NCBI RefSeq assembly: GCF_015523185.1
Contig: NZ_WAKV01000035.1
Coordinates: 1 to 64,000, forward strand
Source of the DNA: Thermococcus sp.
GTDB lineage: Archaea > Methanobacteriota_B > Thermococci > Thermococcales > Thermococcaceae
Reading direction: 5' to 3'
DNA: 64,000 nucleotides
Shown here: positions 1-64,000 of the stretch, in pieces
How the letters are laid out: each line of letters starts with the position of its first letter
Numbering within the stretch: position 1 is the first letter of the stretch
The notes under the pieces: generated by a model
What the model was told of the DNA's origin: nothing
The model's database searches: none
The model's input: the letters and a program-made list of their open reading frames with translations, nothing else
Translations under genes and position numbers: made by a program

Positions 1-343
1 CCATAACCTTGTAGAGTACTCCAAAGCCGAGAACCGTTAGGCCGGCCACAAAGCTCGCCACTATTCCGACTGCCGAATCAGGTGTAAAGCCGAGCTTTTC
101 AAGCTGGGCGATGATTAGAACGATTGCAATCGTGACGATGAGCGCCACGAGGGTAACGAGGGCGTAGCTGTTGAAAATTAAGGCCAGAATCATTCCTAGA
201 ACAGCTCCAAAGAGGAGCGCGTGAAAGAGAGCATGGGTCAGAAAAGCCAGTCCCTTGGTGTTTATCAGCGGGCTCAGAAGACCCAGTAGAACGCTGACCA
301 TTATGCTCGCGAGGATTGCCCTGAGGATAAACTCCGGAATCAC
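1..343 (-). CDS. Metal (zinc/manganese-type) ABC transporter permease, partial
   Basis: This is the N-terminal 114 codons of an integral membrane permease; the rest lies beyond base 1. The translation is very hydrophobic, with at least three membrane segments, and matches the start of ABC-3 family permeases that import Zn or Mn (ZnuB/MntB type). A family hallmark is the early stretch SPLINTKGLAFLTHALFHAL. I chose GTG at 343 because its codon overlaps the TGA of the upstream ATPase gene (340-342), showing translational coupling. Together the two genes encode pore and motor of one importer; the substrate-binding protein is not in the window. The family assignment is fairly sure, the metal is inferred. 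Confidence 0.8.
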   Translation of the reverse strand, partial: MIPEFILRAILASIMVSVLLGLLSPLINTKGLAFLTHALFHALLFGAVLGMILALIFNSYALVTLVALIVTIAIVLIIAQLEKLGFTPDSAVGIVASFVAGLTVLGFGVLYKVM

Positions 344-1128
344 AGGCCACCACCTCTGTGGATGTGGAAGTCACCCGTTATGCAGTAGAGCTTTCCGCCG
401 ACAGGAATAACCTTGGCCATCGGGCCATAAACGGACTTTATGACCTCATCTATCAGGACTTCTTCGGGCTTTCCAAAGGCTATGAGGCGTTTGTTAATCA
501 GCATCACAAGGTCGCCTATCTCGAGGAGCGGGTTGATGTCATGAGTAGTTATAATCATCGTGACGTTCCTCTCTGACTTTATCTTGCTGAGGACGTTCGT
601 AACTTCGACCCTCGCACTGGGGTCCAACGCAGAGAGGGGCTCATCAAGGAGGAGTAGCCTTGGGTCGCTCATCAAAGCCCTCGCCAGAAGAACCCTCTGC
701 TTCTGACCGCCCGATAGTTCTCGGAAGAGTTCGTCCTTAACGTGGTTTAAACCGACGAAGGTCAAAACTTCCTCCGCCTTCCTGAGGATTTCTTCAGGGA
801 TTTTGAAATGAAAGAAGCCCCTCCGGTATATGCCACCCATGGCGACGACTTCCAGAGCCGTTAAAGGAACGCGCTCGTTGAGGGAACTGCTCTGGGGAAC
901 GTAGCCGATTAAACTCCTAGCATTACAGGGCTTTTTTCCAAACACAAGGAGCTTCCCTGAGTATTCGCGGTGAAAGCAGGCTATCGTCTTGAGGAGCGTC
1001 GTCTTCCCAGCACCGTTTGGGCCGAGAAGGAGGAGAGTTCTCCCTTCATCTAAGCCAAACGTTACGTCGCTCAAGGCCGGTTTTCCTCCGTAAAATATCG
1101 TTAGGTTCTCCGCCTCAACCGCCTTCAT
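340..1128 (-). CDS. Metal ABC transporter ATP-binding protein (ZnuC/MntA-like)
   Basis: This is a 262-residue ABC ATPase, the cytosolic motor of the importer whose permease follows. Walker A is GPNGAGKTT near residue 36, the signature is LSGGQKQRVLLARAL near 137, and Walker B is LLLLDEPLSALD with the H-loop in ITTHD. The C-terminal tail YCITGDFHIH is histidine-rich, as often seen in zinc/manganese members. The gene ends in a GTGA overlap with the permease start. On the minus strand a TATA-like GTTTAAAA (1159-1166) lies about 30 nt before the ATG, and GGGAGCGAG precedes the start. The ABC function is certain; zinc versus manganese cannot be told from the sequence. Confidence 0.88.
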   Translation of the reverse strand: MKAVEAENLTIFYGGKPALSDVTFGLDEGRTLLLLGPNGAGKTTLLKTIACFHREYSGKLLVFGKKPCNARSLIGYVPQSSSLNERVPLTALEVVAMGGIYRRGFFHFKIPEEILRKAEEVLTFVGLNHVKDELFRELSGGQKQRVLLARALMSDPRLLLLDEPLSALDPSARVEVTNVLSKIKSERNVTMIITTHDINPLLEIGDLVMLINKRLIAFGKPEEVLIDEVIKSVYGPMAKVIPVGGKLYCITGDFHIHRGGGL

Positions 1129-1158
1129 CTCGCTCCCACTTCAAGTGTTCCGGTTCTC

Positions 1159-1166
1159 TTTTAAAC
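1159..1166 (-). promoter_or_regulatory. TATA box of the metal ABC transporter operon
   Basis: Read on the minus strand this is GTTTAAAA. It lies about 31-38 nt before the ATG at 1128, so transcription would start about 10 nt before the gene, leaving room for the GGGAGCGAG ribosome site. It is assigned only by position and similarity to archaeal TATA boxes. Confidence 0.5.
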
Positions 1167-1237
1167 TTTGATGTTCCTGTAGTGAACAAATTTGGGTAAT
1201 TCTTTTGCAAAAATTTTAAAAATCTAGTGGATTAGTT

Positions 1238-1258
1238 CCCTGCAGAATTTTTGCAGGG
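1238..1258. promoter_or_regulatory. Perfect 7-bp inverted repeat in the znuC-like/aIF1A divergent region
   Basis: CCCTGCA (1238-1244) and TGCAGGG (1252-1258) are exact inverted copies separated by 7 AT-rich bases. The repeat lies between two candidate TATA boxes for the aIF1A gene: TTTTAAAAATC at about 1214-1224 and GCTTATAAGG at about 1264-1273. It could be an operator or a short hairpin in the leader if the upstream TATA box is used. Nothing in the sequence identifies a binding protein. Confidence 0.35.
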
Positions 1259-1302
1259 GTAAGCTTATAAGGGCTCAAACATAGCGGTGGGAGGTGATGC
1301 TC

Positions 1303-1653
1303 ATGGCTCCAAAAAAGAAGGACAGAAAAGTTGAGGGTGACGAGGTAATTCGAGTTCCCCTCCCCGATAGGAGTAAAGGACAGCTCTTCGGCGTTATAGA
1401 GCAGGCCCTTGGCGCCGGATGGATGGACGTCCGCTGTGAGGACGGAAAGGTTAGAAGATGCAGGATTCCGGGCAAGCTCAGGAGAAGGATGTGGATGCGC
1501 GTTGGTGACGTCGTCATAGTCCAGCCCTGGCCCGTCCAGACGGATGAGCGCGGTGACATTGTTTACCGCTATACGAGAACCCAGGTGGACTGGCTCCTCA
1601 GGAAGGGCAAGATAAGCCAGGACTTCCTAACCGGCGGGGAGCTGTTGTTCTGA
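1303..1653 (+). CDS. Translation initiation factor aIF1A
   Basis: This 116-residue protein is the archaeal counterpart of eIF1A, an S1-fold OB protein that binds the A site of the small ribosomal subunit and helps start selection. The sequence has the typical basic N-terminus (MAPKKKDRK), the OB core with [20 protein letters not shown] and [19 protein letters not shown], and the C-terminal DQVDWL-like segment (here [10 protein letters not shown]). Three in-frame starts are close together. I prefer ATG 1303 because GGAGGTG (1290-1296) is then 6 nt upstream; GTG 1294 lies inside that site. Rio1 kinase follows 17 nt downstream, so a translation/ribosome-biogenesis operon is likely. Confidence 0.93.
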
Positions 1654-1670
1654 TTTCCTGAGTGGTGGCG

Positions 1671-2447
1671 ATGCACGAGGAAGCACTTGAGCGAGAAATC
1701 GAGGAGATACTTGGTCTTAGAGACAGGAGGGAAAAGGACAGCGAGCTCTACAAGATAGCCAACGAGGTCTTTGACAGGACAACAAAGGAGACACTAGCAT
1801 ACCTCCACAGGCGCGGGAAAATAGAGGAGCTCTATGGTGTCATAAGCACGGGAAAAGAGGCCAACGTCTTCGCGGGCGTTGATTCCAGGGGAGAGAAGAT
1901 AGCAGTTAAAATCTACCGCACCTACACCACCGAGTTCCGCCGCATCTGGGAGTACTTGGCCGGAGACCCGCGCATCGGCTACCTTCCAAAGGACATGAGG
2001 AAGCTCATCTTCGCCTGGACGAGGAGAGAATTCAAAAACCTCCAGAGGGCCATAAAGTACGCGGTTCGCGTTCCTGAGCCGATAATCTTCCGGAACAACG
2101 TTTTGGTTATGGAGTTCATCGGCGATGAGCTTCCCGCTCCCAGGCTTAAAGACGTTGAGAAAAACCTCGAGAAAAGAGACTTTGAGGAGCTTTACAGTTA
2201 CTTAATCGGCGTCATAGAGAGACTCTGGAAGAGGGGAGATATGGTTCATGGCGATTTAAGCGAGTACAACGTCCTCCTCTGGGACGGGCCGGTTGTGATA
2301 GACTGGTCGCAGGCAACGGTAAGGAGAAACAGGATGAGCCTTGAACTGTTGAAGAGGGACCTGAGAAACGTTACAAACTACTTCGCGAGGAAAGGAGTGG
2401 ACGTTGAGGATTACGAGGTGAAGTTCCGCGAGCTTGTTGAGAGGTGA
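1671..2447 (+). CDS. rio1: Serine protein kinase Rio1
   Basis: This 258-residue atypical kinase acts in 40S/30S ribosomal subunit maturation. The RIO hallmarks are visible: the phosphate-binding STGKEANVF near residue 60, the lysine in AVKIYRT, the catalytic loop MVHGDLSEYNVLLW, and the metal-binding VIDWSQA in place of DFG. The STGKEA form and short N-terminus fit Rio1 rather than Rio2, which has an N-terminal winged helix. ATG 1671 is preferred over GTG 1662, as it starts the conserved helical region and follows a GTGGTGG stretch. It is followed 4 nt later by the KH protein, a neighbour pair found in many archaea. Confidence 0.92.
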   Translation: MHEEALEREIEEILGLRDRREKDSELYKIANEVFDRTTKETLAYLHRRGKIEELYGVISTGKEANVFAGVDSRGEKIAVKIYRTYTTEFRRIWEYLAGDPRIGYLPKDMRKLIFAWTRREFKNLQRAIKYAVRVPEPIIFRNNVLVMEFIGDELPAPRLKDVEKNLEKRDFEELYSYLIGVIERLWKRGDMVHGDLSEYNVLLWDGPVVIDWSQATVRRNRMSLELLKRDLRNVTNYFARKGVDVEDYEVKFRELVER

Positions 2448-2451
2448 GAAC

Positions 2452-3150
2452 ATGGACGAGTTTGAGAGGCTCCTGAAGAAGTACGAGCGCGTTGATAAGG
2501 ACGGAAAACCCGTTGAAGAGCCCGAACTGGGAGAGATTGATTACCTTGCCGAAGGTGAACAGGAGGAGTTCGTGAGGATTCCGAGGGAGAGGATAGCTGT
2601 TCTCATCGGAAAGAAGGGCAAAACGAAGAGGGAAATCGAAGAAAGGACCGGGACGAAAATAGAAGTTGACAGCGAGACCGGGGAGGTTTTTATAACCTCC
2701 ACAAAGGATACCAAGGATCCCCTCGCCGTCTGGAAGGCTAGAGATGTGGTTCTCGCTATAGGGAGGGGTTTCTCGCCTGAGAGAGCCTTCAGGCTCTTCA
2801 ACGAGGGTGAAATACTTGAGGTTGTCAACCTCAACGATATAGTCGTTGGAAACGAGAAGAACGCCCTGCCTAGGGTTAGGGGTAGAATCATCGGAAGGAA
2901 GGGCAGGACAAGGGAGATTATCGAGGAGATGAGCGGTGCAGATGTGAGCGTCTACGGAAAGACCGTCGCGATAATAGGTAACCCCATTCAAGTCGAGGTG
3001 GCCAGAACGGCCATTGAAAAGCTGGCCAGGGGCTCGCCCCACGGGGTAGTTTACCGCTACCTTGAGAGGAGAAAGAAGGATTTGGAACTTGAGAGCTCAA
3101 ACTATTACGAGGCCCTTGAAGGCCATCTTGATGAGCTGGAGGAGGAATGA
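2452..3150 (+). CDS. KH-domain ribosome-biogenesis protein (Dim2/Pno1-like)
   Basis: This 232-residue RNA-binding protein has two KH domains. The first has VLIGKKGKTKREIEERTG and the second RIIGRKGRTREIIEEMSG, each with the GxxG loop that grips RNA. This matches archaeal Dim2p, the relative of eukaryotic Pno1/Krr1, which binds the 3' region of small-subunit rRNA during maturation. Its place directly after rio1 supports that role, because the two eukaryotic relatives act on the same pre-40S particle. ATG 2452 follows GAGGTGA with 3 nt spacing. The C-terminus is acidic (LEGHLDELEEE). The gene ends 2 nt before the preferred top6B start. Confidence 0.88.
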   Translation: MDEFERLLKKYERVDKDGKPVEEPELGEIDYLAEGEQEEFVRIPRERIAVLIGKKGKTKREIEERTGTKIEVDSETGEVFITSTKDTKDPLAVWKARDVVLAIGRGFSPERAFRLFNEGEILEVVNLNDIVVGNEKNALPRVRGRIIGRKGRTREIIEEMSGADVSVYGKTVAIIGNPIQVEVARTAIEKLARGSPHGVVYRYLERRKKDLELESSNYYEALEGHLDELEEE

Positions 3151-3152
3151 AG

Positions 3153-4841
3153 ATGGCAGAGGCAAGTCAGCTCTTTAAGGAGTTCAAAATCCAGAGTGTC
3201 AGCGAGTTCTTCAGACGAAACGCAGCAATGCTCGGCTATACTGGAAAGGTTCGCTCCCTAACAACGCTCGTCCACGAGGCGGTAACGAACTCCCTAGATG
3301 CCTGTGAAGAGGCCGGTATTCCGCCCTACATAAGGGTCGAGATTGAAGAACTCGGAAGGGAGCATTACAGAGTTGTCGTTGAGGATAATGGTCCGGGAAT
3401 TCCCGAAAAGTACATAACCCACGTCTTTGGAAAGATGCTCGCCGGAACCAAGGCCCACAGGAACATACAGAGCCGCGGTCAGCAGGGGCTTGGGATATCT
3501 GGAGCCGTGATGTTCGCTCAGACTACAAGTGGAAAGGCTACTCGAGTAATAACCTCAACCGGCGAGGAGATAATTGAAGCATGGGTTAAGATTGACGTTG
3601 ACAAGAACGAGGGTAAAATAGTCAAGAAGGAAAAACACCCAAACCCCGATGACTGGCACGGAACGAGGATAGAACTCGAAGTCAAGAACGTTCGCTACAT
3701 CCGCTCAAAGCAGGGTGTTTACTGGTACCTCAAGCTAACCGCGATAGCCAACCCCCACGCCCACATAGAGCTAATCGAGCCCGACGGAAGGCTCATCGTT
3801 TTCCCGCGCTCGAGTGATGAGATACCCAAACCACCCGTTGAGATGAAGCCTCACCCGAAAGGTGTCCTGACGGACGACGTTTACAGGATGGCCAAGAAAA
3901 CAAAGCGCCAAACGGTAAGGCGCTTCCTCATCGGCGAGTTCTCAAGGATAAGCGACAAGAAGGTTGACGAGCTTATTGAATACATCGCCGCCCTGAGGCT
4001 GATTAAGACCGTCGAGGACAAGAAGGTTCAGGAACAGCTCTACGAGAGGCTCATGAAGGGCGAGGTTAAGGCCGTCCTCCGCTCCTTCAGGGGTTACACC
4101 AAGGTCATCAAACAGGTCGCTAAGATTATGGAAAAGCCACCGGAGAAGTTGACTTGGCAGGAAGCGGAAGAGATAGTCGAGGCCTTCAAGTACATGAAGT
4201 TCTTAGCTCCTCCGACCCACGGTCTAAGGCCAATAGGTGAGGAGAACATTAAGAAGGGCCTTAAGGGAATCCTCAAGCCGGAGTTCGTGACTGCCGTGAC
4301 GAGGCCACCTAAGGTCTATTCCGGTGGAATCCCCTTCCAGGTGGAGGTCGGCTTAGCGTACGGCGGTGAGATTCCGAGCGGTTTTGAGCTCTTGAGATAT
4401 GCCAACCGCGTTCCGCTCCTCTTCGATGCTGGTTCATGTGTAACAACTCAAGCAGCCCGCTCCATAGACTGGAGGCGCTACAAGGTAGATGACCTCGACA
4501 GGGCGCCACTGGTCCTCATGATTAACGTGGTTTCAGTTCACGTCCCCTACACCGGGACGGGGAAGCAGAGCATAGCGAGCGTTGATGAAATATACAACGA
4601 GATTCGCCTCGCCATAATGGATGTTGCAAGAAGGTTACAGACTTACCTCAGCGGGAAGCACAGACGCCTCTACCAGGTCAAGAGGAAGAAGACCTTTGAG
4701 AAGTACGTTCCCGAGATAGCGAGGGCCCTTAGCATACTAACCGGCGAGCCGGAGGAGACGATTAGGGAGTACTTCCTGAGGTTTATTGAGAGCCATTTTG
4801 CCTCCAAAGAGGCCCCCGTGGAGGTGAGCGAGAATGCCTAG
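3153..4841 (+). CDS. top6B: DNA topoisomerase VI subunit B
   Basis: This 562-residue subunit supplies the ATPase clamp of topoisomerase VI, a type IIB enzyme that relaxes and decatenates DNA. The GHKL nucleotide-binding motifs are intact: [16 protein letters not shown] (N box), VEDNGPGIP (G1), GQQGLGISG (G2) and the downstream [10 protein letters not shown]. The H2TH and transducer regions follow, including a switch-lysine region around GTGKQS. Length is normal for the family. ATG 3153 is preferred to ATG 3147, which would sit directly against the GGAGGAGGA ribosome site. The 3' end overlaps top6A by 8 nt, so equimolar coupled synthesis of the A2B2 complex is likely. Confidence 0.97.
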
Positions 4842-5988
4842 GGCCATACGACGCGAGAAGCCCAAGGAGAAGTTCTCATACGACCCCAAAAAAGTCCTCA
4901 GCAAGCTTGAGGAGTACGGAAGGAGCGTCCTTGAGGCGATAAAATCCGGTAAAAACCCCTACTTCGACATACCGACCCGTGGTTTAAACAACGTCTACTT
5001 CGACGAGAAGAGCCGGCTAATCAAGATGGGCGATAAACTATCGAGGCGTTACTTCCTCAACGTGGCACACGCCAGAAAGTTCATGCAAACCTTACTCATA
5101 ATGGCATACGTTAAGCGCCTGGTTGCCGAAGGCAAGCACGCGAGCCTTCGTGAAGCATACTATGCCAACAAGCACACTATTCCCGGGACGAAGGAGAACA
5201 CCTTCGAGGACCAGCGCGAGAGCGACCCGATTATCGAGGACTTGGAGAGAATGCTCGGAGTTCTGCGCGAGGAGATGCACATTACAGCCGACAGGCGCGG
5301 TTACATCTACGGTGACATCGTGATTAGGGACGGTGAAGACGAGTTCAACGCGAGCAAGCTCGGAAGCGGTGGCTGGGCCGTTCCTGGAACGGTTGAGCAC
5401 ATTCAGTTCCCGGAGATAAACGTGGATTATGCACTCGTTGTCGAGACCGCGGCTATGGCTGACCGTCTCATTGAGGAAAAGTTCCCGAAGAAGGAAAACG
5501 CCCTAATCATAGCTACGCAGGGACAGGCTTCGCGTGGTGTTAGGCGTTTAATCCACAGGCTCCACTATGAGGAGGGACTGCCCATTATAGTCTTCACCGA
5601 TGGCGACCCCTACGGTTGGTACATCTACTCCACCATAAAACAGGGTTCGATTAATCTGGCCTACCTCAGCGATAAGCTTGCCACTCCCGAGGCGAAGTTC
5701 GTCGGCATGACCATGGACGACATAAAGCGCTATGGTCTGGAGAACGTTACCGAGAAGCTGAAAGGCATACCCCCCAACAAGAAAGGTGGTCCAACCGGGG
5801 ACTACAAGAGAATCCTCGAGGAGATGGAGTACCCGTGGTTCCAGAACAGGGAGTGGCAGAGACAGCTCAAGATGGCACTCAAGATGGGGGTCAGGATTGA
5901 ACAGCAGGCCTTAGCAAACAAGTCCCTCGAATTCGTCGCCAAAGAATACTTACCAGAAAAGATAAACAACGGTGATTTGCTACCATGA
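4834..5988 (+). CDS. top6A: DNA topoisomerase VI subunit A
   Basis: This 384-residue catalytic subunit is related to Spo11. The 5Y-CAP winged helix contains the likely active tyrosine within [11 protein letters not shown] near residue 106. The Toprim fold has its acidic residues in [15 protein letters not shown] and [19 protein letters not shown], where the DGD pair binds magnesium. Length is normal. Its ATG lies inside the last codons of top6B, and it overlaps the next gene by 4 nt (ATGA), so it is embedded in a coupled operon. Confidence 0.97.
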
Positions 5989-7238
5989 CGACAACGGAGG
6001 AGCTCGTAGCCCGGGTCAATAAGATACTCGACGACATAGGCATAGACCTGGGCGAGCTCTTCGAGAACTTTGAACCGGTGAGGTTAGCCTATACCCTAAC
6101 CCGGAACGTCTCCCTTCTTTCCGACCTTCAAGATGAACTGGAGAGGCGCGTTGGGGAAACGGCCCCTTCAGTTCGCTTCATGGACAAGAAGAACAAGGAC
6201 CCCCACCTCCAGTGGATTTACAGGAAGAAGCACAACAGGGCACTGGCTCTGGAAAGGCTCCGCTCGGCTATAACGGCCCACAAAATGGCCCTAGCGTTGT
6301 TATCGGCCAACTACACCTTCAAGCTCGGCAGGAAGGAAATAACGGTCGACAGGATAACGCGGGAGAACCTAGGAAAGGTCAAGGCCGTTGAAAAGCCCGT
6401 AAAACTCGGCAGGCTTGAAGTTCTCCCCCATTTGGCTTACTCCGGTGACGTCCTCAGGCTTCTAGCCAAGGAAAGCATCGAGGTCAGAGAGACTTTCAAG
6501 TTCATAAAGGGGAAGCTCCGCGAGAAGGGGACGGTAAGGACAAAAGGCATAAGGATTGAGGTTGAATACTTCGAGAACAACAGGCTCAAGAAGGCCAGAC
6601 TGGACCTTCCGGCCGATTCCGACATCGAGATGGAGCTTAGAAAACGCTACGGGAGGAGGTTCCGCTGGAGGGTTCTCACCTTTGTGAAGACAAGGGGAGT
6701 TCTGATAAACAACCACTACACTGTTGACAACCTGGCTTTAGCCTACGCTTCCCTCGACCCGGAGAAAGGAGCGGAAAAGCTCGGCCTCGATATATTCCGC
6801 TACTACTTCTTGACATCCTCGACCGAAAGGGAAACCCTGGGAATCTTTCCCGGGATAAAGCTCTGCGTTGACTGCCATTACTCCATACTGGACTTGCCCT
6901 TCAGGCACGAGGGGAACTTCAAAACAGGGCAGGGTAGTATGTACGTCATAAGGAAGTGCGAGATGGAGGGACAGTTAACCGGTAGAAGGAAGGACCTGAG
7001 TGGCGTTCCCAACTACCTCCTCGGGGGAGCCCTGCTCTACGGCATGAGTGATTACGATGAAAAGAAGGTTGCCGAGATACTCGGAATTGATGAGGAAGAA
7101 CTGAGGGAGGCGATTAAGAAGTTCGTAATCTCGGGCCTCCACAAGGTTCTGTTCAGCGAGAGCGAAGTTAAGAAGTTTGATAAGTTCATGCCGAAGAGCG
7201 ACAAGGCGAAGAGGTTCCTTGACCTTCTCCAGGGGTGA
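5985..7238 (+). CDS. Conserved archaeal protein, probably DUF530 family
   Basis: This 417-residue protein has no motif from which I can name an activity. It resembles the DUF530 family of euryarchaeal proteins, a match made from memory. The N-terminal third is helical and charged. A middle basic segment includes [27 protein letters not shown] cysteine pair, LCVDCHYS, near residue 301 plus a later Cys could bind metal. The C-terminus is helical. It starts in an ATGA overlap with top6A and ends 4 nt before the next start, so it is translated with topoisomerase VI. A link to DNA topology is guilt by association only. Confidence 0.65.
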
Positions 7239-7242
7239 GGTG

Positions 7243-7635
7243 ATGAAGGTCAGAGTAAGCGCTAAAACCTATGACGAGCTCTTGAGAAAGCTCTCCTCGC
7301 TGAACGAGAACGTTACTGAGGTCTACGTTAGCCTCAGGCCTACCAAGGAGGTAGTTGTCAAAATCCTTGAGAACGCGCCTAACGTAAGGAGAATAAGCTG
7401 TCCTCCGAGCCTTTACCCGAAGGTTTCCAAGAAGGTCATCTACGCTTTAAACCAGCTCGGGATAGAGCTAATTCCTGAGAAGAGACCCCGCGGAAGGCCG
7501 AGAAAGTACGACGAAAAAACCGTGAAACTCGTCCGCGAGATGGCGGAGAAAGGCGTCCCCATGAAGGAAATCAGCAAGCGCCTCGGAATTCCCCTGAGGA
7601 CGGTCTACTACATGGTGAACGAACTCCGGGCTTAA
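7243..7635 (+). CDS. DUF1699-like protein with AT-hook-like linker and C-terminal HTH
   Basis: This 130-residue protein has an N-terminal alpha/beta part ([20 protein letters not shown]) resembling DUF1699. A short basic RPRGRPRK then resembles an AT-hook. The C-terminal helix-turn-helix [19 protein letters not shown] resembles those of resolvases and small regulators. The last features suggest DNA binding; whether it is a regulator or a chromatin-type protein is not clear. ATG 7243 is preferred to a start at 7177 inside the previous gene, because the GAGGTG site lies just before it and the family begins here. Confidence 0.7.
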
Positions 7636-7644
7636 CTTTAAAAG
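7636..7644 (+). promoter_or_regulatory. TATA box of mptA
   Basis: CTTTAAAAG lies directly after the previous stop codon. Spacing predicts transcription starting near 7665, only a few bases before GTG 7667 or about 10 before GTG 7676. This starts a new transcription unit. Confidence 0.5.
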
Positions 7645-7666
7645 ACCTTTTCTTAAGGCAACCCGG

Positions 7667-8476
7667 GTGAGAGAAGTGATTGAGACCCAAGAGGAAGTTC
7701 CGGAGATTAGAGAGCCGCTCAGGAGGGTTGGAATAACGAACCTTAGGAGCGTTGCAAAGATAAACTGGAAGGGCAGGGTTTATACTTTCCTCCCCCTCTT
7801 CGAGGTCACGATAGACGTCCCGGCTGAGAAAAAGGGAATACACATGAGCCGTCTCGTTGAGAGTATAACCGAGGCAATGAGCGAGGCCGTTGAAGAGGAA
7901 GTCATGGAGGCCCACAGTTCGCTTGAGGAACTTGGGAGGGCGATAATTAAACGGCTTGAGGGGAAGCACCCCCACAGACGCGCAGAGGTGTGGATAAAGA
8001 CCCACCTTATAATCCCGCGTGAGACCCCCGCGAGCGGAAAGACCAGCTACGAGCCCTACGACGTCGAGGTTGGTGTCATCAAGAACGAGGACGGGACCTT
8101 TGAGAAGGTTCTCCGCGTCAGGGTTATAGGGAACACCGCCTGTCCCCACGCGATGGCCAACAACAACGGGAAGACCCACATACAGAGGGCTATCGGCGAG
8201 CTGGAAGTAAGAACCGACTTCGACGAGGAGATAGCCCTCGAGGACATGATTGACGTCGTTGAAAGTTCGTTCAGTCATCCAACCTATACACTGCTCAAGA
8301 CGGTGGATGAGAACGCGGTTGTGCAGGGCATGTTCGCAAACCCGAAGTTCGTCGAGGACGTTGCCAGGGAGATTCTTGTGAAGGCGAGGGAGAAGTTCAG
8401 GGGCAAAATCCACGTTAGAGTTATCAGCAACGAGAGCATCCACAAGCACGATGTGATAGCAGAGACGTGGAGCTGA
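7667..8476 (+). CDS. mptA: GTP cyclohydrolase MptA (type IV / FolE2-like)
   Basis: This protein of up to 269 residues opens GTP to 7,8-dihydro-D-neopterin 2',3'-cyclic phosphate, the first step toward archaeal pterin C1 carriers. The sequence matches the COG1469 family: [16 protein letters not shown], the ligand-rich [28 protein letters not shown], the Cys-containing [20 protein letters not shown], and the C-terminal HDVIAETWS. Members use Fe(II) or Zn bound by His, Cys and Glu, and candidates for all are present. GTG 7667 is the longest start. GTG 7676 is a real alternative because GGTGA then lies 5 nt upstream, whereas 7667 would be nearly leaderless. The HD gene follows after 1 nt. Confidence 0.9.
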
Positions 8477-8477
8477 G

Positions 8478-9554
8478 ATGATGAAACTCGTCCACGACCC
8501 TATACACGGCGGAATTGAGCTTGATGACTTTGCCGTTAGACTGGTTGACACGCCGGAGTTCCAGAGGCTCAGGAGGATTACCCAGTTAGGTCTGGCTTTC
8601 CTCGTCTATCCCTCCGCCAGACACACACGCTTTGAACACTCCTTAGGAACCTTCCACATAGCGAGACTTATATGGGTAAGGAACCCAGAAATAGAGGAAG
8701 GAGTTGCTTACTCGGCTCTTCTCCACGACCTTGGACACTATCCCTTCTCCCACACCCTTGAATGCCTCTACCCAAGGCACGAGGAAAACACACGGTGGCT
8801 CATAAAACACGGCGAAGTCGGAGACGTTCTGAAGGAGCGGTTTTCTATTGGTGAGTTCCTTGATTTTCTCAGGCATCCGCTCGTGAGCGGGGACATTGAC
8901 GCAGACAGGATGGACTACCTTGTGAGGGACGCTTACTACACCGGCGTTGCCTACGGCCTCGTTGACCTTGAGAGACTCATTAGAAACCTCAAGTGGGACG
9001 GGAGAAGACTGGTCCTCGGCGAGAAGGGCATAATGGCCGGCCAAAACCTCCTGATATCAAGAAGCATGATGTATCCAACGGTTTACCAGCATCACACGGC
9101 AAGAATAGCGAGTGCAATGCTCTGCAAGGCCGTTGAACTAGAAGGAACTGCCGAGAAGGAAATACGACAGATGGATGAAATTGACCTCGTCGCAAGGCTC
9201 AGGGCGAGCGATAAGGGAGAAGTAAGGGAACTTATAGGAGCGATAGATGGGCGGAAGCTCTACAAACGTGTCCTCTGGAGCGGTGAAAGGCTTGAGCCGA
9301 GACTCGTTGATGAACTGAGGAAAGGACTTGAGGGGGAATTCGGCCACCTCGCCTTACTGGACTATCCTGAGATACCCAAGTTTGAGGAACGTAACGCCTT
9401 CGTGGAATACAACGGGGAAATCAAGCGTCTCAGTGAGGTCTCGCCGGTTGTAAAGGCCCTCGTCGAGGCTAAGGAAAACCACTGGCGGTGGGGGATTTAC
9501 GCGAGGGAGGACATTGTGGAAAAGGTTGCAAGGTTTTTGAAGTCCTTCCTGTAA
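8478..9554 (+). CDS. HD-domain phosphohydrolase (dGTPase/SAMHD1-like)
   Basis: This 358-residue HD-superfamily protein begins LVHDPIHGGIELDDFAVRLVDTPEFQRLRRI, the characteristic N-terminus of the YpgA/SAMHD1-like branch. The metal ligands are visible as RFEHSLGTFHIARL, HDLGHYPFSHTLE and the later DIDADRMDYLVRD. Family members cleave nucleoside triphosphates or other phosphoesters; the substrate here cannot be deduced. It begins 1 nt after mptA, so both are probably co-transcribed, and a role in nucleotide housekeeping is plausible. Tandem ATGs at 8478 and 8481 are both usable. Confidence 0.85.
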   Translation: MMKLVHDPIHGGIELDDFAVRLVDTPEFQRLRRITQLGLAFLVYPSARHTRFEHSLGTFHIARLIWVRNPEIEEGVAYSALLHDLGHYPFSHTLECLYPRHEENTRWLIKHGEVGDVLKERFSIGEFLDFLRHPLVSGDIDADRMDYLVRDAYYTGVAYGLVDLERLIRNLKWDGRRLVLGEKGIMAGQNLLISRSMMYPTVYQHHTARIASAMLCKAVELEGTAEKEIRQMDEIDLVARLRASDKGEVRELIGAIDGRKLYKRVLWSGERLEPRLVDELRKGLEGEFGHLALLDYPEIPKFEERNAFVEYNGEIKRLSEVSPVVKALVEAKENHWRWGIYAREDIVEKVARFLKSFL

Positions 9555-9605
9555 AAAGCGAGGGTAAAATCAAAACCGGTATAAAACCGGAAGAGAGACC
9601 CAAAA

Positions 9606-11453
9606 CTAGGAGAGTGTCTTGAGGATGAAGGCCAGCAAATCGGTCAGCTCTTTCGCCCTCGTCTCTGGAGATGCGCCCATATGGCCGCTCTTGGTCTCAA
9701 CGCGGAGGTAAACTGGAGCCCCAAGTTCTTTCAGCTTCATGAAGAACTTCAGTGCGTGCGCCGGGTGAACGCGGTCGTCGTGAAGGCCGGTGTAGATGAG
9801 CGTCGGCGGGTATCTGGCAGGCTTGGCGTTGTGGTATGGGGAGTACCTCAGCAGGAACTCCCTGTCCTTCGGGTCGTCAGGGTTGCCGTATTCGGGAATC
9901 CATACTCTCCCGATGTAGAGTTTATGAAACCTGAGCATGTCTATAACAGGATAGCCTATTAAAGCTGAATCCATAACGTCTGGCCTCTGGGTGAGAGTTG
10001 CAGAAACAAGAAGCCCGCCGTTGCTCCTTCCCCATGCGGCCACTTTATAGCCATCTTTTTTGAGCTTTTCAAGAACCGCTATGAAGTCGTCAAAGACGTT
10101 TTGCTTGTTCTCCCGCATTCCAGCGCGGTGCCACTCCTCGCCATACTCACTGCCCCCGCGCAGGTTGGCCGTCGCAAAGGTTCCGCCGCGCTTGATGAAG
10201 GGGATAACCTGAGGGAAAAACCTCGGCGTCAGAGAAACGTTGAAGCCACCGTAGCCAAAGACCCAGACCCGTTTGTTGTCTTCACTTCCCTTCACGTGGA
10301 AGTAGTGGATTTTCGTTCCGTCCTTCGAGACGACAAAGTCCTCCTCTACTCTGAAGTTCCCCTCGACTTCCTGCTTTTCGACAAGTTTAAGCTTTCCGCC
10401 GAACTCGTAGAGGCGATATGGAACGGTGAAGCTCTCGTATCTGAGGAGGGCTCTCTTCCCATCGCTGTCAAGCGGGTAGACGCTTCCAGGAAGGTCGAAG
10501 GTTATCTCATCGAGCTTTTCGCCATTGAGCGAGTAAAGCTCAAGCCTGTGGCTGGCATTAACCAGCCTACCGGCGAGGATTTTATCGCCAATGATTACCG
10601 CCCACTCCAGCGGGAAATTCCCTTCAGGAATCACCTCAATAGTTTTTTCACTATCGATAGCAATAATCTTTCCAAGGCCCCTGCCTTCCCTCGTGAGAAC
10701 GTAAAGTCTGCCGTTAACAACATCTATAGGCTCCGCTGGGACTTCTGCGGAATAAACCCTCTCCCATTTTTCAGGCTCGTCAATCTGGCCCGTGTAAATC
10801 TCGGCGCTGTTCCATCCAAATGTAACGGTCAGCATCGCCGTCCTTCCATCTGTGCTTTCCTTTAGGTAGAGGAGGTGGCCGGAGCCGAGCCCCTCTCCAA
10901 AGACCATTCTCTCCCCGTTCTCATCTTTGAAGAAGAGCCTCACCGCTGGAGCCTTAATCCCGTCCGGCGCCTCTCCGTGGCGGTAAAAGCGCGAGAAGTA
11001 GTAGCCGTTATCAGTAAAGACGACGTTCCTTATCGAGGGCCTGAATTCCTCGAGGAGTTCACCCCTTTTAAGGTCAACTATCCGCGTTATGCCCTCGTCG
11101 GCACCGCCCATGGAGAAGCTGTAGGCCAGAAACCTGCCGGCCTTATCAACCGAAAACGTCTGAAGGAGGATTTCATTGTTGAACTCCCTCTCCAGTTCCT
11201 TGGAGTCGACAACGACCCTCCCGTCGAGCCACCTGATGACCTGTCTGTCCCGTTCCCTGTACATCGCGATTGTGCCTCTCTCCGTGAGCCTCGTGTTGTA
11301 GATGACGGGCATCGAGTAGTATTCCCATACCTCGGGAAAGAGCTCGTCGCTAAGCTCTCCGACGAATTTTCTAAAGCGTTTGTTCTCCTCCTCGACAAGC
11401 CGGAGAACGCGCTTATCGTTGAGGTTCTCCATCCAGACGTAGGAGTCTTCCAT
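9606..11453 (-). CDS. Prolyl oligopeptidase family serine peptidase (S9)
   Basis: This 615-residue cytosolic peptidase cleaves short peptides after proline. The N-terminal half, starting DSYVWMENLNDKRVL, forms the beta-propeller gate. The C-terminal alpha/beta-hydrolase has the nucleophile elbow WGRSNGGLLVSA, an aspartate in YTGLHDDRVHPAHA and a histidine in KSGHMGASPETR, a complete Ser-Asp-His triad. GGSEYGEEWHRAG is also family-typical. ATG 11453 is preferred over GTG 11462 because GGTGG precedes it by 5 nt and no signal peptide is seen. It is last in the thiC-purC-purP-purO run, 45 nt after purO; a functional link with purines is not evident. Confidence 0.92.
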   Translation of the reverse strand: MEDSYVWMENLNDKRVLRLVEEENKRFRKFVGELSDELFPEVWEYYSMPVIYNTRLTERGTIAMYRERDRQVIRWLDGRVVVDSKELEREFNNEILLQTFSVDKAGRFLAYSFSMGGADEGITRIVDLKRGELLEEFRPSIRNVVFTDNGYYFSRFYRHGEAPDGIKAPAVRLFFKDENGERMVFGEGLGSGHLLYLKESTDGRTAMLTVTFGWNSAEIYTGQIDEPEKWERVYSAEVPAEPIDVVNGRLYVLTREGRGLGKIIAIDSEKTIEVIPEGNFPLEWAVIIGDKILAGRLVNASHRLELYSLNGEKLDEITFDLPGSVYPLDSDGKRALLRYESFTVPYRLYEFGGKLKLVEKQEVEGNFRVEEDFVVSKDGTKIHYFHVKGSEDNKRVWVFGYGGFNVSLTPRFFPQVIPFIKRGGTFATANLRGGSEYGEEWHRAGMRENKQNVFDDFIAVLEKLKKDGYKVAAWGRSNGGLLVSATLTQRPDVMDSALIGYPVIDMLRFHKLYIGRVWIPEYGNPDDPKDREFLLRYSPYHNAKPARYPPTLIYTGLHDDRVHPAHALKFFMKLKELGAPVYLRVETKSGHMGASPETRAKELTDLLAFILKTLS

Positions 11454-11498
11454 TGAAACCACCGTTTTAACGCTAAACCTGTGACAATAAAAACATTG

Positions 11499-12101
11499 TT
11501 AGAAGGGTCTCCCAGACATCTCAACAGCCCACCTGTTTTCAGCTTCAGTAACACCAAAAGCCATGACCTTGTGCTCAAGGGGGAGCTTTAAAACTTCCAA
11601 GGCCAGTTCTCCGGCCGAACTGAAGCCGTTCAGGCCGAGTTCAACGAAGCCATCTACGTTGTAGGTCGCCGTAACGAAGGCTTTGCCCTCCTTCAGTCTC
11701 AGGCTTCTTACCCAGAACTCATCCCTGCCGGCGAAGCCGAGCCAGCCCCGCTCGCTCCCGCGCTCTATAATTCCAGCTATCCTCGGCGTGTTGTAGGCAT
11801 CTCTCTCGTAGTCCATTGCATCGAGAACGTGAACCAAAGCCTTCCTCGGCTTTTCCCACACGAGGGCTTGGGAGATGAAGTCCGTGTGGAGGCCGTTTGT
11901 AACCACCGCGTACATCTCGTTCGTTCGCACGACGGGGTAGCTCACGTAGGGGTTGTCCGTCTCAGTTTGATTGATTATGTAAGCGGCGTTGCCCTTAATC
12001 ACGGCCTTCCTATTCGGGAAGGAGCGGGAGCAGAGGAGGTAGAAGGCGAAGGGCTTGCCGTTCATCAGGCCAATTCCGAGGGTTCTTCCTGTGTAGGTCA
12101 T
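11499..12101 (-). CDS. purO: IMP cyclohydrolase PurO
   Basis: This 200-residue enzyme closes the purine ring from FAICAR to IMP, the last step of de novo IMP synthesis, using the archaeal PurO fold instead of bacterial PurH. Family features include GRTLGIGLMNGKPFAFYLLCSRSFPNR at the N-terminus and RTNEMYAVVTNGLHTDFIS in the middle. Its ATG overlaps the purP stop (ATGA) and GGAGGTGG precedes it. Following PurP, which makes FAICAR, the gene order mirrors the pathway order. Confidence 0.92.
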   Translation of the reverse strand: MTYTGRTLGIGLMNGKPFAFYLLCSRSFPNRKAVIKGNAAYIINQTETDNPYVSYPVVRTNEMYAVVTNGLHTDFISQALVWEKPRKALVHVLDAMDYERDAYNTPRIAGIIERGSERGWLGFAGRDEFWVRSLRLKEGKAFVTATYNVDGFVELGLNGFSSAGELALEVLKLPLEHKVMAFGVTEAENRWAVEMSGRPF

Positions 12102-13030
12102 GTCACCACCTCCTCAAGCCTGTTCTCCTTGAGGGCGAGCCTTATCTCCCGCGCTATCCTCCTCCCGACACTCATCGGCTCTTCCCAGTAAATCCTCCCG
12201 TACCAGTGGAGGGCGTTGCTTCCTCCGTCTATCCGCGAGGCGAAGCCGATTGCCTTAAACTCCCCGTCGTAGGCGAAGTGGAGGGCAAAGGGGCCGATTA
12301 TCCCCGGTGGTTCGAGCTTTCTCATCGCTTCAGCGAAAGCCAATCCATAGTCGTAGAGCTTCGGCAGGAGAGACTCCCTAAGGGCAACCCCCACGTTGCC
12401 CACTATAGTGTAGGGAAGCGGTTTCACCGGCCAGCGGGCGTTCCCGTCCGCTATAACTACCCGTTCATCAACGCCCAAAAGCTCAAGCCTGCCCAGGACT
12501 GGTGAGTAGAAGAAGTGGACGTAGAGGTAAACGCCGGGGATGAAGCGCTCCACACGGTAGTTACTCTCAATGCCCTCCAGCTTGCCCCCTAACTCCCCTC
12601 CAAGGGCGATAAAGTGCCTGCTACCACCCCTCGGTCCCTCAAGGCGGACGAAGTAAAGCTCGTTGGGCTCAATCTCTTCCGGCTCAATCACCTCAATGCG
12701 TGGTATTCCCGCTTTATCGAGTGCTTTGTCCTGCAGTTCAAAGGTTGTCTCCCACTTAAGGAAACGTTTGTTACCGAAGAACCTCGCTTTAGCTCTCTCT
12801 ATCGCCTCGAGGCCGAGGTAAGCCACAAAAGAACCGTGTGGGACCACTATTCCATCATCATCAAGAATCGCTCCTATGTCCTCCGTAACGACAAGCTCGT
12901 CCACGAGTCTTGTCGAAGAGTAGAAGGCCTTCCTCCCGGGCTTCACGTAGAGCCTCGTCCTAAAGCCCTCGTCTTTGGCCCCAAGGAGAATCTGGAGAGA
13001 GGAATGGGAAGCTATCGTTGAGATTATCAT
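12098..13030 (-). CDS. purP: Formate-dependent FAICAR synthetase PurP-like
   Basis: This 310-residue ATP-grasp enzyme is of the PurP type, which converts AICAR to FAICAR with formate and ATP. The N-terminus IISTIASHSSLQILLGAKDEGFRT is the PurP signature. The grasp region shows RLEGPRGGSRHFIALGG, and late residues GIIGPFALHFAYD and GGSNALHWYGRIYWEEPMS are family-typical. Thermococcales carry two PurP paralogs that may differ in oligomer and role; I cannot say from sequence which this is, but operon position between purC and purO favours a true purine role. It overlaps both neighbours by 4 nt. Confidence 0.87.
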   Translation of the reverse strand: MIISTIASHSSLQILLGAKDEGFRTRLYVKPGRKAFYSSTRLVDELVVTEDIGAILDDDGIVVPHGSFVAYLGLEAIERAKARFFGNKRFLKWETTFELQDKALDKAGIPRIEVIEPEEIEPNELYFVRLEGPRGGSRHFIALGGELGGKLEGIESNYRVERFIPGVYLYVHFFYSPVLGRLELLGVDERVVIADGNARWPVKPLPYTIVGNVGVALRESLLPKLYDYGLAFAEAMRKLEPPGIIGPFALHFAYDGEFKAIGFASRIDGGSNALHWYGRIYWEEPMSVGRRIAREIRLALKENRLEEVVT

Positions 13031-13686
13031 CCAATCACCTCCAGCAGTTCTTCCCTGGTTAGAAACCTTTCATCCTTTGCCACGCGCATCGTGTCCCCGC
13101 TCAGCTCGTCTATAATCAAAAGCTCACCGTCCAGCCTGCCGAACTCGAGCTTGAAGTCAACAAGCTGAAGGCCCTTTAAGGAGAAGAACTCCCGCAGGAT
13201 TTTGGCCACCTTCCTTGTAGTTTCCTTCATTTTTTCAATATCTTCCCCACTCGCGATGCCGAGGGCGACTACTGCATCTTCAGCTATCAACGGGTCGTCG
13301 AGGAAGTCATCCTTGAGTGTGAACTCGACTATTCCCAAAGGATGGAACTGTCTTACCCATCCTCTATATCTCCTCAGAAAGCTCCCGTAGGCGAGTTCGC
13401 GGTAGATTACCTCAAGCGGAATCCTTTCGGCCTTCAGGAAGCGCGCCTTTCTCTCGTCAATCCTCTCGACAAAGTGCGTCTTTATCCCGTTCTCTTCGAG
13501 GAGCTTGAAGAAGAACTCGGTCTGCTTCAAAACAACGCTCCCCTTTCCGGTCTTTTCGCCAACGACTTCGTTGCCCCCGCTGTCTTCTTTCCCTTTTCTG
13601 CCGAGGACTGTGTCCTTGAAGTGGAAAATGAGGTAAGGACCGTCTTCGTAGACGTCCTTGGTCTTGCCCGAATAGATGAGTCTCAA
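13027..13686 (-). CDS. purC: Phosphoribosylaminoimidazole-succinocarboxamide (SAICAR) synthase
   Basis: This 219-residue enzyme joins aspartate to CAIR with ATP. Family motifs are clear: YSGKTKDVYEDG near the start, ERIPLEVIYRELAYGSFLRRY, LVDFKLEFG and IIDELSGDTMR near the C-terminus. Length is slightly shorter than the bacterial enzyme, as is normal in archaea. The start is TTG 13686 with GAGGTGAG 4 nt upstream, only 4 nt after the thiC stop. It is the second gene of a thiamine/purine operon. Confidence 0.93.
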   Translation of the reverse strand: MRLIYSGKTKDVYEDGPYLIFHFKDTVLGRKGKEDSGGNEVVGEKTGKGSVVLKQTEFFFKLLEENGIKTHFVERIDERKARFLKAERIPLEVIYRELAYGSFLRRYRGWVRQFHPLGIVEFTLKDDFLDDPLIAEDAVVALGIASGEDIEKMKETTRKVAKILREFFSLKGLQLVDFKLEFGRLDGELLIIDELSGDTMRVAKDERFLTREELLEVIG

Positions 13687-13690
13687 GCTC

Positions 13691-14971
13691 TCACCTCTTC
13701 TGCAGCATGTCGTTGATGAGTTTTATCGCACACAAATCACCGCACATGGAGCAGGCCTCAGTTTTTGTCGGTCTCTTCCTCCTTATCTCGATGAACCTCT
13801 CTTTGTCCTGGCTCAGCTCGAACTGCTTCGCCCAGTCGAGCCTTCCTCTGGCCAGGCTCATGAGGTAGTCCTTCTTAAAGTCGGCCTCGAAACGAGTCAG
13901 ATTTACCGCATGCGCCGCTATCTTCGCCGCTATAATCCCTTCTCTAACATGCTCCACCGTTGGCAGTCCAAGGTGCTCTGCCGGCGTTACGTAACAGAGG
14001 AAGTCCGCACCGTTAAGAGCGGCTATTGCTCCTCCTATCGCGGCTGTAATGTGGTCATAACCGGGAAAGATGTCCGTAACGAGAGGCCCGAGGACGTAGA
14101 AGGGCGCGTTGTCCGTCGCTATCTTTGCCAGCTTCACCTGGGCCGCTATCTGGTCTATGGGTACATGCCCGGGTCCCTCGACCATCGTCTGGACTCCGAC
14201 TTCCCTGGCTTTTCTTACGAGCCTTCCGAGGGTGTACAGTTCAGCTATTTGAAGCTCGTCGCCGGCATCTGGAAGTCCTCCGGGCCTCAACCCGTCGCCT
14301 AAACTAAGAACCACGTCGTATTCCTTTGCCAGCTCGAGCAGATAGTCGTAGTTTTTATAGAATGGATTTTCCTCGCCCCAGTGGAGTATCCAAGCCGCTA
14401 AAAACGTCCCACCGCGCGAGACCATGCCAACAACGCGCTTTGTCCTCTTCATCTTCTCGACGACTTCCTTGGTCACCCCAACGTGAATCGTCGTGTAGTC
14501 AACTCCATCTTTAAAGTGCCTCTCAACAGCCCTCCACATATCGTCCTCGCTCATCTCGATGATTGCCTTTCCCTTTGCCAGCATCCCCTCGGCGGCCTGA
14601 TAGATTGGAACCGTTCCAATTGGCACATCAACGGTGTGCATTATGGTTCTCCTTATCTCGTCAAGGTCCCCGCCGGTTGAAAGGTCCATTATCGTGTCAG
14701 CGCCGTATTTGACGGCCGTCTTGGCCTTTTCTATCTCCACCTTGACGTCAACAATATCGCGGGATGTCCCTATGTTCGCGTTCACCTTAACTCTAACGAC
14801 GTTGCCAACCGCGACCGGCTTCACCCAGTCGTGGCGGACGTTTCTGAAGATGACCGTGTGACCTTTAGCCACACTCCTCCTGAGCTTTTCAGGGCTTATT
14901 CCTTCCCTTTCTGCTATAAATCTCATCTCCTCGGTTATCTCTCCCCTCTTCGCGGCCTCAAGCTGTGTCAT
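13691..14971 (-). CDS. thiC: HMP-P synthase ThiC
   Basis: This 426-residue radical-SAM enzyme rearranges 5-aminoimidazole ribotide (AIR) into the thiamine pyrimidine. The core has GADTIMDLSTGGDLDEIR, GTVPIYQAAEG, MVSRGGTFLAAWI, SLGDGLRPGGLPDA and MVEGPGHVPIDQI. The C-terminal cluster CSMCGDLC is the non-canonical CX2CX4C ligand set for the 4Fe-4S cluster. ATG 14971 is preferred over GTG 14980 because the GGGTGAT site directly precedes it. The gene heads an operon with purC-purP-purO, notable because its substrate AIR is a purine intermediate. It is divergent from thi4 across a palindrome. Confidence 0.96.
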   Translation of the reverse strand: MTQLEAAKRGEITEEMRFIAEREGISPEKLRRSVAKGHTVIFRNVRHDWVKPVAVGNVVRVKVNANIGTSRDIVDVKVEIEKAKTAVKYGADTIMDLSTGGDLDEIRRTIMHTVDVPIGTVPIYQAAEGMLAKGKAIIEMSEDDMWRAVERHFKDGVDYTTIHVGVTKEVVEKMKRTKRVVGMVSRGGTFLAAWILHWGEENPFYKNYDYLLELAKEYDVVLSLGDGLRPGGLPDAGDELQIAELYTLGRLVRKAREVGVQTMVEGPGHVPIDQIAAQVKLAKIATDNAPFYVLGPLVTDIFPGYDHITAAIGGAIAALNGADFLCYVTPAEHLGLPTVEHVREGIIAAKIAAHAVNLTRFEADFKKDYLMSLARGRLDWAKQFELSQDKERFIEIRRKRPTKTEACSMCGDLCAIKLINDMLQKR

Positions 14972-15007
14972 TCTTATCACCCGATTTTAAAACCTGTTTA
15001 TAACAAA

Positions 15008-15035
15008 GTTTTTAAATTTCAAAACTAAGTTTTGA
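15008..15035. promoter_or_regulatory. Divergent thiC/thi4 promoter with palindromic candidate operator
   Basis: TTTTTAAATTT at about 15009-15019 can serve as TATA box on both strands: about 47 nt before the thi4 ATG and 37 nt before the thiC ATG. Overlapping its end is a perfect inverted repeat TCAAAAC-TAA-GTTTTGA (15019-15035). Its place between the TATA box and the thi4 start site would let a bound protein block both promoters. Thiamine-responsive repressors (ThiR) are proposed for archaea, but I do not recall their consensus, so the name is not assigned. No TPP-riboswitch-like leader fits in the short 5' regions. Confidence 0.6.
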
Positions 15036-15065
15036 CCGCGGCTTAAAAGGTTTTGGGTGGTCACT

Positions 15066-15818
15066 ATGAGGGAGGTTGAGATAAGCAGGGCGATAATCGA
15101 GGCATACTTCAACGACCTTCTCGAGAACCTCTCGCTCGACGTTGCAATTGTAGGTGCCGGCCCCTCCGGAATGGTTGCCGGCTACTACTTAGCCAAGAAC
15201 GGTGCAAAGGTGGCAATCTTCGAGAAAAAGCTCTCAATAGGAGGTGGAATCTGGGGCGGTGCGATGGGCTTCAACAGGATAGTCTTCCAGGAGGAAGCGA
15301 AGGAAATCCTCGACGAGTTTGGGATAAACTACAGGCCCTTCAGGAACGGCCTCTACGTTGCCGATGCGATAGAAACAGCAACAACCCTTGCAAGCAGGGC
15401 CGTTAAGGCCGGGGTGAAGTTCTTCAACATGATTGAGGTCGAAGATTTAGTCGTCAAGGAGAACCGCGTCGCCGGAGTCGTAATCAACTGGACGCCGGTG
15501 ATGATGACGGGTCTTCACGTGGACCCCCTTACAGTTGAGGCGAAGTTCGTGGTCGATTCTACCGGTCATGGAGCGCAGATAAGCCAACACCTCCTCAAGC
15601 GCGGGATGATAGAGAGGATTCTTGGAGAAGGACCTATGTGGGCCGAAAAAGGAGAAGAGCTGACGGTGAAACACACGAAGGAAATCTTCCCGGGCCTGTA
15701 CGTTACAGGCATGGCGGCGAACGCTTTGGCTGGAGCACCTAGGATGGGGCCTATATTCGGCGGGATGTTCCTGAGCGGTAGGAAAGCGGCCTTCGAAATC
15801 ATCAAGAAGCTGAGGTGA
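15066..15818 (+). CDS. thi4: Thiamine thiazole synthase Thi4
   Basis: This 250-residue FAD/NAD-binding enzyme builds the thiazole moiety from NAD and glycine. The dinucleotide fold is VAIVGAGPSGMVAGYYLAKNG, followed by EKKLSIGGGIWGGAMGF. At the position of the sulfur-donating cysteine of yeast Thi4 the sequence reads TGLHVDPLTVEAK, so histidine replaces cysteine. That is the form known in methanogens that use free sulfide and act catalytically instead of once only. The C-terminus has MGPIFGGMFLSGRKAA. ATG 15066 is preferred over GTG 15057 because GGGTGG precedes it. It overlaps thiDN at its 3' end. Confidence 0.94.
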   Translation: MREVEISRAIIEAYFNDLLENLSLDVAIVGAGPSGMVAGYYLAKNGAKVAIFEKKLSIGGGIWGGAMGFNRIVFQEEAKEILDEFGINYRPFRNGLYVADAIETATTLASRAVKAGVKFFNMIEVEDLVVKENRVAGVVINWTPVMMTGLHVDPLTVEAKFVVDSTGHGAQISQHLLKRGMIERILGEGPMWAEKGEELTVKHTKEIFPGLYVTGMAANALAGAPRMGPIFGGMFLSGRKAAFEIIKKLR

Positions 15819-15823
15819 TAGGG

Positions 15824-16933
15824 TTGGCCGTTTTAATTATAGCAGGCCTCGACACGGGGGGCGGAGCCGGTTTAAATGCCGACATCGAGACTGTCTCAGC
15901 TTTGGGCGAGCACCCGCTCCCCGTTTTAACCACCGTCACCTACCAGAACCCTTCGGAGGTCAAGGGTTATCATACGCTCCCGCCTGAGGTCGTGAGGGAG
16001 CAGATAAGGGCAGTCAAAGGGCACCTTGAAATCAGAGCGGTTAAAATCGGAATGGTCGGAAGCGGAGAGATTGCCGAGGCAGTAACGCAGGAGACGGAGG
16101 GCCTAACGAGGGTTCTTGACCCTGTCATGGAATCGAGCACGGGCGCAAAGCTCGTGGACTCGGTTGAGTCCGTTAAGGCCCTCATCCCGGGTTCGATAGT
16201 AACCCCAAACGTTCCCGAGGCGGAAGCGCTAAGCGGGCTGAAAATCTCCTCGGTTGACGATATGAAAAAAGCGTCTAAAACCATCGCCAAGGAGCTTGGA
16301 GCAGAGGCTGTCATCGTCAAGGGCGGGCATTTAAGTTACACGGACGTCCTCTACTGGAAAGGTAAGTTTTACGAGTTTCCCGGCGAGAGAGTGGAAGGCT
16401 TCACCCACGGAACGGGCTGTGCCTTCTCATCGGCTTTAGCCACTTTCCTGGCAAAGGGCCTTGAGCTTCCGGAAGCAGTGAAAGGAGCCAAGCGCTTCGT
16501 TGAAGGCTCAATAAGGTTTTCGAAGGTCGAGGCGAGAGCCGTTAATCCACTCTGGGAACTTGAGAGGGACGCATACCGCTGGAGGGCCAAGGAAGAGCTT
16601 GAGAAGGCCGTCGAAGGGCTCGTAGAGCTTGGCGAGAGAATTAATCCCCTCATCCCTGAGGTCGGGACGAACTTTGCCCTCACCACAACTTTTAACGAGG
16701 TCTTCGCGGTCAAGGGCAGAATCGTTCGCTATGGGAATACAATAAAACCCGTTGGCCCGGTCGAGCTTGGAGCGAGCGACCATCTTAAAAGGGCCCTCCT
16801 CAAGATGCGCGAGTTTTATCCAGAGGTCAGGGCAGTTCTGAACCTCCGCTATTCGGAGGAACTCGTTGAAAAAGCCAAAAGGCTCGGCCTCGTCGTTTCC
16901 TTCTACGACAGGGGGAAGAGCCCGAGGAGGTGA
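15824..16933 (+). CDS. thiDN: Bifunctional ThiD-ThiN: HMP-P kinase / thiamine phosphate synthase, frameshifted at 3' end
   Basis: Residues 1 to about 240 are the ThiD kinase: IIAGLDTGGGAGLNADIETVSALG, DPVMESSTGAKLV, TPNVPEAEALSG and the anion hole FTHGTGCAFSSALA. The rest is a ThiN domain that joins HMP-PP and thiazole phosphate (EVGTNFALTTTF, NTIKPVGPVELGASDHLKRAL). The frame ends early at TGA 16931 after a G5 run (16911-16915), and the missing ThiN end continues in the next frame. TTG 15824 is preferred as start because GAGGTGAT precedes it; GTG 15815 overlapping the thi4 stop is the alternative. If the shift is real, the ThiN half may be inactive. Confidence 0.85.
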   Translation: MAVLIIAGLDTGGGAGLNADIETVSALGEHPLPVLTTVTYQNPSEVKGYHTLPPEVVREQIRAVKGHLEIRAVKIGMVGSGEIAEAVTQETEGLTRVLDPVMESSTGAKLVDSVESVKALIPGSIVTPNVPEAEALSGLKISSVDDMKKASKTIAKELGAEAVIVKGGHLSYTDVLYWKGKFYEFPGERVEGFTHGTGCAFSSALATFLAKGLELPEAVKGAKRFVEGSIRFSKVEARAVNPLWELERDAYRWRAKEELEKAVEGLVELGERINPLIPEVGTNFALTTTFNEVFAVKGRIVRYGNTIKPVGPVELGASDHLKRALLKMREFYPEVRAVLNLRYSEELVEKAKRLGLVVSFYDRGKSPRR

Positions 16934-17127
16934 AAAGGGCCGAGAAAGGAACCATGGAATGGGGCATCGAGAGCGCCGTGAAAAGAGCAGGTAGGAGGCC
17001 AGATTTAATCTACCACCTCGGGGACTGGGGTAAGGAGCCGATGGCTTTGGTGTTTGGGAGGAGCGCGCGGGAGGTCGTTGAGCGGGTTGAACTGCTCTTA
17101 GATAGTCGCAGTATGGGAAAGTTTTAA
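16930..17127 (+). pseudogene. thiDN: C-terminal fragment of ThiN, out of frame with thiDN
   Basis: This open stretch encodes the missing last ~65 residues of the ThiN domain: KGTMEWGIESAVKRAG, RRPDLIYHLGDWGKEPM and a final helix. Upstream in the same frame, from 16912, the codons read G-E-E-P-E-E-V-K, which continue naturally from the FYDRG of the first frame. One additional G in the run at 16911-16915 would therefore restore a single protein of about 434 residues. It may be a sequencing error, a true mutation, or -1 slippage on the G run. It has no ribosome site suggesting independent translation. Confidence 0.8.
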
Positions 17128-17131
17128 TATC
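17121..17131 (+). promoter_or_regulatory. TATA box of the type IIG restriction-modification gene
   Basis: GTTTTAATATC overlaps the ThiN stop codon and lies 36-46 nt before GTG 17167. Spacing predicts a start near 17152, just before the AGGTGAGG ribosome site at about 17154-17161. Confidence 0.45.
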
Positions 17132-17166
17132 CACTCCTCTCTCAAATTTAGGTTAGGTGAGGCAGA

Positions 17167-20100
17167 GTGGATAAGATAGAGGCCCTTAGTAGAGATCTCG
17201 AAGAGCTCGTCACAATGGAGAAAATCCCGCTCCAGGAAGTTGATGAAATAAAGTCAAAGCTCAGGAGCGAGGATATGAGGGAGTACCTGGAGGCCATTCT
17301 TGAGAGGGCAAAACCTGAAGAAAGTCTGAGGCAGAAGTTCTTCTACAAGGGATCGCCGATAATGGGGTTTTTAGGTGTTAAGGGGTCTCCAGAGGTAAAA
17401 GTGGGTTCCGGATACGTTGATTTAATACTCAGGGATTCTCTCGGAAGGAAAATCATCGTCGAGTTCAAACGCCTCTTCGAACTTAGGAGAAACAAACTTG
17501 CAAGAAACGAACTGGACTGGAGAGAGTACGAGGAGCAGATAAAAAGGTACGTGTTCTCGGAGGAGGCAAGGTTTGTGGTTTTAACGAACCTTTATGAGTG
17601 GTACTTCTTCAGCTCAAAGACCATTGTGAGGGGCTTTGCTCCGTTCCACTATGCAACATTCTCCGACCTTGTGGACGACTTGAAGAAATATGGGAGCCTC
17701 TATGAGCTCCTCGAAAGGAAGGAGCATGGGATAAAGAAGGGCGAACTCGACGAGCACTTCTTTGATAGTCTGCGTGAGTGGATAAAAATCCTTGATGGGG
17801 TTGAGTTTAACGCCAGTGAGAGGGAAAAGATGCACCTTATCCTCCACCTAATTAACAAGTTCATCTTCATTCAGACCCTCGACGATTATGGTGTTATAGA
17901 GTTCAACTGGCTCTACAAGAAGTGGGCGAGCTTCCATGACAGGATTCAGCTGGCAGAAAAACACAAGAACAAACCTGAAGTCGCTGGGAAGTACTACCGG
18001 GCATTCATCTGGAAGTTCCTTGAGGAGATAAACGACTTCTTCTATCCCCTCTATGACACGGAGCTGTTCTCCGACAGTTTGCTGGAAAAAGTTAAGGACG
18101 AACCGGAGAACTGGGCGCGTTTTTACAGTGCACTCGCCACGGTCCTTGGTTTTACTCCTTGGCAGGAAACCGGGCTTAAGATGGGAATAACCCAGTACGA
18201 CTACAGCCAGATAGACGAGGACATCCTCGGAAAGGCCTACGAGACCTACCTCGCGGAGGAGAGGAAGGAAAAAGGCATCTACTACACGCCAAAATACATC
18301 ACCCAGTTCATAGTCGAGGAGACGCTTGGAAAAAGGCTCGCAGGGCTAAAGGAGGGCATAGCAAAGGCCATTATGGAGAACGACTTTGAAACTGCCGAGA
18401 AGCTCAGCAGGGAGCTCTTTGATATCCGGGTGGTTGACCTTGCCTCCGGCTCTGGCTCATTCCTGATAAAGGTTCTCAGAGCCTTATGGGACGTTTATTC
18501 GGCTGTAATTGAAAGCCTACGCGAGAAAGAGAACGAGCTAGTGGGCAAAAAGACCCGCAACTTGTCGCCACTCGTTCAGAAGAAGGAAATCTTAGAAGGC
18601 ATTGCAAGGATGAGAAAGCTCTTCCCAAGCGACGAGAGAATTCTAATGTCCCAGATGGTCCTCAGGCACGTCTTTGCTGTTGATCTGGATGAGAACGCGG
18701 TTGAAGTCGCAAAGATGAACCTCTGGAGAGAGCTGATAAAGCTCAACCCCAAGGCCTTCCGCTGGGATTCCCTCGGTGAGAACGAGCACGTCCTTCCCAA
18801 CCTGAGCCTTAATCTCATAAGCGGTGATTCCCTCATGGGCTTTTCTGATCCCAGTATTCTTGAGGGGAGGGAAGAGATTAAAAAGCTCCTTGAACTGTGG
18901 AGCCAGTTCATAGAGAATCCAGAGAACCTGGAAGTCCTTGAGGAGATCGAGAAAATAAAGGACTACGTCAGGAAAGAGCTCGATGAAAAATACCGTGAGC
19001 TGTTAAAAGAAAAGCTTGGGGATAAGGCAGAAAAGCTCGACCACCGCTTCGTTCACCACCCACTTGAGTTCTTCATGGCCTTCTTCAACCCGGACGGCTC
19101 TGTCAGGGGAGGCTTCGACTTCATAGTGGGGAATCCACCTTACGTGAGGATACAGAACCTCAAGAAGGAGAGCCCAGAGTACGTGGAGTTTCTGAACAAG
19201 TTTTATGAGAGCGCCCACAAGAACTACGACTTAGCTATTCCCTTCATCGAGCGCGGATATTCCCTTCTGCGGGAGAACGGCGAGCTCGGCTTCATCGTCA
19301 CCAAGAAGTGGATGAAGATTGACTACGGCGAGGAGCTGAGGAAGATTCTTGCGGAGGAGAAAGCGGTCAGGCTGATAATTGATTTTGGCGATGAGCAGGT
19401 GTTCAAAGGTGCAACGACATACACGATGATACTCGTGCTGAGGAAAGCGAAAAACGAGAGGCTCACCTACGCGAAGGTCGAGGAGCTCAGGGAGAGCATT
19501 GACCAGCTGAGAGCAATCTGGAAGCCCGAAAAGTGGAAAGAGGAGAGGCTGAGCGTCATTGAGATTCCCGAGGAGGAGCTCTCGGAGAAGCCCTGGGTCT
19601 TCCTGACGGAGAAGGAAAGAGAGATAGTGCGGAAGATTTACGAGGGGAGCGTGAGGCTGGTAGAATTAACTTCTAGCATCTTCCAAGGATTAGCCACAAG
19701 TGCCGACAAAGTGTATCACCTCATTTATCAAGGGGAGGAGGAGAGATACTTTGTAGTTTTATCAAATTCCACTGGGAAAAGATATCGTCTTGAAAAAGAA
19801 CTTCTTAAACCCTTAGCATCTGGGGAGAATGTAAGGAAATTCATTGTCATCCCATCAACCAAGTTACTCCTGTTCCCATATGAACCAGACAGCAGTGGAA
19901 CTTACCATCTAATCCCTGAAGACACCTTCAAACGAAAATACCCTAACATATGGAAGTACCTTCTGGAGAATAGGGAAATCTTAGAAAATCGTGAAAGGGG
20001 CAAGATGAAGGGCAGGGCTGATTGGTATGGGTACATATATCCAAAGAATCTCGAAAAACACGTTATGGAGAAAATGCTTGTTCCAAGGCTAGTTAGCGAC

Positions 20101-20286
20101 CTCAGAATAGCATATGATAAAGAGGGCAGATACTACGTGGATAATGTGGACGTTAATGAGATAATTCTCAAAGACAGAAGATTATATCCCTTAATCCTCG
20201 GCATCCTCAACAGTTCAGTACTCAACTACGTCTTCAAGCAGAACAGCGTCGAGTTTGCCAGTGGCTACTACTCGGCAAACAAGTAG
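17167..20286 (+). CDS. Type IIG restriction endonuclease/N6-adenine methyltransferase, cut short by an in-frame TAG
   Basis: This large fused enzyme (1039 residues to the stop) combines cutting and methylating. The N-terminal PD-(D/E)xK nuclease shows GSGYVDLILRD followed by IIVEFKR near residue 100. The helical connector ends with KGIYYTPKYITQFIVEETL. The methylase has SAM motif I VVDLASGSGSFL and catalytic motif IV FIVGNPPYVR. The target-recognition region follows. TAG at 20284-20286 interrupts the conserved SGYYSANK-x-FIKDLPI segment, where other members have a sense codon, and the same frame stays open to 20982. GTG 17167 follows AGGTGAGG. Unless suppressed, the product lacks its C-terminal recognition half. 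Confidence 0.85.
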   Translation: MDKIEALSRDLEELVTMEKIPLQEVDEIKSKLRSEDMREYLEAILERAKPEESLRQKFFYKGSPIMGFLGVKGSPEVKVGSGYVDLILRDSLGRKIIVEFKRLFELRRNKLARNELDWREYEEQIKRYVFSEEARFVVLTNLYEWYFFSSKTIVRGFAPFHYATFSDLVDDLKKYGSLYELLERKEHGIKKGELDEHFFDSLREWIKILDGVEFNASEREKMHLILHLINKFIFIQTLDDYGVIEFNWLYKKWASFHDRIQLAEKHKNKPEVAGKYYRAFIWKFLEEINDFFYPLYDTELFSDSLLEKVKDEPENWARFYSALATVLGFTPWQETGLKMGITQYDYSQIDEDILGKAYETYLAEERKEKGIYYTPKYITQFIVEETLGKRLAGLKEGIAKAIMENDFETAEKLSRELFDIRVVDLASGSGSFLIKVLRALWDVYSAVIESLREKENELVGKKTRNLSPLVQKKEILEGIARMRKLFPSDERILMSQMVLRHVFAVDLDENAVEVAKMNLWRELIKLNPKAFRWDSLGENEHVLPNLSLNLISGDSLMGFSDPSILEGREEIKKLLELWSQFIENPENLEVLEEIEKIKDYVRKELDEKYRELLKEKLGDKAEKLDHRFVHHPLEFFMAFFNPDGSVRGGFDFIVGNPPYVRIQNLKKESPEYVEFLNKFYESAHKNYDLAIPFIERGYSLLRENGELGFIVTKKWMKIDYGEELRKILAEEKAVRLIIDFGDEQVFKGATTYTMILVLRKAKNERLTYAKVEELRESIDQLRAIWKPEKWKEERLSVIEIPEEELSEKPWVFLTEKEREIVRKIYEGSVRLVELTSSIFQGLATSADKVYHLIYQGEEERYFVVLSNSTGKRYRLEKELLKPLASGENVRKFIVIPSTKLLLFPYEPDSSGTYHLIPEDTFKRKYPNIWKYLLENREILENRERGKMKGRADWYGYIYPKNLEKHVMEKMLVPRLVSDLRIAYDKEGRYYVDNVDVNEIILKDRRLYPLILGILNSSVLNYVFKQNSVEFASGYYSANK

Positions 20287-20982
20287 TTCATCAAAGACCT
20301 CCCCATCAAGCTCCCCTCCACCGACGAGGAGAAAGCTCTGGCCGAAGAGATAGAAACTACCGTCGAGGAGATAATAAGCCTCCTCAGGAAGCACTACCAG
20401 ATAAAGGTCCTCTGGGAGGAGTGGAGCGAGAAGCTTGGAAAGAAGAAGCTTACCCTTAAAAAGCTCGTTGAGACCTGGGAGAAGGGAGTAGGAAAGCTCC
20501 CTGAGGAAAAGCTCTTTTTCACCAATGTGGAGATAAACTCGGACGAAGAGACAGAATACGATGGCTTTGAGCTTGAGCTAAGCAACGGCACGCTCAGGGT
20601 TCTCGGAAGGGAGGGGGACATACTCACGCCAATCCTCGAACTCGAAGGAAAGGAGGAAATCCTCGAGCACGTCTATTTCTCAATACTATCACTGCTGGAA
20701 TCGAGGAAGAAGGTGAAGACTCTCGGTGACATTCTAAACAAGACGGTGGTTCCAACGATCGAAGGAAACCCGGTCGAGACGGAGAGGATAACGACCATCG
20801 TAAAGGGAAAGGCCAACGCCAAGCACTTAACTTCCTTTATCAGCCTCGTAAAGGAGAACGAGGCCTACCTTGATGCCCTGGTTTTCAAGCTTTACGGGCT
20901 GAGCAGAGACGAGGCAAGGCTCGTCCTCGAAAGCCTTAACAAGAGCCAAGATTACATTGACAAAGTTCTGAAACACCTGTGA
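20287..20982 (+). pseudogene. C-terminal remainder of the type IIG R-M enzyme downstream of the TAG
   Basis: This is the same reading frame as the main enzyme, 231 more residues starting FIKDLPIKLPSTDEEKALAEE, which is the usual end of a type IIG/type I-S-like recognition region. A long helix and a C-terminal domain ending IDKVLKHL follow. An internal ATG at 20527 could give a 151-residue protein, but there is no clear ribosome site before it. The full enzyme without the stop would be about 1271 residues, normal for the family. It is best treated as part of one disrupted gene. Confidence 0.75.
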
Positions 20983-20988
20983 GCTAAC

Positions 20989-20997
20989 GTTTTAACC
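20989..20997 (+). promoter_or_regulatory. TATA-like element of the ABC-GNAT gene
   Basis: GTTTTAACC lies 29-37 nt before ATG 21026 and is followed by a pyrimidine-rich stretch and the GGTGG ribosome site. The T/C-rich stretch to 21015 could also terminate upstream transcription. Confidence 0.4.
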
Positions 20998-21025
20998 TCC
21001 TTTCCCTATTCTTTCCGGTGGTTCC

Positions 21026-22951
21026 ATGCTAGTGAGGGGCAGAGTTACGGGTAGTGAAATCCCCCGCTTCAAGCACCGCTGGTTCGGTGTTCTGGAAGTT
21101 GAGGCCGAGGGCGAAAGGTACCGCATCTACATGACAGGCAACGTTGCCCAGTGGTTTCTGAGTGGGGACGAGGTTGAGATTGAGATAATGGGCAAACCCA
21201 AAGAGAAGGAAGGCTTTAAAGTTCTCGACTTTGATGACTACCGGCTCTGGAAGTTTTATGAAGGGGACAAAATCCCAGTTTGGCCCCTTTTCGAGAAGGA
21301 AGTTGAGGCAAAGCGCTACTCTCCCCTCACCGGTGAGCTCCTCTACACCTATAAGATAAGGGCCAGGGAAGCCAAATACGAGAGCGACTTCGAGGCGATA
21401 GCCGAGCTCGAGCAGTACCACTACGCGAGCCAGAAGGAGAAAGTGGCTCTATGGCGCTGTGAGAACGGGCACATCTTTGAAGCAAACACGAAACAGAACT
21501 GTCCAATCTGCGGTGCGGAAAGCCACATTCTTGAAATAAAAGGCTCAACCCCAGCCTCACGCTTCCTGATTCTTGAGCTCGTCGAAAGGGAGGAGTACGA
21601 GCCGAGGATTTTGAGCTACGTAAGAGTTGACCCGCCCATACCGTTAATGCACCGCCGTTTGCCGAACGGTGAAATCGAGAAAAACATCCGTGAGAAGGTC
21701 TTTCCTGAGGAATGGTTCCATCCAGCCTTCTGGCCTGAGCGGATAATGAGGGAACTCTACGAGGAGTTAAAGAGGAAATACGGAAAGAAAAGAATAGCCC
21801 GCTCCTACCTCTGGGAAAAGGCCAAGTGGAAGGCTTTAGCTGAGACCAACACCGCCGGGGCGAGAATAGCTAGAGTCGTCGTCCATCCCGACTACCGCTC
21901 CGACGGTTTGGGGCAGTTAAGCGTTAGGTCGGCCCTTGAGTGGATAGCCGAGAGAAGGATTCCCGAGATGAGGAAGAGGAAGCACATCGTTGAAACCATA
22001 GCCCAGATGGCGCGCTACAACCCCTTCTTTGAAAAGGTCGGTTTCAAGTTCCTCTGGGAAACAGCGAGCGGAAGGCCCGTGCTATTCTACCCGCTCACCG
22101 AAGAGGCTAGGGAATACATAGAGCGCTTTCTGAAGGAGGACCCTTACGCACCTGAGGACGGGAGGCTGTGGCGCCCGAGCTACGGGAAGGTTGAGCCCCT
22201 AAAGAGCCCGATAATCTTCAAAAACGTCTCCAAGGTCTTCGAGAGCGAGCTTGACATAAAAGGCCTGCCCGAGGAGATACAGGAGCTTTTGAAGGCCTTT
22301 GGCGTCAGGCACCGCGTTATCCAGAGGCCAGTCTTGAGGAACCTCAACTTTGAGATAAAGCCCGGTGAGCTGGTAGCGGTTGTTGGAGCAAGTGGAGCAG
22401 GAAAAACGACTCTGCTAAGGCTAATTCTCGGCTCGGCTAACGGCTGGTGGGAGGAGCTCTTCAGGCCTACGAGCGGGAAGATAGAGGTGCCCGACAACGC
22501 CAGGGTTTCCGTAATGATTCCAGGTGAATTTGAGCCGAGCTTTGGTTCCGAGAGCATTCTGGAGCACGTTTACAGGAAGATTAAAGACCTTAACGCGGCA
22601 GTTGAGGTTCTCAACAGGGCTGGATTAAGCGATGCCGTTCTCTACAGGGCAAAGTACAGTGAGCTGAGCACTGGACAGAAGGAGCGGGCGAGGATAGCGT
22701 CGCTTTTGGCAGAGAGGCCGAACCTCCTCCTTATAGATGAGTTCGGGGCACACCTTGACACCCTCACGGCCATGCGTGTCGCCAAGAAGGTAGGAGAAAT
22801 AATCCGCGAAGCGGGGATAACGGCGTTGATAATCACCCACAGGCCAGAGGTTCTGAAGGCCCTTGACCCCGACAAGGTGCTCTTCGTTGGCTACGGAACC
22901 GCGAAGCTTGAGGCGCACAGCAAGTCGAAGAACGCCGAGCCGAGCCAGTGA
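21026..22951 (+). CDS. Soluble ABC-ATPase fused to zinc ribbon and GNAT-like acetyltransferase domain (COG2401-like)
   Basis: This 641-residue protein has no membrane segments. An N-terminal beta-rich part (1-130) is followed by a zinc ribbon, WRCENGHIFEANTKQNCPICG, near residue 145. A GNAT-like domain follows with the acetyl-CoA-type motif ARVVVHPDYRSDGLGQLSVR near 285. The ABC domain has Walker A GASGAGKTTLLRL near 455, the signature LSTGQKERARIASLL, Walker B NLLLIDEFGAHLD and the H-loop in IITHRPE. The fusion matches COG2401 as I remember it. Substrate is unknown; RNA or protein acetylation powered or gated by ATP is conceivable. The last 61 nt overlap the convergent CPBP gene. Confidence 0.8.
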   Translation: MLVRGRVTGSEIPRFKHRWFGVLEVEAEGERYRIYMTGNVAQWFLSGDEVEIEIMGKPKEKEGFKVLDFDDYRLWKFYEGDKIPVWPLFEKEVEAKRYSPLTGELLYTYKIRAREAKYESDFEAIAELEQYHYASQKEKVALWRCENGHIFEANTKQNCPICGAESHILEIKGSTPASRFLILELVEREEYEPRILSYVRVDPPIPLMHRRLPNGEIEKNIREKVFPEEWFHPAFWPERIMRELYEELKRKYGKKRIARSYLWEKAKWKALAETNTAGARIARVVVHPDYRSDGLGQLSVRSALEWIAERRIPEMRKRKHIVETIAQMARYNPFFEKVGFKFLWETASGRPVLFYPLTEEAREYIERFLKEDPYAPEDGRLWRPSYGKVEPLKSPIIFKNVSKVFESELDIKGLPEEIQELLKAFGVRHRVIQRPVLRNLNFEIKPGELVAVVGASGAGKTTLLRLILGSANGWWEELFRPTSGKIEVPDNARVSVMIPGEFEPSFGSESILEHVYRKIKDLNAAVEVLNRAGLSDAVLYRAKYSELSTGQKERARIASLLAERPNLLLIDEFGAHLDTLTAMRVAKKVGEIIREAGITALIITHRPEVLKALDPDKVLFVGYGTAKLEAHSKSKNAEPSQ

Positions 22952-23496
22952 AGGAGGAAGCTCGGCAGGAAGCTCTTTCCCTTCAAATCCATTTTTGCAA
23001 AGATTATTCCTGCCACAAAGGCGTAGGGCACTTCAATTCCCGGTTTTCCAAGGTGGACGATTGTGTAAGGAACGTCCTGGAGGATTATCGCGAGCCATTC
23101 GTTTTTACTGGCGAGGGGAAATAGCAGGAATCCCCGATAAAAGGCCTCGTGGGCGAGCATTATCAGACCCATCCCGAGCTCACCGAGGAGGAAGGTTGTA
23201 AGGCTAGAGTAGTGGAAAACTGGATAATAATTTCTCATTGAGGGTATCGTCGCCCCGTAGATGCTGAGGGGAATCGAGAGAACAAAGAGGATAAGAAAGA
23301 GCTTAAGCCCTTCTCTCCCCGGCTGGTTCAGACCGACTTCTTCCCGAGAAAAGCCGAGTGCCCGGGAAATCACGAGGGGAAGCGCAAGGTAAAAGAACAG
23401 AACAACGGCAACATGGCCCCAGAACGTGGAGGAGATTAACCAGGGGGCGAAACTTAGGGGGAGAAGAACGAGATAAAGGAGGGCACTCTTTTCCAT
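22891..23496 (-). CDS. CPBP-family intramembrane glutamic protease
   Basis: This 201-residue protein has about six membrane helices. The CPBP/CAAX-protease active motifs are present: AHEAFYRGFLL, corresponding to the E-E-x-x-x-R motif with HE in place of EE, and a histidine in YTIVHLGKP. The third motif histidine is probably the one in SFLLHWLGSAF. Such proteases process prenylated proteins in eukaryotes and other membrane substrates in prokaryotes; the target here is unknown. It starts 3 nt after the upstream hypothetical gene, so the two form an operon. Its 3' end overlaps the ABC-GNAT gene tail to tail by 61 nt. Confidence 0.82.
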   Translation of the reverse strand: MEKSALLYLVLLPLSFAPWLISSTFWGHVAVVLFFYLALPLVISRALGFSREEVGLNQPGREGLKLFLILFVLSIPLSIYGATIPSMRNYYPVFHYSSLTTFLLGELGMGLIMLAHEAFYRGFLLFPLASKNEWLAIILQDVPYTIVHLGKPGIEVPYAFVAGIIFAKMDLKGKSFLPSFLLHWLGSAFFDLLCASSFAVP

Positions 23497-23499
23497 GTC

Positions 23500-24402
23500 T
23501 CACACCATGAAGTTTATCTGGGCCGTGTTGACGTAGCGCCTTACATCTATTCCCCTGTTCGTGAAGGCGATTCCAATTTCGAGGGGCCTCTTTGGATTTG
23601 CCCTCCTGATGACCCTTATTCCAACTTCGTCGCCTATCCTGTCCTTGTTGAGCCTGTTGATGTGGTCATAAAGCAGACGGAGAAAGTTCCTGTAGTCCTG
23701 CATCTCCTCAAGGAACTCCCTCTGCTCGGGGTTCAGCCTCGGATAGATGTAACGGTGGAAGAACCAGTCGAAGGAGCTGTATGTTTCAGAGGCGTGGGCA
23801 AAGAGGAGCTTGTAAAAGTCGATGTTCTTGTTTCCGAATGCCGAATCCATATACTCGATGGCCTTTCCCAGGTAGCTCGATGCCTCGCTCAGCTTCATCC
23901 TTATGAGCCTGACCTCGAGGTCGTTGCCCCTTAGGAGGAGCTGGATGTATCGTCCGCCGCCGTAGTCCATGTAAATCGTGTTGTAGAACAGCACGAGCTT
24001 TGAAGGGCGGATGCTCATATACTGGGCCAGCCTCCTGATGATGTCACTCAGCCTGTTCAGACCGCGGGGGTCACCTACGAGGAGTGCCTCCATTCCATAG
24101 AGGTTTTCCTGAATAACGACGTCGTTGTCGAGCCAGAACTCGACTTCTCTCCTCCAGCCCGGCATGTTGTAGCGGTTCAGGATTTTGAGGTCGAGTATCG
24201 AGACAGGAACTTCCTTCTGAACCCTGCCGAAGCGCTTCTTAAACACGACAACAGGATGGTAACCACTCGATGGGTTAAGATAAGAAACGGGAATCTCCAT
24301 GACACGCCTCAGGGCGAGCAGTGCGTCCCTAATCTTCGGTATGTCATCCTTCGTGAACCTGCTCCCAAGGTCCTGGAGAAGAACTTCAAAGCGACTCGCC
24401 AT
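23500..24402 (-). CDS. Uncharacterised 300-residue protein
   Basis: I do not recognise this family. It begins MASRFEVLLQDLGSRFTKDDIPKIRDALLALRRVME, has a beta-rich middle (LVLFYNTIYMDYGGGRYIQLLLRG), then long helices around EQREFLEEMQDYRNFLRLLYDHINRL. It has no signal peptide or membrane segment and no cysteines suggesting a metal site. GTG 24408 is the longest start, but ATG 24402 follows a GGGGGTG site and is preferred. The CPBP protease gene follows after 3 nt, so a joint role at the membrane is possible. Confidence 0.75.
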   Translation of the reverse strand: MASRFEVLLQDLGSRFTKDDIPKIRDALLALRRVMEIPVSYLNPSSGYHPVVVFKKRFGRVQKEVPVSILDLKILNRYNMPGWRREVEFWLDNDVVIQENLYGMEALLVGDPRGLNRLSDIIRRLAQYMSIRPSKLVLFYNTIYMDYGGGRYIQLLLRGNDLEVRLIRMKLSEASSYLGKAIEYMDSAFGNKNIDFYKLLFAHASETYSSFDWFFHRYIYPRLNPEQREFLEEMQDYRNFLRLLYDHINRLNKDRIGDEVGIRVIRRANPKRPLEIGIAFTNRGIDVRRYVNTAQINFMV

Positions 24403-24446
24403 GCGCACCCCCTAAGAAATAAGATTGAAAGTGGGGGTTAAAAACT

Positions 24447-25436
24447 TCACTCAGACTTCTCTTCGGTGGCCTTGGCCTTCTTCTTGCTGGTGGTCTTCTT
24501 GGTGGTCGTTCTCCTCGTCTTTCTGCCCTTGGTGTCCCTGGCCTTCTTGGGTTTCTCCTCCTTCTCTTCGGCCTTTTCAGCCTCCTTACTCTCGCTCCTC
24601 TCTTCGGTTTCTTCGACCTCATCAACGGCTTCCTGAGCCTCTTCGGATTTCTCTTCGGTCCCAATAACCTCAGTACTTTCAGTCTTCGCTGCTTCCTCTG
24701 TTTCAGTCTCCTCTTCAGCTTCAGGCGGCTTGAGGAGCTCATCAACGCTCGGCTTGAAGGTTATCTCCTCGTAACCCAGAAACTTCAGGTCGCTCTCGAG
24801 GAGAATCTCGCCGAGGGCGAGTGTTGCCCTGTCAACCTCATCCTTAACAGGGGTGAAGTCAACGACGACATCCTTCTCACCGACCTCGATGATGACCTTG
24901 TTCGCGTCAACTCTCGGGAGGCGGAGCTCAATCATGGCCTTGACCTTCTCTATCGGGTCCTCAATCTTTTCGACTATCTCAACATCGTAAACGAGGTGCT
25001 TGCCAGCGTAGGGGTGGTTGAAATCCACCCTAACGCGACCCCCGCTAACGGTCAGAACCCTGCCCTTGAGCTTCCTTCCGCCTTCGGTCTCAATCTCGAC
25101 GGGCATTCCCGGGAAGGGGATTATACCCTGTCTTCTGAACTGGCCGAGGGTGAACGTCTTTATGAGCTTCCTATCGCGCTTTCCAAAGCCCTTCTCCGGC
25201 GGAACCTCAATCTCGTACTTCTTGCCGACTTCGAGTCCTTCCAGAGCTTCGTCAAGACCCTTTATGACGTGGCCGGCCCCAACGGCTATCGGGACGGGTC
25301 CGTAAACGCCGTCCTCCCTGTATATTCCAGCCTTCTTCGCTATCTCCTCATCGGTGGTGTCGAAAATCTCGCCGGTCTCCTTTATCCTCCCGGTGTAGTG
25401 GAGCTTTATGACGTCCCCCTTCTCAACCTTGGTCAT
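24447..25436 (-). CDS. FKBP-type peptidyl-prolyl isomerase with long charged C-terminal tail
   Basis: This 329-residue protein begins with an FKBP domain (KGDVIKLHYTGRIKETGEIFDTT, AGHVIKGLDEALEGLEVGKKYEIEVPPEKGFG). The insert-in-flap domain of SlyD-type long archaeal FKBPs is seen in RVRVDFNHPYAGKHLVYDVEIVE. A further ~90-residue domain follows. The last ~95 residues are low complexity: Glu-rich, then Lys/Thr-rich (KTRRTTTKKTTSKKKAK). FKBPs speed proline isomerisation and have chaperone activity. The tail is longer than in other FKBPs I recall and could bind ribosomes or nucleic acid. A minus-strand TATA GCTTAAAAACC lies about 25480-25492. Confidence 0.9.
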   Translation of the reverse strand: MTKVEKGDVIKLHYTGRIKETGEIFDTTDEEIAKKAGIYREDGVYGPVPIAVGAGHVIKGLDEALEGLEVGKKYEIEVPPEKGFGKRDRKLIKTFTLGQFRRQGIIPFPGMPVEIETEGGRKLKGRVLTVSGGRVRVDFNHPYAGKHLVYDVEIVEKIEDPIEKVKAMIELRLPRVDANKVIIEVGEKDVVVDFTPVKDEVDRATLALGEILLESDLKFLGYEEITFKPSVDELLKPPEAEEETETEEAAKTESTEVIGTEEKSEEAQEAVDEVEETEERSESKEAEKAEEKEEKPKKARDTKGRKTRRTTTKKTTSKKKAKATEEKSE

Positions 25437-25479
25437 CTTTACTACCCCCTTTTCAGGCTCTAACCCGAGTTGTGGAGTT

Positions 25480-25516
25480 GGTTTTTAAGCTTTCCCGCAA
25501 CGATAAGCTAATAAAA
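25480..25516. promoter_or_regulatory. Divergent FKBP/cysS promoter region
   Basis: The minus strand reads GCTTAAAAACC (about 25482-25492) before the FKBP ATG at 25436. The plus strand reads AAGCTAATAAAAAACC (25505-25520), 30-40 nt before the cysS ATG at 25547. Both have fitting spacing. No obvious palindrome is seen. Confidence 0.45.
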
Positions 25517-25546
25517 AACCCCTCCCAAAAGGGCCCGGTGGTGGGA

Positions 25547-26977
25547 ATGACGATTAGGATATACAACACCCTCACTAGACAAAAGGAAGAGTTCAAACCG
25601 CTCCGCGAAGGCGAGGTCAGAATGTACGTTTGTGGTCCGACGGTCTACGATTACCCTCACCTCGGCCACGCGAGGACGTATATAGCGTTTGACGTTGTCA
25701 GGCGTTATTTTGAACACAAGGGCTATACCGTCTTAATGGTCATGAACTTCACGGATATAGACGATAAAATCATAAAGAGGGCCAACGAAACCGGTGAGGA
25801 CCCGAAAAAACTCGCCGAGAAGTTTCTCAGGATTTTCCTGGAAGACATGGAGGCCTTGAAGGTAAAACCCGCCGATATCTATCCCCGCGTTACCGAGCAC
25901 ATGGAGGACATAATAGACTTCATCAGAAAGCTCCAGGAGAAGGGCTACGCCTACGAGGGGAGCGATGGGGTTTATTTTGAGGTCAGAAAGTTCAAGGACT
26001 ACGGGAAGCTCAGCAAGATAAAGCTCGAAGACCTCGTCAAGGGGGCACGTGTGGAACCTGGTGAGGGAAAGAGGAACCCAGAGGACTTTGCCCTCTGGAA
26101 GAAGGCGAAACCGGGCGAGCCAAAGTGGGAAAGCCCATGGGGCGAGGGAAGACCGGGCTGGCACATAGAGTGCTCCACAATGAGTAGCAAATACCTAGGC
26201 GAGAGCTTTGACATCCACGGCGGCGGTAATGACCTAATCTTCCCGCACCACGAGAACGAGATAGCTCAAAGCGAGGCCTGCTTCGGGCACGAGTGGGTCC
26301 GCTACTGGATGCACACGGGCTTCCTCATGGTGAACGGGGAAAAGATGAGCAAGAGCCTCGGCAACTTCGTAACGGTGAGGGAACTCCTCAAGCGCTACGA
26401 CCCGGAGGTAATAAGGCTCTTCGTGCTCCAGAGGCACTACCGCTCGCCCCTTGACTACAGCGAGGAGGGTATTGAACACGCCAAGAACAACCTTGAGAGG
26501 CTTTACAACACCCTTGAGAACATCCGCGTGGCGATGAAAAAGGCGGAGATTTCCTTCCGCTGGGAAAAGCCGGAGTTTGAGGCCTATGAGGCCATCAGGG
26601 ATGCGAGGAAAAAGTTCTACGATGCAATGGATGACGACTTCAACACGGCAGAAGCGTTAAAGGCCGTCTTTGAGGCCAGCAACGCCGTAAACCGCTACCT
26701 CACGGAAGTTGAGACCCCTAGGGAGAGCATTCTGAGAAAGGCGTGGGAATTCTTCAAGGCGATCAGCGAGGTCTTCGGCATATTCGAGGACTACTTCAGA
26801 GAAGAGAAAGTTGGGAATGAAGATGCGCTCATAGAGCTTTTAATCAACGTCCGCTCCCAGCTGAGAAAGGAGAGGCGCTTTGATCTCGCCGATAAGATAA
26901 GGGACGAGCTGAGAAGCCTTGGAATCCAGCTTGAGGACACACCCGAGGGAACGGTTTGGAAGAGGATTAAGGTTTGA
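25547..26977 (+). CDS. cysS: Cysteinyl-tRNA synthetase
   Basis: This 476-residue class I synthetase charges tRNA-Cys. The zinc site and HIGH-like motif are in [21 protein letters not shown] second zinc ligand set is in [10 protein letters not shown] and [20 protein letters not shown] is present in [14 protein letters not shown], and the anticodon domain ends the protein. The frame stays open upstream to 25472, but the protein starts at ATG 25547 ([16 protein letters not shown]), directly after the GGTGGTGGG site and in line with family length. The gene stands alone. Confidence 0.97.
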
Positions 26978-27499
26978 GTTTTCCCTGTGTTTTTAGCTCT
27001 TTAGGGAGTTTTCAATTTTTTCTGGAGTCTTATTGCAACTAGGGTGGGATTTTCCTCGGTTGGGCCTACAAACGAATAAGAATGCTCGAATTTTATAATC
27101 CTTTCTCCAAAGTGGCTTTAAAACTCCCACCAAAAGCCTCGAACTCGAACAATAACAGCCAATCCAAAGCCCGCATATTCAATGCACAAAACCATACAAA
27201 AGACTTCCAGAAGCAGGAACAAGCTTTAAATTAGATTTTCCAGAATTAAAACACGCCATCACAAAAAACATCACCTTTCCATGGATTTTAGCCCGATAAG
27301 AGCACTCTCCGAGCTTCTTTTAAACTCCAGAAAAATCTCGTTACATATTAACAAACAGAATACAACAACCTGTTAAATAACAACAAAACATAACCAAAAA
27401 CTTCCAGAGTAGTTTAGACGGACAAATTGGTTGAAAAAGGCTCTTGAAAGGGGACAACTTCAAAAGGAATGCCAAAAACGTAATATTGAGGAAAAAAGT
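26978..27499. other. AT-rich non-coding region, possible decayed CRISPR locus
   Basis: This is the only gap over 300 bases in the window. It is clearly richer in A and T than the flanking genes and holds no reading frame I can support. A T-rich tract (GTGTTTTTAGCTCTTT) after cysS probably terminates transcription. A CRISPR-repeat-like sequence lies at 27008-27039. ACTCCAGAAAAAT at 27324-27336 matches part of the complement of that repeat. CTTCCAGA recurs at about 27203 and 27400. These could be decayed repeats, but spacing is irregular. Confidence 0.5.
27008..27039 (-). CRISPR. Single orphan CRISPR-repeat-like sequence
   Basis: The 32-nt stretch begins GTTTTCAATTT and ends GAGTCTTATTGCAAC. 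On the minus strand it reads GTTGCAATAAGACTC at its start and AATTGAAAAC at its end. This closely resembles the 30-nt repeat of Thermococcales arrays, which I recall as starting GTTGCAATAAGACT and ending GAATTGAAAC. Only one good copy is present, with no regular spacers and no cas genes nearby. It is either the remnant of a lost array or a displaced repeat. Confidence is for the similarity, not for function. Confidence 0.6.
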
Positions 27500-28999
27500 C
27501 TAAGAGCCATTATTAATCAGCGCTTCATTTTCGCCTTCTCTACTACCCCGAATCCTGCCACCTTTCATAACCTCAACGATAGCCAAGCTGAGGATTGATA
27601 GGAAGAGATATATCACTGCAGATGTCCCAAAAAGCACTTCATAGGCTTTCGTCGTCGGGATTTTTATCTTGACCCATGAGGGAGCCCCCGGGGGGTGGAA
27701 GAGCACGTAATAGGTGCTCATGACTGTTCCTGCTATAGCAGGTCCCCAAGTCGAGCCGAAGTTCCTAAAGAGGCTGTTCGCACCGGTCGCCACACCCATG
27801 ACCCTCTGGGGAACGCTGAATACAAGGACGTTGATTAGTGAGATATTCATTAGCGTTATTCCCGTCCCGACGAGAGTTATCAAACCAACAAACGTCCAGA
27901 GGTGGTTCGGCGGAAGCTGGGAGGCATATTTGGCCAGGACTCCTAGGCCAACGCTGGCAGTCAGCGCACCGAGTATAGCCAGTGGTTTTGCGCCGATTTT
28001 TGGCATCAGTTTTCCAGCGATTGGAGCGACGATGAGCATGACACCTGCCATGGGGGTCATGAGGAGCCCGCTCTCAAGAATGCTCTTGCCGAAGCCGTAG
28101 GGTGGTTTCATCTGGAAGATGTAGGTGTTCGCCTGGCTCATCATGGAAATACCGAAGGCGGCGAACATTATTCCCACATTCACTAGGGCCGGGTTACGGG
28201 AAGTAATAATGCCAAGAGGAAGTATTGGATTTTCAACCCTCCTTTCCCAGAGAACTAAAAGGACTGTGCCAACTATGGAAATACCAAAGAGGATGAGCGT
28301 TTCCCTAGCCGTCCAACCGGTATTTGGAGCGCGGGTTACTGCAACAAGAGCCGGAACGACCGCCCAGGTGAGGAAGAGCGCTCCCGGCCAGTCGAGCTTT
28401 CCGGGATTTATGTAGCGACTCTCTCTGAGAACTTTCCATGCAAGGATAAACATCAGGACTGCAAATGGAGAGGCTGTGTGATACGTCCAGCGCCAGCCCC
28501 AGTGCTGGGTAACGTAAGCCCCGAGCGGAAGGGCTATAACCATACCTACGCCAAACATTGCACTTATCATTCCCTGAACCTGCGGCACCATTTCAGGCGG
28601 GAACTCCTCGCGGACGAGAGAGAACGCCAGAGGGAAGATGGCCATTCCGAAACCTTGTATGGCCCTTGTTACGAGGAGCCACCTGAAGCTTGGGGCGAAA
28701 CCGTTGAGGATAACCCCCAGAGTGTAGAATCCCAATGCAACGAGAAACATCTTCTTCTTCCCGTACATGTCGCCGAGCTTTCCGAAGATTGCCACGCTGA
28801 CGGTTCCAACGAGGAGATAAATTGTGAGAACCCAGCTGACGTCGTTCGGGTTTACTGCGAACTCCTTCTGTATTGTCGGCAACGCCGGAGTGAGCATCGC
28901 TTCCGTGTACATGACGAGCAGAGGCAAGAGGACGACAACAAGGGTGGCCCTTTTGGCGTAGCCGAGGTCATAATTCTCGCCGTTTCTTGTGGCGTGCAT
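27500..28999 (-). CDS. MFS exporter, DHA2-like 14-helix drug transporter
   Basis: This 499-residue membrane protein has about 14 hydrophobic helices. The MFS motif A is GKLGDMYGKKKMFLV between helices 2 and 3. Motif B-like residues are in RAIQGFGMAIFPLA, and antiporter motif C-like residues are in GVGMVIALPLGAYVTQHWGWRWTYH. These are typical of proton-coupled multidrug exporters of the EmrB/QacA type. Substrate cannot be predicted. ATG 28999 is preferred over GTG 29008, which is part of the GGTGA ribosome site. A 22-nt near-palindrome lies immediately upstream and suggests control by a local repressor, though none is adjacent. Confidence 0.88.
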   Translation of the reverse strand: MHATRNGENYDLGYAKRATLVVVLLPLLVMYTEAMLTPALPTIQKEFAVNPNDVSWVLTIYLLVGTVSVAIFGKLGDMYGKKKMFLVALGFYTLGVILNGFAPSFRWLLVTRAIQGFGMAIFPLAFSLVREEFPPEMVPQVQGMISAMFGVGMVIALPLGAYVTQHWGWRWTYHTASPFAVLMFILAWKVLRESRYINPGKLDWPGALFLTWAVVPALVAVTRAPNTGWTARETLILFGISIVGTVLLVLWERRVENPILPLGIITSRNPALVNVGIMFAAFGISMMSQANTYIFQMKPPYGFGKSILESGLLMTPMAGVMLIVAPIAGKLMPKIGAKPLAILGALTASVGLGVLAKYASQLPPNHLWTFVGLITLVGTGITLMNISLINVLVFSVPQRVMGVATGANSLFRNFGSTWGPAIAGTVMSTYYVLFHPPGAPSWVKIKIPTTKAYEVLFGTSAVIYLFLSILSLAIVEVMKGGRIRGSREGENEALINNGS

Positions 29000-29008
29000 A
29001 TTCTTCAC

Positions 29009-29030
29009 CGATATGTCGAACGATATATCG
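29009..29030. promoter_or_regulatory. Near-perfect palindrome, candidate operator of the MFS gene
   Basis: The two 11-nt halves CGATATGTCGA and ACGATATATCG are inverted copies with 2 mismatches; the right half contains the perfect palindrome CGATATATCG. It lies directly before the MFS start and about 50 nt before the Lhr start, beside the TATA-like TTATAAAG at 29033-29040. Drug exporters are often controlled by TetR-, MarR- or PadR-type proteins bound to such sites. Confidence 0.5.
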
Positions 29031-29081
29031 CCTTATAAAGTTAGTGGTTATAGTTATAAATCCAATTCAGAATCCACGACC

Positions 29082-31853
29082 ATGCACATCCTCCTGAGAA
29101 AGACTATTAAGGAACGCTTTGGAAGGCTCAACCGGCTCCAGCAGGACTCTTTCAAGGAAATTAGCTCGGGAAAGAGCGTTCTGATTATAGCCCCAACCGG
29201 CTCCGGAAAGACTGAGGCGGCGGTTCTGCCGGTCTTCAATGAAATCCTTGAGGGTAGATTGAAACCTATTTCTGCCCTCTATATAGCCCCGCTGAAGGCT
29301 CTCAACAGAGACTTACTCGAGAGGCTCGAATGGTGGGGACAAAAGCTCGGGATAAGCGTGGAAGTCAGGCATGGGGATACATCGGCCTACAAAAAGGCAA
29401 AGCAGGTAAAGAACCCGCCCCAGATACTCATCATAACTCCCGAAACCCTCGGCGTTATCTTAACAGTTAAGTCCCTAAGAAAGCATCTCGGCAACGTTGA
29501 ATTCGTCATCGTCGATGAGATAGCCGAGTTGGTGGACAACAAGCGCGGTGCACAGCTCCTTCTCAACCTTGAGCGTTTAGCGGAGATTGCCGACTTCAGG
29601 AGAATAGGAATGACCGCGACAGTCGGCAACGAGGAGGAAGTTAGGGACTGGCTGAAGACAGAAGTTATAGTCAGGCCAAACTGGAAAAAGGGCTACCACT
29701 TTCACGTGCTCTACCCAGAACCAAAGGAAAAGGACAAGGAGCTGGCTGAGGGGCTGAGCGTCTCCCCCGAAATAGCTTCCCGTCTCCGGGTTCTGTGGGA
29801 AATCGTTGAGAACCATGGCAAGGCATTAGTTTTCACCAACACACGTCAGTTCGCGGAGGTTCTGGCGCACCGTCTAAAAGCCTGGGGGAAGCCTGTCGAG
29901 GTTCACCACGGCTCGCTCTCAAAGGAGGCGCGCGTTAAGGCCGAAAAAGCCCTCAAGGAGGGAAAAATTAAAGCCCTAATCTGCACGTCCTCGATGGAGC
30001 TGGGCATAGACATTGGCGATGTTGATGTGGTGATACAGTATATGAGCCCGAGGCAGGTCAACCGTCTGGTTCAGCGCGTCGGAAGGGCAAAGCACAGGAT
30101 TGGGGAGGTAAGCGAGGGCTATATCATAGCGACCAACGTGGAGGACTACCTTCAAAGCCTAATCATAGCCAAGAGGGCCCTTGAAGGGCGCTTCGAGGCC
30201 GTTGAGCCTATAGGTGGCCTCGACGTTTTGGCACATTTCGTCGTGGGCCTGCTAATCGAGCACAAGAAACTCCCCCGCGAGAGGCCCTATGAAATAGCGA
30301 GGAGGACTTACGTGTACAGAGATTTAAGCTGGGACGATTACCTCGACGTTCTGGGCGTTCTCGAGGAGGCGAGGCTAATCGGTTTCGACGAGGAGAAAAA
30401 CCTCCTCTACCTCCGCAGGGGGGCATTCCAGTACTACTACGAGAATCTCTCGACGATTCCAGACGAGGTTTCCTGGCGGGTTTTCGATTCAAAGAGCGGA
30501 CACATAGTTGGCAGGCTCGACGAAAGCTTTGTTATGGACCTTGAGGAGGGCATGGAGTTCGTTATGAACGGGCGGAGCTGGATTGTGCTCAAAATCGACG
30601 AAGAGGCGAGACTTTTGAAGGTCCGCGAGAGCAAGAGCCTTGAGAGTGCAATTCCAAGCTGGGAGGGCGAGATGATTCCAGTTCCCTTTGGCGTTGCCTT
30701 CGACGTGGGCAGGCTGAGGAGGGAGCTGGCCTTCGACTTTGATAGGGCAAAGGAGCTTCTGAAGGGTGTTGAGTTTAAGGAAAAGGAACTCAGAAGGGCC
30801 CTTGAAGAAATCAAGGATGAGCCGTTCCCAACCGACAGGGATATAGTTGTGGAGAGCACTCCGAAGGCATTGATAATCCACGCAGATTTCGGAAGCAGGA
30901 CAAACGAGGCCATTGGTAGAATAGTGCACTCGCTTTTAATCCTTCACTACGGCAGAGTCTTCTCTGTGAGGAGTCAGGGACACGCGATAGTGTTCAAGAC
31001 TCCCTTCCAGCTTAACCCTGAGGAAGTTAAGAGATACATCTATCAGGAACCGGGGAGCGTGGAGTTTATGGTCTCGCGCGCCCTGAGGGATTCCCACCCC
31101 TATCGCTGGCGTATGCTGAACGTTGCAAAGCGCTTTGGCGCTCTGAGAAGGGATGCGAAGATAAAAAGAATAGAGAGACTCTTCGAAGGAACCGTGATTG
31201 AGAGGGAGACCTTAAACGAGCTCTACCACGACAAGGTAGATATCAAAAGGGCCGAACTCGTCATGGAGCTCCTCAAGGTCGGCTCGCTGAGGGTAAAGAC
31301 AACTCTCAGGAAAGAGCCTTCAAAGCTGGCCAGGCTCAACATGACGGTAAGTGGGGAGTTTCTGCTCTCAGGCGTTATGGAGAGGGACGAGCTGATAGAA
31401 CTCTTCAAGAAGAGACTCCTTGAGCACGAGGTCGTTTTAGTTTGCACAAACTGCGGGTGGCATTCAAAAACCAAAGTCTCCCGTCTGCGGAACGTAAAGC
31501 TGAGACAGTGCCCGCGCTGTGGCTCGAAGATGTTGGCCGTATCCCACCCGATTGACGCGGAGGAATTCCTTGGGGTTCTTGAAAAGGTTCGCCACGGGGA
31601 GCCCCTCGGGAGAAAGGAGGAGAGGGCCTACAGGAAACTGTTGAAAGCGGCCGACCTAGTTGATTCTTACGGTTTTGAGGCTGTCTTAGCTTTAGCCAGC
31701 TACGGAACCGGGCCGGACACGGCAGCGAGGTTGCTCGCACAGTACAAGGGTGATGCCCTAATCCTGGCCCTTATGGAGAGGGAGAGACAGTTCATAAGGA
31801 CGAGGCGGTTCTGGGTTGGGAGAAAGGAAGACGAAGAGGATAAAACCGCATAA
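29082..31853 (+). CDS. Lhr-like superfamily 2 helicase
   Basis: This 923-residue helicase shows QxxxF-type start NRLQQDSFKEI, Walker A APTGSGKTEAAVLP, motif Ia APLKALNRDL, motif II VIVDEIAEL, motif III TATVGN, and motifs V-VI TSSMELGIDIGDVDVV and QRVGRAKHR. A C-terminal zinc-ribbon-like CTNCGW...CPRCGSK lies near residue 800. This is the layout of Lhr-type archaeal helicases working in DNA repair or RNA metabolism. Motif II reads DEIA where I expect DEIH. ATG 29082 has no ribosome site but lies about 25 nt after TTATAAAT (29054-29061), so the mRNA is probably leaderless. The ORF is open upstream to 28989 without support. Confidence 0.88.
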   Translation: MHILLRKTIKERFGRLNRLQQDSFKEISSGKSVLIIAPTGSGKTEAAVLPVFNEILEGRLKPISALYIAPLKALNRDLLERLEWWGQKLGISVEVRHGDTSAYKKAKQVKNPPQILIITPETLGVILTVKSLRKHLGNVEFVIVDEIAELVDNKRGAQLLLNLERLAEIADFRRIGMTATVGNEEEVRDWLKTEVIVRPNWKKGYHFHVLYPEPKEKDKELAEGLSVSPEIASRLRVLWEIVENHGKALVFTNTRQFAEVLAHRLKAWGKPVEVHHGSLSKEARVKAEKALKEGKIKALICTSSMELGIDIGDVDVVIQYMSPRQVNRLVQRVGRAKHRIGEVSEGYIIATNVEDYLQSLIIAKRALEGRFEAVEPIGGLDVLAHFVVGLLIEHKKLPRERPYEIARRTYVYRDLSWDDYLDVLGVLEEARLIGFDEEKNLLYLRRGAFQYYYENLSTIPDEVSWRVFDSKSGHIVGRLDESFVMDLEEGMEFVMNGRSWIVLKIDEEARLLKVRESKSLESAIPSWEGEMIPVPFGVAFDVGRLRRELAFDFDRAKELLKGVEFKEKELRRALEEIKDEPFPTDRDIVVESTPKALIIHADFGSRTNEAIGRIVHSLLILHYGRVFSVRSQGHAIVFKTPFQLNPEEVKRYIYQEPGSVEFMVSRALRDSHPYRWRMLNVAKRFGALRRDAKIKRIERLFEGTVIERETLNELYHDKVDIKRAELVMELLKVGSLRVKTTLRKEPSKLARLNMTVSGEFLLSGVMERDELIELFKKRLLEHEVVLVCTNCGWHSKTKVSRLRNVKLRQCPRCGSKMLAVSHPIDAEEFLGVLEKVRHGEPLGRKEERAYRKLLKAADLVDSYGFEAVLALASYGTGPDTAARLLAQYKGDALILALMERERQFIRTRRFWVGRKEDEEDKTA

Positions 31854-31881
31854 CGGGTTTTTCCTCGGTGAGCTGGGCGCT

Positions 31882-32934
31882 TCATTCACTTCCATAGACC
31901 TCGTTAAGAGCCTTCAGGAACTCGCTCGCGGTAACGACGTCCCTGACGTCAATGCGCTCGAACTTTGTGTGCGAGATGTCGAGGTTGCCGGGGCCAAAGA
32001 CTATGGTTCTGGTTCCGTTGTACATGAAGTTTATCGCATCCGTCCAGCTACGCATTCCGCCGAACTCATCCAAGCCGGTCTTTTCCATCGCCTTCTTGGC
32101 GAGCTGGACTATCTCCTCATCGGGCTCAAGCCTGTAGCCGTCCCATATCTCCGTGTACTCGTAGCTCTTCGTGTACTCGTCGAGTATCGGGTCCATAAGG
32201 TCGAGTACGTCCTCAACCTCCTGCTCGGGCAAAAGCCTCGCCTCAAGCCTTCCCCTGCAGAGGGCCGGGATGAGATAAACTGGGTTCTCGCAGACGAGCT
32301 CCTGAATGCCGATGTGCGGGTCAAAGAATTCGCCCTTTGCATTGAAGGGTTCGAGCTTTTTAAGCTCCTCAAGCATCTTGTAAGTTTCCTCAATCGCGTT
32401 TATCCCGCTTTCGGGGCAGGCTCCGTGAGCCTCTTTGCCGTCCACCTCGAAATAGGCCTCTATGTTGCCGGCGTGTGCTATGTGGACCTCTAAATCTGTC
32501 GGCTCCAGAACGACTGCCATCTTTGGGCGATATCTCTCCATGAAGAGTGCCGAACCCCTTCCTCCCTGCTCTTCGTCGCTGACGAAAACCACTCCAACGT
32601 TGAGGTCCTTCCCTTCCTTCCTGAGTTCCTCAAGCATGAGCAGAATTGCCGCGGCACCGCCTTTAATGTCGCTTGAGCCCGTTCCGTAGATTATGTTGCC
32701 CCTGACGAAGGGTTCCGCCCTTATGGGTATCGTGTCCACGTGGACTTCATAGAACAGCTCGGCATCTGGGTTAACAACGAGGTCTATTATCTCGCCGTCG
32801 CTCTCAATCTTGACGTCGTAGTCGAGCCTGTGGAGGAACTCCATAATGTGGAGCATAATCCTGTCTTCCTGGCCGGATGGTGACGGGATTTTCAAAAGCT
32901 GGAGGAGTATCTCCTTCGCTCTCTCGGTCTTCAT
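31882..32934 (-). CDS. M20-family metallopeptidase/deacylase
   Basis: This 350-residue enzyme belongs to the M20 zinc hydrolases. Metal ligands and catalytic residues are visible: FYEVHVDTIPI (His and Asp), GTGSSDIKGGAAAIL (bridging Asp), VSDEEQGGRGSAL (catalytic Glu pair), VLEPTDLEVHIAH and a late His in LDISHTKF. The lid domain has FEVDGKEAHGACPE. Relatives include ArgE/DapE deacylases, LysK and aminopeptidases, and I cannot choose between them. ATG 32934 is preferred over GTG 32943 because AGGTGA precedes it. It is convergent with the Lhr gene, 28 nt apart. Confidence 0.85.
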   Translation of the reverse strand: MKTERAKEILLQLLKIPSPSGQEDRIMLHIMEFLHRLDYDVKIESDGEIIDLVVNPDAELFYEVHVDTIPIRAEPFVRGNIIYGTGSSDIKGGAAAILLMLEELRKEGKDLNVGVVFVSDEEQGGRGSALFMERYRPKMAVVLEPTDLEVHIAHAGNIEAYFEVDGKEAHGACPESGINAIEETYKMLEELKKLEPFNAKGEFFDPHIGIQELVCENPVYLIPALCRGRLEARLLPEQEVEDVLDLMDPILDEYTKSYEYTEIWDGYRLEPDEEIVQLAKKAMEKTGLDEFGGMRSWTDAINFMYNGTRTIVFGPGNLDISHTKFERIDVRDVVTASEFLKALNEVYGSE

Positions 32935-32963
32935 TTGGGTCACCTAATGTGTTTTGGAGGGTG

Positions 32964-32979
32964 AGTTTATAAACCCACC
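32964..32979. promoter_or_regulatory. Shared TATA region of the M20 gene and the first kinase gene
   Basis: GTTTATAAAC (32965-32974) is its own complement and sits inside a longer near-palindrome GGTGAGTTTATAAACCCACC. It is 31-40 nt before the M20 ATG on the minus strand and about 57-66 nt before GTG 33031 on the plus strand, so it can serve both divergent genes. Confidence 0.5.
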
Positions 32980-33030
32980 ACATCAGAAAACCTCTTATTC
33001 TTTGGCGACATAGTAAGGGAGGTGGTCTCC

Positions 33031-33408
33031 GTGAGGAAGGCACTGATACTCGTGGCGATTCTCCTGCTGGCACTGTTGCCAATGGTTAGGGCGGAAAGCT
33101 CCGGCCTCTGGTGGGCGAAGACTTATGGTGGAAGCTATTGGGATAAAATTGCCGACGTTAAGGTTCTTCCGGACGGGAGTATTATTGCGGTTGGCTACAC
33201 TGGCGGCTTCGGCGCTGGGGCTCGGGATGCCTTAGTAATGAAGCTGAACCCTGACGGGAGCGTAGCATGGGCCAAACTCTACGGAGGAGAACATTGGGAT
33301 TATGCTTTCGCGGTTGCCTTAGCTCCAAACGGTGACATCATCGTGGCTGGGTTACACTTACAGTTTCGGCGCTGGAACTCCAGACTACTCAAACATTTGG
33401 GTTCTTAG
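33031..33408 (+). pseudogene. N-terminal part of membrane Ser/Thr kinase 1, before a frameshift
   Basis: This frame encodes a signal peptide (RKALILVAILLLALLPMVRA) and the first two extracellular beta-propeller-type repeats (WAKTYGGSYWDKIADVKV, WAKLYGGEHWDYAFAVAL). It then runs out of frame after IIVAG. In the downstream repeat the matching DNA reads GTGGCTGGATTAACTTACAG; here the same stretch has one base more, around 33349-33356. Removing it joins this part to the following frame and restores LTYSFGAG. GTG 33031 is preferred because GGGAGGTGG lies 5 nt before it. Confidence 0.8.
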
Positions 33409-36400
33409 GCTTGATTCTAATGGTAACGTGAAATGGCAGAAAACCTACGGAGGAGAGTATGGTGATGTGGCTACCGCGGTTGCCATCGCTCCTAACGGGG
33501 ACATCATCGTGGCTGGATTAACTTACAGCTTCGGCGCTGGTTATTATGGTAATGTTTGGATTCTCAGGCTTCCGCCCGATGGGGTTTTGCCCGGTTGCAA
33601 CTTCTGCAGTGATTCGAACGCTCAGGTAAGCAACACCGACGCCAGTATGGAAAACACTGACGCCACCGTGGAAAACACCCACGTAACGCCTCAACCATCA
33701 GACGCCACTGTAAAACCAGCAAACTTAGAGGTCGAAACTCAATATTCTTATCCCGAAAGGGCAAAGTCAGTGCTTGACAAAGCGAAGTCAACGATTTCAG
33801 AGTATAAATCCGAGGGAATAATTCTAACTCCAGCCGAGAACTTACTTAACGAGGCCGAGAAGGCTTTCAACTCAGGAGACTACGAGAAGGCTTACGATTA
33901 TGCGAGCCAAGCAATCCAAAAGGCCGAGGAAATCAAAAGCCAGTATGAGAGGGCCAAACCTGAAGTTGAAAAAGCCAAAAAACTCGCCTCTGAAGCGGGC
34001 CTCACCGTAAACCCCCTCCTGAGCGTTTTCAACTCAGGAGACTACGAGAGAGCTTATAAAATGGCCATCGACGCTCAGAAGGCGGTGGAGGCTATAAAAA
34101 CTGCCGAGGGCTTCCTCTCGCCTATTGGAGATGCCAGAAAGGCCTTCGAAAAGGGCGACTACGTCAGAGCCTACCAGCTCGCAATAGAGGCCGAAAAGAA
34201 AAGGGATCTCTACCAGAAGCTATTCGCCCTGGGAGTTGCCCTTGCAGTTGCAGTAACCGGCAGTTCGGCCTATGTGACCCACAGGAAGAGGAGGGAGCGC
34301 GAGAGGAAGCTTGGGGAACTGAACGCCCTCCTCAGGAAGGCCGAGAAAGCCCCCCTCCTTGAGAGAATCAAAATCCTGAAGGAGGCCGAAAAAATTGCCG
34401 TAACTTTGGGTTCGGATGCCCTTCCAAGGGTTAGGAAGCTACTCTCCTCCGCCGTCAACGAAGCCACCGAGACCTACCAAGGCATCATCAACGACTTCAC
34501 CTCCGCCCTTGAGAACCTCGACGTCAAAACCGCTGAGGCGAAGCTGGAAGAAGCTAAAGCCTACGCCGAGGCCCTCGGCAAAGCTAAGGACATCGAGGAG
34601 AGGAAAAAGCTCCTCGAACGCATGAAGAAGGAGCGGAGGAGCCTTATGAAAGCGGAGAAGCTCGTGGAAAATGGAAACCTTGCGGAAGCCGCGAGGCTTC
34701 TCGTTCCCCTCCAGTCATCTCCAATCTCTGGAATCAGGGAGGGGGCAAAACAACTCCTTGAAAGAATAGAGAGGCAGATGGAGGAAACGGTTGCGCGTGG
34801 TGATTCCCTGCTGGCTTCGGGGGACTACACGGGCACGATAAGAACCTACGAGTCCGTCCTGCCAATAGCCGAGGCCCTTGGAAAAGGCGAGTTTCTCAGG
34901 TCCAAGATAGAGGGCTCAAGGAGAACCCTCGACGAACTGAAGAAAAGGGAGAGCCTCAAAAAGATTCTCGGGGAAATCACCTCCGCCGTTTCAAGGAGGG
35001 ACTACTCCCCACTCGGTGAACTCCTGAAGGAGGCCGAGAAGCTGGCTAAGGAAATAGGCGAGGAGGGCAAGGTGAAGGCCCTCAGGGAGGAGCTCTCCAC
35101 GAGGCTCGACAACCTGCTCTCAAGGGGTGAGGAGCTGGAACTCGGAGGGGACTACGCCGGGGCGTTATCTGCGTACACCGAGGCTCTCTCTTTAGCCGAG
35201 GCCCTCGGAAGGAAAACGAACCGCATAAAGAAGGCCATCTCCCGCATAGAGGAGGAGCAGAAGAGGGGCCTCCTCAAGAGGAGCATTAAGCTCGACGTTC
35301 CAACGGAGATGCCCCACAAGGCCGAGACTGAAGTGTCTATAATCGTCACCAACCGCTTTTCCAGCGACCTGGCACTTACCGTTGACCTCTCCGAAAACAG
35401 GGACTACTTCGAGCTGAGCGAGGAGAAAATAGAGTTCCCGCGGGTTAAGCCGGGCAAGACGATAGGCGAGAGCGTGACCGTAAAGCCGAAGTTCATCGGC
35501 GACTTCGACTTCACTGTCAAGATAGACTCCAACTTCGGCTCCATTGAGAGCAGGATTCCCGTGAAGGTCACGAAAACCGCCAGAATGGCAGGGGGAACGC
35601 CAACTCCCGTAACGTCAACGCCTATCCTCAACCCCGTGGAGGCTCTCCAGGAGCTCTACTCCGACTTCCAGTACATCGGTGAGGGTGGTTTTGCGAGGGT
35701 TTACAAAGCTAAAAGGAAGGACGGGAAGGTCGTGGCTTTAAAGCTCCCCAAGACCCTCGACCCGGCCGTTGGAAAGGCCTTCATAAGGGAGATAACCAAC
35801 TGGCTCCACTTAAAGCATCCGAACATCGTCGAACTCTACGACGTCAACGTCCTCCCTGTTCCCTATCTGGAAATGGAGTACTGCGAAAGCTCCCTCGCGA
35901 GACTCCAAAAGCCCCTGCCGGTAGATGAAGCAGCTCTCATCGTCTTCAACATCGCTGAAGGCTTAAAGTATGCTCATTCCAAAGGCATAATCCACCGCGA
36001 TTTGAAACCGAGCAATGTCCTCCTCAAGAATGGACTCCCGAAGATTTCCAACTGGGGATTGAGCAAAGTCCTTGAGGAGAGCATGAGCGCGACTACAACG
36101 GCTTCGTTCACGCCCTTCTACGCTGCACCGGAGCAGATTGACCGCAAATATGGAAGAACCGATGAGAGGACGGACATCTGGCAGTTGGGAGTTATCTTCT
36201 ACGAACTCGTGACCGGAAGGCTACCTTTCGAAGGCTCTCTGAGTCAGGTTATGATGGGTATCCTGAGGGACGAGCCGATACCGCCGAGCCAGCTCAATCC
36301 AGAGGCAAAGAAGGTTGAGCCGATTATCATGAAGATGCTTGCCAAGAGGAAGGAGGAGCGCTACCAGTCGATTGATGAACTCCAGAAAGACCTGGCAAGA

Positions 36401-36703
36401 ATCCTGAACATGACCTACTCAGAAAGCCTGAGGGAGAGCAAGACCCTCGGCGACGTTAGGAGGGCCACCTATTACCTCACGGAGCTACTCCTCATAAACA
36501 TGAAGACCAACAACATCGGAGAAGCCTACAAGTACGCGAGCGATTTAAGATTCTACGCCAAAGGCGAGCTAAAGGAGGGAGTAGAAAAACTCGCGGAGCA
36601 ACTAAAACTCCGCCTTGAAGAAGGCCTCAAAATACCACCCGAACTCATAGAAAAAGCCGAAATAATAGTGCACAAAATCAGGGTGGGCATGACGAAGCCC
36701 TGA
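33332..36703 (+). pseudogene. Main part of membrane Ser/Thr kinase 1 (frameshifted, NWG in place of DFG)
   Basis: In order this part encodes a third propeller repeat (WQKTYGGEYGDVATAVAI), an extracellular helical region with repeated GDYEKAY motifs, and a membrane helix (LFALGVALAVAVTGSSAYV, about 34225-34280). Cytosolic TPR-like helices, an immunoglobulin-like beta domain (about 35280-35590) and a Hanks kinase domain (35670-36400) follow. The kinase has GEGGFARVYKAK, ALKLPK, IIHRDLKPSNVLL and YAAPEQ. The metal-binding DFG position reads SNWGLSK, with Asn for Asp, which normally destroys catalysis. The C-terminus carries a helical module shared with the other three kinases. With the 5' frameshift this looks like a decaying paralog or a pseudokinase. 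Confidence 0.8.
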
Positions 36704-36704
36704 C

Positions 36705-36722
36705 CTTTCCCTTTTCTTTTGC
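36705..36722 (+). terminator. T/C-rich transcription terminator after kinase 1
   Basis: CCTTTCCCTTTTCTTTT directly follows the kinase 1 stop codon. Oligo-T tracts without a hairpin are the usual archaeal terminators. A new TATA box follows 90 nt later, consistent with a break between transcription units. Confidence 0.45.
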
Positions 36723-36808
36723 CAGCCGGTCCGGGGTGACTCCGATGGCCGGTTCCGACGGACGGGATTTTCCTGAACGTCAATATAAGGCTATTATCCA
36801 AAATGGAG

Positions 36809-36825
36809 AAAACTTTAAATAGGAA
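36809..36825 (+). promoter_or_regulatory. TATA box of the 36.85-40.7 kb operon
   Basis: ACTTTAAATAGGAAAA lies about 30-40 nt before ATG 36854. It is the only good TATA box before the five tightly spaced genes up to 40709, so it probably drives all of them. Confidence 0.5.
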
Positions 36826-36853
36826 AAATACCAAACAAAGCTGAGTGGTGTGT

Positions 36854-37369
36854 ATGGGATACATAATCTTCGTCGGCTACGATACTGACGCCGAGAGAAA
36901 GCGCATCGACTACCTTCTTGAAAAGTGGTCGGGCAGGGCCGTCATCAAAAAACCCAGGGGAACGGTGATTCACATTGAAACTGAGGAGCTGAGTGAGTTT
37001 CTGGAGGAGCTCTTCTCGAAGCTTGAGGGGGACGTTGAGGAGAAGGTCGAAATCTATGAGGCAAAGCCCGTAAGGAGGAAAGTTGAAACGAGGCGAAGGA
37101 AGCTTGAGTACTCTATTCCGGAGGAAAAAAAGGTCGTGGAGCGATTTGTGGAGTACCTGATGTCCAAGCTGAACGCGAGTTTTGCCGGAGCCGATGCACT
37201 TGCAAAGGTTTACAGCGCCTACACGAGAAAGGGTAGGGCCACGATAAAGGTCATCGTACTCGGCAATGGCACCTCACGCGTGCTCTTTGAAGTTGAGGGT
37301 TTTGGGGAGGCCGTGGATTTTCTGGCCGAAAAAATTGATGAGGAACTCAAACTCTTCGCGGGTGGTTGA
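36854..37369 (+). CDS. Uncharacterised 171-residue protein upstream of a coiled-coil protein
   Basis: I do not recognise a family. The N-terminus MGYIIFVGYDTDAERKRID and the following beta/alpha pattern suggest a small mixed domain (about 1-75). A basic linker (RRKVETRRRKLEY) follows, and a second alpha/beta domain has ATIKVIVLGNGTSRVLFEVEG. It has no signal peptide or membrane segment. ATG 36854 is preferred over GTG 36845. The stop is 1 nt before the next start codon, so it is translated together with the coiled-coil protein and is probably its partner. Confidence 0.7.
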   Translation: MGYIIFVGYDTDAERKRIDYLLEKWSGRAVIKKPRGTVIHIETEELSEFLEELFSKLEGDVEEKVEIYEAKPVRRKVETRRRKLEYSIPEEKKVVERFVEYLMSKLNASFAGADALAKVYSAYTRKGRATIKVIVLGNGTSRVLFEVEGFGEAVDFLAEKIDEELKLFAGG

Positions 37370-37370
37370 T

Positions 37371-39218
37371 ATGGGGCTGTTTGAAGAAGGAAAAACGGAC
37401 TGCGTTAAAGAGCTTTTAAAGCCCGCCGAACGGGTCTTGAAGCAGGGCCTTGACGTCCAGGTGGAGAGCTTTGAGAGAAGAGAAAAGCTGTGGAACCGGA
37501 TTATGGACAACTACGACCGCTACCTCGACGGGGAATGTGGGGACTTTCTCAGGGATTTGGACATGCACTTCAGGAGCAAGTTTGAAGGGGCTCTGGCAAT
37601 ACTCGCCTGGAGCTTCTGGAGGAACGGCGAAACTTACTTGCCAGCAAGCAGACGCTACAGGGATAGGGAACTTGAGGCCGTTGAGAGAATCCTGCGCTAC
37701 AACGTCTTCGAGATATACTCCAAGGAAGACGTTATGAAAAAAATAATGCACAGAGACAGCAACGTTCTCAATCTCCTGCGGGACTACTATCATGGCGTTG
37801 ACAGGTGGATTGAAGACGTTTTAGCCGACCCCGAGATAAAGCTCCCCCTTAGAAACTTCCTGAAGGGCAAGTGGGACTCCTACAAGGGCAAAGTGAACGA
37901 GGCAATAAGTGAGGCAACCCTCCGTTTCGACTGGTTCAGGGACATTCTCACGCGTGTTGAAGAGGAGGAAGGGGCGATAGAGAGAACATACAAGAAACAG
38001 CTCAAGCGCAAGGAGGAGGAGATAGAAGAGCTTCGGAGCTCCATAGAGGAGTTGATTGAAGACTTCGAAAGGGAACGCGAGGAGATAGCCAGACGTATTG
38101 AAAAAGCCAAGGAAGAGGAAATAGAGAGACTCAGACGGGAAAAGGAAGAGCTTCAAAGAAAATTCGAAGAGGAGAGAGCAAGGCTCGTTGAGGAGATAAG
38201 CCGGATGAAAGATGAGGAACTACAGCGGAAACTAAGGGAGGAACTCGAAAAAGCTGAGAGGCAGATGATGAGCCAGATTGAGGCCATGGAAAAGGAGATA
38301 CGGAGAAAAGAGCTTCAGCTGAGACAGAAGGAGATGGAACTCAGGCGGAAGGAACTCGAAATCCAGAGGAAGGAAGATGAGGTTTCAAAGAAAATCCGTG
38401 AGGTAATGGAGCTTACGGGTAAGGTCGAGAAGGGTTCACGTTTCGTCAGAAGGGACGAGGCCAAGATAATGGAAATGAACTTCATGGGCAGAATGAAGAG
38501 CAAGTTCAAGGACGAGGTTAAGCTCCTTGGAAAGACCTTCAAGGTGGAGGCCGTAAAAGAGATTGGTACCTTCGACAAGTCAAAGTTCGAGAACAAACTG
38601 AGCGACCGCGATTTGAAAAACGTCCCCGACAACAGGGTTCTGGAAGTAAAGCTCAAAGAAAAGAAGCTCTTCGGAAAGAAGGAAGAACTGACCGTGAAGG
38701 CCATTTTCTACGGAAGGCCCGAGCGTTACGCGGAGATTGGCTTCGACACCGACCCCCTTGAGCTGGCCGATGTAAACGCACTCCTCGTTGATGCGAGGGA
38801 GGAAGCGAAAAGCGGAAGAATAGTCCTTCTCGTTGCATCTCCCACTGGATTCGAGAAGAGAATAGCTAACTACGTTAACTCCGCCGACTTCCACAGGAAC
38901 TTCATATCCGAGAACATTTCTCTGGCATTGCTCGACCTTGAGAGCGGTGAGCTGAGCTACAATCCCCACGACGAATACGCCAGGGCCTTCGAACCCTTCC
39001 TGAGGCTTGAGAGGGATAAGGAGCTCCTCGCCAAGGTCAAGGACTTCCTTGAGGAGAGAATGAATGCAAAGGGCTACGTCAGGCTTGAAGAGGCGGTTGA
39101 GCACTTCGCCGAGGATCTCGTGAAGAGGGCCTTCCAAGAGCTCGCCAAGGAGAAAGGCTACATAACGAAGTTCATCGAAGGCGTTGGCTACGTCCTTGTA
39201 AAGGAGGGCTTCCTCTGA
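37371..39218 (+). CDS. Long coiled-coil protein with C-terminal globular domain
   Basis: This 615-residue cytosolic protein has three parts. Residues 1 to about 190 are helical with many aromatic residues (ALAILAWSFWRNGE). Residues about 205-350 form a continuous charged coiled coil rich in E, K and R. The C-terminal part has a beta-rich section, then RIVLLVASPTGFEKRIANYV and ENISLALLDLESGELSYN, which look like a Rossmann-like or nuclease-like fold. A winged-helix-like end (YVRLEEAVEHFAEDLVKRAF) finishes the protein. No catalytic motif can be named. ATG 37371 follows GGTGGTTGAT. It may be a scaffold for the kinase/ESCRT-like neighbours. Confidence 0.72.
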   Translation: MGLFEEGKTDCVKELLKPAERVLKQGLDVQVESFERREKLWNRIMDNYDRYLDGECGDFLRDLDMHFRSKFEGALAILAWSFWRNGETYLPASRRYRDRELEAVERILRYNVFEIYSKEDVMKKIMHRDSNVLNLLRDYYHGVDRWIEDVLADPEIKLPLRNFLKGKWDSYKGKVNEAISEATLRFDWFRDILTRVEEEEGAIERTYKKQLKRKEEEIEELRSSIEELIEDFEREREEIARRIEKAKEEEIERLRREKEELQRKFEEERARLVEEISRMKDEELQRKLREELEKAERQMMSQIEAMEKEIRRKELQLRQKEMELRRKELEIQRKEDEVSKKIREVMELTGKVEKGSRFVRRDEAKIMEMNFMGRMKSKFKDEVKLLGKTFKVEAVKEIGTFDKSKFENKLSDRDLKNVPDNRVLEVKLKEKKLFGKKEELTVKAIFYGRPERYAEIGFDTDPLELADVNALLVDAREEAKSGRIVLLVASPTGFEKRIANYVNSADFHRNFISENISLALLDLESGELSYNPHDEYARAFEPFLRLERDKELLAKVKDFLEERMNAKGYVRLEEAVEHFAEDLVKRAFQELAKEKGYITKFIEGVGYVLVKEGFL

Positions 39219-39232
39219 GGTGGTGAGGTACC

Positions 39233-39451
39233 TTGAGAAGGGAGGAGATTGAGGAGAAGCTCGGCCTTGAGGTTGACGTTAGAGCTTTAAACGACGCTCC
39301 CCCTGCCTTTAGGTACAGGGCGATTAAAGGGGAGCTCTTAATCGACAGAAACCCCGAGCTGAGGCTCAGGTTCATTGAGGAAACCGTTTGGGAGTACCTT
39401 GACTTCGAGCCGATAGAGAGGCGCATGAGGAAGGAACTCCTCGCCGGGTGA
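39233..39451 (+). pseudogene. Truncated minimal nucleotidyltransferase (MNT) relic
   Basis: The 72 residues LGLEVDVRALNDAPPAFRYRAIKGELLI...EETVWEYLDFEPIERRM match the C-terminal half of MNT proteins, the antitoxin partners of HEPN toxins. The N-terminal half with the GSRARG and DLD catalytic motifs is missing, and an in-frame TGA at 39224-39226 lies just before the TTG start. A GGTGGTGAGG site does precede TTG 39233, so a small protein may still be made. No HEPN toxin is next to it. It is most likely a leftover, but a repurposed small domain is possible. Confidence 0.6.
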
Positions 39452-39501
39452 ACCTTTCGTTGTTTCCGACGGGAAATGCACGCTCACTGGAGGTGTTGAG
39501 A

Positions 39502-40101
39502 ATGGGAATCCGCGATATCTTCGGAAAAAAGAACACCATCGAAAAGCTCTCCCTGAGGGAACTTCAGGCGGAGGAGATAAGGCTTAGAAACAGGCTTGAG
39601 CGCCTCAAAAAGGACATCAACCGGATTGAGAAAAAGAAGAAACAGCTCTTCCAGGAGGGAATAGGGGCGGACAAGCTCAAGAAGAAGATGCTCGCCCAGG
39701 AAATTAAGAGCCTTGACATGGAGCAGAAGCTCAAGCTCAAGGACTTCACCACGGCCCAGAAGCAGTATACCCTAATCAAGAACATGATAATCATCAAGAA
39801 GTACGAGAAGGAGCTCAGAAAGGTCGGAATATGGCAGAAGCTCAGCAGTGTGGAGCCCGAACAGCTTGAGCAGGCGCTCATCAAGATAAACCTCGATGGA
39901 AAAGAGTTCGACGAGATGGTCGAGGGACTCAACAGGGTCTTCGAGATGGAGGTGGCTGAGTTCGAGGAAAGCGAGGATCAGACTGAAAGGGAGCTTATGA
40001 AGGCCTGGAGCCAGGTTGAGGCAGGAGAGGCCGACGTTGAAGAAGTAACCGACAAGGTCGTTTCCATAGACAAGAGGCTTGAGGAGGAAGAGGAGCTATG
40101 A
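39502..40101 (+). CDS. ESCRT-III/Snf7-like helical protein 1
   Basis: This 199-residue cytosolic protein is almost entirely helical. It starts with a short basic-hydrophobic segment (MGIRDIFGKKN), like the membrane-contact start of Snf7 (SLFG) or PspA/Vipp1. Long basic helices follow (LRELQAEEIRLRNRLERLKKD, then a second helix from AQEIKSLDMEQ), and the C-terminal half is acidic. This basic-to-acidic layout is that of ESCRT-III. The end IDKRLEEEEEL contains the R-L pair seen in MIT-interacting (MIM1) tails. ATG 39502 is preferred over 39448 because GGAGGTG is correctly spaced. It overlaps the next paralog by 4 nt. The family assignment is from pattern, not alignment. Confidence 0.6.
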   Translation: MGIRDIFGKKNTIEKLSLRELQAEEIRLRNRLERLKKDINRIEKKKKQLFQEGIGADKLKKKMLAQEIKSLDMEQKLKLKDFTTAQKQYTLIKNMIIIKKYEKELRKVGIWQKLSSVEPEQLEQALIKINLDGKEFDEMVEGLNRVFEMEVAEFEESEDQTERELMKAWSQVEAGEADVEEVTDKVVSIDKRLEEEEEL

Positions 40102-40709
40102 GCTTCTTCTCCAGATTTTTTGGAAAGAAGAATCCCCTCGACATACCCCTCAATAAGCTCAACGAGAGCAGAATCAAGCTTGAGGTCCAGATACAGAAGA
40201 TAGAAAACGAGATAGCGGGCATAGACAGGGAGATAGCTCTGCTCTTCGAGAGGGCGAAGAAAGCGAGAAGCAAGAGCGAGGAGCTCACCATAGCGACGAA
40301 GATAAAGACGCTGAACCAGCGCAAGAAGAACCTCCAGGCGACCCACTCCCAGCTCAACAAACAGTTAATGCTCATAAGCAACCTTTTGATAATCAAGGAG
40401 AACGAGGCGATTCTGAAGGAAACGCCGACGTGGAACATGCTTCGCAACATGTCGCCGGAGGAACTTGAGAGAAACCTGGCAAACGTACAGCTCGACGCCC
40501 AGAACTTCAGCGAGAACCTTAACAGAATGCTGGGCATAACCGACCAGACGCTCAATGCAGGCGTGGATTTCGAGGAGGACGAGGAGTTAGCGGAGATAAT
40601 GAAGACTATCCACGCGGTCAAGGAGGGCGAGCTTGAGCCAGAAGTTGCCGCTGAAAAAGTGACGGGCGAGGAGAAGGAGAAGAAAAAGGAGTGGCTGGAG
40701 GTGGTTTGA
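40098..40709 (+). CDS. ESCRT-III/Snf7-like helical protein 2
   Basis: This 203-residue paralog of the preceding protein begins MSFFSRFFGKKNPLD, an aromatic, basic segment well suited to insert into a membrane face. Helices LNESRIKLEVQIQKIENEI and ATIKIKTLNQRKKNLQATH-like stretches form the long hairpin expected of ESCRT-III. The C-terminal third is acidic and ends with a Lys/Glu tail and EWLEVV. Both proteins share the order hairpin, short linker, then an acidic tail. Its ATG overlaps the previous stop (ATGA), so the pair is co-translated and may co-polymerise. No MIM1-like R-L tail is visible here. Confidence 0.6.
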   Translation: MSFFSRFFGKKNPLDIPLNKLNESRIKLEVQIQKIENEIAGIDREIALLFERAKKARSKSEELTIATKIKTLNQRKKNLQATHSQLNKQLMLISNLLIIKENEAILKETPTWNMLRNMSPEELERNLANVQLDAQNFSENLNRMLGITDQTLNAGVDFEEDEELAEIMKTIHAVKEGELEPEVAAEKVTGEEKEKKKEWLEVV

Positions 40710-40775
40710 TTTTTCTACCACTAAATCATTTGCTTTGAGTCATGCCAGAGATTGGTCTCTATTGGGGGCGATAGT

Positions 40776-43700
40776 ATGAAAAAATCCCTTGCATTCGTGA
40801 TAGTGTTATTGGTAGTCTCCGCCATAGTTATGGATCTAAACTGGAGGGGACTTGTTAGCGCTTCAACCGGTGCTCTTATATTTTTTGATGATTTTAATTC
40901 TGGAGACTACTCTAACAATTGGATTGCTGGAAACGTATCACTTCATTATCCATCCAGAACAACAGTAGTCATAACCCCAATAGTAGATGCTTGGAAGGAG
41001 TATGGAGGATACCTAATAGGTACTGATGGGATAAACCCCGAAACAGGAGAACCAGCTGGAGGAGACTGGATTTACATATATGCCAAATTTAAAATACCAA
41101 CTAGGGGCATCATCATAACTGCCAGGGTTAAACTTCAGGACGATTCAAATGCAGTCATCGCACTCATACCCGATGACCCAAAGAACAACACACACATTAT
41201 CGCCGGAGCTGATATAGTTGCATATCCGTCCAATAGCGGATGGTATGCCTTTTCTGGAAACGGGTATGAAGTTCATCGTACAGGAAATGTTGATGGGAGC
41301 GTTGTTAATGGTAAGTGGTACACGGTTAAGATTGTTATCCCGCCCAATGGATCACAGGTTAAAGTGTACGACGGTGACACTGGTGAGCTTAAGGTTGTTG
41401 ATGATTATTATACTGTTCCAAACACAACGGCGTATCTGGTGTTGGATGCTAGAGGAAGCTGGGGCAGTGGAGCAAATGTGACATTTGATTATGTCAAAGT
41501 TACATCACTAACGTCTGCTCCTTCATCCCCTGTCATATATAAAGATAAAATTCTTGAGATAAATCTCAGAGATTATAGCATACTCAAAATGTATGGTTAT
41601 GACTGGCTGAAGAACTATCCAGAACCAAAATTGCCCTACCTATGGATAGTCGTGACTTATGGACAGCCGGGTTATTACTCCAGCTTTAAAATAGGACAAT
41701 GGGAAAATGTAAAACTTGTTGAAAATAACAGTGAAAAAACTGTTTACCAGCTTTCAACGACCCTCCAAGGTCCCTCGGCACTGCCTTTTACACAGACAAT
41801 GACGTTTTACAGAAACAGTGGTCTGATAAAGATAGAGAGGTACAAAGTTCTCGACAATGGATGGGGAGTGGAGGACACTATAAATGGCATATCCCCCGGA
41901 GGGGACACAGCAAATGATTATATAGTCTCAAGTGAATTTAGTGAGCATCCAATAAACTACAGGGACACATTCTGTACAGGAACCGATTGGACAGCATGTC
42001 AGGAATATACTGCGGAGAGCCTTAAAGGATATCATGGGTACGTGTACTTAGCGGCATATGACAAACAGAAGAAACAAGGTTTTGCAATAATAGTTCCTAA
42101 AGAATATATCAAGGATACATACTCTGATATCAGATATTCAGTCCTTCGTGCGTTTTTTACAGAACCCACTACATACTGGAAAGCATGGCGCTGGTATATA
42201 TCTATCCAAACAGACTCTACAAAAAACGTTGTTTATTACTGGTATTTCTACAAGTTTACTAACGACCCAACAGCTCCAATTAAGAAACTAATTGACAGTG
42301 GAATGAACCCCCACGTTGCTAGAGAACTCACAGGAACATCGAGTTATCCCTCAACTCAAACATCAACAACTTCCTCGACCTCAACTAGCACCACAACAAC
42401 AAATACTCCCCCGGTAACAACAACGTCAACGGTTACAACTACTACAACTACCTCAACACTTGCTCCCATTGCTAACTCGGCTATAGACACTGCCAAGGAT
42501 ATTCTCTCAAAGGTGCCGAGCTCCGTGGACACGGGTGATGCCCAGACGATGCTCGATGAAGCTCAGAAGGCTTATGAAAACGGCGACTACGAGCTGGCTG
42601 AAAAGTTCGCCAAAACGGCACAGGCTTTAGCTGTAAAGGCTTACTACGACGACCTCAGGGCAAAGCTCCAAGTGAAAGAGAGCCAGGGTCAGGACGTTAG
42701 CGAGGCCTCCAATCTTCTCCAGCAGGCCTACAACGCCTACCAAAGGAAAGACTACACTGCGGCGCTTGAGATACTTACCAAGGCTGACCTTGTCCTCCAG
42801 GGCGTTCAACCGAAGGAAAACAGCCTGTTGAAGTATCTGCCAGTTCTGCTCGGATTGGTAGGACTGGTTGTCGTGGGCTTTGTGTATTCAAAAAGAAAGA
42901 AAGTCGAGGCCGAAAAGCTCAGGGCGGAGTTTGAAGCCAGCCTGAATTCCGGTGACAACATAGTCGAAAAGGACCCGTTCAGTGCCCTGGAGTACTATTC
43001 AAAGGCATTCTCGATGGCGAAGAGGCTCGGCGATTCCCACCTGGTAGCCAAGGCTCAGGAGAAGCTCAACACAGTTCGCGGCACGGTGACGGGAGAGATA
43101 AACTCCCTTATGGCGAAAGGCGATGAAGCTCTGAAGAACGGTGACTACGACAAGGCTTTAGCGTACTACCGTGAGGCCCTCAACCTCGCAGAAAAGCTCC
43201 ACGACGCGAAGAGAACCGAGGAAGCACGGGAAAAGATGGAGAGCGTCCACAAGGTGAGAAAGATAAGGGAACTCATCTCGGAAGGCGACGTTTTGATGGA
43301 ACAGGAGAGGTACTCCGAGGCCCTCAAGCGCTACCGTGAGGCACTGGAAATAGCCAAAGGGCTCGGGGATAGCTACTTCATCGAGCTCCTCAAGGGAAGG
43401 GCCTCAAGGGCGAACGAGATAGTTGAGAGGCTCAACGGCGAAGTTTCCTCGCTCGTGGCTTCCGCTGAGAGGGACATGATGGAAGAGGATTACGAGAGCG
43501 CCAGGGAGAAGCTTTCACAGGCCATCGTTCTCGCTGAGAAGATAGGCGGAACCGTTAGTGTTGAGGAGATAAAGGCGAAGCTTGAAGAAGCAAAGGCCAG
43601 AAACGAGCTCAACGAGAAGCTTAAGGCCGCGAGGGGAAGCGGGGACTACTCCAAAGCCGTTGCCCTTTACAGGGAGGCCCTAAAGCTTGCCCAGAGCATC

Positions 43701-45182
43701 GGCGATGAAAGGATGGTGGCACAGATAAACTCCGAGATCGAAGAGGTTGAAAAATCCCGCGTCCTCGAAACCCTGAGGAACGGGATAGAGCTGATCCTTC
43801 CGAAGGAAGTTCCCTACGGGAGGGAGACAACGCTGAGTATCAACGTTGAGAACAGGCTCGGCGAGACGATAAACGACCTCACAGTTGATCTGTCAGAACT
43901 CTCACCCTACTTCGTAATGGACGAGGAGAAGGTGACGTTCCCACCTATAAAGCCTAGTAGGAGGCTTGGGAAGGACATAAGACTGAAGCCGCAGTTCAAG
44001 GGCGACTTCGACTTCAACGTCAAGATATCGTCCAGCATTGGCGAGACGGTTAAGCCCCTCAGGATCAAGGTTGGGGACTATTATGCTCCTTCACAGTTTA
44101 CACCCAGACCTCTGACGCCTAAATCCGCCCCGGAGGAGCTTGAGGCCCTTTACGAGGACTTCCAGTACATTGGTGAGGGCGGCTTTGCGAGGGTTTTCAA
44201 GGCGAAGAGAAAGAAGGACGGCAAGGTCGTTGCCGTCAAGGTGCCCAAAACCCTCGATCCAGCAACGGGCAAGGCCTTTGTGAGGGAGATTAGCAACTGG
44301 CTCCACCTCAAGCACCCAAACATCGTTGAGCTCCACGATGTAAACGTCATTCCCATCCCATACCTTGAGATGGAGTACTGCGAGGGCTCGCTGGCAAAGC
44401 TCGGAAAGCCCATGGACGTCGAGAGGGCGGCACATATAATCTTCAACATCGCCGAGGGTCTGAAATACGCCCACGCCAGGAAGATAATCCACCGGGATTT
44501 AAAACCGAGCAACATACTCCTCAAGAACGGCCTTCCCAAGATTTCCGACTGGGGATTAAGCAAAGTCATGAGCGAGAGCCGCTCGTCAACTCTCTCAAGC
44601 TTCACCCCCTATTACGCCGCTCCAGAACAGCTCTCCCCGAGGCGCTTCGGCGGAACCGATGAGAGAACCGACATCTGGCAGCTTGGAGTTCTCTTCTACG
44701 AGCTGGTTACTGGGAAGATGCCGTTCGAAGGCCGTGACCTCGGGGAGATAACATACGCGATAATCAACGAAAACCCTGCTCTACCGAGCGAACTCAATCC
44801 TGAGGCGAAGCTCGTCGAGCCGATAATCATGAAGATGCTCGCCAAGGACAAGGAAAAGCGCTACGCGAGCGTTGAGGAGCTCCAGAGAGACCTCGCCAAA
44901 GTTCTCAACATGACCTATGTTGAGGGACTGAAGAAGAGCACCGACCTCAAGAGGACGGTCTTCTACATAGGCGACCTGGCCCTGATCAACCTCAAGGCCG
45001 GAAACCTGAAGGAGGCTCTCAAGTATTTCATCGAGCTCAGGGACTACGCCGGCAAATACGGAAAAGAGCTTGACAACCTCATTGATCAGATCAAGCTCGC
45101 GATGGATGAGGGCGTTAAGCTCGGTGAAGAGGCCGTGATGAAGGCCGACGTCATAGTCCACCAGATAAAGATGGGACGATGA
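40776..45182 (+). CDS. Membrane Ser/Thr protein kinase 2 with lectin-like ectodomain
   Basis: This 1468-residue protein has a signal peptide, then a concanavalin/LamG-like domain (FFDDFNSGDYSNNWIAG...FDYVKV) and a further beta-rich region. A Thr/Ser-rich stalk (about 42345-42460), GDYE-type helical repeats and a membrane helix (YLPVLLGLVGLVVVGFVY) follow. The cytosolic part has four or five TPR-like repeats, an immunoglobulin-like domain (LILPKEVPYGRETTLSINV), the kinase (GEGGFARVFKAK, AVKVPK, IIHRDLKPSNILL, SDWGLSK, YAAPEQ) and the shared C-terminal helical module. All catalytic residues are present. The ectodomain DNA is visibly more AT-rich than the kinase part. ATG 40776 starts the signal peptide after GGGGGCGAT. 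Confidence 0.87.
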   Translation: MKKSLAFVIVLLVVSAIVMDLNWRGLVSASTGALIFFDDFNSGDYSNNWIAGNVSLHYPSRTTVVITPIVDAWKEYGGYLIGTDGINPETGEPAGGDWIYIYAKFKIPTRGIIITARVKLQDDSNAVIALIPDDPKNNTHIIAGADIVAYPSNSGWYAFSGNGYEVHRTGNVDGSVVNGKWYTVKIVIPPNGSQVKVYDGDTGELKVVDDYYTVPNTTAYLVLDARGSWGSGANVTFDYVKVTSLTSAPSSPVIYKDKILEINLRDYSILKMYGYDWLKNYPEPKLPYLWIVVTYGQPGYYSSFKIGQWENVKLVENNSEKTVYQLSTTLQGPSALPFTQTMTFYRNSGLIKIERYKVLDNGWGVEDTINGISPGGDTANDYIVSSEFSEHPINYRDTFCTGTDWTACQEYTAESLKGYHGYVYLAAYDKQKKQGFAIIVPKEYIKDTYSDIRYSVLRAFFTEPTTYWKAWRWYISIQTDSTKNVVYYWYFYKFTNDPTAPIKKLIDSGMNPHVARELTGTSSYPSTQTSTTSSTSTSTTTTNTPPVTTTSTVTTTTTTSTLAPIANSAIDTAKDILSKVPSSVDTGDAQTMLDEAQKAYENGDYELAEKFAKTAQALAVKAYYDDLRAKLQVKESQGQDVSEASNLLQQAYNAYQRKDYTAALEILTKADLVLQGVQPKENSLLKYLPVLLGLVGLVVVGFVYSKRKKVEAEKLRAEFEASLNSGDNIVEKDPFSALEYYSKAFSMAKRLGDSHLVAKAQEKLNTVRGTVTGEINSLMAKGDEALKNGDYDKALAYYREALNLAEKLHDAKRTEEAREKMESVHKVRKIRELISEGDVLMEQERYSEALKRYREALEIAKGLGDSYFIELLKGRASRANEIVERLNGEVSSLVASAERDMMEEDYESAREKLSQAIVLAEKIGGTVSVEEIKAKLEEAKARNELNEKLKAARGSGDYSKAVALYREALKLAQSIGDERMVAQINSEIEEVEKSRVLETLRNGIELILPKEVPYGRETTLSINVENRLGETINDLTVDLSELSPYFVMDEEKVTFPPIKPSRRLGKDIRLKPQFKGDFDFNVKISSSIGETVKPLRIKVGDYYAPSQFTPRPLTPKSAPEELEALYEDFQYIGEGGFARVFKAKRKKDGKVVAVKVPKTLDPATGKAFVREISNWLHLKHPNIVELHDVNVIPIPYLEMEYCEGSLAKLGKPMDVERAAHIIFNIAEGLKYAHARKIIHRDLKPSNILLKNGLPKISDWGLSKVMSESRSSTLSSFTPYYAAPEQLSPRRFGGTDERTDIWQLGVLFYELVTGKMPFEGRDLGEITYAIINENPALPSELNPEAKLVEPIIMKMLAKDKEKRYASVEELQRDLAKVLNMTYVEGLKKSTDLKRTVFYIGDLALINLKAGNLKEALKYFIELRDYAGKYGKELDNLIDQIKLAMDEGVKLGEEAVMKADVIVHQIKMGR

Positions 45183-45194
45183 CGGTGGGACATC

Positions 45195-46838
45195 ATGCCC
45201 CACAGGCGCAGAACTCCCGAAGAAGATTTCCTCTATCGGCTCTTTGTGGCTTTCTTTTTAATCGCCCTTCTGAAGAGCTTAGGCTTAGTTCTGGCCTTCT
45301 TCATTTTTCTACCTTTCATTAGGAAAATCCTGCTGGAAACGACCGTCCCCAAGAAACCTGCCCCTCCCAAGGAGAGAATTCCCCCGAAAACTAAAACACC
45401 TGATATGAAAGACTTTCTGGCCCGTGGACTGAAGGTTGAGGTTCCAGAAAACCTTATCCCGGGCGCTACCGTTCTTCTCAAGGTGGGCTTCAGGAACACG
45501 TCGAAGAGACCTGTGGATGTGGAAATAGACCTTGGCGGATTCTCCGGTATCGGGAGGATATCTCATAGAAGGATTCACCTGAGTGTAGGCCCCAATGAGG
45601 GAAGGCACGTCTTCGTTGAGTTTATCCCAACGAAAGAGGGTTCGTTTTCCGTCCCAATTAACGTGAGAAGCGGGACCGTTAGAATCAGGAAAGATGTTGC
45701 CCTTACAGTTAAAGCCGCTGGAAAGCCCGTTTCGCCCGAGGAAGAGAGTGCCAAAGGAACCTTCGGAACCCTCGACGAACTCTTCTCCCGCTACCGCTCG
45801 GTTGAACTTATCGGGAGCGGCGGTTTCGGACGGGTTTACCGGGCGGTGAGAGGCGATGGGAGTGTGGTTGCCCTCAAGGTGCCTCACTCGCTGAACGAGC
45901 GGACTGGAAAGGTTTTCCTGCGCGAGATATCGGTCTGGTTCTCCCTGAGGCACCGAAACATCGTCCGCCTTTACGACGCCAACCTCTACCCATACCCGTA
46001 CATCGAGATGGAGTACTGCGACGGCTCGCTGGAGAACCTCAACGTCCCTCTGAACTGGGAGCAAGCCGGCAGGATTGCCTTCGATGTCACCGAAGGGCTG
46101 AAGTACGCGCACTCGAAGGGAATTATCCACCGCGACCTAAAGCCGAGCAACATCCTCCTGAAGGGAAGAACGCCGAAGATAAGCGACTGGGGGCTGGCTA
46201 AACTCCTCACCGAAACGAGCACAAATTCTTCGGCCTTCACACCCTACTATGCCGCCCCGGAGCAGATAAGTAAAGCGAGGTTCGGCCCAACTGACGAGAG
46301 GACAGATGTCTGGCAACTCGGCGTTCTCCTCTACTGGCTGACCACTGGAAGGCTTCCCTTCGAGGGGGAGGACTTCATCGAGGTGGTCGAGAAGATAACG
46401 ATGGAAGAACCCGTCCCACCGTCGGAGATACATCCCGAGTCAAAGCCCCTCGAGCCGGTCATTATGAGGTGCCTCGCGAAGAGGAAGGAGGAGCGCTATC
46501 AGTCCGTTGCTGAGCTCCAGCGCGACCTTGCGGGTCTCTTGGGCAGAAAGTACTCCAGAGAGCTTGAGCAAAGCACAGACTTCTCCCGTTCGGCGTACTA
46601 CACGGGGGAGCTTGCCCTGCTGAACCTGAAGCTCGGGAACACAGCGGAGGCTCTCAGGTACCTCATCGAACTTAAGAAGTACGCCGGGAATCATAAGAAA
46701 GAGCTTGAGCAACTCATCTCTCAGTTAAAGCTCGCAATCGAGGAGGGTGTAGAGCTCGGAGACGACGCGATTACGAGGGTAGAAATTCTTGTGAACGAAA
46801 TACTGGCCGGAGGGAACTTAGGTGAAGTGCACCTATGA
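45195..46838 (+). CDS. Membrane-anchored Ser/Thr protein kinase 3, no ectodomain
   Basis: This 547-residue kinase has one or two N-terminal membrane helices (FVAFFLIALLKSLGLVLAFF, residues about 14-40) and no large outer part. An immunoglobulin-like domain (LKVEVPENLIPGATVLLKV) related to those of kinases 1 and 2 follows, then a complete kinase: GSGGFGRVYRAV, ALKVPH, IIHRDLKPSNILL, SDWGLAK, YAAPEQ. The C-terminal helical module SAYYTGELALLNLKLGN is shared with its neighbours. It may be an inner-membrane relay for kinases with ectodomains. It starts 12 nt after kinase 2 behind GGTGGGA and overlaps the channel gene at its end. Confidence 0.9.
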   Translation: MPHRRRTPEEDFLYRLFVAFFLIALLKSLGLVLAFFIFLPFIRKILLETTVPKKPAPPKERIPPKTKTPDMKDFLARGLKVEVPENLIPGATVLLKVGFRNTSKRPVDVEIDLGGFSGIGRISHRRIHLSVGPNEGRHVFVEFIPTKEGSFSVPINVRSGTVRIRKDVALTVKAAGKPVSPEEESAKGTFGTLDELFSRYRSVELIGSGGFGRVYRAVRGDGSVVALKVPHSLNERTGKVFLREISVWFSLRHRNIVRLYDANLYPYPYIEMEYCDGSLENLNVPLNWEQAGRIAFDVTEGLKYAHSKGIIHRDLKPSNILLKGRTPKISDWGLAKLLTETSTNSSAFTPYYAAPEQISKARFGPTDERTDVWQLGVLLYWLTTGRLPFEGEDFIEVVEKITMEEPVPPSEIHPESKPLEPVIMRCLAKRKEERYQSVAELQRDLAGLLGRKYSRELEQSTDFSRSAYYTGELALLNLKLGNTAEALRYLIELKKYAGNHKKELEQLISQLKLAIEEGVELGDDAITRVEILVNEILAGGNLGEVHL

Positions 46839-47946
46839 GTACCGGAAATCCATAAAGGAATGCCCCCATGAGGCCGTTTTCAACGGCCTCTGCATATTCC
46901 ACCTGCCAGATGGTGGAAAAGACTTCCGAAAGGCCAACCTGGAGGGCGAAGACCTTGAGGAGGCCTATCTCAGCGAAGCCGACTTGAGGGAGGCAAACCT
47001 TTCCGGGGCTAACCTCACCCGCGCCGACCTGGGCGACGCCAACCTCTCTAAGGCAAACCTGAGCTGGGCTGTCTTATACGAGGCCGACCTAAGCGGAGCC
47101 AGGGCAGAGAGGGCAGATTTCACAAGCGCCGATTTAAGGAGGGCAGACCTCAGCGGGGCTTCACTGATAGGGGCGGACTTATCTCTGACGAACCTCTCGG
47201 GGGCGAATCTAACGAGGGCTGATTTGAGGGGAACTGAGTTATACGGGGCAAATCTCGATGGCGTCAGCCTCGTGGGCGCTGACCTTAGGGGTTCAAAACT
47301 CTACGGTGTCAGCCTGTCCGGTGTAAGGGGGATTGAGTACGCGCGGCTGGACGCGATAATTGCCGAGGAAAAGGAAGGGGACAGACTCCTGAAGGAGGGG
47401 AAGTTTCAGAATGCTGTTGAAGCATACAGGAAGGCCCTTTCGGTTTACATCTCGCTGAAAACGCTCTTCAGGGAGCGAGGTCTCTACGGGAGAGCCTCGA
47501 CTTACAGCATAGGCGAGTGGCGCGTTCGGGGAAAGATTCAGAGGATCGCTCACAGGCATCCTAAGCCGGTGGAGCTTGCGGACTTCGTTCCCCTGACGGG
47601 AAGGAGTGGAAAGCGCTGGCTCATCGCCCTTGAAGGAAAAATTCGTTACATCGCCAACGTTCTCTACAGGATAACATCGAACTATGGCGAAAGTCCATTG
47701 AGGGTTCTGGCAACGACGGTGGTTGTTATAGGAATCTTTACTCTCATCTACTGGATGGGCAACGGTATTCAAAATAACTCGGCAAGGAACGCACTCTATT
47801 TCAGTGTCGTGACCTTTACGACGGTCGGCTACGGTGATATAGTCCCAAGAGCTGGCTACCGGCTGGTAGCAGCCACAGAGGCGTTTATTGGAGCATTCAT
47901 CATGGCTTTCTTTGTTGTCGTGATAAGCAGAAAAATTATTAGATAG
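46822..47946 (+). CDS. Pentapeptide-repeat protein fused to an ion-channel pore domain
   Basis: This 374-residue protein has four parts. The N-terminal Cys/His cluster (CTYEYRKSIKECPHEAV...CIFHLP) could bind zinc. About 24 pentapeptide repeats of the A(D/N)Lxx type form a right-handed beta-helix (residues 35-170). A TPR-like helical link (GKFQNAVEAYRKALSVY) follows. The end is a two-helix pore module with VVTFTTVGYGDIVP, the potassium-channel selectivity filter. Similar fusions occur in other prokaryotes. The start is GTG 46822 inside the last codons of kinase 3, so coupled translation is likely and the channel may be a kinase target. Potassium selectivity is inferred from GYGD. Confidence 0.85.
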   Translation: MKCTYEYRKSIKECPHEAVFNGLCIFHLPDGGKDFRKANLEGEDLEEAYLSEADLREANLSGANLTRADLGDANLSKANLSWAVLYEADLSGARAERADFTSADLRRADLSGASLIGADLSLTNLSGANLTRADLRGTELYGANLDGVSLVGADLRGSKLYGVSLSGVRGIEYARLDAIIAEEKEGDRLLKEGKFQNAVEAYRKALSVYISLKTLFRERGLYGRASTYSIGEWRVRGKIQRIAHRHPKPVELADFVPLTGRSGKRWLIALEGKIRYIANVLYRITSNYGESPLRVLATTVVVIGIFTLIYWMGNGIQNNSARNALYFSVVTFTTVGYGDIVPRAGYRLVAATEAFIGAFIMAFFVVVISRKIIR

Positions 47947-47986
47947 GAGAAAGAAATGACGCGTATATATAAAACGGGGTGGTATC

Positions 47987-49189
47987 ATGCCGGTTGACCT
48001 ATCCGGGCCGCTGATGAGCGCCTTCAAGAAGGCCAAAAGGGAATACGAGGAAGCACTCAAGAGGGGCGATGCCGAGACTGCTAGGAAGAAGGCCCTTGAG
48101 TGCGCCCGCATACTTAGACAGCTCTCGAAATACGACGAGTTCAACCGCGAGAGCTATCTCAGGAAGGCCAAGAAGTGGGAAACGCTGGCCAGGGACATAG
48201 AAAGCGGGCGCCTCCAGAGGACAAAAAACAGACCTATGAGGGAAGGCAACTCAAGATGGGATAAAGCTGAGGAGAAAGGAGACAACGAGGAGGAGAAGTT
48301 CAAGGCCTACGTAAGGAACAACCTCATAGCCAGATCAAAGGTTAAGTGGAGCGACATAGGGGGCCTCGACGAGGTTAAGGCTCTCCTCATGGAGACCGTT
48401 GTCATAGCGGCCCTTCAAAGGCCAGAGTCGATACAGCCGTGGAAGGGAATCCTTCTCTTCGGTCCGCCGGGAACGGGTAAGACCCTGTTAGCTTCAGCGG
48501 CCGCTGGAAGTTTGAACGCGACATTCTTCAGCGTTAAGGCCTCAAACGTTTTGAGCAAATATTTCGGAGAGTCGGCAAAGATAATCTCGGCTCTCTATGA
48601 GGTTGCCAGAGAGGAAGCGCCAAGCATAGTCTTCATGGATGAAATCGATGCTCTAACAACGAAGCGCTCCGGCGAGCAGAGCGAGGCCAGCAGGAGAATG
48701 TTGTCCACGCTCCTGACTGAGCTGGACGGCTTTCAGGATAAGGGAAGCGACATCCTGGTTCTCACGCTTGCGGCGACCAACACACCCTGGGATTTGGATG
48801 AGGCCGTTCTCTCGCGCTTCCCGAGGAGGATTTACGTACCTTTGCCCGACAAGAAGGCCACCAAGGAGATAATCAAGATCAACACGCGCGGGCTTGACAT
48901 TTCCCGCCTAGACCTTGACGCCATAGCAGAGGAGAGCGTTAAAAGGCTGTACTCTGGGAGGGATTTGAAGAATCTCTGCCAGCAGGCAATATGGAACATG
49001 ATACGCGAGGAGAATCCCGACCTGCACAAATTAGCGGAGCTTCCCTTCCACGAGCTGAGGAAGCGCTCACTAAGAACGAGACCGCTGGAGATGCGCGATT
49101 TCGAGGAGGCGTTCAAGAAAATCAAAAGCCCGCTGACAAAGAGGGACATCGAGCGGTACGAGAGGTGGGCGGAGGAGTTCGGGGGATGA
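47987..49189 (+). CDS. Vps4/CdvC-like AAA ATPase 1 with N-terminal MIT-like domain
   Basis: This 400-residue protein starts with a three-helix MIT-like domain (AFKKAKREYEEALKRGDAETA, residues about 10-70). A charged linker leads to an AAA domain beginning WSDIGGLDEVK. Walker A is GPPGTGKT (159-166), the pore loop KYFGES (191-196), Walker B IVFMDEID (214-221). The arginine fingers are in SRFPRRIYVPLPD, the form typical of Vps4/katanin. The C-terminus FKKIKSPLTKRDIERYERWAEEFGG matches the Vps4-type terminal helix. Vps4 removes ESCRT-III polymers from membranes. ATG 47987 follows GGGGTGGT; a TATA-like GTATATATAAAAC (47963-47975) is rather close for that start. It overlaps kinase 4 by 4 nt. Confidence 0.82.
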   Translation: MPVDLSGPLMSAFKKAKREYEEALKRGDAETARKKALECARILRQLSKYDEFNRESYLRKAKKWETLARDIESGRLQRTKNRPMREGNSRWDKAEEKGDNEEEKFKAYVRNNLIARSKVKWSDIGGLDEVKALLMETVVIAALQRPESIQPWKGILLFGPPGTGKTLLASAAAGSLNATFFSVKASNVLSKYFGESAKIISALYEVAREEAPSIVFMDEIDALTTKRSGEQSEASRRMLSTLLTELDGFQDKGSDILVLTLAATNTPWDLDEAVLSRFPRRIYVPLPDKKATKEIIKINTRGLDISRLDLDAIAEESVKRLYSGRDLKNLCQQAIWNMIREENPDLHKLAELPFHELRKRSLRTRPLEMRDFEEAFKKIKSPLTKRDIERYERWAEEFGG

Positions 49190-52026
49190 CGGTGAGCAAG
49201 ATCCTTAGAATTACACTATTGGTTATTTTATTCTCTTTCCTATTAGTTATTTATGGAAAACAAACAAGAGCAGAGGAGTTCATATCTTGGGAAAATCCTC
49301 TAGTGATTAACATCCCCAATAGTGCCGGATATCTTCAGTTCTGCTCGCAGGGGAACTCGACATTTGCAGTGGCATCAAATAACACAGTTCTGGTATATTC
49401 TTTTTCGGGAGAACTCGTATGGGAATTAACATCGCAATGGACAGGGAATGTTTTTTCAGTGTCAATCTCTCCCGATGATAAGTTCTTAGCTATTGGAACA
49501 GACAAAGGAGAGCTACTTCTTTACAACATGTCCAGTAAGAGGCTACTTTGGAAAAGGTTTCTCCCAAATAAATATGTACGCTCTATTAGCATTGCGTCCA
49601 ACAGAATTACTGTAGGTAACGAGAATACCATTCTCGTTTACAACCTTAACGGGAACCTTCTATGGTCTCAGAGTGGATTTCCATACATTTATCAAGTTAA
49701 AATTTACAAGGACTTGATTATAGTAGGAGCGGCTATCACTGGGGAAGGCAAAAATCTTTATGAACTTTCGATTATAGACGGAAGTATATTGAAAAGCTTT
49801 AGAGTAGGGACTGGAAACGCAGAGCTTATTGATGTATCCTCCAATGGAATGCTGGGAGTTTTCGTCAACACCCAAAATCCTAATGGCTCTTGGAGCGGTC
49901 AGGTTTACCTCGTGCAGGATGAGAAGATAGTGGCCGTTAAAAACTGGCCTTTCCCCCTGTATAGGGGATATATTAGGTTTATTGGACCTGAAGAGCTAGC
50001 AGTACCAAATTACAAGGGATTTGTTGGGATAGTCAATTCCTCAGGAAGAGTTACTCTTTTAGGTGTTCCATCAACTTTAGCGGTCTTCTACAACGGAAGA
50101 GATTTCGCATCTATTGCTGAAGGGAGAATATTCATCTATCACAAAGGTACTAACAATCAGTATACTAAAACCAATGAGTCTCTCAATGTAAATCAAGCAA
50201 AACTTTCTATATTTTCCGTTCCCGAAAAATCCAAAGTGTATATCAATGGAACTTACAAGGGGTTAACACCCCTGGTTCTAAATCTCACACCAGGGGCTTA
50301 TGAGATAAAGCTCTCGAAACAAAATTACAGGAATTACACAACAAGTATAATCCTGACTCCAAAAGAAAACAAGACCTTAAAAGTTGAGTTGACACCTACC
50401 TTCGGTTATTTAAGCGTTGACTCCTCCCCCTCTGGAGCGAAGGTTTACATTGACGGGAACTACGCCGGAGAAACGCCCTTAAGCGATTACAAGCTTTCAC
50501 CCGGTGAGCACACGGTTAGGATTGTTAAAGATGGTTACGAGGAGTTCACCAGAAAGGTAACTGTGAGCGCCGGAGAAATGGCCAGCGTTACTGCGAGCCT
50601 TATAATGATAACAACCACGACCAGCTCAACTTCTATAACAACCAGTTCTGCTACAACAATCTCCCCGACCCAAACCGTTCAGGCAACGACGGGGGGAATC
50701 CCGAAGACTTACGTTCTGGTGGGACTTCTCGTCCTTGGATTAATCGGCGGAGTCGCGGTAAAAGCCAAGGGTGGAAAGCCGAAATCCCCTCCTTCCCCGG
50801 GTGAAACCGCAAGGCCATCATCAACCCCGGCGAGGAAACCAGAACCCAGAACCCCGCCAAGGGTTCCAGGCTTCCCGCCCGAACTTCTGGAAAAATACGA
50901 ACCCCTCGAGTTCCTCGGCGAGGGCGGCTTCGCGAAGGTCTTTAAAGTCAAGCGCAGGAGCGACGGAAAAATCATCGCCCTTAAGGTCTCCCGCCTAGAC
51001 GAGAAGGCCAGGAAGTTCTTCCTCAAGGAAGTCAAAGCGTGGCGCCTTCTTGACCATCCAAACATCGTCAAGCTCTACAACGCCTACGATGAACCTCTGC
51101 CACACCTTGAAATAGAGTTTGTTGATGGCGTAAAGCTCAACGGCGAAGTAATCAGGGACCTCGGAAAGTATCCGAAGCCCGTCGGTGAAGAAAAGGCGCT
51201 CCACTTCATCATGGGAATTGCTGAAGGACTAAGGCATGCACATTCAAAGCAGGTCTACCACCGCGACCTGAAGCCACAGAACGTTCTGATAACGAGTGAT
51301 TTAACGCCAAAGATAACCGACTGGGGGCTGGCAAAGGTTGGAGCAGTATCAACGACCGCAACCACAACCAAAGGATTAACGCTCCTCTACGCCGCTCCAG
51401 AACAGCTCGATGACGAGACCTACGGGCATACCGATGCCAGAACGGACATCTATCAGCTCGGCTTAATCTTCTACGAGCTTTTGACCGGCAAACTTCCCTA
51501 CCAGGGGACTTCCCCAGCTGTAGTAATGGCCAAGGTGATAAACCCCGACGTCAAGCCAAAACCCCCGAGCCACTTCAACAAGGCCTTAGCCAAATACGAT
51601 GGCATCTTTGAGAAACTCTTAGCGAAGAAGAAAGAAGACCGCTATGGGAGCGTTGAGGAGTTCCTGAGTGACCTTGAACTTCTCAAAAAGCTTGAGGCGG
51701 AAAGGGCAAGGCTCGCCGAGGAGATTGAGAAGACGAAGACGACTATGAGTTTAACCACGGACAGCAGGGAGCTTAAAAAGCTCCGCAGACAGCTCGTGGA
51801 ACAGCTGAGCAGGAACGCCCTTTTACTGGCACAGCTCAACGACAAGGCCGAGTTAATCAACGCGCTTGAGGATTTGAAGGCCTTCTCAAAGACCCACAGG
51901 AATGAGCTTGAAAACGCTATAAGCCAGCTTGAGATTATGATGCGTGAAAGCGTTCCTATAAGCAAATCAACCTTGGACGAGCTTAAGGTTCTCCTCCACA
52001 AAGTCCAGAAGGAGGTAGAAGAATGA
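49186..52026 (+). CDS. Membrane Ser/Thr protein kinase 4 with beta-propeller and two PEGA domains
   Basis: This 946-residue protein has a signal anchor (ILRITLLVILFSFLLVIYG). A WD/PQQ-like propeller follows (SISPDDKFLAIGTDKGELLLYN), then two PEGA repeats (SVPEKSKVYINGTYKGLTPL; SSPSGAKVYIDGNYAGETPL) and a Thr/Ser stalk. The membrane helix is TYVLVGLLVLGLIGGVAV. The cytosolic kinase has GEGGFAKVFKVK, ALKVSR, VYHRDLKPQNVLI, TDWGLAK and YAAPEQ, all catalytic residues intact. The helical C-terminus is a divergent form of the module in kinases 1-3. The propeller DNA is AT-rich compared with the kinase part. It overlaps both the AAA gene before and the phosphatase after (ATGA each). Confidence 0.88.
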   Translation: MTVSKILRITLLVILFSFLLVIYGKQTRAEEFISWENPLVINIPNSAGYLQFCSQGNSTFAVASNNTVLVYSFSGELVWELTSQWTGNVFSVSISPDDKFLAIGTDKGELLLYNMSSKRLLWKRFLPNKYVRSISIASNRITVGNENTILVYNLNGNLLWSQSGFPYIYQVKIYKDLIIVGAAITGEGKNLYELSIIDGSILKSFRVGTGNAELIDVSSNGMLGVFVNTQNPNGSWSGQVYLVQDEKIVAVKNWPFPLYRGYIRFIGPEELAVPNYKGFVGIVNSSGRVTLLGVPSTLAVFYNGRDFASIAEGRIFIYHKGTNNQYTKTNESLNVNQAKLSIFSVPEKSKVYINGTYKGLTPLVLNLTPGAYEIKLSKQNYRNYTTSIILTPKENKTLKVELTPTFGYLSVDSSPSGAKVYIDGNYAGETPLSDYKLSPGEHTVRIVKDGYEEFTRKVTVSAGEMASVTASLIMITTTTSSTSITTSSATTISPTQTVQATTGGIPKTYVLVGLLVLGLIGGVAVKAKGGKPKSPPSPGETARPSSTPARKPEPRTPPRVPGFPPELLEKYEPLEFLGEGGFAKVFKVKRRSDGKIIALKVSRLDEKARKFFLKEVKAWRLLDHPNIVKLYNAYDEPLPHLEIEFVDGVKLNGEVIRDLGKYPKPVGEEKALHFIMGIAEGLRHAHSKQVYHRDLKPQNVLITSDLTPKITDWGLAKVGAVSTTATTTKGLTLLYAAPEQLDDETYGHTDARTDIYQLGLIFYELLTGKLPYQGTSPAVVMAKVINPDVKPKPPSHFNKALAKYDGIFEKLLAKKKEDRYGSVEEFLSDLELLKKLEAERARLAEEIEKTKTTMSLTTDSRELKKLRRQLVEQLSRNALLLAQLNDKAELINALEDLKAFSKTHRNELENAISQLEIMMRESVPISKSTLDELKVLLHKVQKEVEE

Positions 52027-54953
52027 AGAAGCTTCTCTCCCTCTTCATCCTTTTTCTGTTGCTTCCCACCGCCGGCGCCGTAGTCTGGGTAAAGACCTAC
52101 ACACCGAAGGTTCCTGTCCAGGAGGGCGCCTACCTCAACGGAGCGGTCTACCTCGCGGGCACCCTGAACAGCAGCGTCGCTCTCATCGCCCTGACCGAAA
52201 ACGGTTCACCCATCTGGGGGAAACTCTATCGGCTTGACAACTGGAGCGTCGTGAGGTACATGAGAGTGGGCGGGAACTCCATTTTCCTTGTGGCCTCAAT
52301 CGGGAACGTTACAAACCAGACGCCTGTGGTGCTCAAACTCGACCCCAGTGGAAACGTTCTGTGGGCGAGAGAGCTTTCTCTCAACTCCCAGATGGGCGTG
52401 GTTGTTCCAATTGGAGGAGGGATCCTCGTCCTCCTCAACTATAGAAGGGGCATCGTTGTGGCAAAAATGAACGGCAACGGCTCTATAGCGTGGGCGAGAC
52501 TCTATGTTCCAGATAACGGAAGTCTCTCCGTAGAAGATGCCCTTCTCTGGAACGAGAGCCTCTTCGTCTGCGGTCAGGCAGAGGTTGGAGGAGTTACAAA
52601 TCCCTTCGCCATGAGGATCTTATCCAACTGGAGCGTTGCGTGGGCGGAGGTTTATCCCTTCGGGAAAAAAGAGGTCTTGGGAAACGAGGTGAGAAGTAGC
52701 AACGGTTACTCGTGGGGAATGGCAGTTTCAAATGGTACCCTCTTCATTAGCGGCAATCCCGCGGGTCCCGGGTTCTTTCTACTTGCATTGAGGGACAACG
52801 GAAGCCTTTTGTGGATGAGGGAGGGAGTACCCGAAATATCCCAGTGGAAGACCTACGGAGTATTTCCCAACGGCCCTACAGCCATCCCGAATGGTGTTTT
52901 CCTCCCTGGCTCTTCACTGGTTGATGGATTCGCCCTCGTTTTCAACAGCAGCGGGGATTTGATGTGGGGCGGCGGAATCAGCGTCCCAGAGGGAGGACTA
53001 TACACGTCCAGCGATTTTTCCGGTGACGGGGTTTACGTTGCAGGCTTCACGAGGTTGGGGTACCCGGTGCTACTCCACGTCAACGGTAACTGCCTCTCCA
53101 AGCTCTGCCTTCCCTTCAGGCCACTTCACGTTGAATGGAAGAACGCCTCAATCGAGGTGGAAAGGCTGGGTGTAGGGGTCTCTGAGATCGGCCTGAAAAG
53201 TAAGGAGATTACTGTCAGAACCTCGCACTTTCGAGTTTCGTTGGACGCCTCCCGGAGCACAATTGTTGTGAACGTCACGTCGAAACCGGGAGATGCGCTT
53301 CTGCTCGTTGACAACGTGACCGTGGGGAGAACGCCGACAGCGGTGTTCCTCTTTCCAGGCCTGCACAGGTTCACATTGAGGAAGGAAGGATACTTCAACG
53401 TCAGCAGGTGGGTTCGGATTGGGGAACAAACGTCCCCCCTAACCTTCGAGCTAATCCCCCGCCAAGCTGAGCTCAACGTCTCCTCAACCCCGGAGGGTGC
53501 CGAGATCTATCTAGACGGGCTCCCCCTTGGAAAGACTCCCCTGAGCAGGCACGTGCAACCCGGAAACTACACCCTGACCATCGTTCTCAAAGGGTACTTT
53601 AACTGGACGAAAAACGTGACCCTCGGCCCGGGTGAAAACCTCACCATAAACGCAGCCCTGAGGCCCAAACCGGGCGTCATCAGCGTAGTCTCCCATCCAG
53701 AGGGCGCGAAGGTCTACGTCGATGGAAACTACACGGGAAAAACACCCCTCAACGTCTCCGTTTCGGCCGGAAAGCACGAGGTAAGGCTTTCCCTCAGGAA
53801 CCACGAGACCTACTCCACCACCGTCGAAGTTGAACCCGGGGCTTTGGTGTCCATAAGCGAAGTCCTCAAGCCCCTCCCTGGGATGCTCTTCATCAACTCA
53901 ACTCCCTCAAACCTGACCGCTCTCGTAACCGGGACGAACATCACAAAGACGTGCATAACCCCCTGTTCCCTTTTACTACCACCCGGAGAATACATCGTTA
54001 ACGTGAGCGACGGCAAAAGCTGGAACGCAACGAAAGTCGAGGTAAAGGCGAACTCCACCTCAACGGCTTTTCTTATGGTTGGCGCCCCCAAGAAGGGGTC
54101 AAAGGTTCCTCTACTGATTGCCCTCACCCTTCTCGCGCTGGGCAGTACAGGTGCTTACCTCTACTGGAGAAAGAACGGTGTAGGTGTTGAGGAGGTAACG
54201 AGAACCGAAAAGGCCATCGAGGTGAAAGCAGGCAAAGCCTTTGGCATAAGCCACGTTGGAGCAAGGGACAACAACGAGGACAACCTTCTGATAATGAGGC
54301 TCCCAGATGCATACCTCTTAGCTGTGGCAGATGGCCTCGGCGGTCACAATGCAGGGGAAGTTGCTTCACAAATCGCTGTTGATACCCTAAAAGAGGTCTT
54401 TGGACAGGGTTATCGCAAGGGTATGAGCAACAAGAAGATAATGAAACTGTTGAGAATATCCCACGAACTCGCTCATAAACGCATACTGGAGAATGCTGTA
54501 GGGGATAAGGAGGGAATGGGCACAACACTTGTTACAGCTGTTGTTAAACAAAAAGAAGCGGTTATAGCGAACACTGGCGACAGCAGGGCTTATCTGATAA
54601 GAAATGGAAAAATAATCGGAAGAACAAAAGACCACTCCCTCGTTCAGGAGCTACTCGACAAGGGCGAGATAACGGAAGAAGAGGCCAAGAGGCACCCGAT
54701 GAGGAACATCATAACGAAGGCACTCGGAATAGACTTCGGCGTTGACCTCTACGAGTGGAAGCTTGAAAAGGGCGACGTTCTTCTTCTGAGTTCAGATGGT
54801 CTTCACGACTACGTTGATGAGAAGAAGATAGTCGAAATAGCCTCCGAAGGAAAGAGCGCGGAAGAGATAGCTAAGAAGCTGATTGAAGAAGCCCTGCCGG
54901 TCACAAGGGATAATGTGACTGTTATAGTTTTTCAAAAAATAGGAGGGTTCTAA
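52023..54953 (+). CDS. Membrane-anchored PP2C phosphatase with propeller and PEGA ectodomain
   Basis: This 976-residue protein has a signal peptide (KKLLSLFILFLLLPTAGA), an SBBP/PQQ-like propeller (about 25-370), then three to four PEGA-type repeats (SSTPEGAEIYLDGLPLGKTP; SHPEGAKVYVDGNYTGKTPL). One membrane helix follows (VPLLIALTLLALGSTGAYLY). The cytosolic PP2C domain has SHVGARDNNEDN, VADGLGGHNAGEVAS, GMGTTLVTAV, NTGDSRAYL, SSDGLHDYV and RDNVTVIV, so all metal-binding aspartates are present. It removes phosphate from Ser/Thr and is the natural counterpart of the four kinases. The ectodomain shares PEGA repeats with kinase 4, directly upstream and overlapping, which suggests a common signal. 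Confidence 0.92.
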   Translation: MKKLLSLFILFLLLPTAGAVVWVKTYTPKVPVQEGAYLNGAVYLAGTLNSSVALIALTENGSPIWGKLYRLDNWSVVRYMRVGGNSIFLVASIGNVTNQTPVVLKLDPSGNVLWARELSLNSQMGVVVPIGGGILVLLNYRRGIVVAKMNGNGSIAWARLYVPDNGSLSVEDALLWNESLFVCGQAEVGGVTNPFAMRILSNWSVAWAEVYPFGKKEVLGNEVRSSNGYSWGMAVSNGTLFISGNPAGPGFFLLALRDNGSLLWMREGVPEISQWKTYGVFPNGPTAIPNGVFLPGSSLVDGFALVFNSSGDLMWGGGISVPEGGLYTSSDFSGDGVYVAGFTRLGYPVLLHVNGNCLSKLCLPFRPLHVEWKNASIEVERLGVGVSEIGLKSKEITVRTSHFRVSLDASRSTIVVNVTSKPGDALLLVDNVTVGRTPTAVFLFPGLHRFTLRKEGYFNVSRWVRIGEQTSPLTFELIPRQAELNVSSTPEGAEIYLDGLPLGKTPLSRHVQPGNYTLTIVLKGYFNWTKNVTLGPGENLTINAALRPKPGVISVVSHPEGAKVYVDGNYTGKTPLNVSVSAGKHEVRLSLRNHETYSTTVEVEPGALVSISEVLKPLPGMLFINSTPSNLTALVTGTNITKTCITPCSLLLPPGEYIVNVSDGKSWNATKVEVKANSTSTAFLMVGAPKKGSKVPLLIALTLLALGSTGAYLYWRKNGVGVEEVTRTEKAIEVKAGKAFGISHVGARDNNEDNLLIMRLPDAYLLAVADGLGGHNAGEVASQIAVDTLKEVFGQGYRKGMSNKKIMKLLRISHELAHKRILENAVGDKEGMGTTLVTAVVKQKEAVIANTGDSRAYLIRNGKIIGRTKDHSLVQELLDKGEITEEEAKRHPMRNIITKALGIDFGVDLYEWKLEKGDVLLLSSDGLHDYVDEKKIVEIASEGKSAEEIAKKLIEEALPVTRDNVTVIVFQKIGGF

Positions 54954-55520
54954 ATGGTTAGATTTTGGAAATCTAAGGAGGAAAAAGAGATAGAGCGCAA
55001 GATGCGCATGAGGAAGGCAAAGATGGCCCTGAAGCAGTACATTAACAACCTCGAGAACCTGAAGCGCAAAATATTTCTCCAAGGAAAGGAAGCGGCAAAA
55101 CTTGGAGATGAAGCCCTTCTAAAGAGGAGCGCCATGAAATACCTCGCCCTTGAAGAGCGAATAAAGCAGGCTAAAAGATTGCTCCTCCTCATGGAGGAGG
55201 CCGAAATCCAGAGAGAGCTGGTGAAGGTCTCGGCTAACTTCATCCAGTTCAGCAGGGACATAGTCGAGAGCATAGCTGAAGGACCGGGGGCTCAGGACAT
55301 AGCAAAGATGCAGATTGAATTCGAAAAAGCCATGGGAAAAGTTGAAGAACTCGATGAAGCGCTCGCTTCAATGCTCGATCTGACGAGTGAAAGCATACTA
55401 ACAGGAGATTTCGACGCAGAAACAATTGAAGAGGCAACATCTCTCTTTGAGTCCTCTGCCTCCTCAGACTTAGAGCCCAAGAGCAGACTTAAGCAGATTG
55501 AAGACGCCATGAGGGATTGA
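54954..55520 (+). CDS. ESCRT-III/Snf7-like helical protein 3
   Basis: This 188-residue helical protein starts MVRFWKSKEEKEIERK, a short aromatic-basic segment followed by long helices. ALKQYINNLENLKRKIFLQ, then GKEAAKLGDEALLKRSAMKY and LVKVSANFIQFSRDIVESI closely follow the Snf7/CHMP pattern, including the small G-x-x-A-A-K turn between the first two helices. The C-terminal half is acidic and ends SRLKQIEDAMRD, similar to a MIM1 tail (R-L-x-x-I/L) that MIT domains bind. The next gene encodes an MIT-AAA protein, supporting a substrate-ATPase pair. It starts directly after the phosphatase stop. Confidence 0.68.
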   Translation: MVRFWKSKEEKEIERKMRMRKAKMALKQYINNLENLKRKIFLQGKEAAKLGDEALLKRSAMKYLALEERIKQAKRLLLLMEEAEIQRELVKVSANFIQFSRDIVESIAEGPGAQDIAKMQIEFEKAMGKVEELDEALASMLDLTSESILTGDFDAETIEEATSLFESSASSDLEPKSRLKQIEDAMRD

Positions 55521-55522
55521 TA

Positions 55523-56668
55523 ATGCAGTCCCTCTATTTGTCACTTTTTGAAGATTGCAAACGAGAGTACGAGAAAGCCCTTGAAGCCGGTGACTTAAGA
55601 ACTGCAGCGGATCTAGCCAAGAAATGTGCCGAGATACTTGCCAAGATATCCGAGAAAATACCATCCAGACGAGAGTTCTACCTGGAGAAAGCCAAGAAAT
55701 GGAGTATAGTTGCTGATAACCTGATAAGAAGTACAACTGCAACTGAAGCTAAAAATGCCACTTTTGGAAACAAGAGAAGAATAGAGGACGAATACGTCTC
55801 CATTGTGGAAAATTTAATCTCCCACTCGACTATTACCTGGGACGACATAGGAGGACTCGAAGACGTTAAAAGACTTCTTGCGAAAAACGTTGCCCTTGCA
55901 CTCGCCAAAAAACCCGATGCAATTAAACCATGGAAGGGCATTCTTCTTTTTGGACCACCCGGAACCGGAAAAACGCTCCTTGCTTCAGCAACAGCCGGTA
56001 GCCTCAATGCCACGTTCTTTAACGTCAAAGCCAGCGCCGTACTTAGCAAATATTTTGGCGAATCCTCCAAACTAATTTCAGCATTGTATCAAGTAGCAAG
56101 GGAAAGAACACCGAGCATCGTGTTTATCGACGAAATAGATGCCCTCACGCCAAAAAGGGAAAACGTTCATGAGGCGACTCGGAGAACCCTTGCGACACTT
56201 CTTACTGAGATCGATGGTTTTAAGAGCGAGAAAGATCGTTTTGTTCTTACATTGGTCTCAACGAACACGCCATGGGACTTGGATGAAGCTATTCTCTCGC
56301 GTTTTCCCCTCAGGATTTATGTTCCCCTACCCGATAGAGAAGCCACTAAGGCAATAATAAGAATCCACACAAAAGGACTTGATATATCCCACTTAGACCT
56401 TGACACTATAGCTGAAAAAAGCATGAAACGACTTTACTCAGGGAGGGAAATCGCTGCATTGTGTCAAGTTGCAATTCACAATATGCTTGAGCACGAGAAT
56501 CCTGAGCTTTTAGACATAAAGAGGCTCACGAACTTAGAAAACCTTGAGCTAAAGGTTAGGCCACTTGAGATGTGGGACTTTGAGAAAGCTTTCAAGAAAA
56601 TCAAGAGTCCACTTACAAGAAAGGACATAGGGCGTTATGAACGTTGGGCTCAGGAATTCGGAACATAG
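55523..56668 (+). CDS. Vps4/CdvC-like AAA ATPase 2 with N-terminal MIT-like domain
   Basis: This 381-residue paralog of the 47987-49189 protein has the same plan. The MIT-like helices come first (EDCKREYEKALEAGDLRTAA). The AAA core has WDDIGGLEDVK, GPPGTGKTLLASA, KYFGESS, IVFIDEIDAL and SRFPLRIYVPLPD. The terminal helix is FKKIKSPLTRKDIGRYERWAQEFG. One finger residue differs: RFPLR against RFPRR in paralog 1. Its codon use is much more AT-rich than paralog 1, so it may have a separate history. ATG 55523 is preferred over TTG 55517, with GAGGGATTG before it. It is the last gene of the cluster. Confidence 0.82.
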   Translation: MQSLYLSLFEDCKREYEKALEAGDLRTAADLAKKCAEILAKISEKIPSRREFYLEKAKKWSIVADNLIRSTTATEAKNATFGNKRRIEDEYVSIVENLISHSTITWDDIGGLEDVKRLLAKNVALALAKKPDAIKPWKGILLFGPPGTGKTLLASATAGSLNATFFNVKASAVLSKYFGESSKLISALYQVARERTPSIVFIDEIDALTPKRENVHEATRRTLATLLTEIDGFKSEKDRFVLTLVSTNTPWDLDEAILSRFPLRIYVPLPDREATKAIIRIHTKGLDISHLDLDTIAEKSMKRLYSGREIAALCQVAIHNMLEHENPELLDIKRLTNLENLELKVRPLEMWDFEKAFKKIKSPLTRKDIGRYERWAQEFGT

Positions 56669-56740
56669 GAGGAGAATGAATTTATAAACCCACCCAAAGA
56701 ATACACTTGGGCGATGAAGAGATTCATTATTGACAATTTT

Positions 56741-56854
56741 TTACCTACTTTAACTCACACTTGAGCCAGAAAATACCGTCTTTTATTTCTCCAATCTCAA
56801 ATCATCGCCTACTTTATTGGATCAGCACTATGTTTTTAAGGCTAAAGTAGGTAA
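56741..56854. promoter_or_regulatory. Inverted 12-bp motif pair plus third half-copy upstream of the recombinase-like gene
   Basis: TTACCTACTTTA (56741-56752) and its exact complement TAAAGTAGGTAA (56843-56854) lie 90 nt apart. CCTACTTTA recurs at 56808-56816. The last copy lies right after the TATA-like TTTTTAAG (56833-56840) and before the expected transcription start of the 56878 gene, a repressor position. They may be operators or binding sites used by the recombinase-like protein itself. Confidence 0.55.
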
Positions 56855-56877
56855 TAATCACAACGAGGTGAACCCCC

Positions 56878-58236
56878 ATGGCACGTAAAACATTCTCTAA
56901 AATCAAAAAACACGACCACTACATTAAACAGCCAGAGGTAGTGATATCGCTAGAGGTTATTGACGACTACAAAGAAAAACTCGCACGCAGAAGAGATGAA
57001 GGACTACTCAGGCGAGGCACCTTTAGAAACAGATCAACCTCATTAAACATACTACTAGAAAATCTCTTCGAAGTCAAAGGGCTGGACCCTGAAAATCCAG
57101 AAGTCGACACAATTAAGATAAACGCAAATGACATCTACAAAGCATTTCAGCACTACATCCAAAAGAGACGCCCCGCTAAACACACACTAGAAGTGTATTT
57201 AGAAAGCTCACGAATATGCTTGGAGGAAATCTTGTTTAACTACTACGGCCTCCAGCTCTCCCAGACGTTAGGACTTGAAGTGTTTAAGCCATTATTTTAC
57301 CTAAACAAGCTTTCCGTATCGGTAATCCAGGAAAAAGGGAAACAACTCAATGAATACCTGAAAAACGAACAGAAGAAAGTGGTAACTGACGAAAGGGTCA
57401 AGGACGCCATACGCTGGACAGCCCTGCTATTGCAGACTAAAAGAGAGAGCAGAACACTGGAAAACCTCAGATTGGCACTGATCACGCTGTTGCTAACGGG
57501 AGCACGTTCATCCGAGCTAAATGACCTCCAATTTGAAGTTCTCTTAAAAGAAGAAGGCAGAGTTCTAAAGCAAATCGATCTTAACAGAAGAATAATCTAC
57601 TTCAGAAGAATGAAGATAAAAGATAGTCCTGTGAGAAGCTTCACGCCTGTTTTCATTCATCCATTGCTGGCAGACGAGCTGAGAATATTCAAAAGGAAGT
57701 TCATAACGAAACCAGACGAGCCAATATTCGGCTATTACGGGCTGGATAAAGTGTTCTACAGATACTACCGGCCCAACCTAGCATTCAACGAAAACATCCT
57801 AGAAGAACTCTACAGAAAGAACCCTTGGCTCAGGAAATACCCACCAAACGAGCCCATAATAACCGTGTCCTTGATCAGAAAGTACGTCGACTCTTATTTA
57901 CAAGAGCGCGTTTTTGAAATGGAAGGTGAAAAATTATCGAGCGAGCTCTTTGGAGGGGGACTCTTGGGACTGGACAATATGCGCAGATTCAAGAATTATC
58001 TTTTGGGAAGGGTTGAGGGGGTGGACTTCTACCACTACATCTCCATCACTCGAGACGAACGATTTAGCTCTCGTTATCGTCGGTTCACGAAGATGCTCTT
58101 CGACGGTCTTATCGAAAGGTTAATGCCGGAATTGCTCCTAATATTGAGCCCAGAGGTTCGGAAGAAACTGTTTGGTGAGAACGGGGCCCAGCTGGATTTC
58201 AAACCAGCACAGATTTTCGAGGAAGTTGTTTCTTAA
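56878..58236 (+). CDS. Divergent tyrosine-recombinase/integrase-like protein
   Basis: This 452-residue protein has a helical SAM-like N-terminal part (AFQHYIQKRRPAKHTLEVYLESSR, about 85-120). The C-terminal part has LRLALITLLLTGARSSELNDLQ, matching the first catalytic arginine region (R-x-x-E) of tyrosine recombinases. Further on, ITVSLIRKYVDSYLQ stands where the H-x-x-R box is expected but lacks the His. A possible nucleophile Tyr is in FYHYISITRDERFSSRYRRF. Activity is therefore uncertain; it may be a DNA-binding derivative. ATG 56878 follows GAGGTG. Its AT-rich composition and place beside a defence-like operon suggest a mobile or accessory island. Confidence 0.6.
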   Translation: MARKTFSKIKKHDHYIKQPEVVISLEVIDDYKEKLARRRDEGLLRRGTFRNRSTSLNILLENLFEVKGLDPENPEVDTIKINANDIYKAFQHYIQKRRPAKHTLEVYLESSRICLEEILFNYYGLQLSQTLGLEVFKPLFYLNKLSVSVIQEKGKQLNEYLKNEQKKVVTDERVKDAIRWTALLLQTKRESRTLENLRLALITLLLTGARSSELNDLQFEVLLKEEGRVLKQIDLNRRIIYFRRMKIKDSPVRSFTPVFIHPLLADELRIFKRKFITKPDEPIFGYYGLDKVFYRYYRPNLAFNENILEELYRKNPWLRKYPPNEPIITVSLIRKYVDSYLQERVFEMEGEKLSSELFGGGLLGLDNMRRFKNYLLGRVEGVDFYHYISITRDERFSSRYRRFTKMLFDGLIERLMPELLLILSPEVRKKLFGENGAQLDFKPAQIFEEVVS

Positions 58237-58268
58237 TCTATCTGTCCTTTTTTAGGGAGTTTCCCGAG

Positions 58269-58308
58269 AGTATGTAAAAACATAAGCTTTTTAAATAAAA
58301 TACATACT
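58269..58308. promoter_or_regulatory. Promoter with inverted repeat flanking the TATA box
   Basis: AGTATGT (58269-58275) and its complement ACATACT (58302-58308) enclose the TATA-like CTTTTTAAATAAA (about 58287-58299). The downstream ATG at 58324 follows GGTGAT. Two half-sites around a TATA box suit a dimeric repressor; the following gene may encode it. Confidence 0.45.
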
Positions 58309-58323
58309 TAAAATTTTGGTGAT

Positions 58324-58785
58324 ATGATGAAAGGAGCGTCTTCCATAAAAGTAACCTCCGATGCCTACTACTCGCTTAAAGTCCTAAAGAAGTTTTTCAA
58401 AGAAAAACATGGCAGGACGTATTCAATCTCCGACTTAATCACAGCCGGAAATTTAGTCCTTTTAGATCTATTAAAGGTGAACCCGTCTTTGGTTTTGGAC
58501 ATATTAGAGGAATCTAAACTATTAAGACTACAAAAGAACAAGGGAGAATTTGAAGCTAATATTTTTGAAACACTCAGACAGAGATACCCAGCGATAGAAA
58601 CCACACAAGCAACAAATAATAATTTACAATCACAGTTTATCATAGACATCATTACTAAGTTAATCGAAGAAAGTCACCTTGAAGCTGCAACTTTGTTGCT
58701 CTTTGAGTACAAGAATATGATAGAGGAAGATACTTTCAAGGATCTCGCCTCAAAAATCCTTGAGGAACAAGTCAAAAAGAAATAA
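58324..58785 (+). CDS. Small protein with ribbon-helix-helix-like N-terminus
   Basis: This 153-residue protein of unknown family begins SIKVTSDAYYSLKVLKKFF, followed by YSISDLITAGNLVLLDLL. A short strand and two helices in this order resemble ribbon-helix-helix DNA-binding proteins. The C-terminal ~80 residues are helical and acidic (LIEESHLEAATLLLFEYKNM). It might regulate its own promoter or the neighbouring recombinase-like gene. ATG 58324 and 58327 are both possible. It is convergent with the helicase-nuclease, 26 nt apart. Confidence 0.6.
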   Translation: MMKGASSIKVTSDAYYSLKVLKKFFKEKHGRTYSISDLITAGNLVLLDLLKVNPSLVLDILEESKLLRLQKNKGEFEANIFETLRQRYPAIETTQATNNNLQSQFIIDIITKLIEESHLEAATLLLFEYKNMIEEDTFKDLASKILEEQVKKK

Positions 58786-58811
58786 TGAATGGTACACAGC
58801 ATAGCTTTGCT

Positions 58812-61800
58812 CTACCATTTTTTAAGGCGATACGCCATAATCCTCACTACAGGATTGAGAGCTAAGTTCCAATCCCATATTGAACGATATTCTCCAAAGG
58901 TTTTAACCCGCAGATAGAATCGTTTCCAAACTTTAATTTTCTCAAACTGCTCTAAATCAAAGGCTGATGCAGTAAAGAAGCTCTTTGATGCGACCAATAT
59001 CAACTTCTCCTTCATACGACTAGCAGCTACATTGAACCGATTCTGGTCGTAAATAAAATCAAAGACCGTTGCCAAATATGTTGGGTCACTTGATGCCATA
59101 GATATTATGATAACATCCTTCTCACCGCCCTGAAACCTCTCGACAGTATCAACTAACACCTCTCTGTCACAATCTCTTAATTCCCTGTAAATCAACGCCT
59201 TATGAGCACGATATGGAACGACCACACCAATGTCCAACTCCTGGGGAATGGCTTTAACTACTTCAGAAACTATTCTTGCCTCGAGTTCATTGACTTTTGT
59301 AGAGGAAGTATCATTATGCTCAATAATGACGTAGGGGTACCCAGGATGAAGAACCCATCTTATCCATTCCGGAACTTCATGATTAGTCACGATTTTCATC
59401 AATTGTCTTTTCTTGTCTCCTTTCTTCTTGCTTATTAACTCAATCCCATCCTTGCTGTAAATCAGCTCAGAGTGCATCTCCGCAGCAATTTGAGGTAAAC
59501 GATGAGTCTCTCTCAACCTGTGGATAGGGATTACATTCTCCATTACTTCTTTGCTCTCCCACAAGGGGGGATTCCGGTAAAGAAGCTTCTCGAATTCCCT
59601 GTGCTCCTCCGGGTCAAGCTCCCCACGCAGGAACCTCAAGAAGTTTATTGCGGACAGAAATGGAACGTGTTCCTCAATAGTCTTTCTGTCTTCGACCTCC
59701 CAGTTGTGCGCCTGAATTGGTTGCATTTGTCTATGGTCCCCCACGATAAGAACCTGTGAACCATCTTTAGTACCCATAGTAGCCATTATGAACATTGGGA
59801 GATCCATCATACTAGCTTCGTCAATAACCACAAGCTCAGCCATTGGGGGGAACTTAGTCGGGTCTTTGAATAGCTTAAAAATCGTTCCTGGAGTTGCGAA
59901 GAGAACCTTCACATAGCCCGTTTGAGACTTCCACCAATCAAGCCGAGTGGAAGAAAGCACTTCTCTAACCTTATTTCCTTCAGCGTATGTTAAGGCGACA
60001 TTGTACTCCCCGGGTATGAAGTTCTCTGACTTCAAGTTATTTTCTATTTGAGGAAGAGTATCCCTACTGCTGGCCACTCTAATGAGTTCAATATTTTCGA
60101 GCTCTTTGATATGAGAGCTAAGAGCCAAACGCAATTTGGCGGTTCTAATAAGCGCTTCATCAATGGCCCTGTGAGAAACTCCAGTGACAATGAAAATCGA
60201 GGTCTTTTTCTGTTTAATTGAAGAGTACGCCCTGGCCAGTATCGCGGGCGCAACGGCTCCAGAGGTTTTACCAGTTCCAGGCGGTCCCTGAAGCCCAGCT
60301 AGGAAGTTATCAATGTCCAGAATAAACTCCCTCTGACCTGAATTTGGAACATAAACTCCATCACTTACTTTGCTAACATTTTCAAGGAGATTCACGAACT
60401 CTTCAACGTGTTCCTCCGTCCACAGATTTGTCTTGTACTTCTCAATATCCCAATGAGTGAGTCTTTCTGATGAATAAATGTCCTGCAGTTTTTGGTAAAG
60501 GTAATGAGGGCGTGAACCATCGAGAATTTCCTCAAGAACTGTGTAGGCCCTGTTCATATTAAGGTCATCCATAGCAGGGTCAATGGCTAAGTAACTCCCC
60601 TTTGAAATCGTTTCACCATTAATTTGAATTCCTAAACTATTATTTTTCGGGAAGGAGTGGCTTAACAAAAACGGTCCACGCTGACGAATGGGAAGAAGAG
60701 AAAGTTCCACCTCCCCAGTTTCTCTATCAAAGCTATTGATTACTGCAAGGGGCGATTTTGATATTTCAAAAGCTGGATCCTTTCCTGTTATCACAGGACT
60801 AAGCTTTACACATCCCACATTCTTGCATTCGTTTTTGACGGGGGTAATGACAACCCAGGAAGATTCATCCAGACTGAAAAGGGGAGCCTCAGTAGGATCG
60901 TAATTCCACCAAATACCCTGATCGTCAGTGGGAGGTAAGATTGCACACCCTCTTATTTTTGTCTTCCCGCCCTTGAGTTTCTCTACCCTTGAGACCCTAA
61001 TCACCATACTCCGTCCAGTCAGCACACGAACGGAAAGCGGGAGCCGGTAATGAGTTTGGAGTTCCTCCTTCCTCGTGTTGTATTCAAGTTTTTGATATTC
61101 CTCGAGAACTTCTGCTAGACTGATATCCGCCAAGTTAAAATCGGCGAGCTCTTTGAGACTGAATGGAGTTTTCCTAATGAATTTATCTTTGGTACTCTCA
61201 GGTATTGAACGCTCCACATGTCTAACAGCAAGCACCAAGTATTCAAGTAACTGTTTTAATTCCTTCGATTTGTCCTTAGTAAGCGCGTCCCATGCTACAT
61301 AAAGAGGCACCTGTTCGTCTTCCCTATGAAAGATGGGGTAAAGAGGTGGGACGTCCCCATATCCTCCAAACGAGTATTTGCCTATGTTGTACAGGGGACA
61401 TGGGTTGTTTCTATCAAACAATACTAGCTGGCCATTTTCGTCCTTTTTGACAAGGAACTTGAAAAGGTCTTCGAATTCCTCTTCTAATCCGTTCCATGTA
61501 AACCACCCCTTGTGTGAGCAATGAGGAGCTTTACCGTGATACTCTTCAGGGGCTTCCCCCCAATTGAGCTGGAATTGATGAACAACAGGAATTATTCCCA
61601 ATCCTGGGGGAAACCTGAGGGCATGACGCTTTATTAGTTCATCTTTGACAATTGAGTACCCCTCTTGGTCAATGGCCTTCCTGAGACTCAGGAACGAGCG
61701 AATAGCGTTCATCCCATAGACTTCTCTATGGCGCTTCACTGCTTCCATTAGCTTGTCTCTGTGAAATCTACTGTAAAAGTACAAGTGGAGAAAAACATCA

Positions 61801-63275
61801 TCACCCGTGCACTTTCTGAGTGCGGGTTCACCCTTCTTGTTTCTCTCGTAAGGGTCACGATAATATTGCCCCTCTAAGTTTGGTGCAACCTCTATGATGG
61901 CACGGAGGACTTCCGTGAAAAATTTCACTAGGAGGTTTCTTTCCATTTTAAGGGCCTCTTCTTCTCCCTCTGGAATTTTATCAACAACTTCAGCTAGGAT
62001 TTTTATCCGCTTGGAATCAGAGTTCTCCACAACGCCAGATATTCCAATCAGAGTGTCATGTATTGGATTGTGCTGAACAAAGAGATAAATCCTGACAAGC
62101 GAATTCTCTGGATAAAAATAGCCATTCTCCGCAGGCAAGTTGTAACCAGTTCCGGGGATAAATTCGGGTCTAACGTCATTTGTTTTTCTCTCAATCTCCT
62201 TTTTTATGACTTGGGCCATTTTAGAAAGTTTTGGGAGGCGACTGAGTTCGGTCTTCCCAACTATGTGAGCAACCACATCAGGTTTTTTGGCCTTAGGACG
62301 TCTGAAATCGGTAGGCCATGAATAACCCCTTTTATCAACAGGAAACTCGTAAAGATTGGCAAGATCATCGATGGTCTCAACTCCTGCCTCTCTGAACACT
62401 TTTTGATAACCGGGTTGAATTCCAAGGAGGCCCAAGTCTCTTCTCTCAACAGCTTTAGCTATGCAGACGGGTTCAAATGGACACTCGGCACACCGCATTG
62501 TAAGCCAGAGGTCAGCTTTTTCTGAGTTCAACATGGCATAAAACGGACCATCTTCCCCTAGCTTGTTCTCCAGGGTTAAAATGTACTCTTCTACATCCTG
62601 AGGAAAGTTCAAGGTTCCTGTTGGTGGCCATTCAGTTAGTGGGGCTCCCTTGGTTACAACCGCCAACTTTATTTCTCCATCGATTTTGAGGCCATCTAAA
62701 ACCTGATTCAAGAGATAAGCGTAAATTATCGCTTGGAATCTGTGGAAAAGCTTCTCCTCTTTTGTGAATTTGGCCTCCAAAACGTAAAAGGTGAAACGGT
62801 CGTTTTCTGGAACAGCCACGATGAAGTCTGCCCTCCCAGCAACGGGGAATGATCCAATGGTCCCTTTTAAACAGGGTTGGTAAATTACTGTTGGGGCTTT
62901 TTGAGATAGCTTCTTTAGTAACTCCCGAGTTTTCTCTAAGCATTCTTCTTCCGAGTTGATGTAAGTACAGTTGTTGGGGTAATTTTCTTCGAAAAACACT
63001 TGGCTTGGAGACTTGTTTGTTTTTGTTTTCTTGAAGAAGCCATAAAATTCTGCATTGGGGAGTTTTTTATGTAACTCTCTAAGGAGCATTTCTTCAAATT
63101 TAGCACCCCACTCCACAAGAACATCGTCCACGCGACTTTTGATACTCAACACGCAGTGATAGTTGTCGAGTGCGCCACTCTTCTTTTCATAAAGGAGTTT
63201 TATGTATTGAGGACACTCGTAAAGTTCGAAAAAACGAGCAATCTCATTTGGCTTGAGTTCCGGGAGTATCATCAT
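58812..63275 (-). CDS. RecB/Cas4-like nuclease fused to SF1 (Upf1/Dna2-type) helicase
   Basis: This 1487-residue protein joins two activities. The N-terminal PD-(D/E)xK nuclease has GRADFIVAVPENDRFTFYVLEAKFTKEEKLFHRFQA with an Asp, Glu and Lys in the right order. The following Cys set CAECPFEPVCIAK may hold an iron-sulfur cluster. A middle region of about 700 residues is of unknown fold. The C-terminal helicase has Walker A LQGPPGTGKTSGAVAP, motif II LVVIDEASMMDLP, motif III LIVGDHRQMQPI, motif IV-like LRETHRLP, VDTVERFQGGEKDVIIISMASSD and FNVAASRMKEKLILV. Dna2-like fusions process DNA ends; many such solitary large ones act in defence. It is co-transcribed with the metalloprotease 9 nt upstream. 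Confidence 0.85.
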   Translation of the reverse strand: MMILPELKPNEIARFFELYECPQYIKLLYEKKSGALDNYHCVLSIKSRVDDVLVEWGAKFEEMLLRELHKKLPNAEFYGFFKKTKTNKSPSQVFFEENYPNNCTYINSEEECLEKTRELLKKLSQKAPTVIYQPCLKGTIGSFPVAGRADFIVAVPENDRFTFYVLEAKFTKEEKLFHRFQAIIYAYLLNQVLDGLKIDGEIKLAVVTKGAPLTEWPPTGTLNFPQDVEEYILTLENKLGEDGPFYAMLNSEKADLWLTMRCAECPFEPVCIAKAVERRDLGLLGIQPGYQKVFREAGVETIDDLANLYEFPVDKRGYSWPTDFRRPKAKKPDVVAHIVGKTELSRLPKLSKMAQVIKKEIERKTNDVRPEFIPGTGYNLPAENGYFYPENSLVRIYLFVQHNPIHDTLIGISGVVENSDSKRIKILAEVVDKIPEGEEEALKMERNLLVKFFTEVLRAIIEVAPNLEGQYYRDPYERNKKGEPALRKCTGDDVFLHLYFYSRFHRDKLMEAVKRHREVYGMNAIRSFLSLRKAIDQEGYSIVKDELIKRHALRFPPGLGIIPVVHQFQLNWGEAPEEYHGKAPHCSHKGWFTWNGLEEEFEDLFKFLVKKDENGQLVLFDRNNPCPLYNIGKYSFGGYGDVPPLYPIFHREDEQVPLYVAWDALTKDKSKELKQLLEYLVLAVRHVERSIPESTKDKFIRKTPFSLKELADFNLADISLAEVLEEYQKLEYNTRKEELQTHYRLPLSVRVLTGRSMVIRVSRVEKLKGGKTKIRGCAILPPTDDQGIWWNYDPTEAPLFSLDESSWVVITPVKNECKNVGCVKLSPVITGKDPAFEISKSPLAVINSFDRETGEVELSLLPIRQRGPFLLSHSFPKNNSLGIQINGETISKGSYLAIDPAMDDLNMNRAYTVLEEILDGSRPHYLYQKLQDIYSSERLTHWDIEKYKTNLWTEEHVEEFVNLLENVSKVSDGVYVPNSGQREFILDIDNFLAGLQGPPGTGKTSGAVAPAILARAYSSIKQKKTSIFIVTGVSHRAIDEALIRTAKLRLALSSHIKELENIELIRVASSRDTLPQIENNLKSENFIPGEYNVALTYAEGNKVREVLSSTRLDWWKSQTGYVKVLFATPGTIFKLFKDPTKFPPMAELVVIDEASMMDLPMFIMATMGTKDGSQVLIVGDHRQMQPIQAHNWEVEDRKTIEEHVPFLSAINFLRFLRGELDPEEHREFEKLLYRNPPLWESKEVMENVIPIHRLRETHRLPQIAAEMHSELIYSKDGIELISKKKGDKKRQLMKIVTNHEVPEWIRWVLHPGYPYVIIEHNDTSSTKVNELEARIVSEVVKAIPQELDIGVVVPYRAHKALIYRELRDCDREVLVDTVERFQGGEKDVIIISMASSDPTYLATVFDFIYDQNRFNVAASRMKEKLILVASKSFFTASAFDLEQFEKIKVWKRFYLRVKTFGEYRSIWDWNLALNPVVRIMAYRLKKW

Positions 63276-63284
63276 GCTCTCCCC

Positions 63285-63983
63285 CTAAATTATGTTGGTT
63301 AGTATGTACCCATATTCATCAAGCCACGACTTCCACTTTTCATAATCCGGCAAGAGCACCTTAACCTTACCCCAGAACTCAGGGGTGTGCCTTGGTTCAA
63401 GAGTGTGAACAAGCTCATGAACAACTACATAGTCAATTGCCCCCATGGGAGCCATAACTAACCGCCACGAAAAATTCAAGTTGCCATTTCCCGTGTACGA
63501 GCCCCATCTCTTTTTAGCGTTTGTAATCAGCACTCTGTTGTATTTGAATCCACCGAGTAAAGCATACCACCAAACTCGTTTGGGAATAATGATTTTTGCT
63601 TGCTCGCGATACCACCTGATGAATACTTCCCTCGCGTTATCTTTGTGCTTTTTGGAAAGATAGAACCACCCATCCTTCCAAATTAATGGCTCTCTCTGAT
63701 CATCGACGAGTTTCAATCGGTAGTATCTTCCCAGATACAGAAAACTCTCCCCAGATACGAATTCCCTCTTTGTGACTTTGGGGTCTCTCTTCAGGATTAT
63801 CTCACGTTTCTTCAGTATCCAATTCCGGTGTTCCTGTACAAATCGAATTATCGTCTCGCCACTGATACCAACAGGTGCCTCTAAACGGACTTCACCCTCA
63901 TCTGTGACTTGGAGCTTTAGAGATTTCCTCTTGGAAAATAAAACTCGAACGGGAATCCCATCAACTGTAATGGTAGTAGGCAA
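63285..63983 (-). CDS. YgjP/SprT-like zinc metallopeptidase (DUF45)
   Basis: This 232-residue protein has the N-terminal VDGIPVRVLFSKRKSLKLQVTDEG, typical of the family. The zinc site comes later: YVVVHELVHTLEPRHTPEFWGKV, an HExxH plus a third His. KKRWGSYTGNGNLNFSWRL before it is the usual conserved segment. Such proteases are frequent neighbours of restriction systems, and here a helicase-nuclease follows 9 nt after its stop. TTG 63983 is the start, with GAGGTGG 7 nt upstream. The operon may continue beyond the window. Confidence 0.87.
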   Translation of the reverse strand: MPTTITVDGIPVRVLFSKRKSLKLQVTDEGEVRLEAPVGISGETIIRFVQEHRNWILKKREIILKRDPKVTKREFVSGESFLYLGRYYRLKLVDDQREPLIWKDGWFYLSKKHKDNAREVFIRWYREQAKIIIPKRVWWYALLGGFKYNRVLITNAKKRWGSYTGNGNLNFSWRLVMAPMGAIDYVVVHELVHTLEPRHTPEFWGKVKVLLPDYEKWKSWLDEYGYILTNII

Positions 63984-64000
63984 GCTCCAGCCACCTCTCA

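Follow-up and report, generated by a model that had tools for sequence, protein, structure and literature searches.

E3, the third ESCRT-III-like protein encoded in the window (the whole 64,000 nt stretch of DNA that was analysed, from a thermophilic archaeon of the Thermococcus group), ends in a conserved tail, EPKSRLKQIEDAMRD, which, as judged from its aligned homologues, is a real feature under selection. We consider it fairly probable that E3 is the subunit that recruits Vps4 in a kinase- and phosphatase-controlled euryarchaeal ESCRT-III membrane-remodelling system of the ‘Main’ type, and that its tail docks on the MIT bundles of Vps4 ATPases. The gene directly behind E3 encodes a second Vps4-type ATPase, V2.

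The E3 and V2 genes and their locus

The E3 reading frame runs from an ATG at 54954 to a TGA stop at 55518–55520, the protein ending in SRLKQIEDAMRD with the final stretch ...DLEPKSRLKQIEDAMRD. Its start directly abuts the stop of the PEGA-PP2C phosphatase gene (52023–54953), and the ATG of V2 is found at 55523, 2 nt past the E3 stop, with the gene ending at 56668; a TTG at 55517 in the list of open reading frames is in frame with this ATG and upstream of it. The coordinates, protein end and spacing that the initial annotation had given for the pair were all confirmed. As E3 directly follows the PP2C stop and is separated from V2 by only 2 nt, PP2C, E3 and V2 are probably transcribed as a single unit.

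The E3 copy of the window matched Pfam Snf7 weakly, with an E-value of 0.0076 that fails to reach the Pfam cut-off, and Snf7 was matched by 18 of the 18 E3 homologues scanned (matches counted at E up to 1, the best being 4.5e-6). The AF2 model of E3 (pLDDT 80.8 overall, 48–52 in the last blocks) predicts a long α1–α2 hairpin (helices 8–50 and 53–107) and helices 113–150 and 155–168, beyond which a linker of low confidence leads to a terminal helix (175–187) that stands apart. Ranks 1–4 of its PDB matches were Sulfolobus CdvB/CdvB2 filaments (S. islandicus), with a probability of 0.99–1.00, modest E-values of 0.02–0.15 and a TM of about 0.4; BAR domains and further proteins with long helices appeared at lower ranks. 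Because of these modest E-values and BAR-type matches, the assignment leans jointly on Snf7, predicted fold and gene context, and on this combined basis we regard E3 as ESCRT-III-like, in agreement with the initial proposal. A PHROGs search with E3 gave no match. Profile comparisons of E3 with E1 and with E2, made with thin alignments, likewise gave no match (10–14% probability only), so that paralogy of E3 with E1 and E2 is unsupported by sequence. E1 had no Pfam match of its own.

V2 matched the Pfam families AAA (2.3e-38) and Vps4_C (9.4e-8), and its Walker A and B, pore loop and SRFP motifs are intact. The N-terminal 79 residues matched MIT neither in Pfam nor in a PDB profile search. AF2 modelled this N-terminus as a three-helix bundle (pLDDT 88), among whose best structural matches were the Vps4 MIT domains 2w2u, 2v6y, 4niq, 9bl8, 5fvl and 2v6x, together with other MIT domains; the Vps4 MITs of S. 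solfataricus and of yeast are among the best natural matches, with a TM of up to 0.83. No structural match reached an E-value of 0.001, and de novo helical bundles were also listed, as is expected for a small three-helix fold. An MIT fold of the V2 N-terminus is thus supported by fold prediction only, with negative sequence profiles, and V2 is an MIT-AAA ATPase of the Vps4 type, as had been suggested for the neighbour of E3. PADLOC matches of V1 and V2 to IetA/TRIP13 were taken as general AAA similarity and not as a defence call.

The other genes of the locus are listed in the table. In relatives, a compact cassette is found that consists of the Cas2/TBP protein, the coiled-coil protein, E1, E2, a kinase, V1, PP2C and E3, and a homologue of about 607 aa occupies the place of the coiled-coil protein in other cassettes. 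The conserved gene behind E3 in compact cassettes (700–750 aa) was considered as a partner and rejected, as its product, judged by sequence, is a P-type ATPase that is His-rich and transports metal, and as some 20–110 nt separate the gene from E3. Two genes of the genome score above the FtsZ family cut-off, and the ESCRT system therefore need not be a division machine.

Features of the ESCRT locus in the window (positions on the forward strand of the 64,000 nt stretch)
Feature	Position	Strand	Basis
Small protein fitting the arCOG08177 description (Cas2-like and TBP-like domains)	36854..37369	+	Position, size; kept in cassette; putative member
Coiled-coil protein, 615 aa, fitting the arCOG09748 description (C-terminal winged helix)	37371..39218	+	Position, architecture; putative member
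E1, ESCRT-III-like, without tail	39502..40101	+	Profile match to E2 (probability 98.7%, E 1.5e-16)
E2, ESCRT-III-like, without tail	40098..40709	+	Snf7 0.0013; in 39/94 Thermococcaceae genomes
Membrane Ser/Thr kinase, 1476 aa, TPR/MIT-like repeats, C-terminal kinase domain	40752..45182	+	Pkinase 1.1e-49, TPR 2.7e-16
Membrane Ser/Thr kinase, cassette core	45195..46838	+	Pkinase 1.6e-48; conserved in cassette
V1, main Vps4-type ATPase, 400 aa, probably the general E3-tail reader	47987..49189	+	AAA 1.1e-40, Vps4_C 1.3e-8; in all 30 E3 genomes
Beta-propeller-PEGA Ser/Thr kinase, probable start 49186, 4 nt overlap with V1 stop	49186..52026	+	Pkinase 2e-45, PEGA 9.6e-37
PEGA-PP2C Ser/Thr phosphatase, directly upstream of E3	52023..54953	+	PEGA 2.9e-54, PP2C_2 2.7e-16
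E3, third ESCRT-III-like protein, 188 aa	54954..55520	+	Snf7, AF2 model, PDB matches
Conserved C-terminal tail of E3, proposed MIT-binding element	55473..55517	+	Conservation, pN/pS, missing from E1/E2
V2, second Vps4-type ATPase, 381 aa: MIT-fold domain (1–72), linker, AAA, Vps4_C	55523..56668	+	Pfam, AF2, PDB matches

Three further genes of the window were noted. A protein that joins pentapeptide repeats to an ion-channel domain (46822–47946) is placed between the kinases and V1 and recurs in several, though not all, cassettes. Downstream of V2, positions 56878–58233 encode a 452-aa protein that had no Pfam or PHROGs match and shows stretches like a tyrosine recombinase (GARSSEL), and a large PD-(D/E)XK/helicase protein with a PADLOC MkoA match (8e-35) is encoded on the other strand (58812–63275). 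The same genome also carries a second ESCRT cassette on another contig (C55, about 9394–15000), with the Cas2/TBP protein, the coiled-coil protein, E1, E2, kinases and an E3 paralogue that is 75% identical to E3 of the window and has the tail EKKIREIEKMMKG. No Vps4 gene was seen beside this paralogue, so V1, V2 or a solo Vps4 (contig C85) would have to serve the subunits of this cassette in trans.

Conservation and type of the E3 tail

A loose R[LIM]xx[LIVM] motif is expected by composition alone in about 5% of 16-residue protein ends, which makes the single tail sequence of the window weak proof and leaves the decision to conservation. The tail follows the consensus [LVFI]EPxx[RK][LI][KR]xIExxM[RK]x at the very end of the protein. 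In the 31 intact E3 copies that were aligned, P175, I182, E183 and M186 are invariant and two more sites nearly so (L179, with 30 L and 1 I; R178, with 29 R and 2 K), and position 187 is R in 20 copies and K in 11. The linker preceding the tail is Ser-rich and varies by 5–6 residues in length among E3 copies while the tail is kept, and pN/pS is lower in the tail core (0.19) than in the adjoining linker (0.33), indicating slower evolution of the core. Helix 175–187 is amphipathic, with a mean moment of 0.48. No tail resembling that of E3 is present in E1 or E2. The invariance in 31 copies, the slower evolution and the absence from E1 and E2 are the grounds on which we regard the tail as selected. 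A 32nd E3 copy (genome G089, locus L061, 9372–9983) has a frameshift ahead of the tail, which is encoded in another frame; this is either a sequencing error or a recent lesion.

The initial annotation had compared the tail with MIM1, the consensus of which is (D/E)xxLxxRLxxL(K/R), or minimally LxxRLxxL. Strict and relaxed MIM1 patterns, including LxxRLxxL, were found in none of the 32 E3 copies. Only the RLxxI core is common to the E3 tail and MIM1; a proline replaces the first leucine of the motif, and the invariant IExxM is additional. The proline-rich core of MIM2 (hydrophobic-P-x-hydrophobic-P) gave no match in the tails of E1, E2 or E3 either. On the side of the reader, the VPS4 MIT mutation L64D abolishes MIM1 binding (PMC11218997), and the equivalent of Leu64, in a register inferred from sequence alignment, is Glu in 14 of 15 Thermococcales MIT domains, Ser in V2 of the window and Lys in Sulfolobales. 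The register of helix 3 was set with hhalign and MAFFT against yeast and Sulfolobales MIT domains whose sequences were confirmed against the PDB entries. An alignment by eye of YLxKAxKW with the yeast YLNRAEQL, which would retain Leu64, was dropped, since both programs agree on another register.

The MIM1 label therefore fails in two defining respects, the motif and the Leu64 pocket, which lowers the probability that the tail is MIM1 and not the probability that it works like a MIM. What stands of the earlier comparison is an amphipathic C-terminal helix on an ESCRT-III subunit with the RLxxI half of the motif. We read E3 and its ATPase neighbour as an ESCRT-III/Vps4 pair with a helical tail that resembles MIM1 and is distinct from it, and that presumably binds the ATPase. 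It is conceivable, and offered only tentatively, that the euryarchaeal ESCRT has its own helical tail–MIT code, neither MIM1 nor MIM2, consisting of an [RK]LxxIExxM helix and an MIT domain with an acidic residue in place of the pocket leucine.

Candidate readers of the tail

In a survey of 94 Thermococcaceae genomes, E2 was present in 39, V1 in 38 and E3 in 30, and V1 was found in 30 of the 30 E3 genomes (hypergeometric 1.5e-17, a value that ignores relatedness and is inflated by shared ancestry). All 12 copies of V2 lie directly downstream of E3 and none elsewhere, so that the occurrences are nested, V2 within E3 and E3 within V1. Complete genomes with E1, E2 and V1 and without E3 exist, in which V1 must work either without the E3 tail or with another tail; a search of E1/E2 loci lacking E3 with the E3 profile revealed no substitute tail. 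E3 was not found in a search of the phylum beyond Thermococcaceae. A separate scan detected, on a contig binned as Archaeoglobus sp. (locus L088, 10001–10564), an E3 that is 78% identical to that of the window and resembles a Thermococci MAG, which indicates mis-binning or transfer.

The adjacency of the two genes had been taken as a strong sign of a substrate–ATPase pair. A conserved helical tail beside an MIT protein, and a V2 that invariably follows E3, fit such a pairing. The stricter form of the idea, in which the E3 tail evolved for V2 specifically and the two act as a dedicated pair apart from E1, E2 and V1, could also draw on the divergence of the V2 MIT from that of V1 and on position 181, which is Q or A at V2 loci and E at other E3 loci. 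However, 20 of the 32 E3 copies have no adjoining V2 and bear essentially the same tail, and the differences among tails track the groups of the E3 tree; we therefore consider a dedicated pair unlikely. As the tail is kept without V2, it is no private tag for this ATPase, and, with V1 present in all E3 genomes, V1 is the likelier default reader. Between the two groups, V1 and V2 share 70% identity in the AAA domain and 38% in the MIT domain; the MIT domain and linker are the most different parts, which fits a diverged reading specificity. The V2-associated copies cluster on the E3 tree, by which a single origin of V2 is neither shown nor excluded. In the simplest reading, V2 is a later, diverged Vps4 copy that has stayed beside E3 in one Thermococcus group.

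The terminal helix might instead serve E3 itself, in autoinhibition or filament packing, and be no recruitment motif. C-terminal helices of ESCRT-III proteins can fold back on the core, and conservation alone would fit either role. The AF2 model, however, sets the helix apart behind the low-confidence linker, and a linker that varies in length before a tail that is kept is a better fit to a tethered motif, which makes such a role rather improbable. It is more doubtful still that the membrane Ser/Thr kinases serve as readers, recognizing the tail through their TPR/MIT-like repeats and then phosphorylating the Ser-rich linker in the manner of human ULK3 (PMC4475061): although the only Pfam-MIT signals in the window fall in the TPR-type repeats of two of these kinases (43125–43241, E 0.0019; 35114–35245, E 0.018) and none in the Vps4 proteins, TPR is by far the better-scoring assignment for the repeats of the 1476-aa kinase, and compact cassettes, in which the kinase is of the short form, retain the tail.

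According to the recruitment model that we favour, E1, E2 and E3 would form a filament on the membrane. Upon polymerization of E3, its last 13 residues, freed by the Ser-rich linker, would adopt the amphipathic helix and dock on the N-terminal MIT-fold bundle of the Vps4 ATPases of the locus, that is, on V1 in every E3 system and additionally on V2 in one Thermococcus group. Vps4 would then extract ESCRT-III subunits from the filament, and the flanking kinases and PP2C may control this disassembly.

Relation to known ESCRT systems

The ‘Main’ clade of euryarchaeal ESCRT systems was described with genes for Vps4, ESCRT-III, arCOG08177, arCOG09748, STK and STP, and the accessible part of that account names Thermococcales as members (PMC10936438; Makarova 2024). 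By gene content and order the present locus is of this known type, with Vps4, ESCRT-III, arCOG08177-like and arCOG09748-like proteins, membrane Ser/Thr kinases and PP2C in one locus, the arCOG names being applied by position and description. In contrast, a third ESCRT-III protein with a conserved C-terminal helix, followed by a second Vps4, is not described in the accessible part of the same account (PMC10936438).

With the eukaryotic and Asgard Vps2/CHMP MIM1 and Vps4 MIT, the locus shares an ESCRT-III protein ending in an amphipathic helix that has an RLxxI core, an MIT-AAA-Vps4_C ATPase and a division of labour among ESCRT-III subunits, whereas it differs in the tail and pocket residues described above. 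Like CdvB/CdvC of Sulfolobales, it combines an archaeal ESCRT-III fold (the best structural matches) with an archaeal MIT domain (2v6y, 2w2u) in which the Leu64 equivalent is not Leu; unlike the Sulfolobales system with the MIM2 of CdvB, its E1, E2 and E3 lack the proline-rich core, and FtsZ is present in the genome. Human ULK3 is an MIT-domain kinase that binds and phosphorylates ESCRT-III via its MIT domains (PMC4475061). Here too Ser/Thr kinases with TPR/MIT-like repeats are coupled to ESCRT-III, but the kinases of the archaeal locus are membrane proteins with repeats that score as TPR, and they are not known to bind ESCRT-III.

Helical MIM1 tails have been reported from eukaryotes and Asgard archaea, and MIM2 from crenarchaeal CdvB and from TACK and Asgard archaea (PMC7240154, PMC8970359, PMC5840170). 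In a survey of 2022, Euryarchaeota yielded no interaction motif (PMC8970359), and a review of 2021 listed Thermococcales as being without ESCRT-III (PMC10117752), in contrast to the 39 of 94 Thermococcaceae genomes in which we find the ESCRT-III protein E2 and the 30 that have E3 with its conserved helical tail. This type of system has been known since 2024; in the published literature searched, supplements and subscription papers aside, neither the conserved tail of E3 nor the coupling of E3 with V2 appears to have been described, and beyond the eukaryote-like archaea a helical tail of this sort seems not to have been reported. Should Vps4 bind the tail, recognition of helical tails would be older than the Asgard archaea or would have arisen independently, and ESCRT function alongside FtsZ would become testable in the Thermococcus species that carry the locus.
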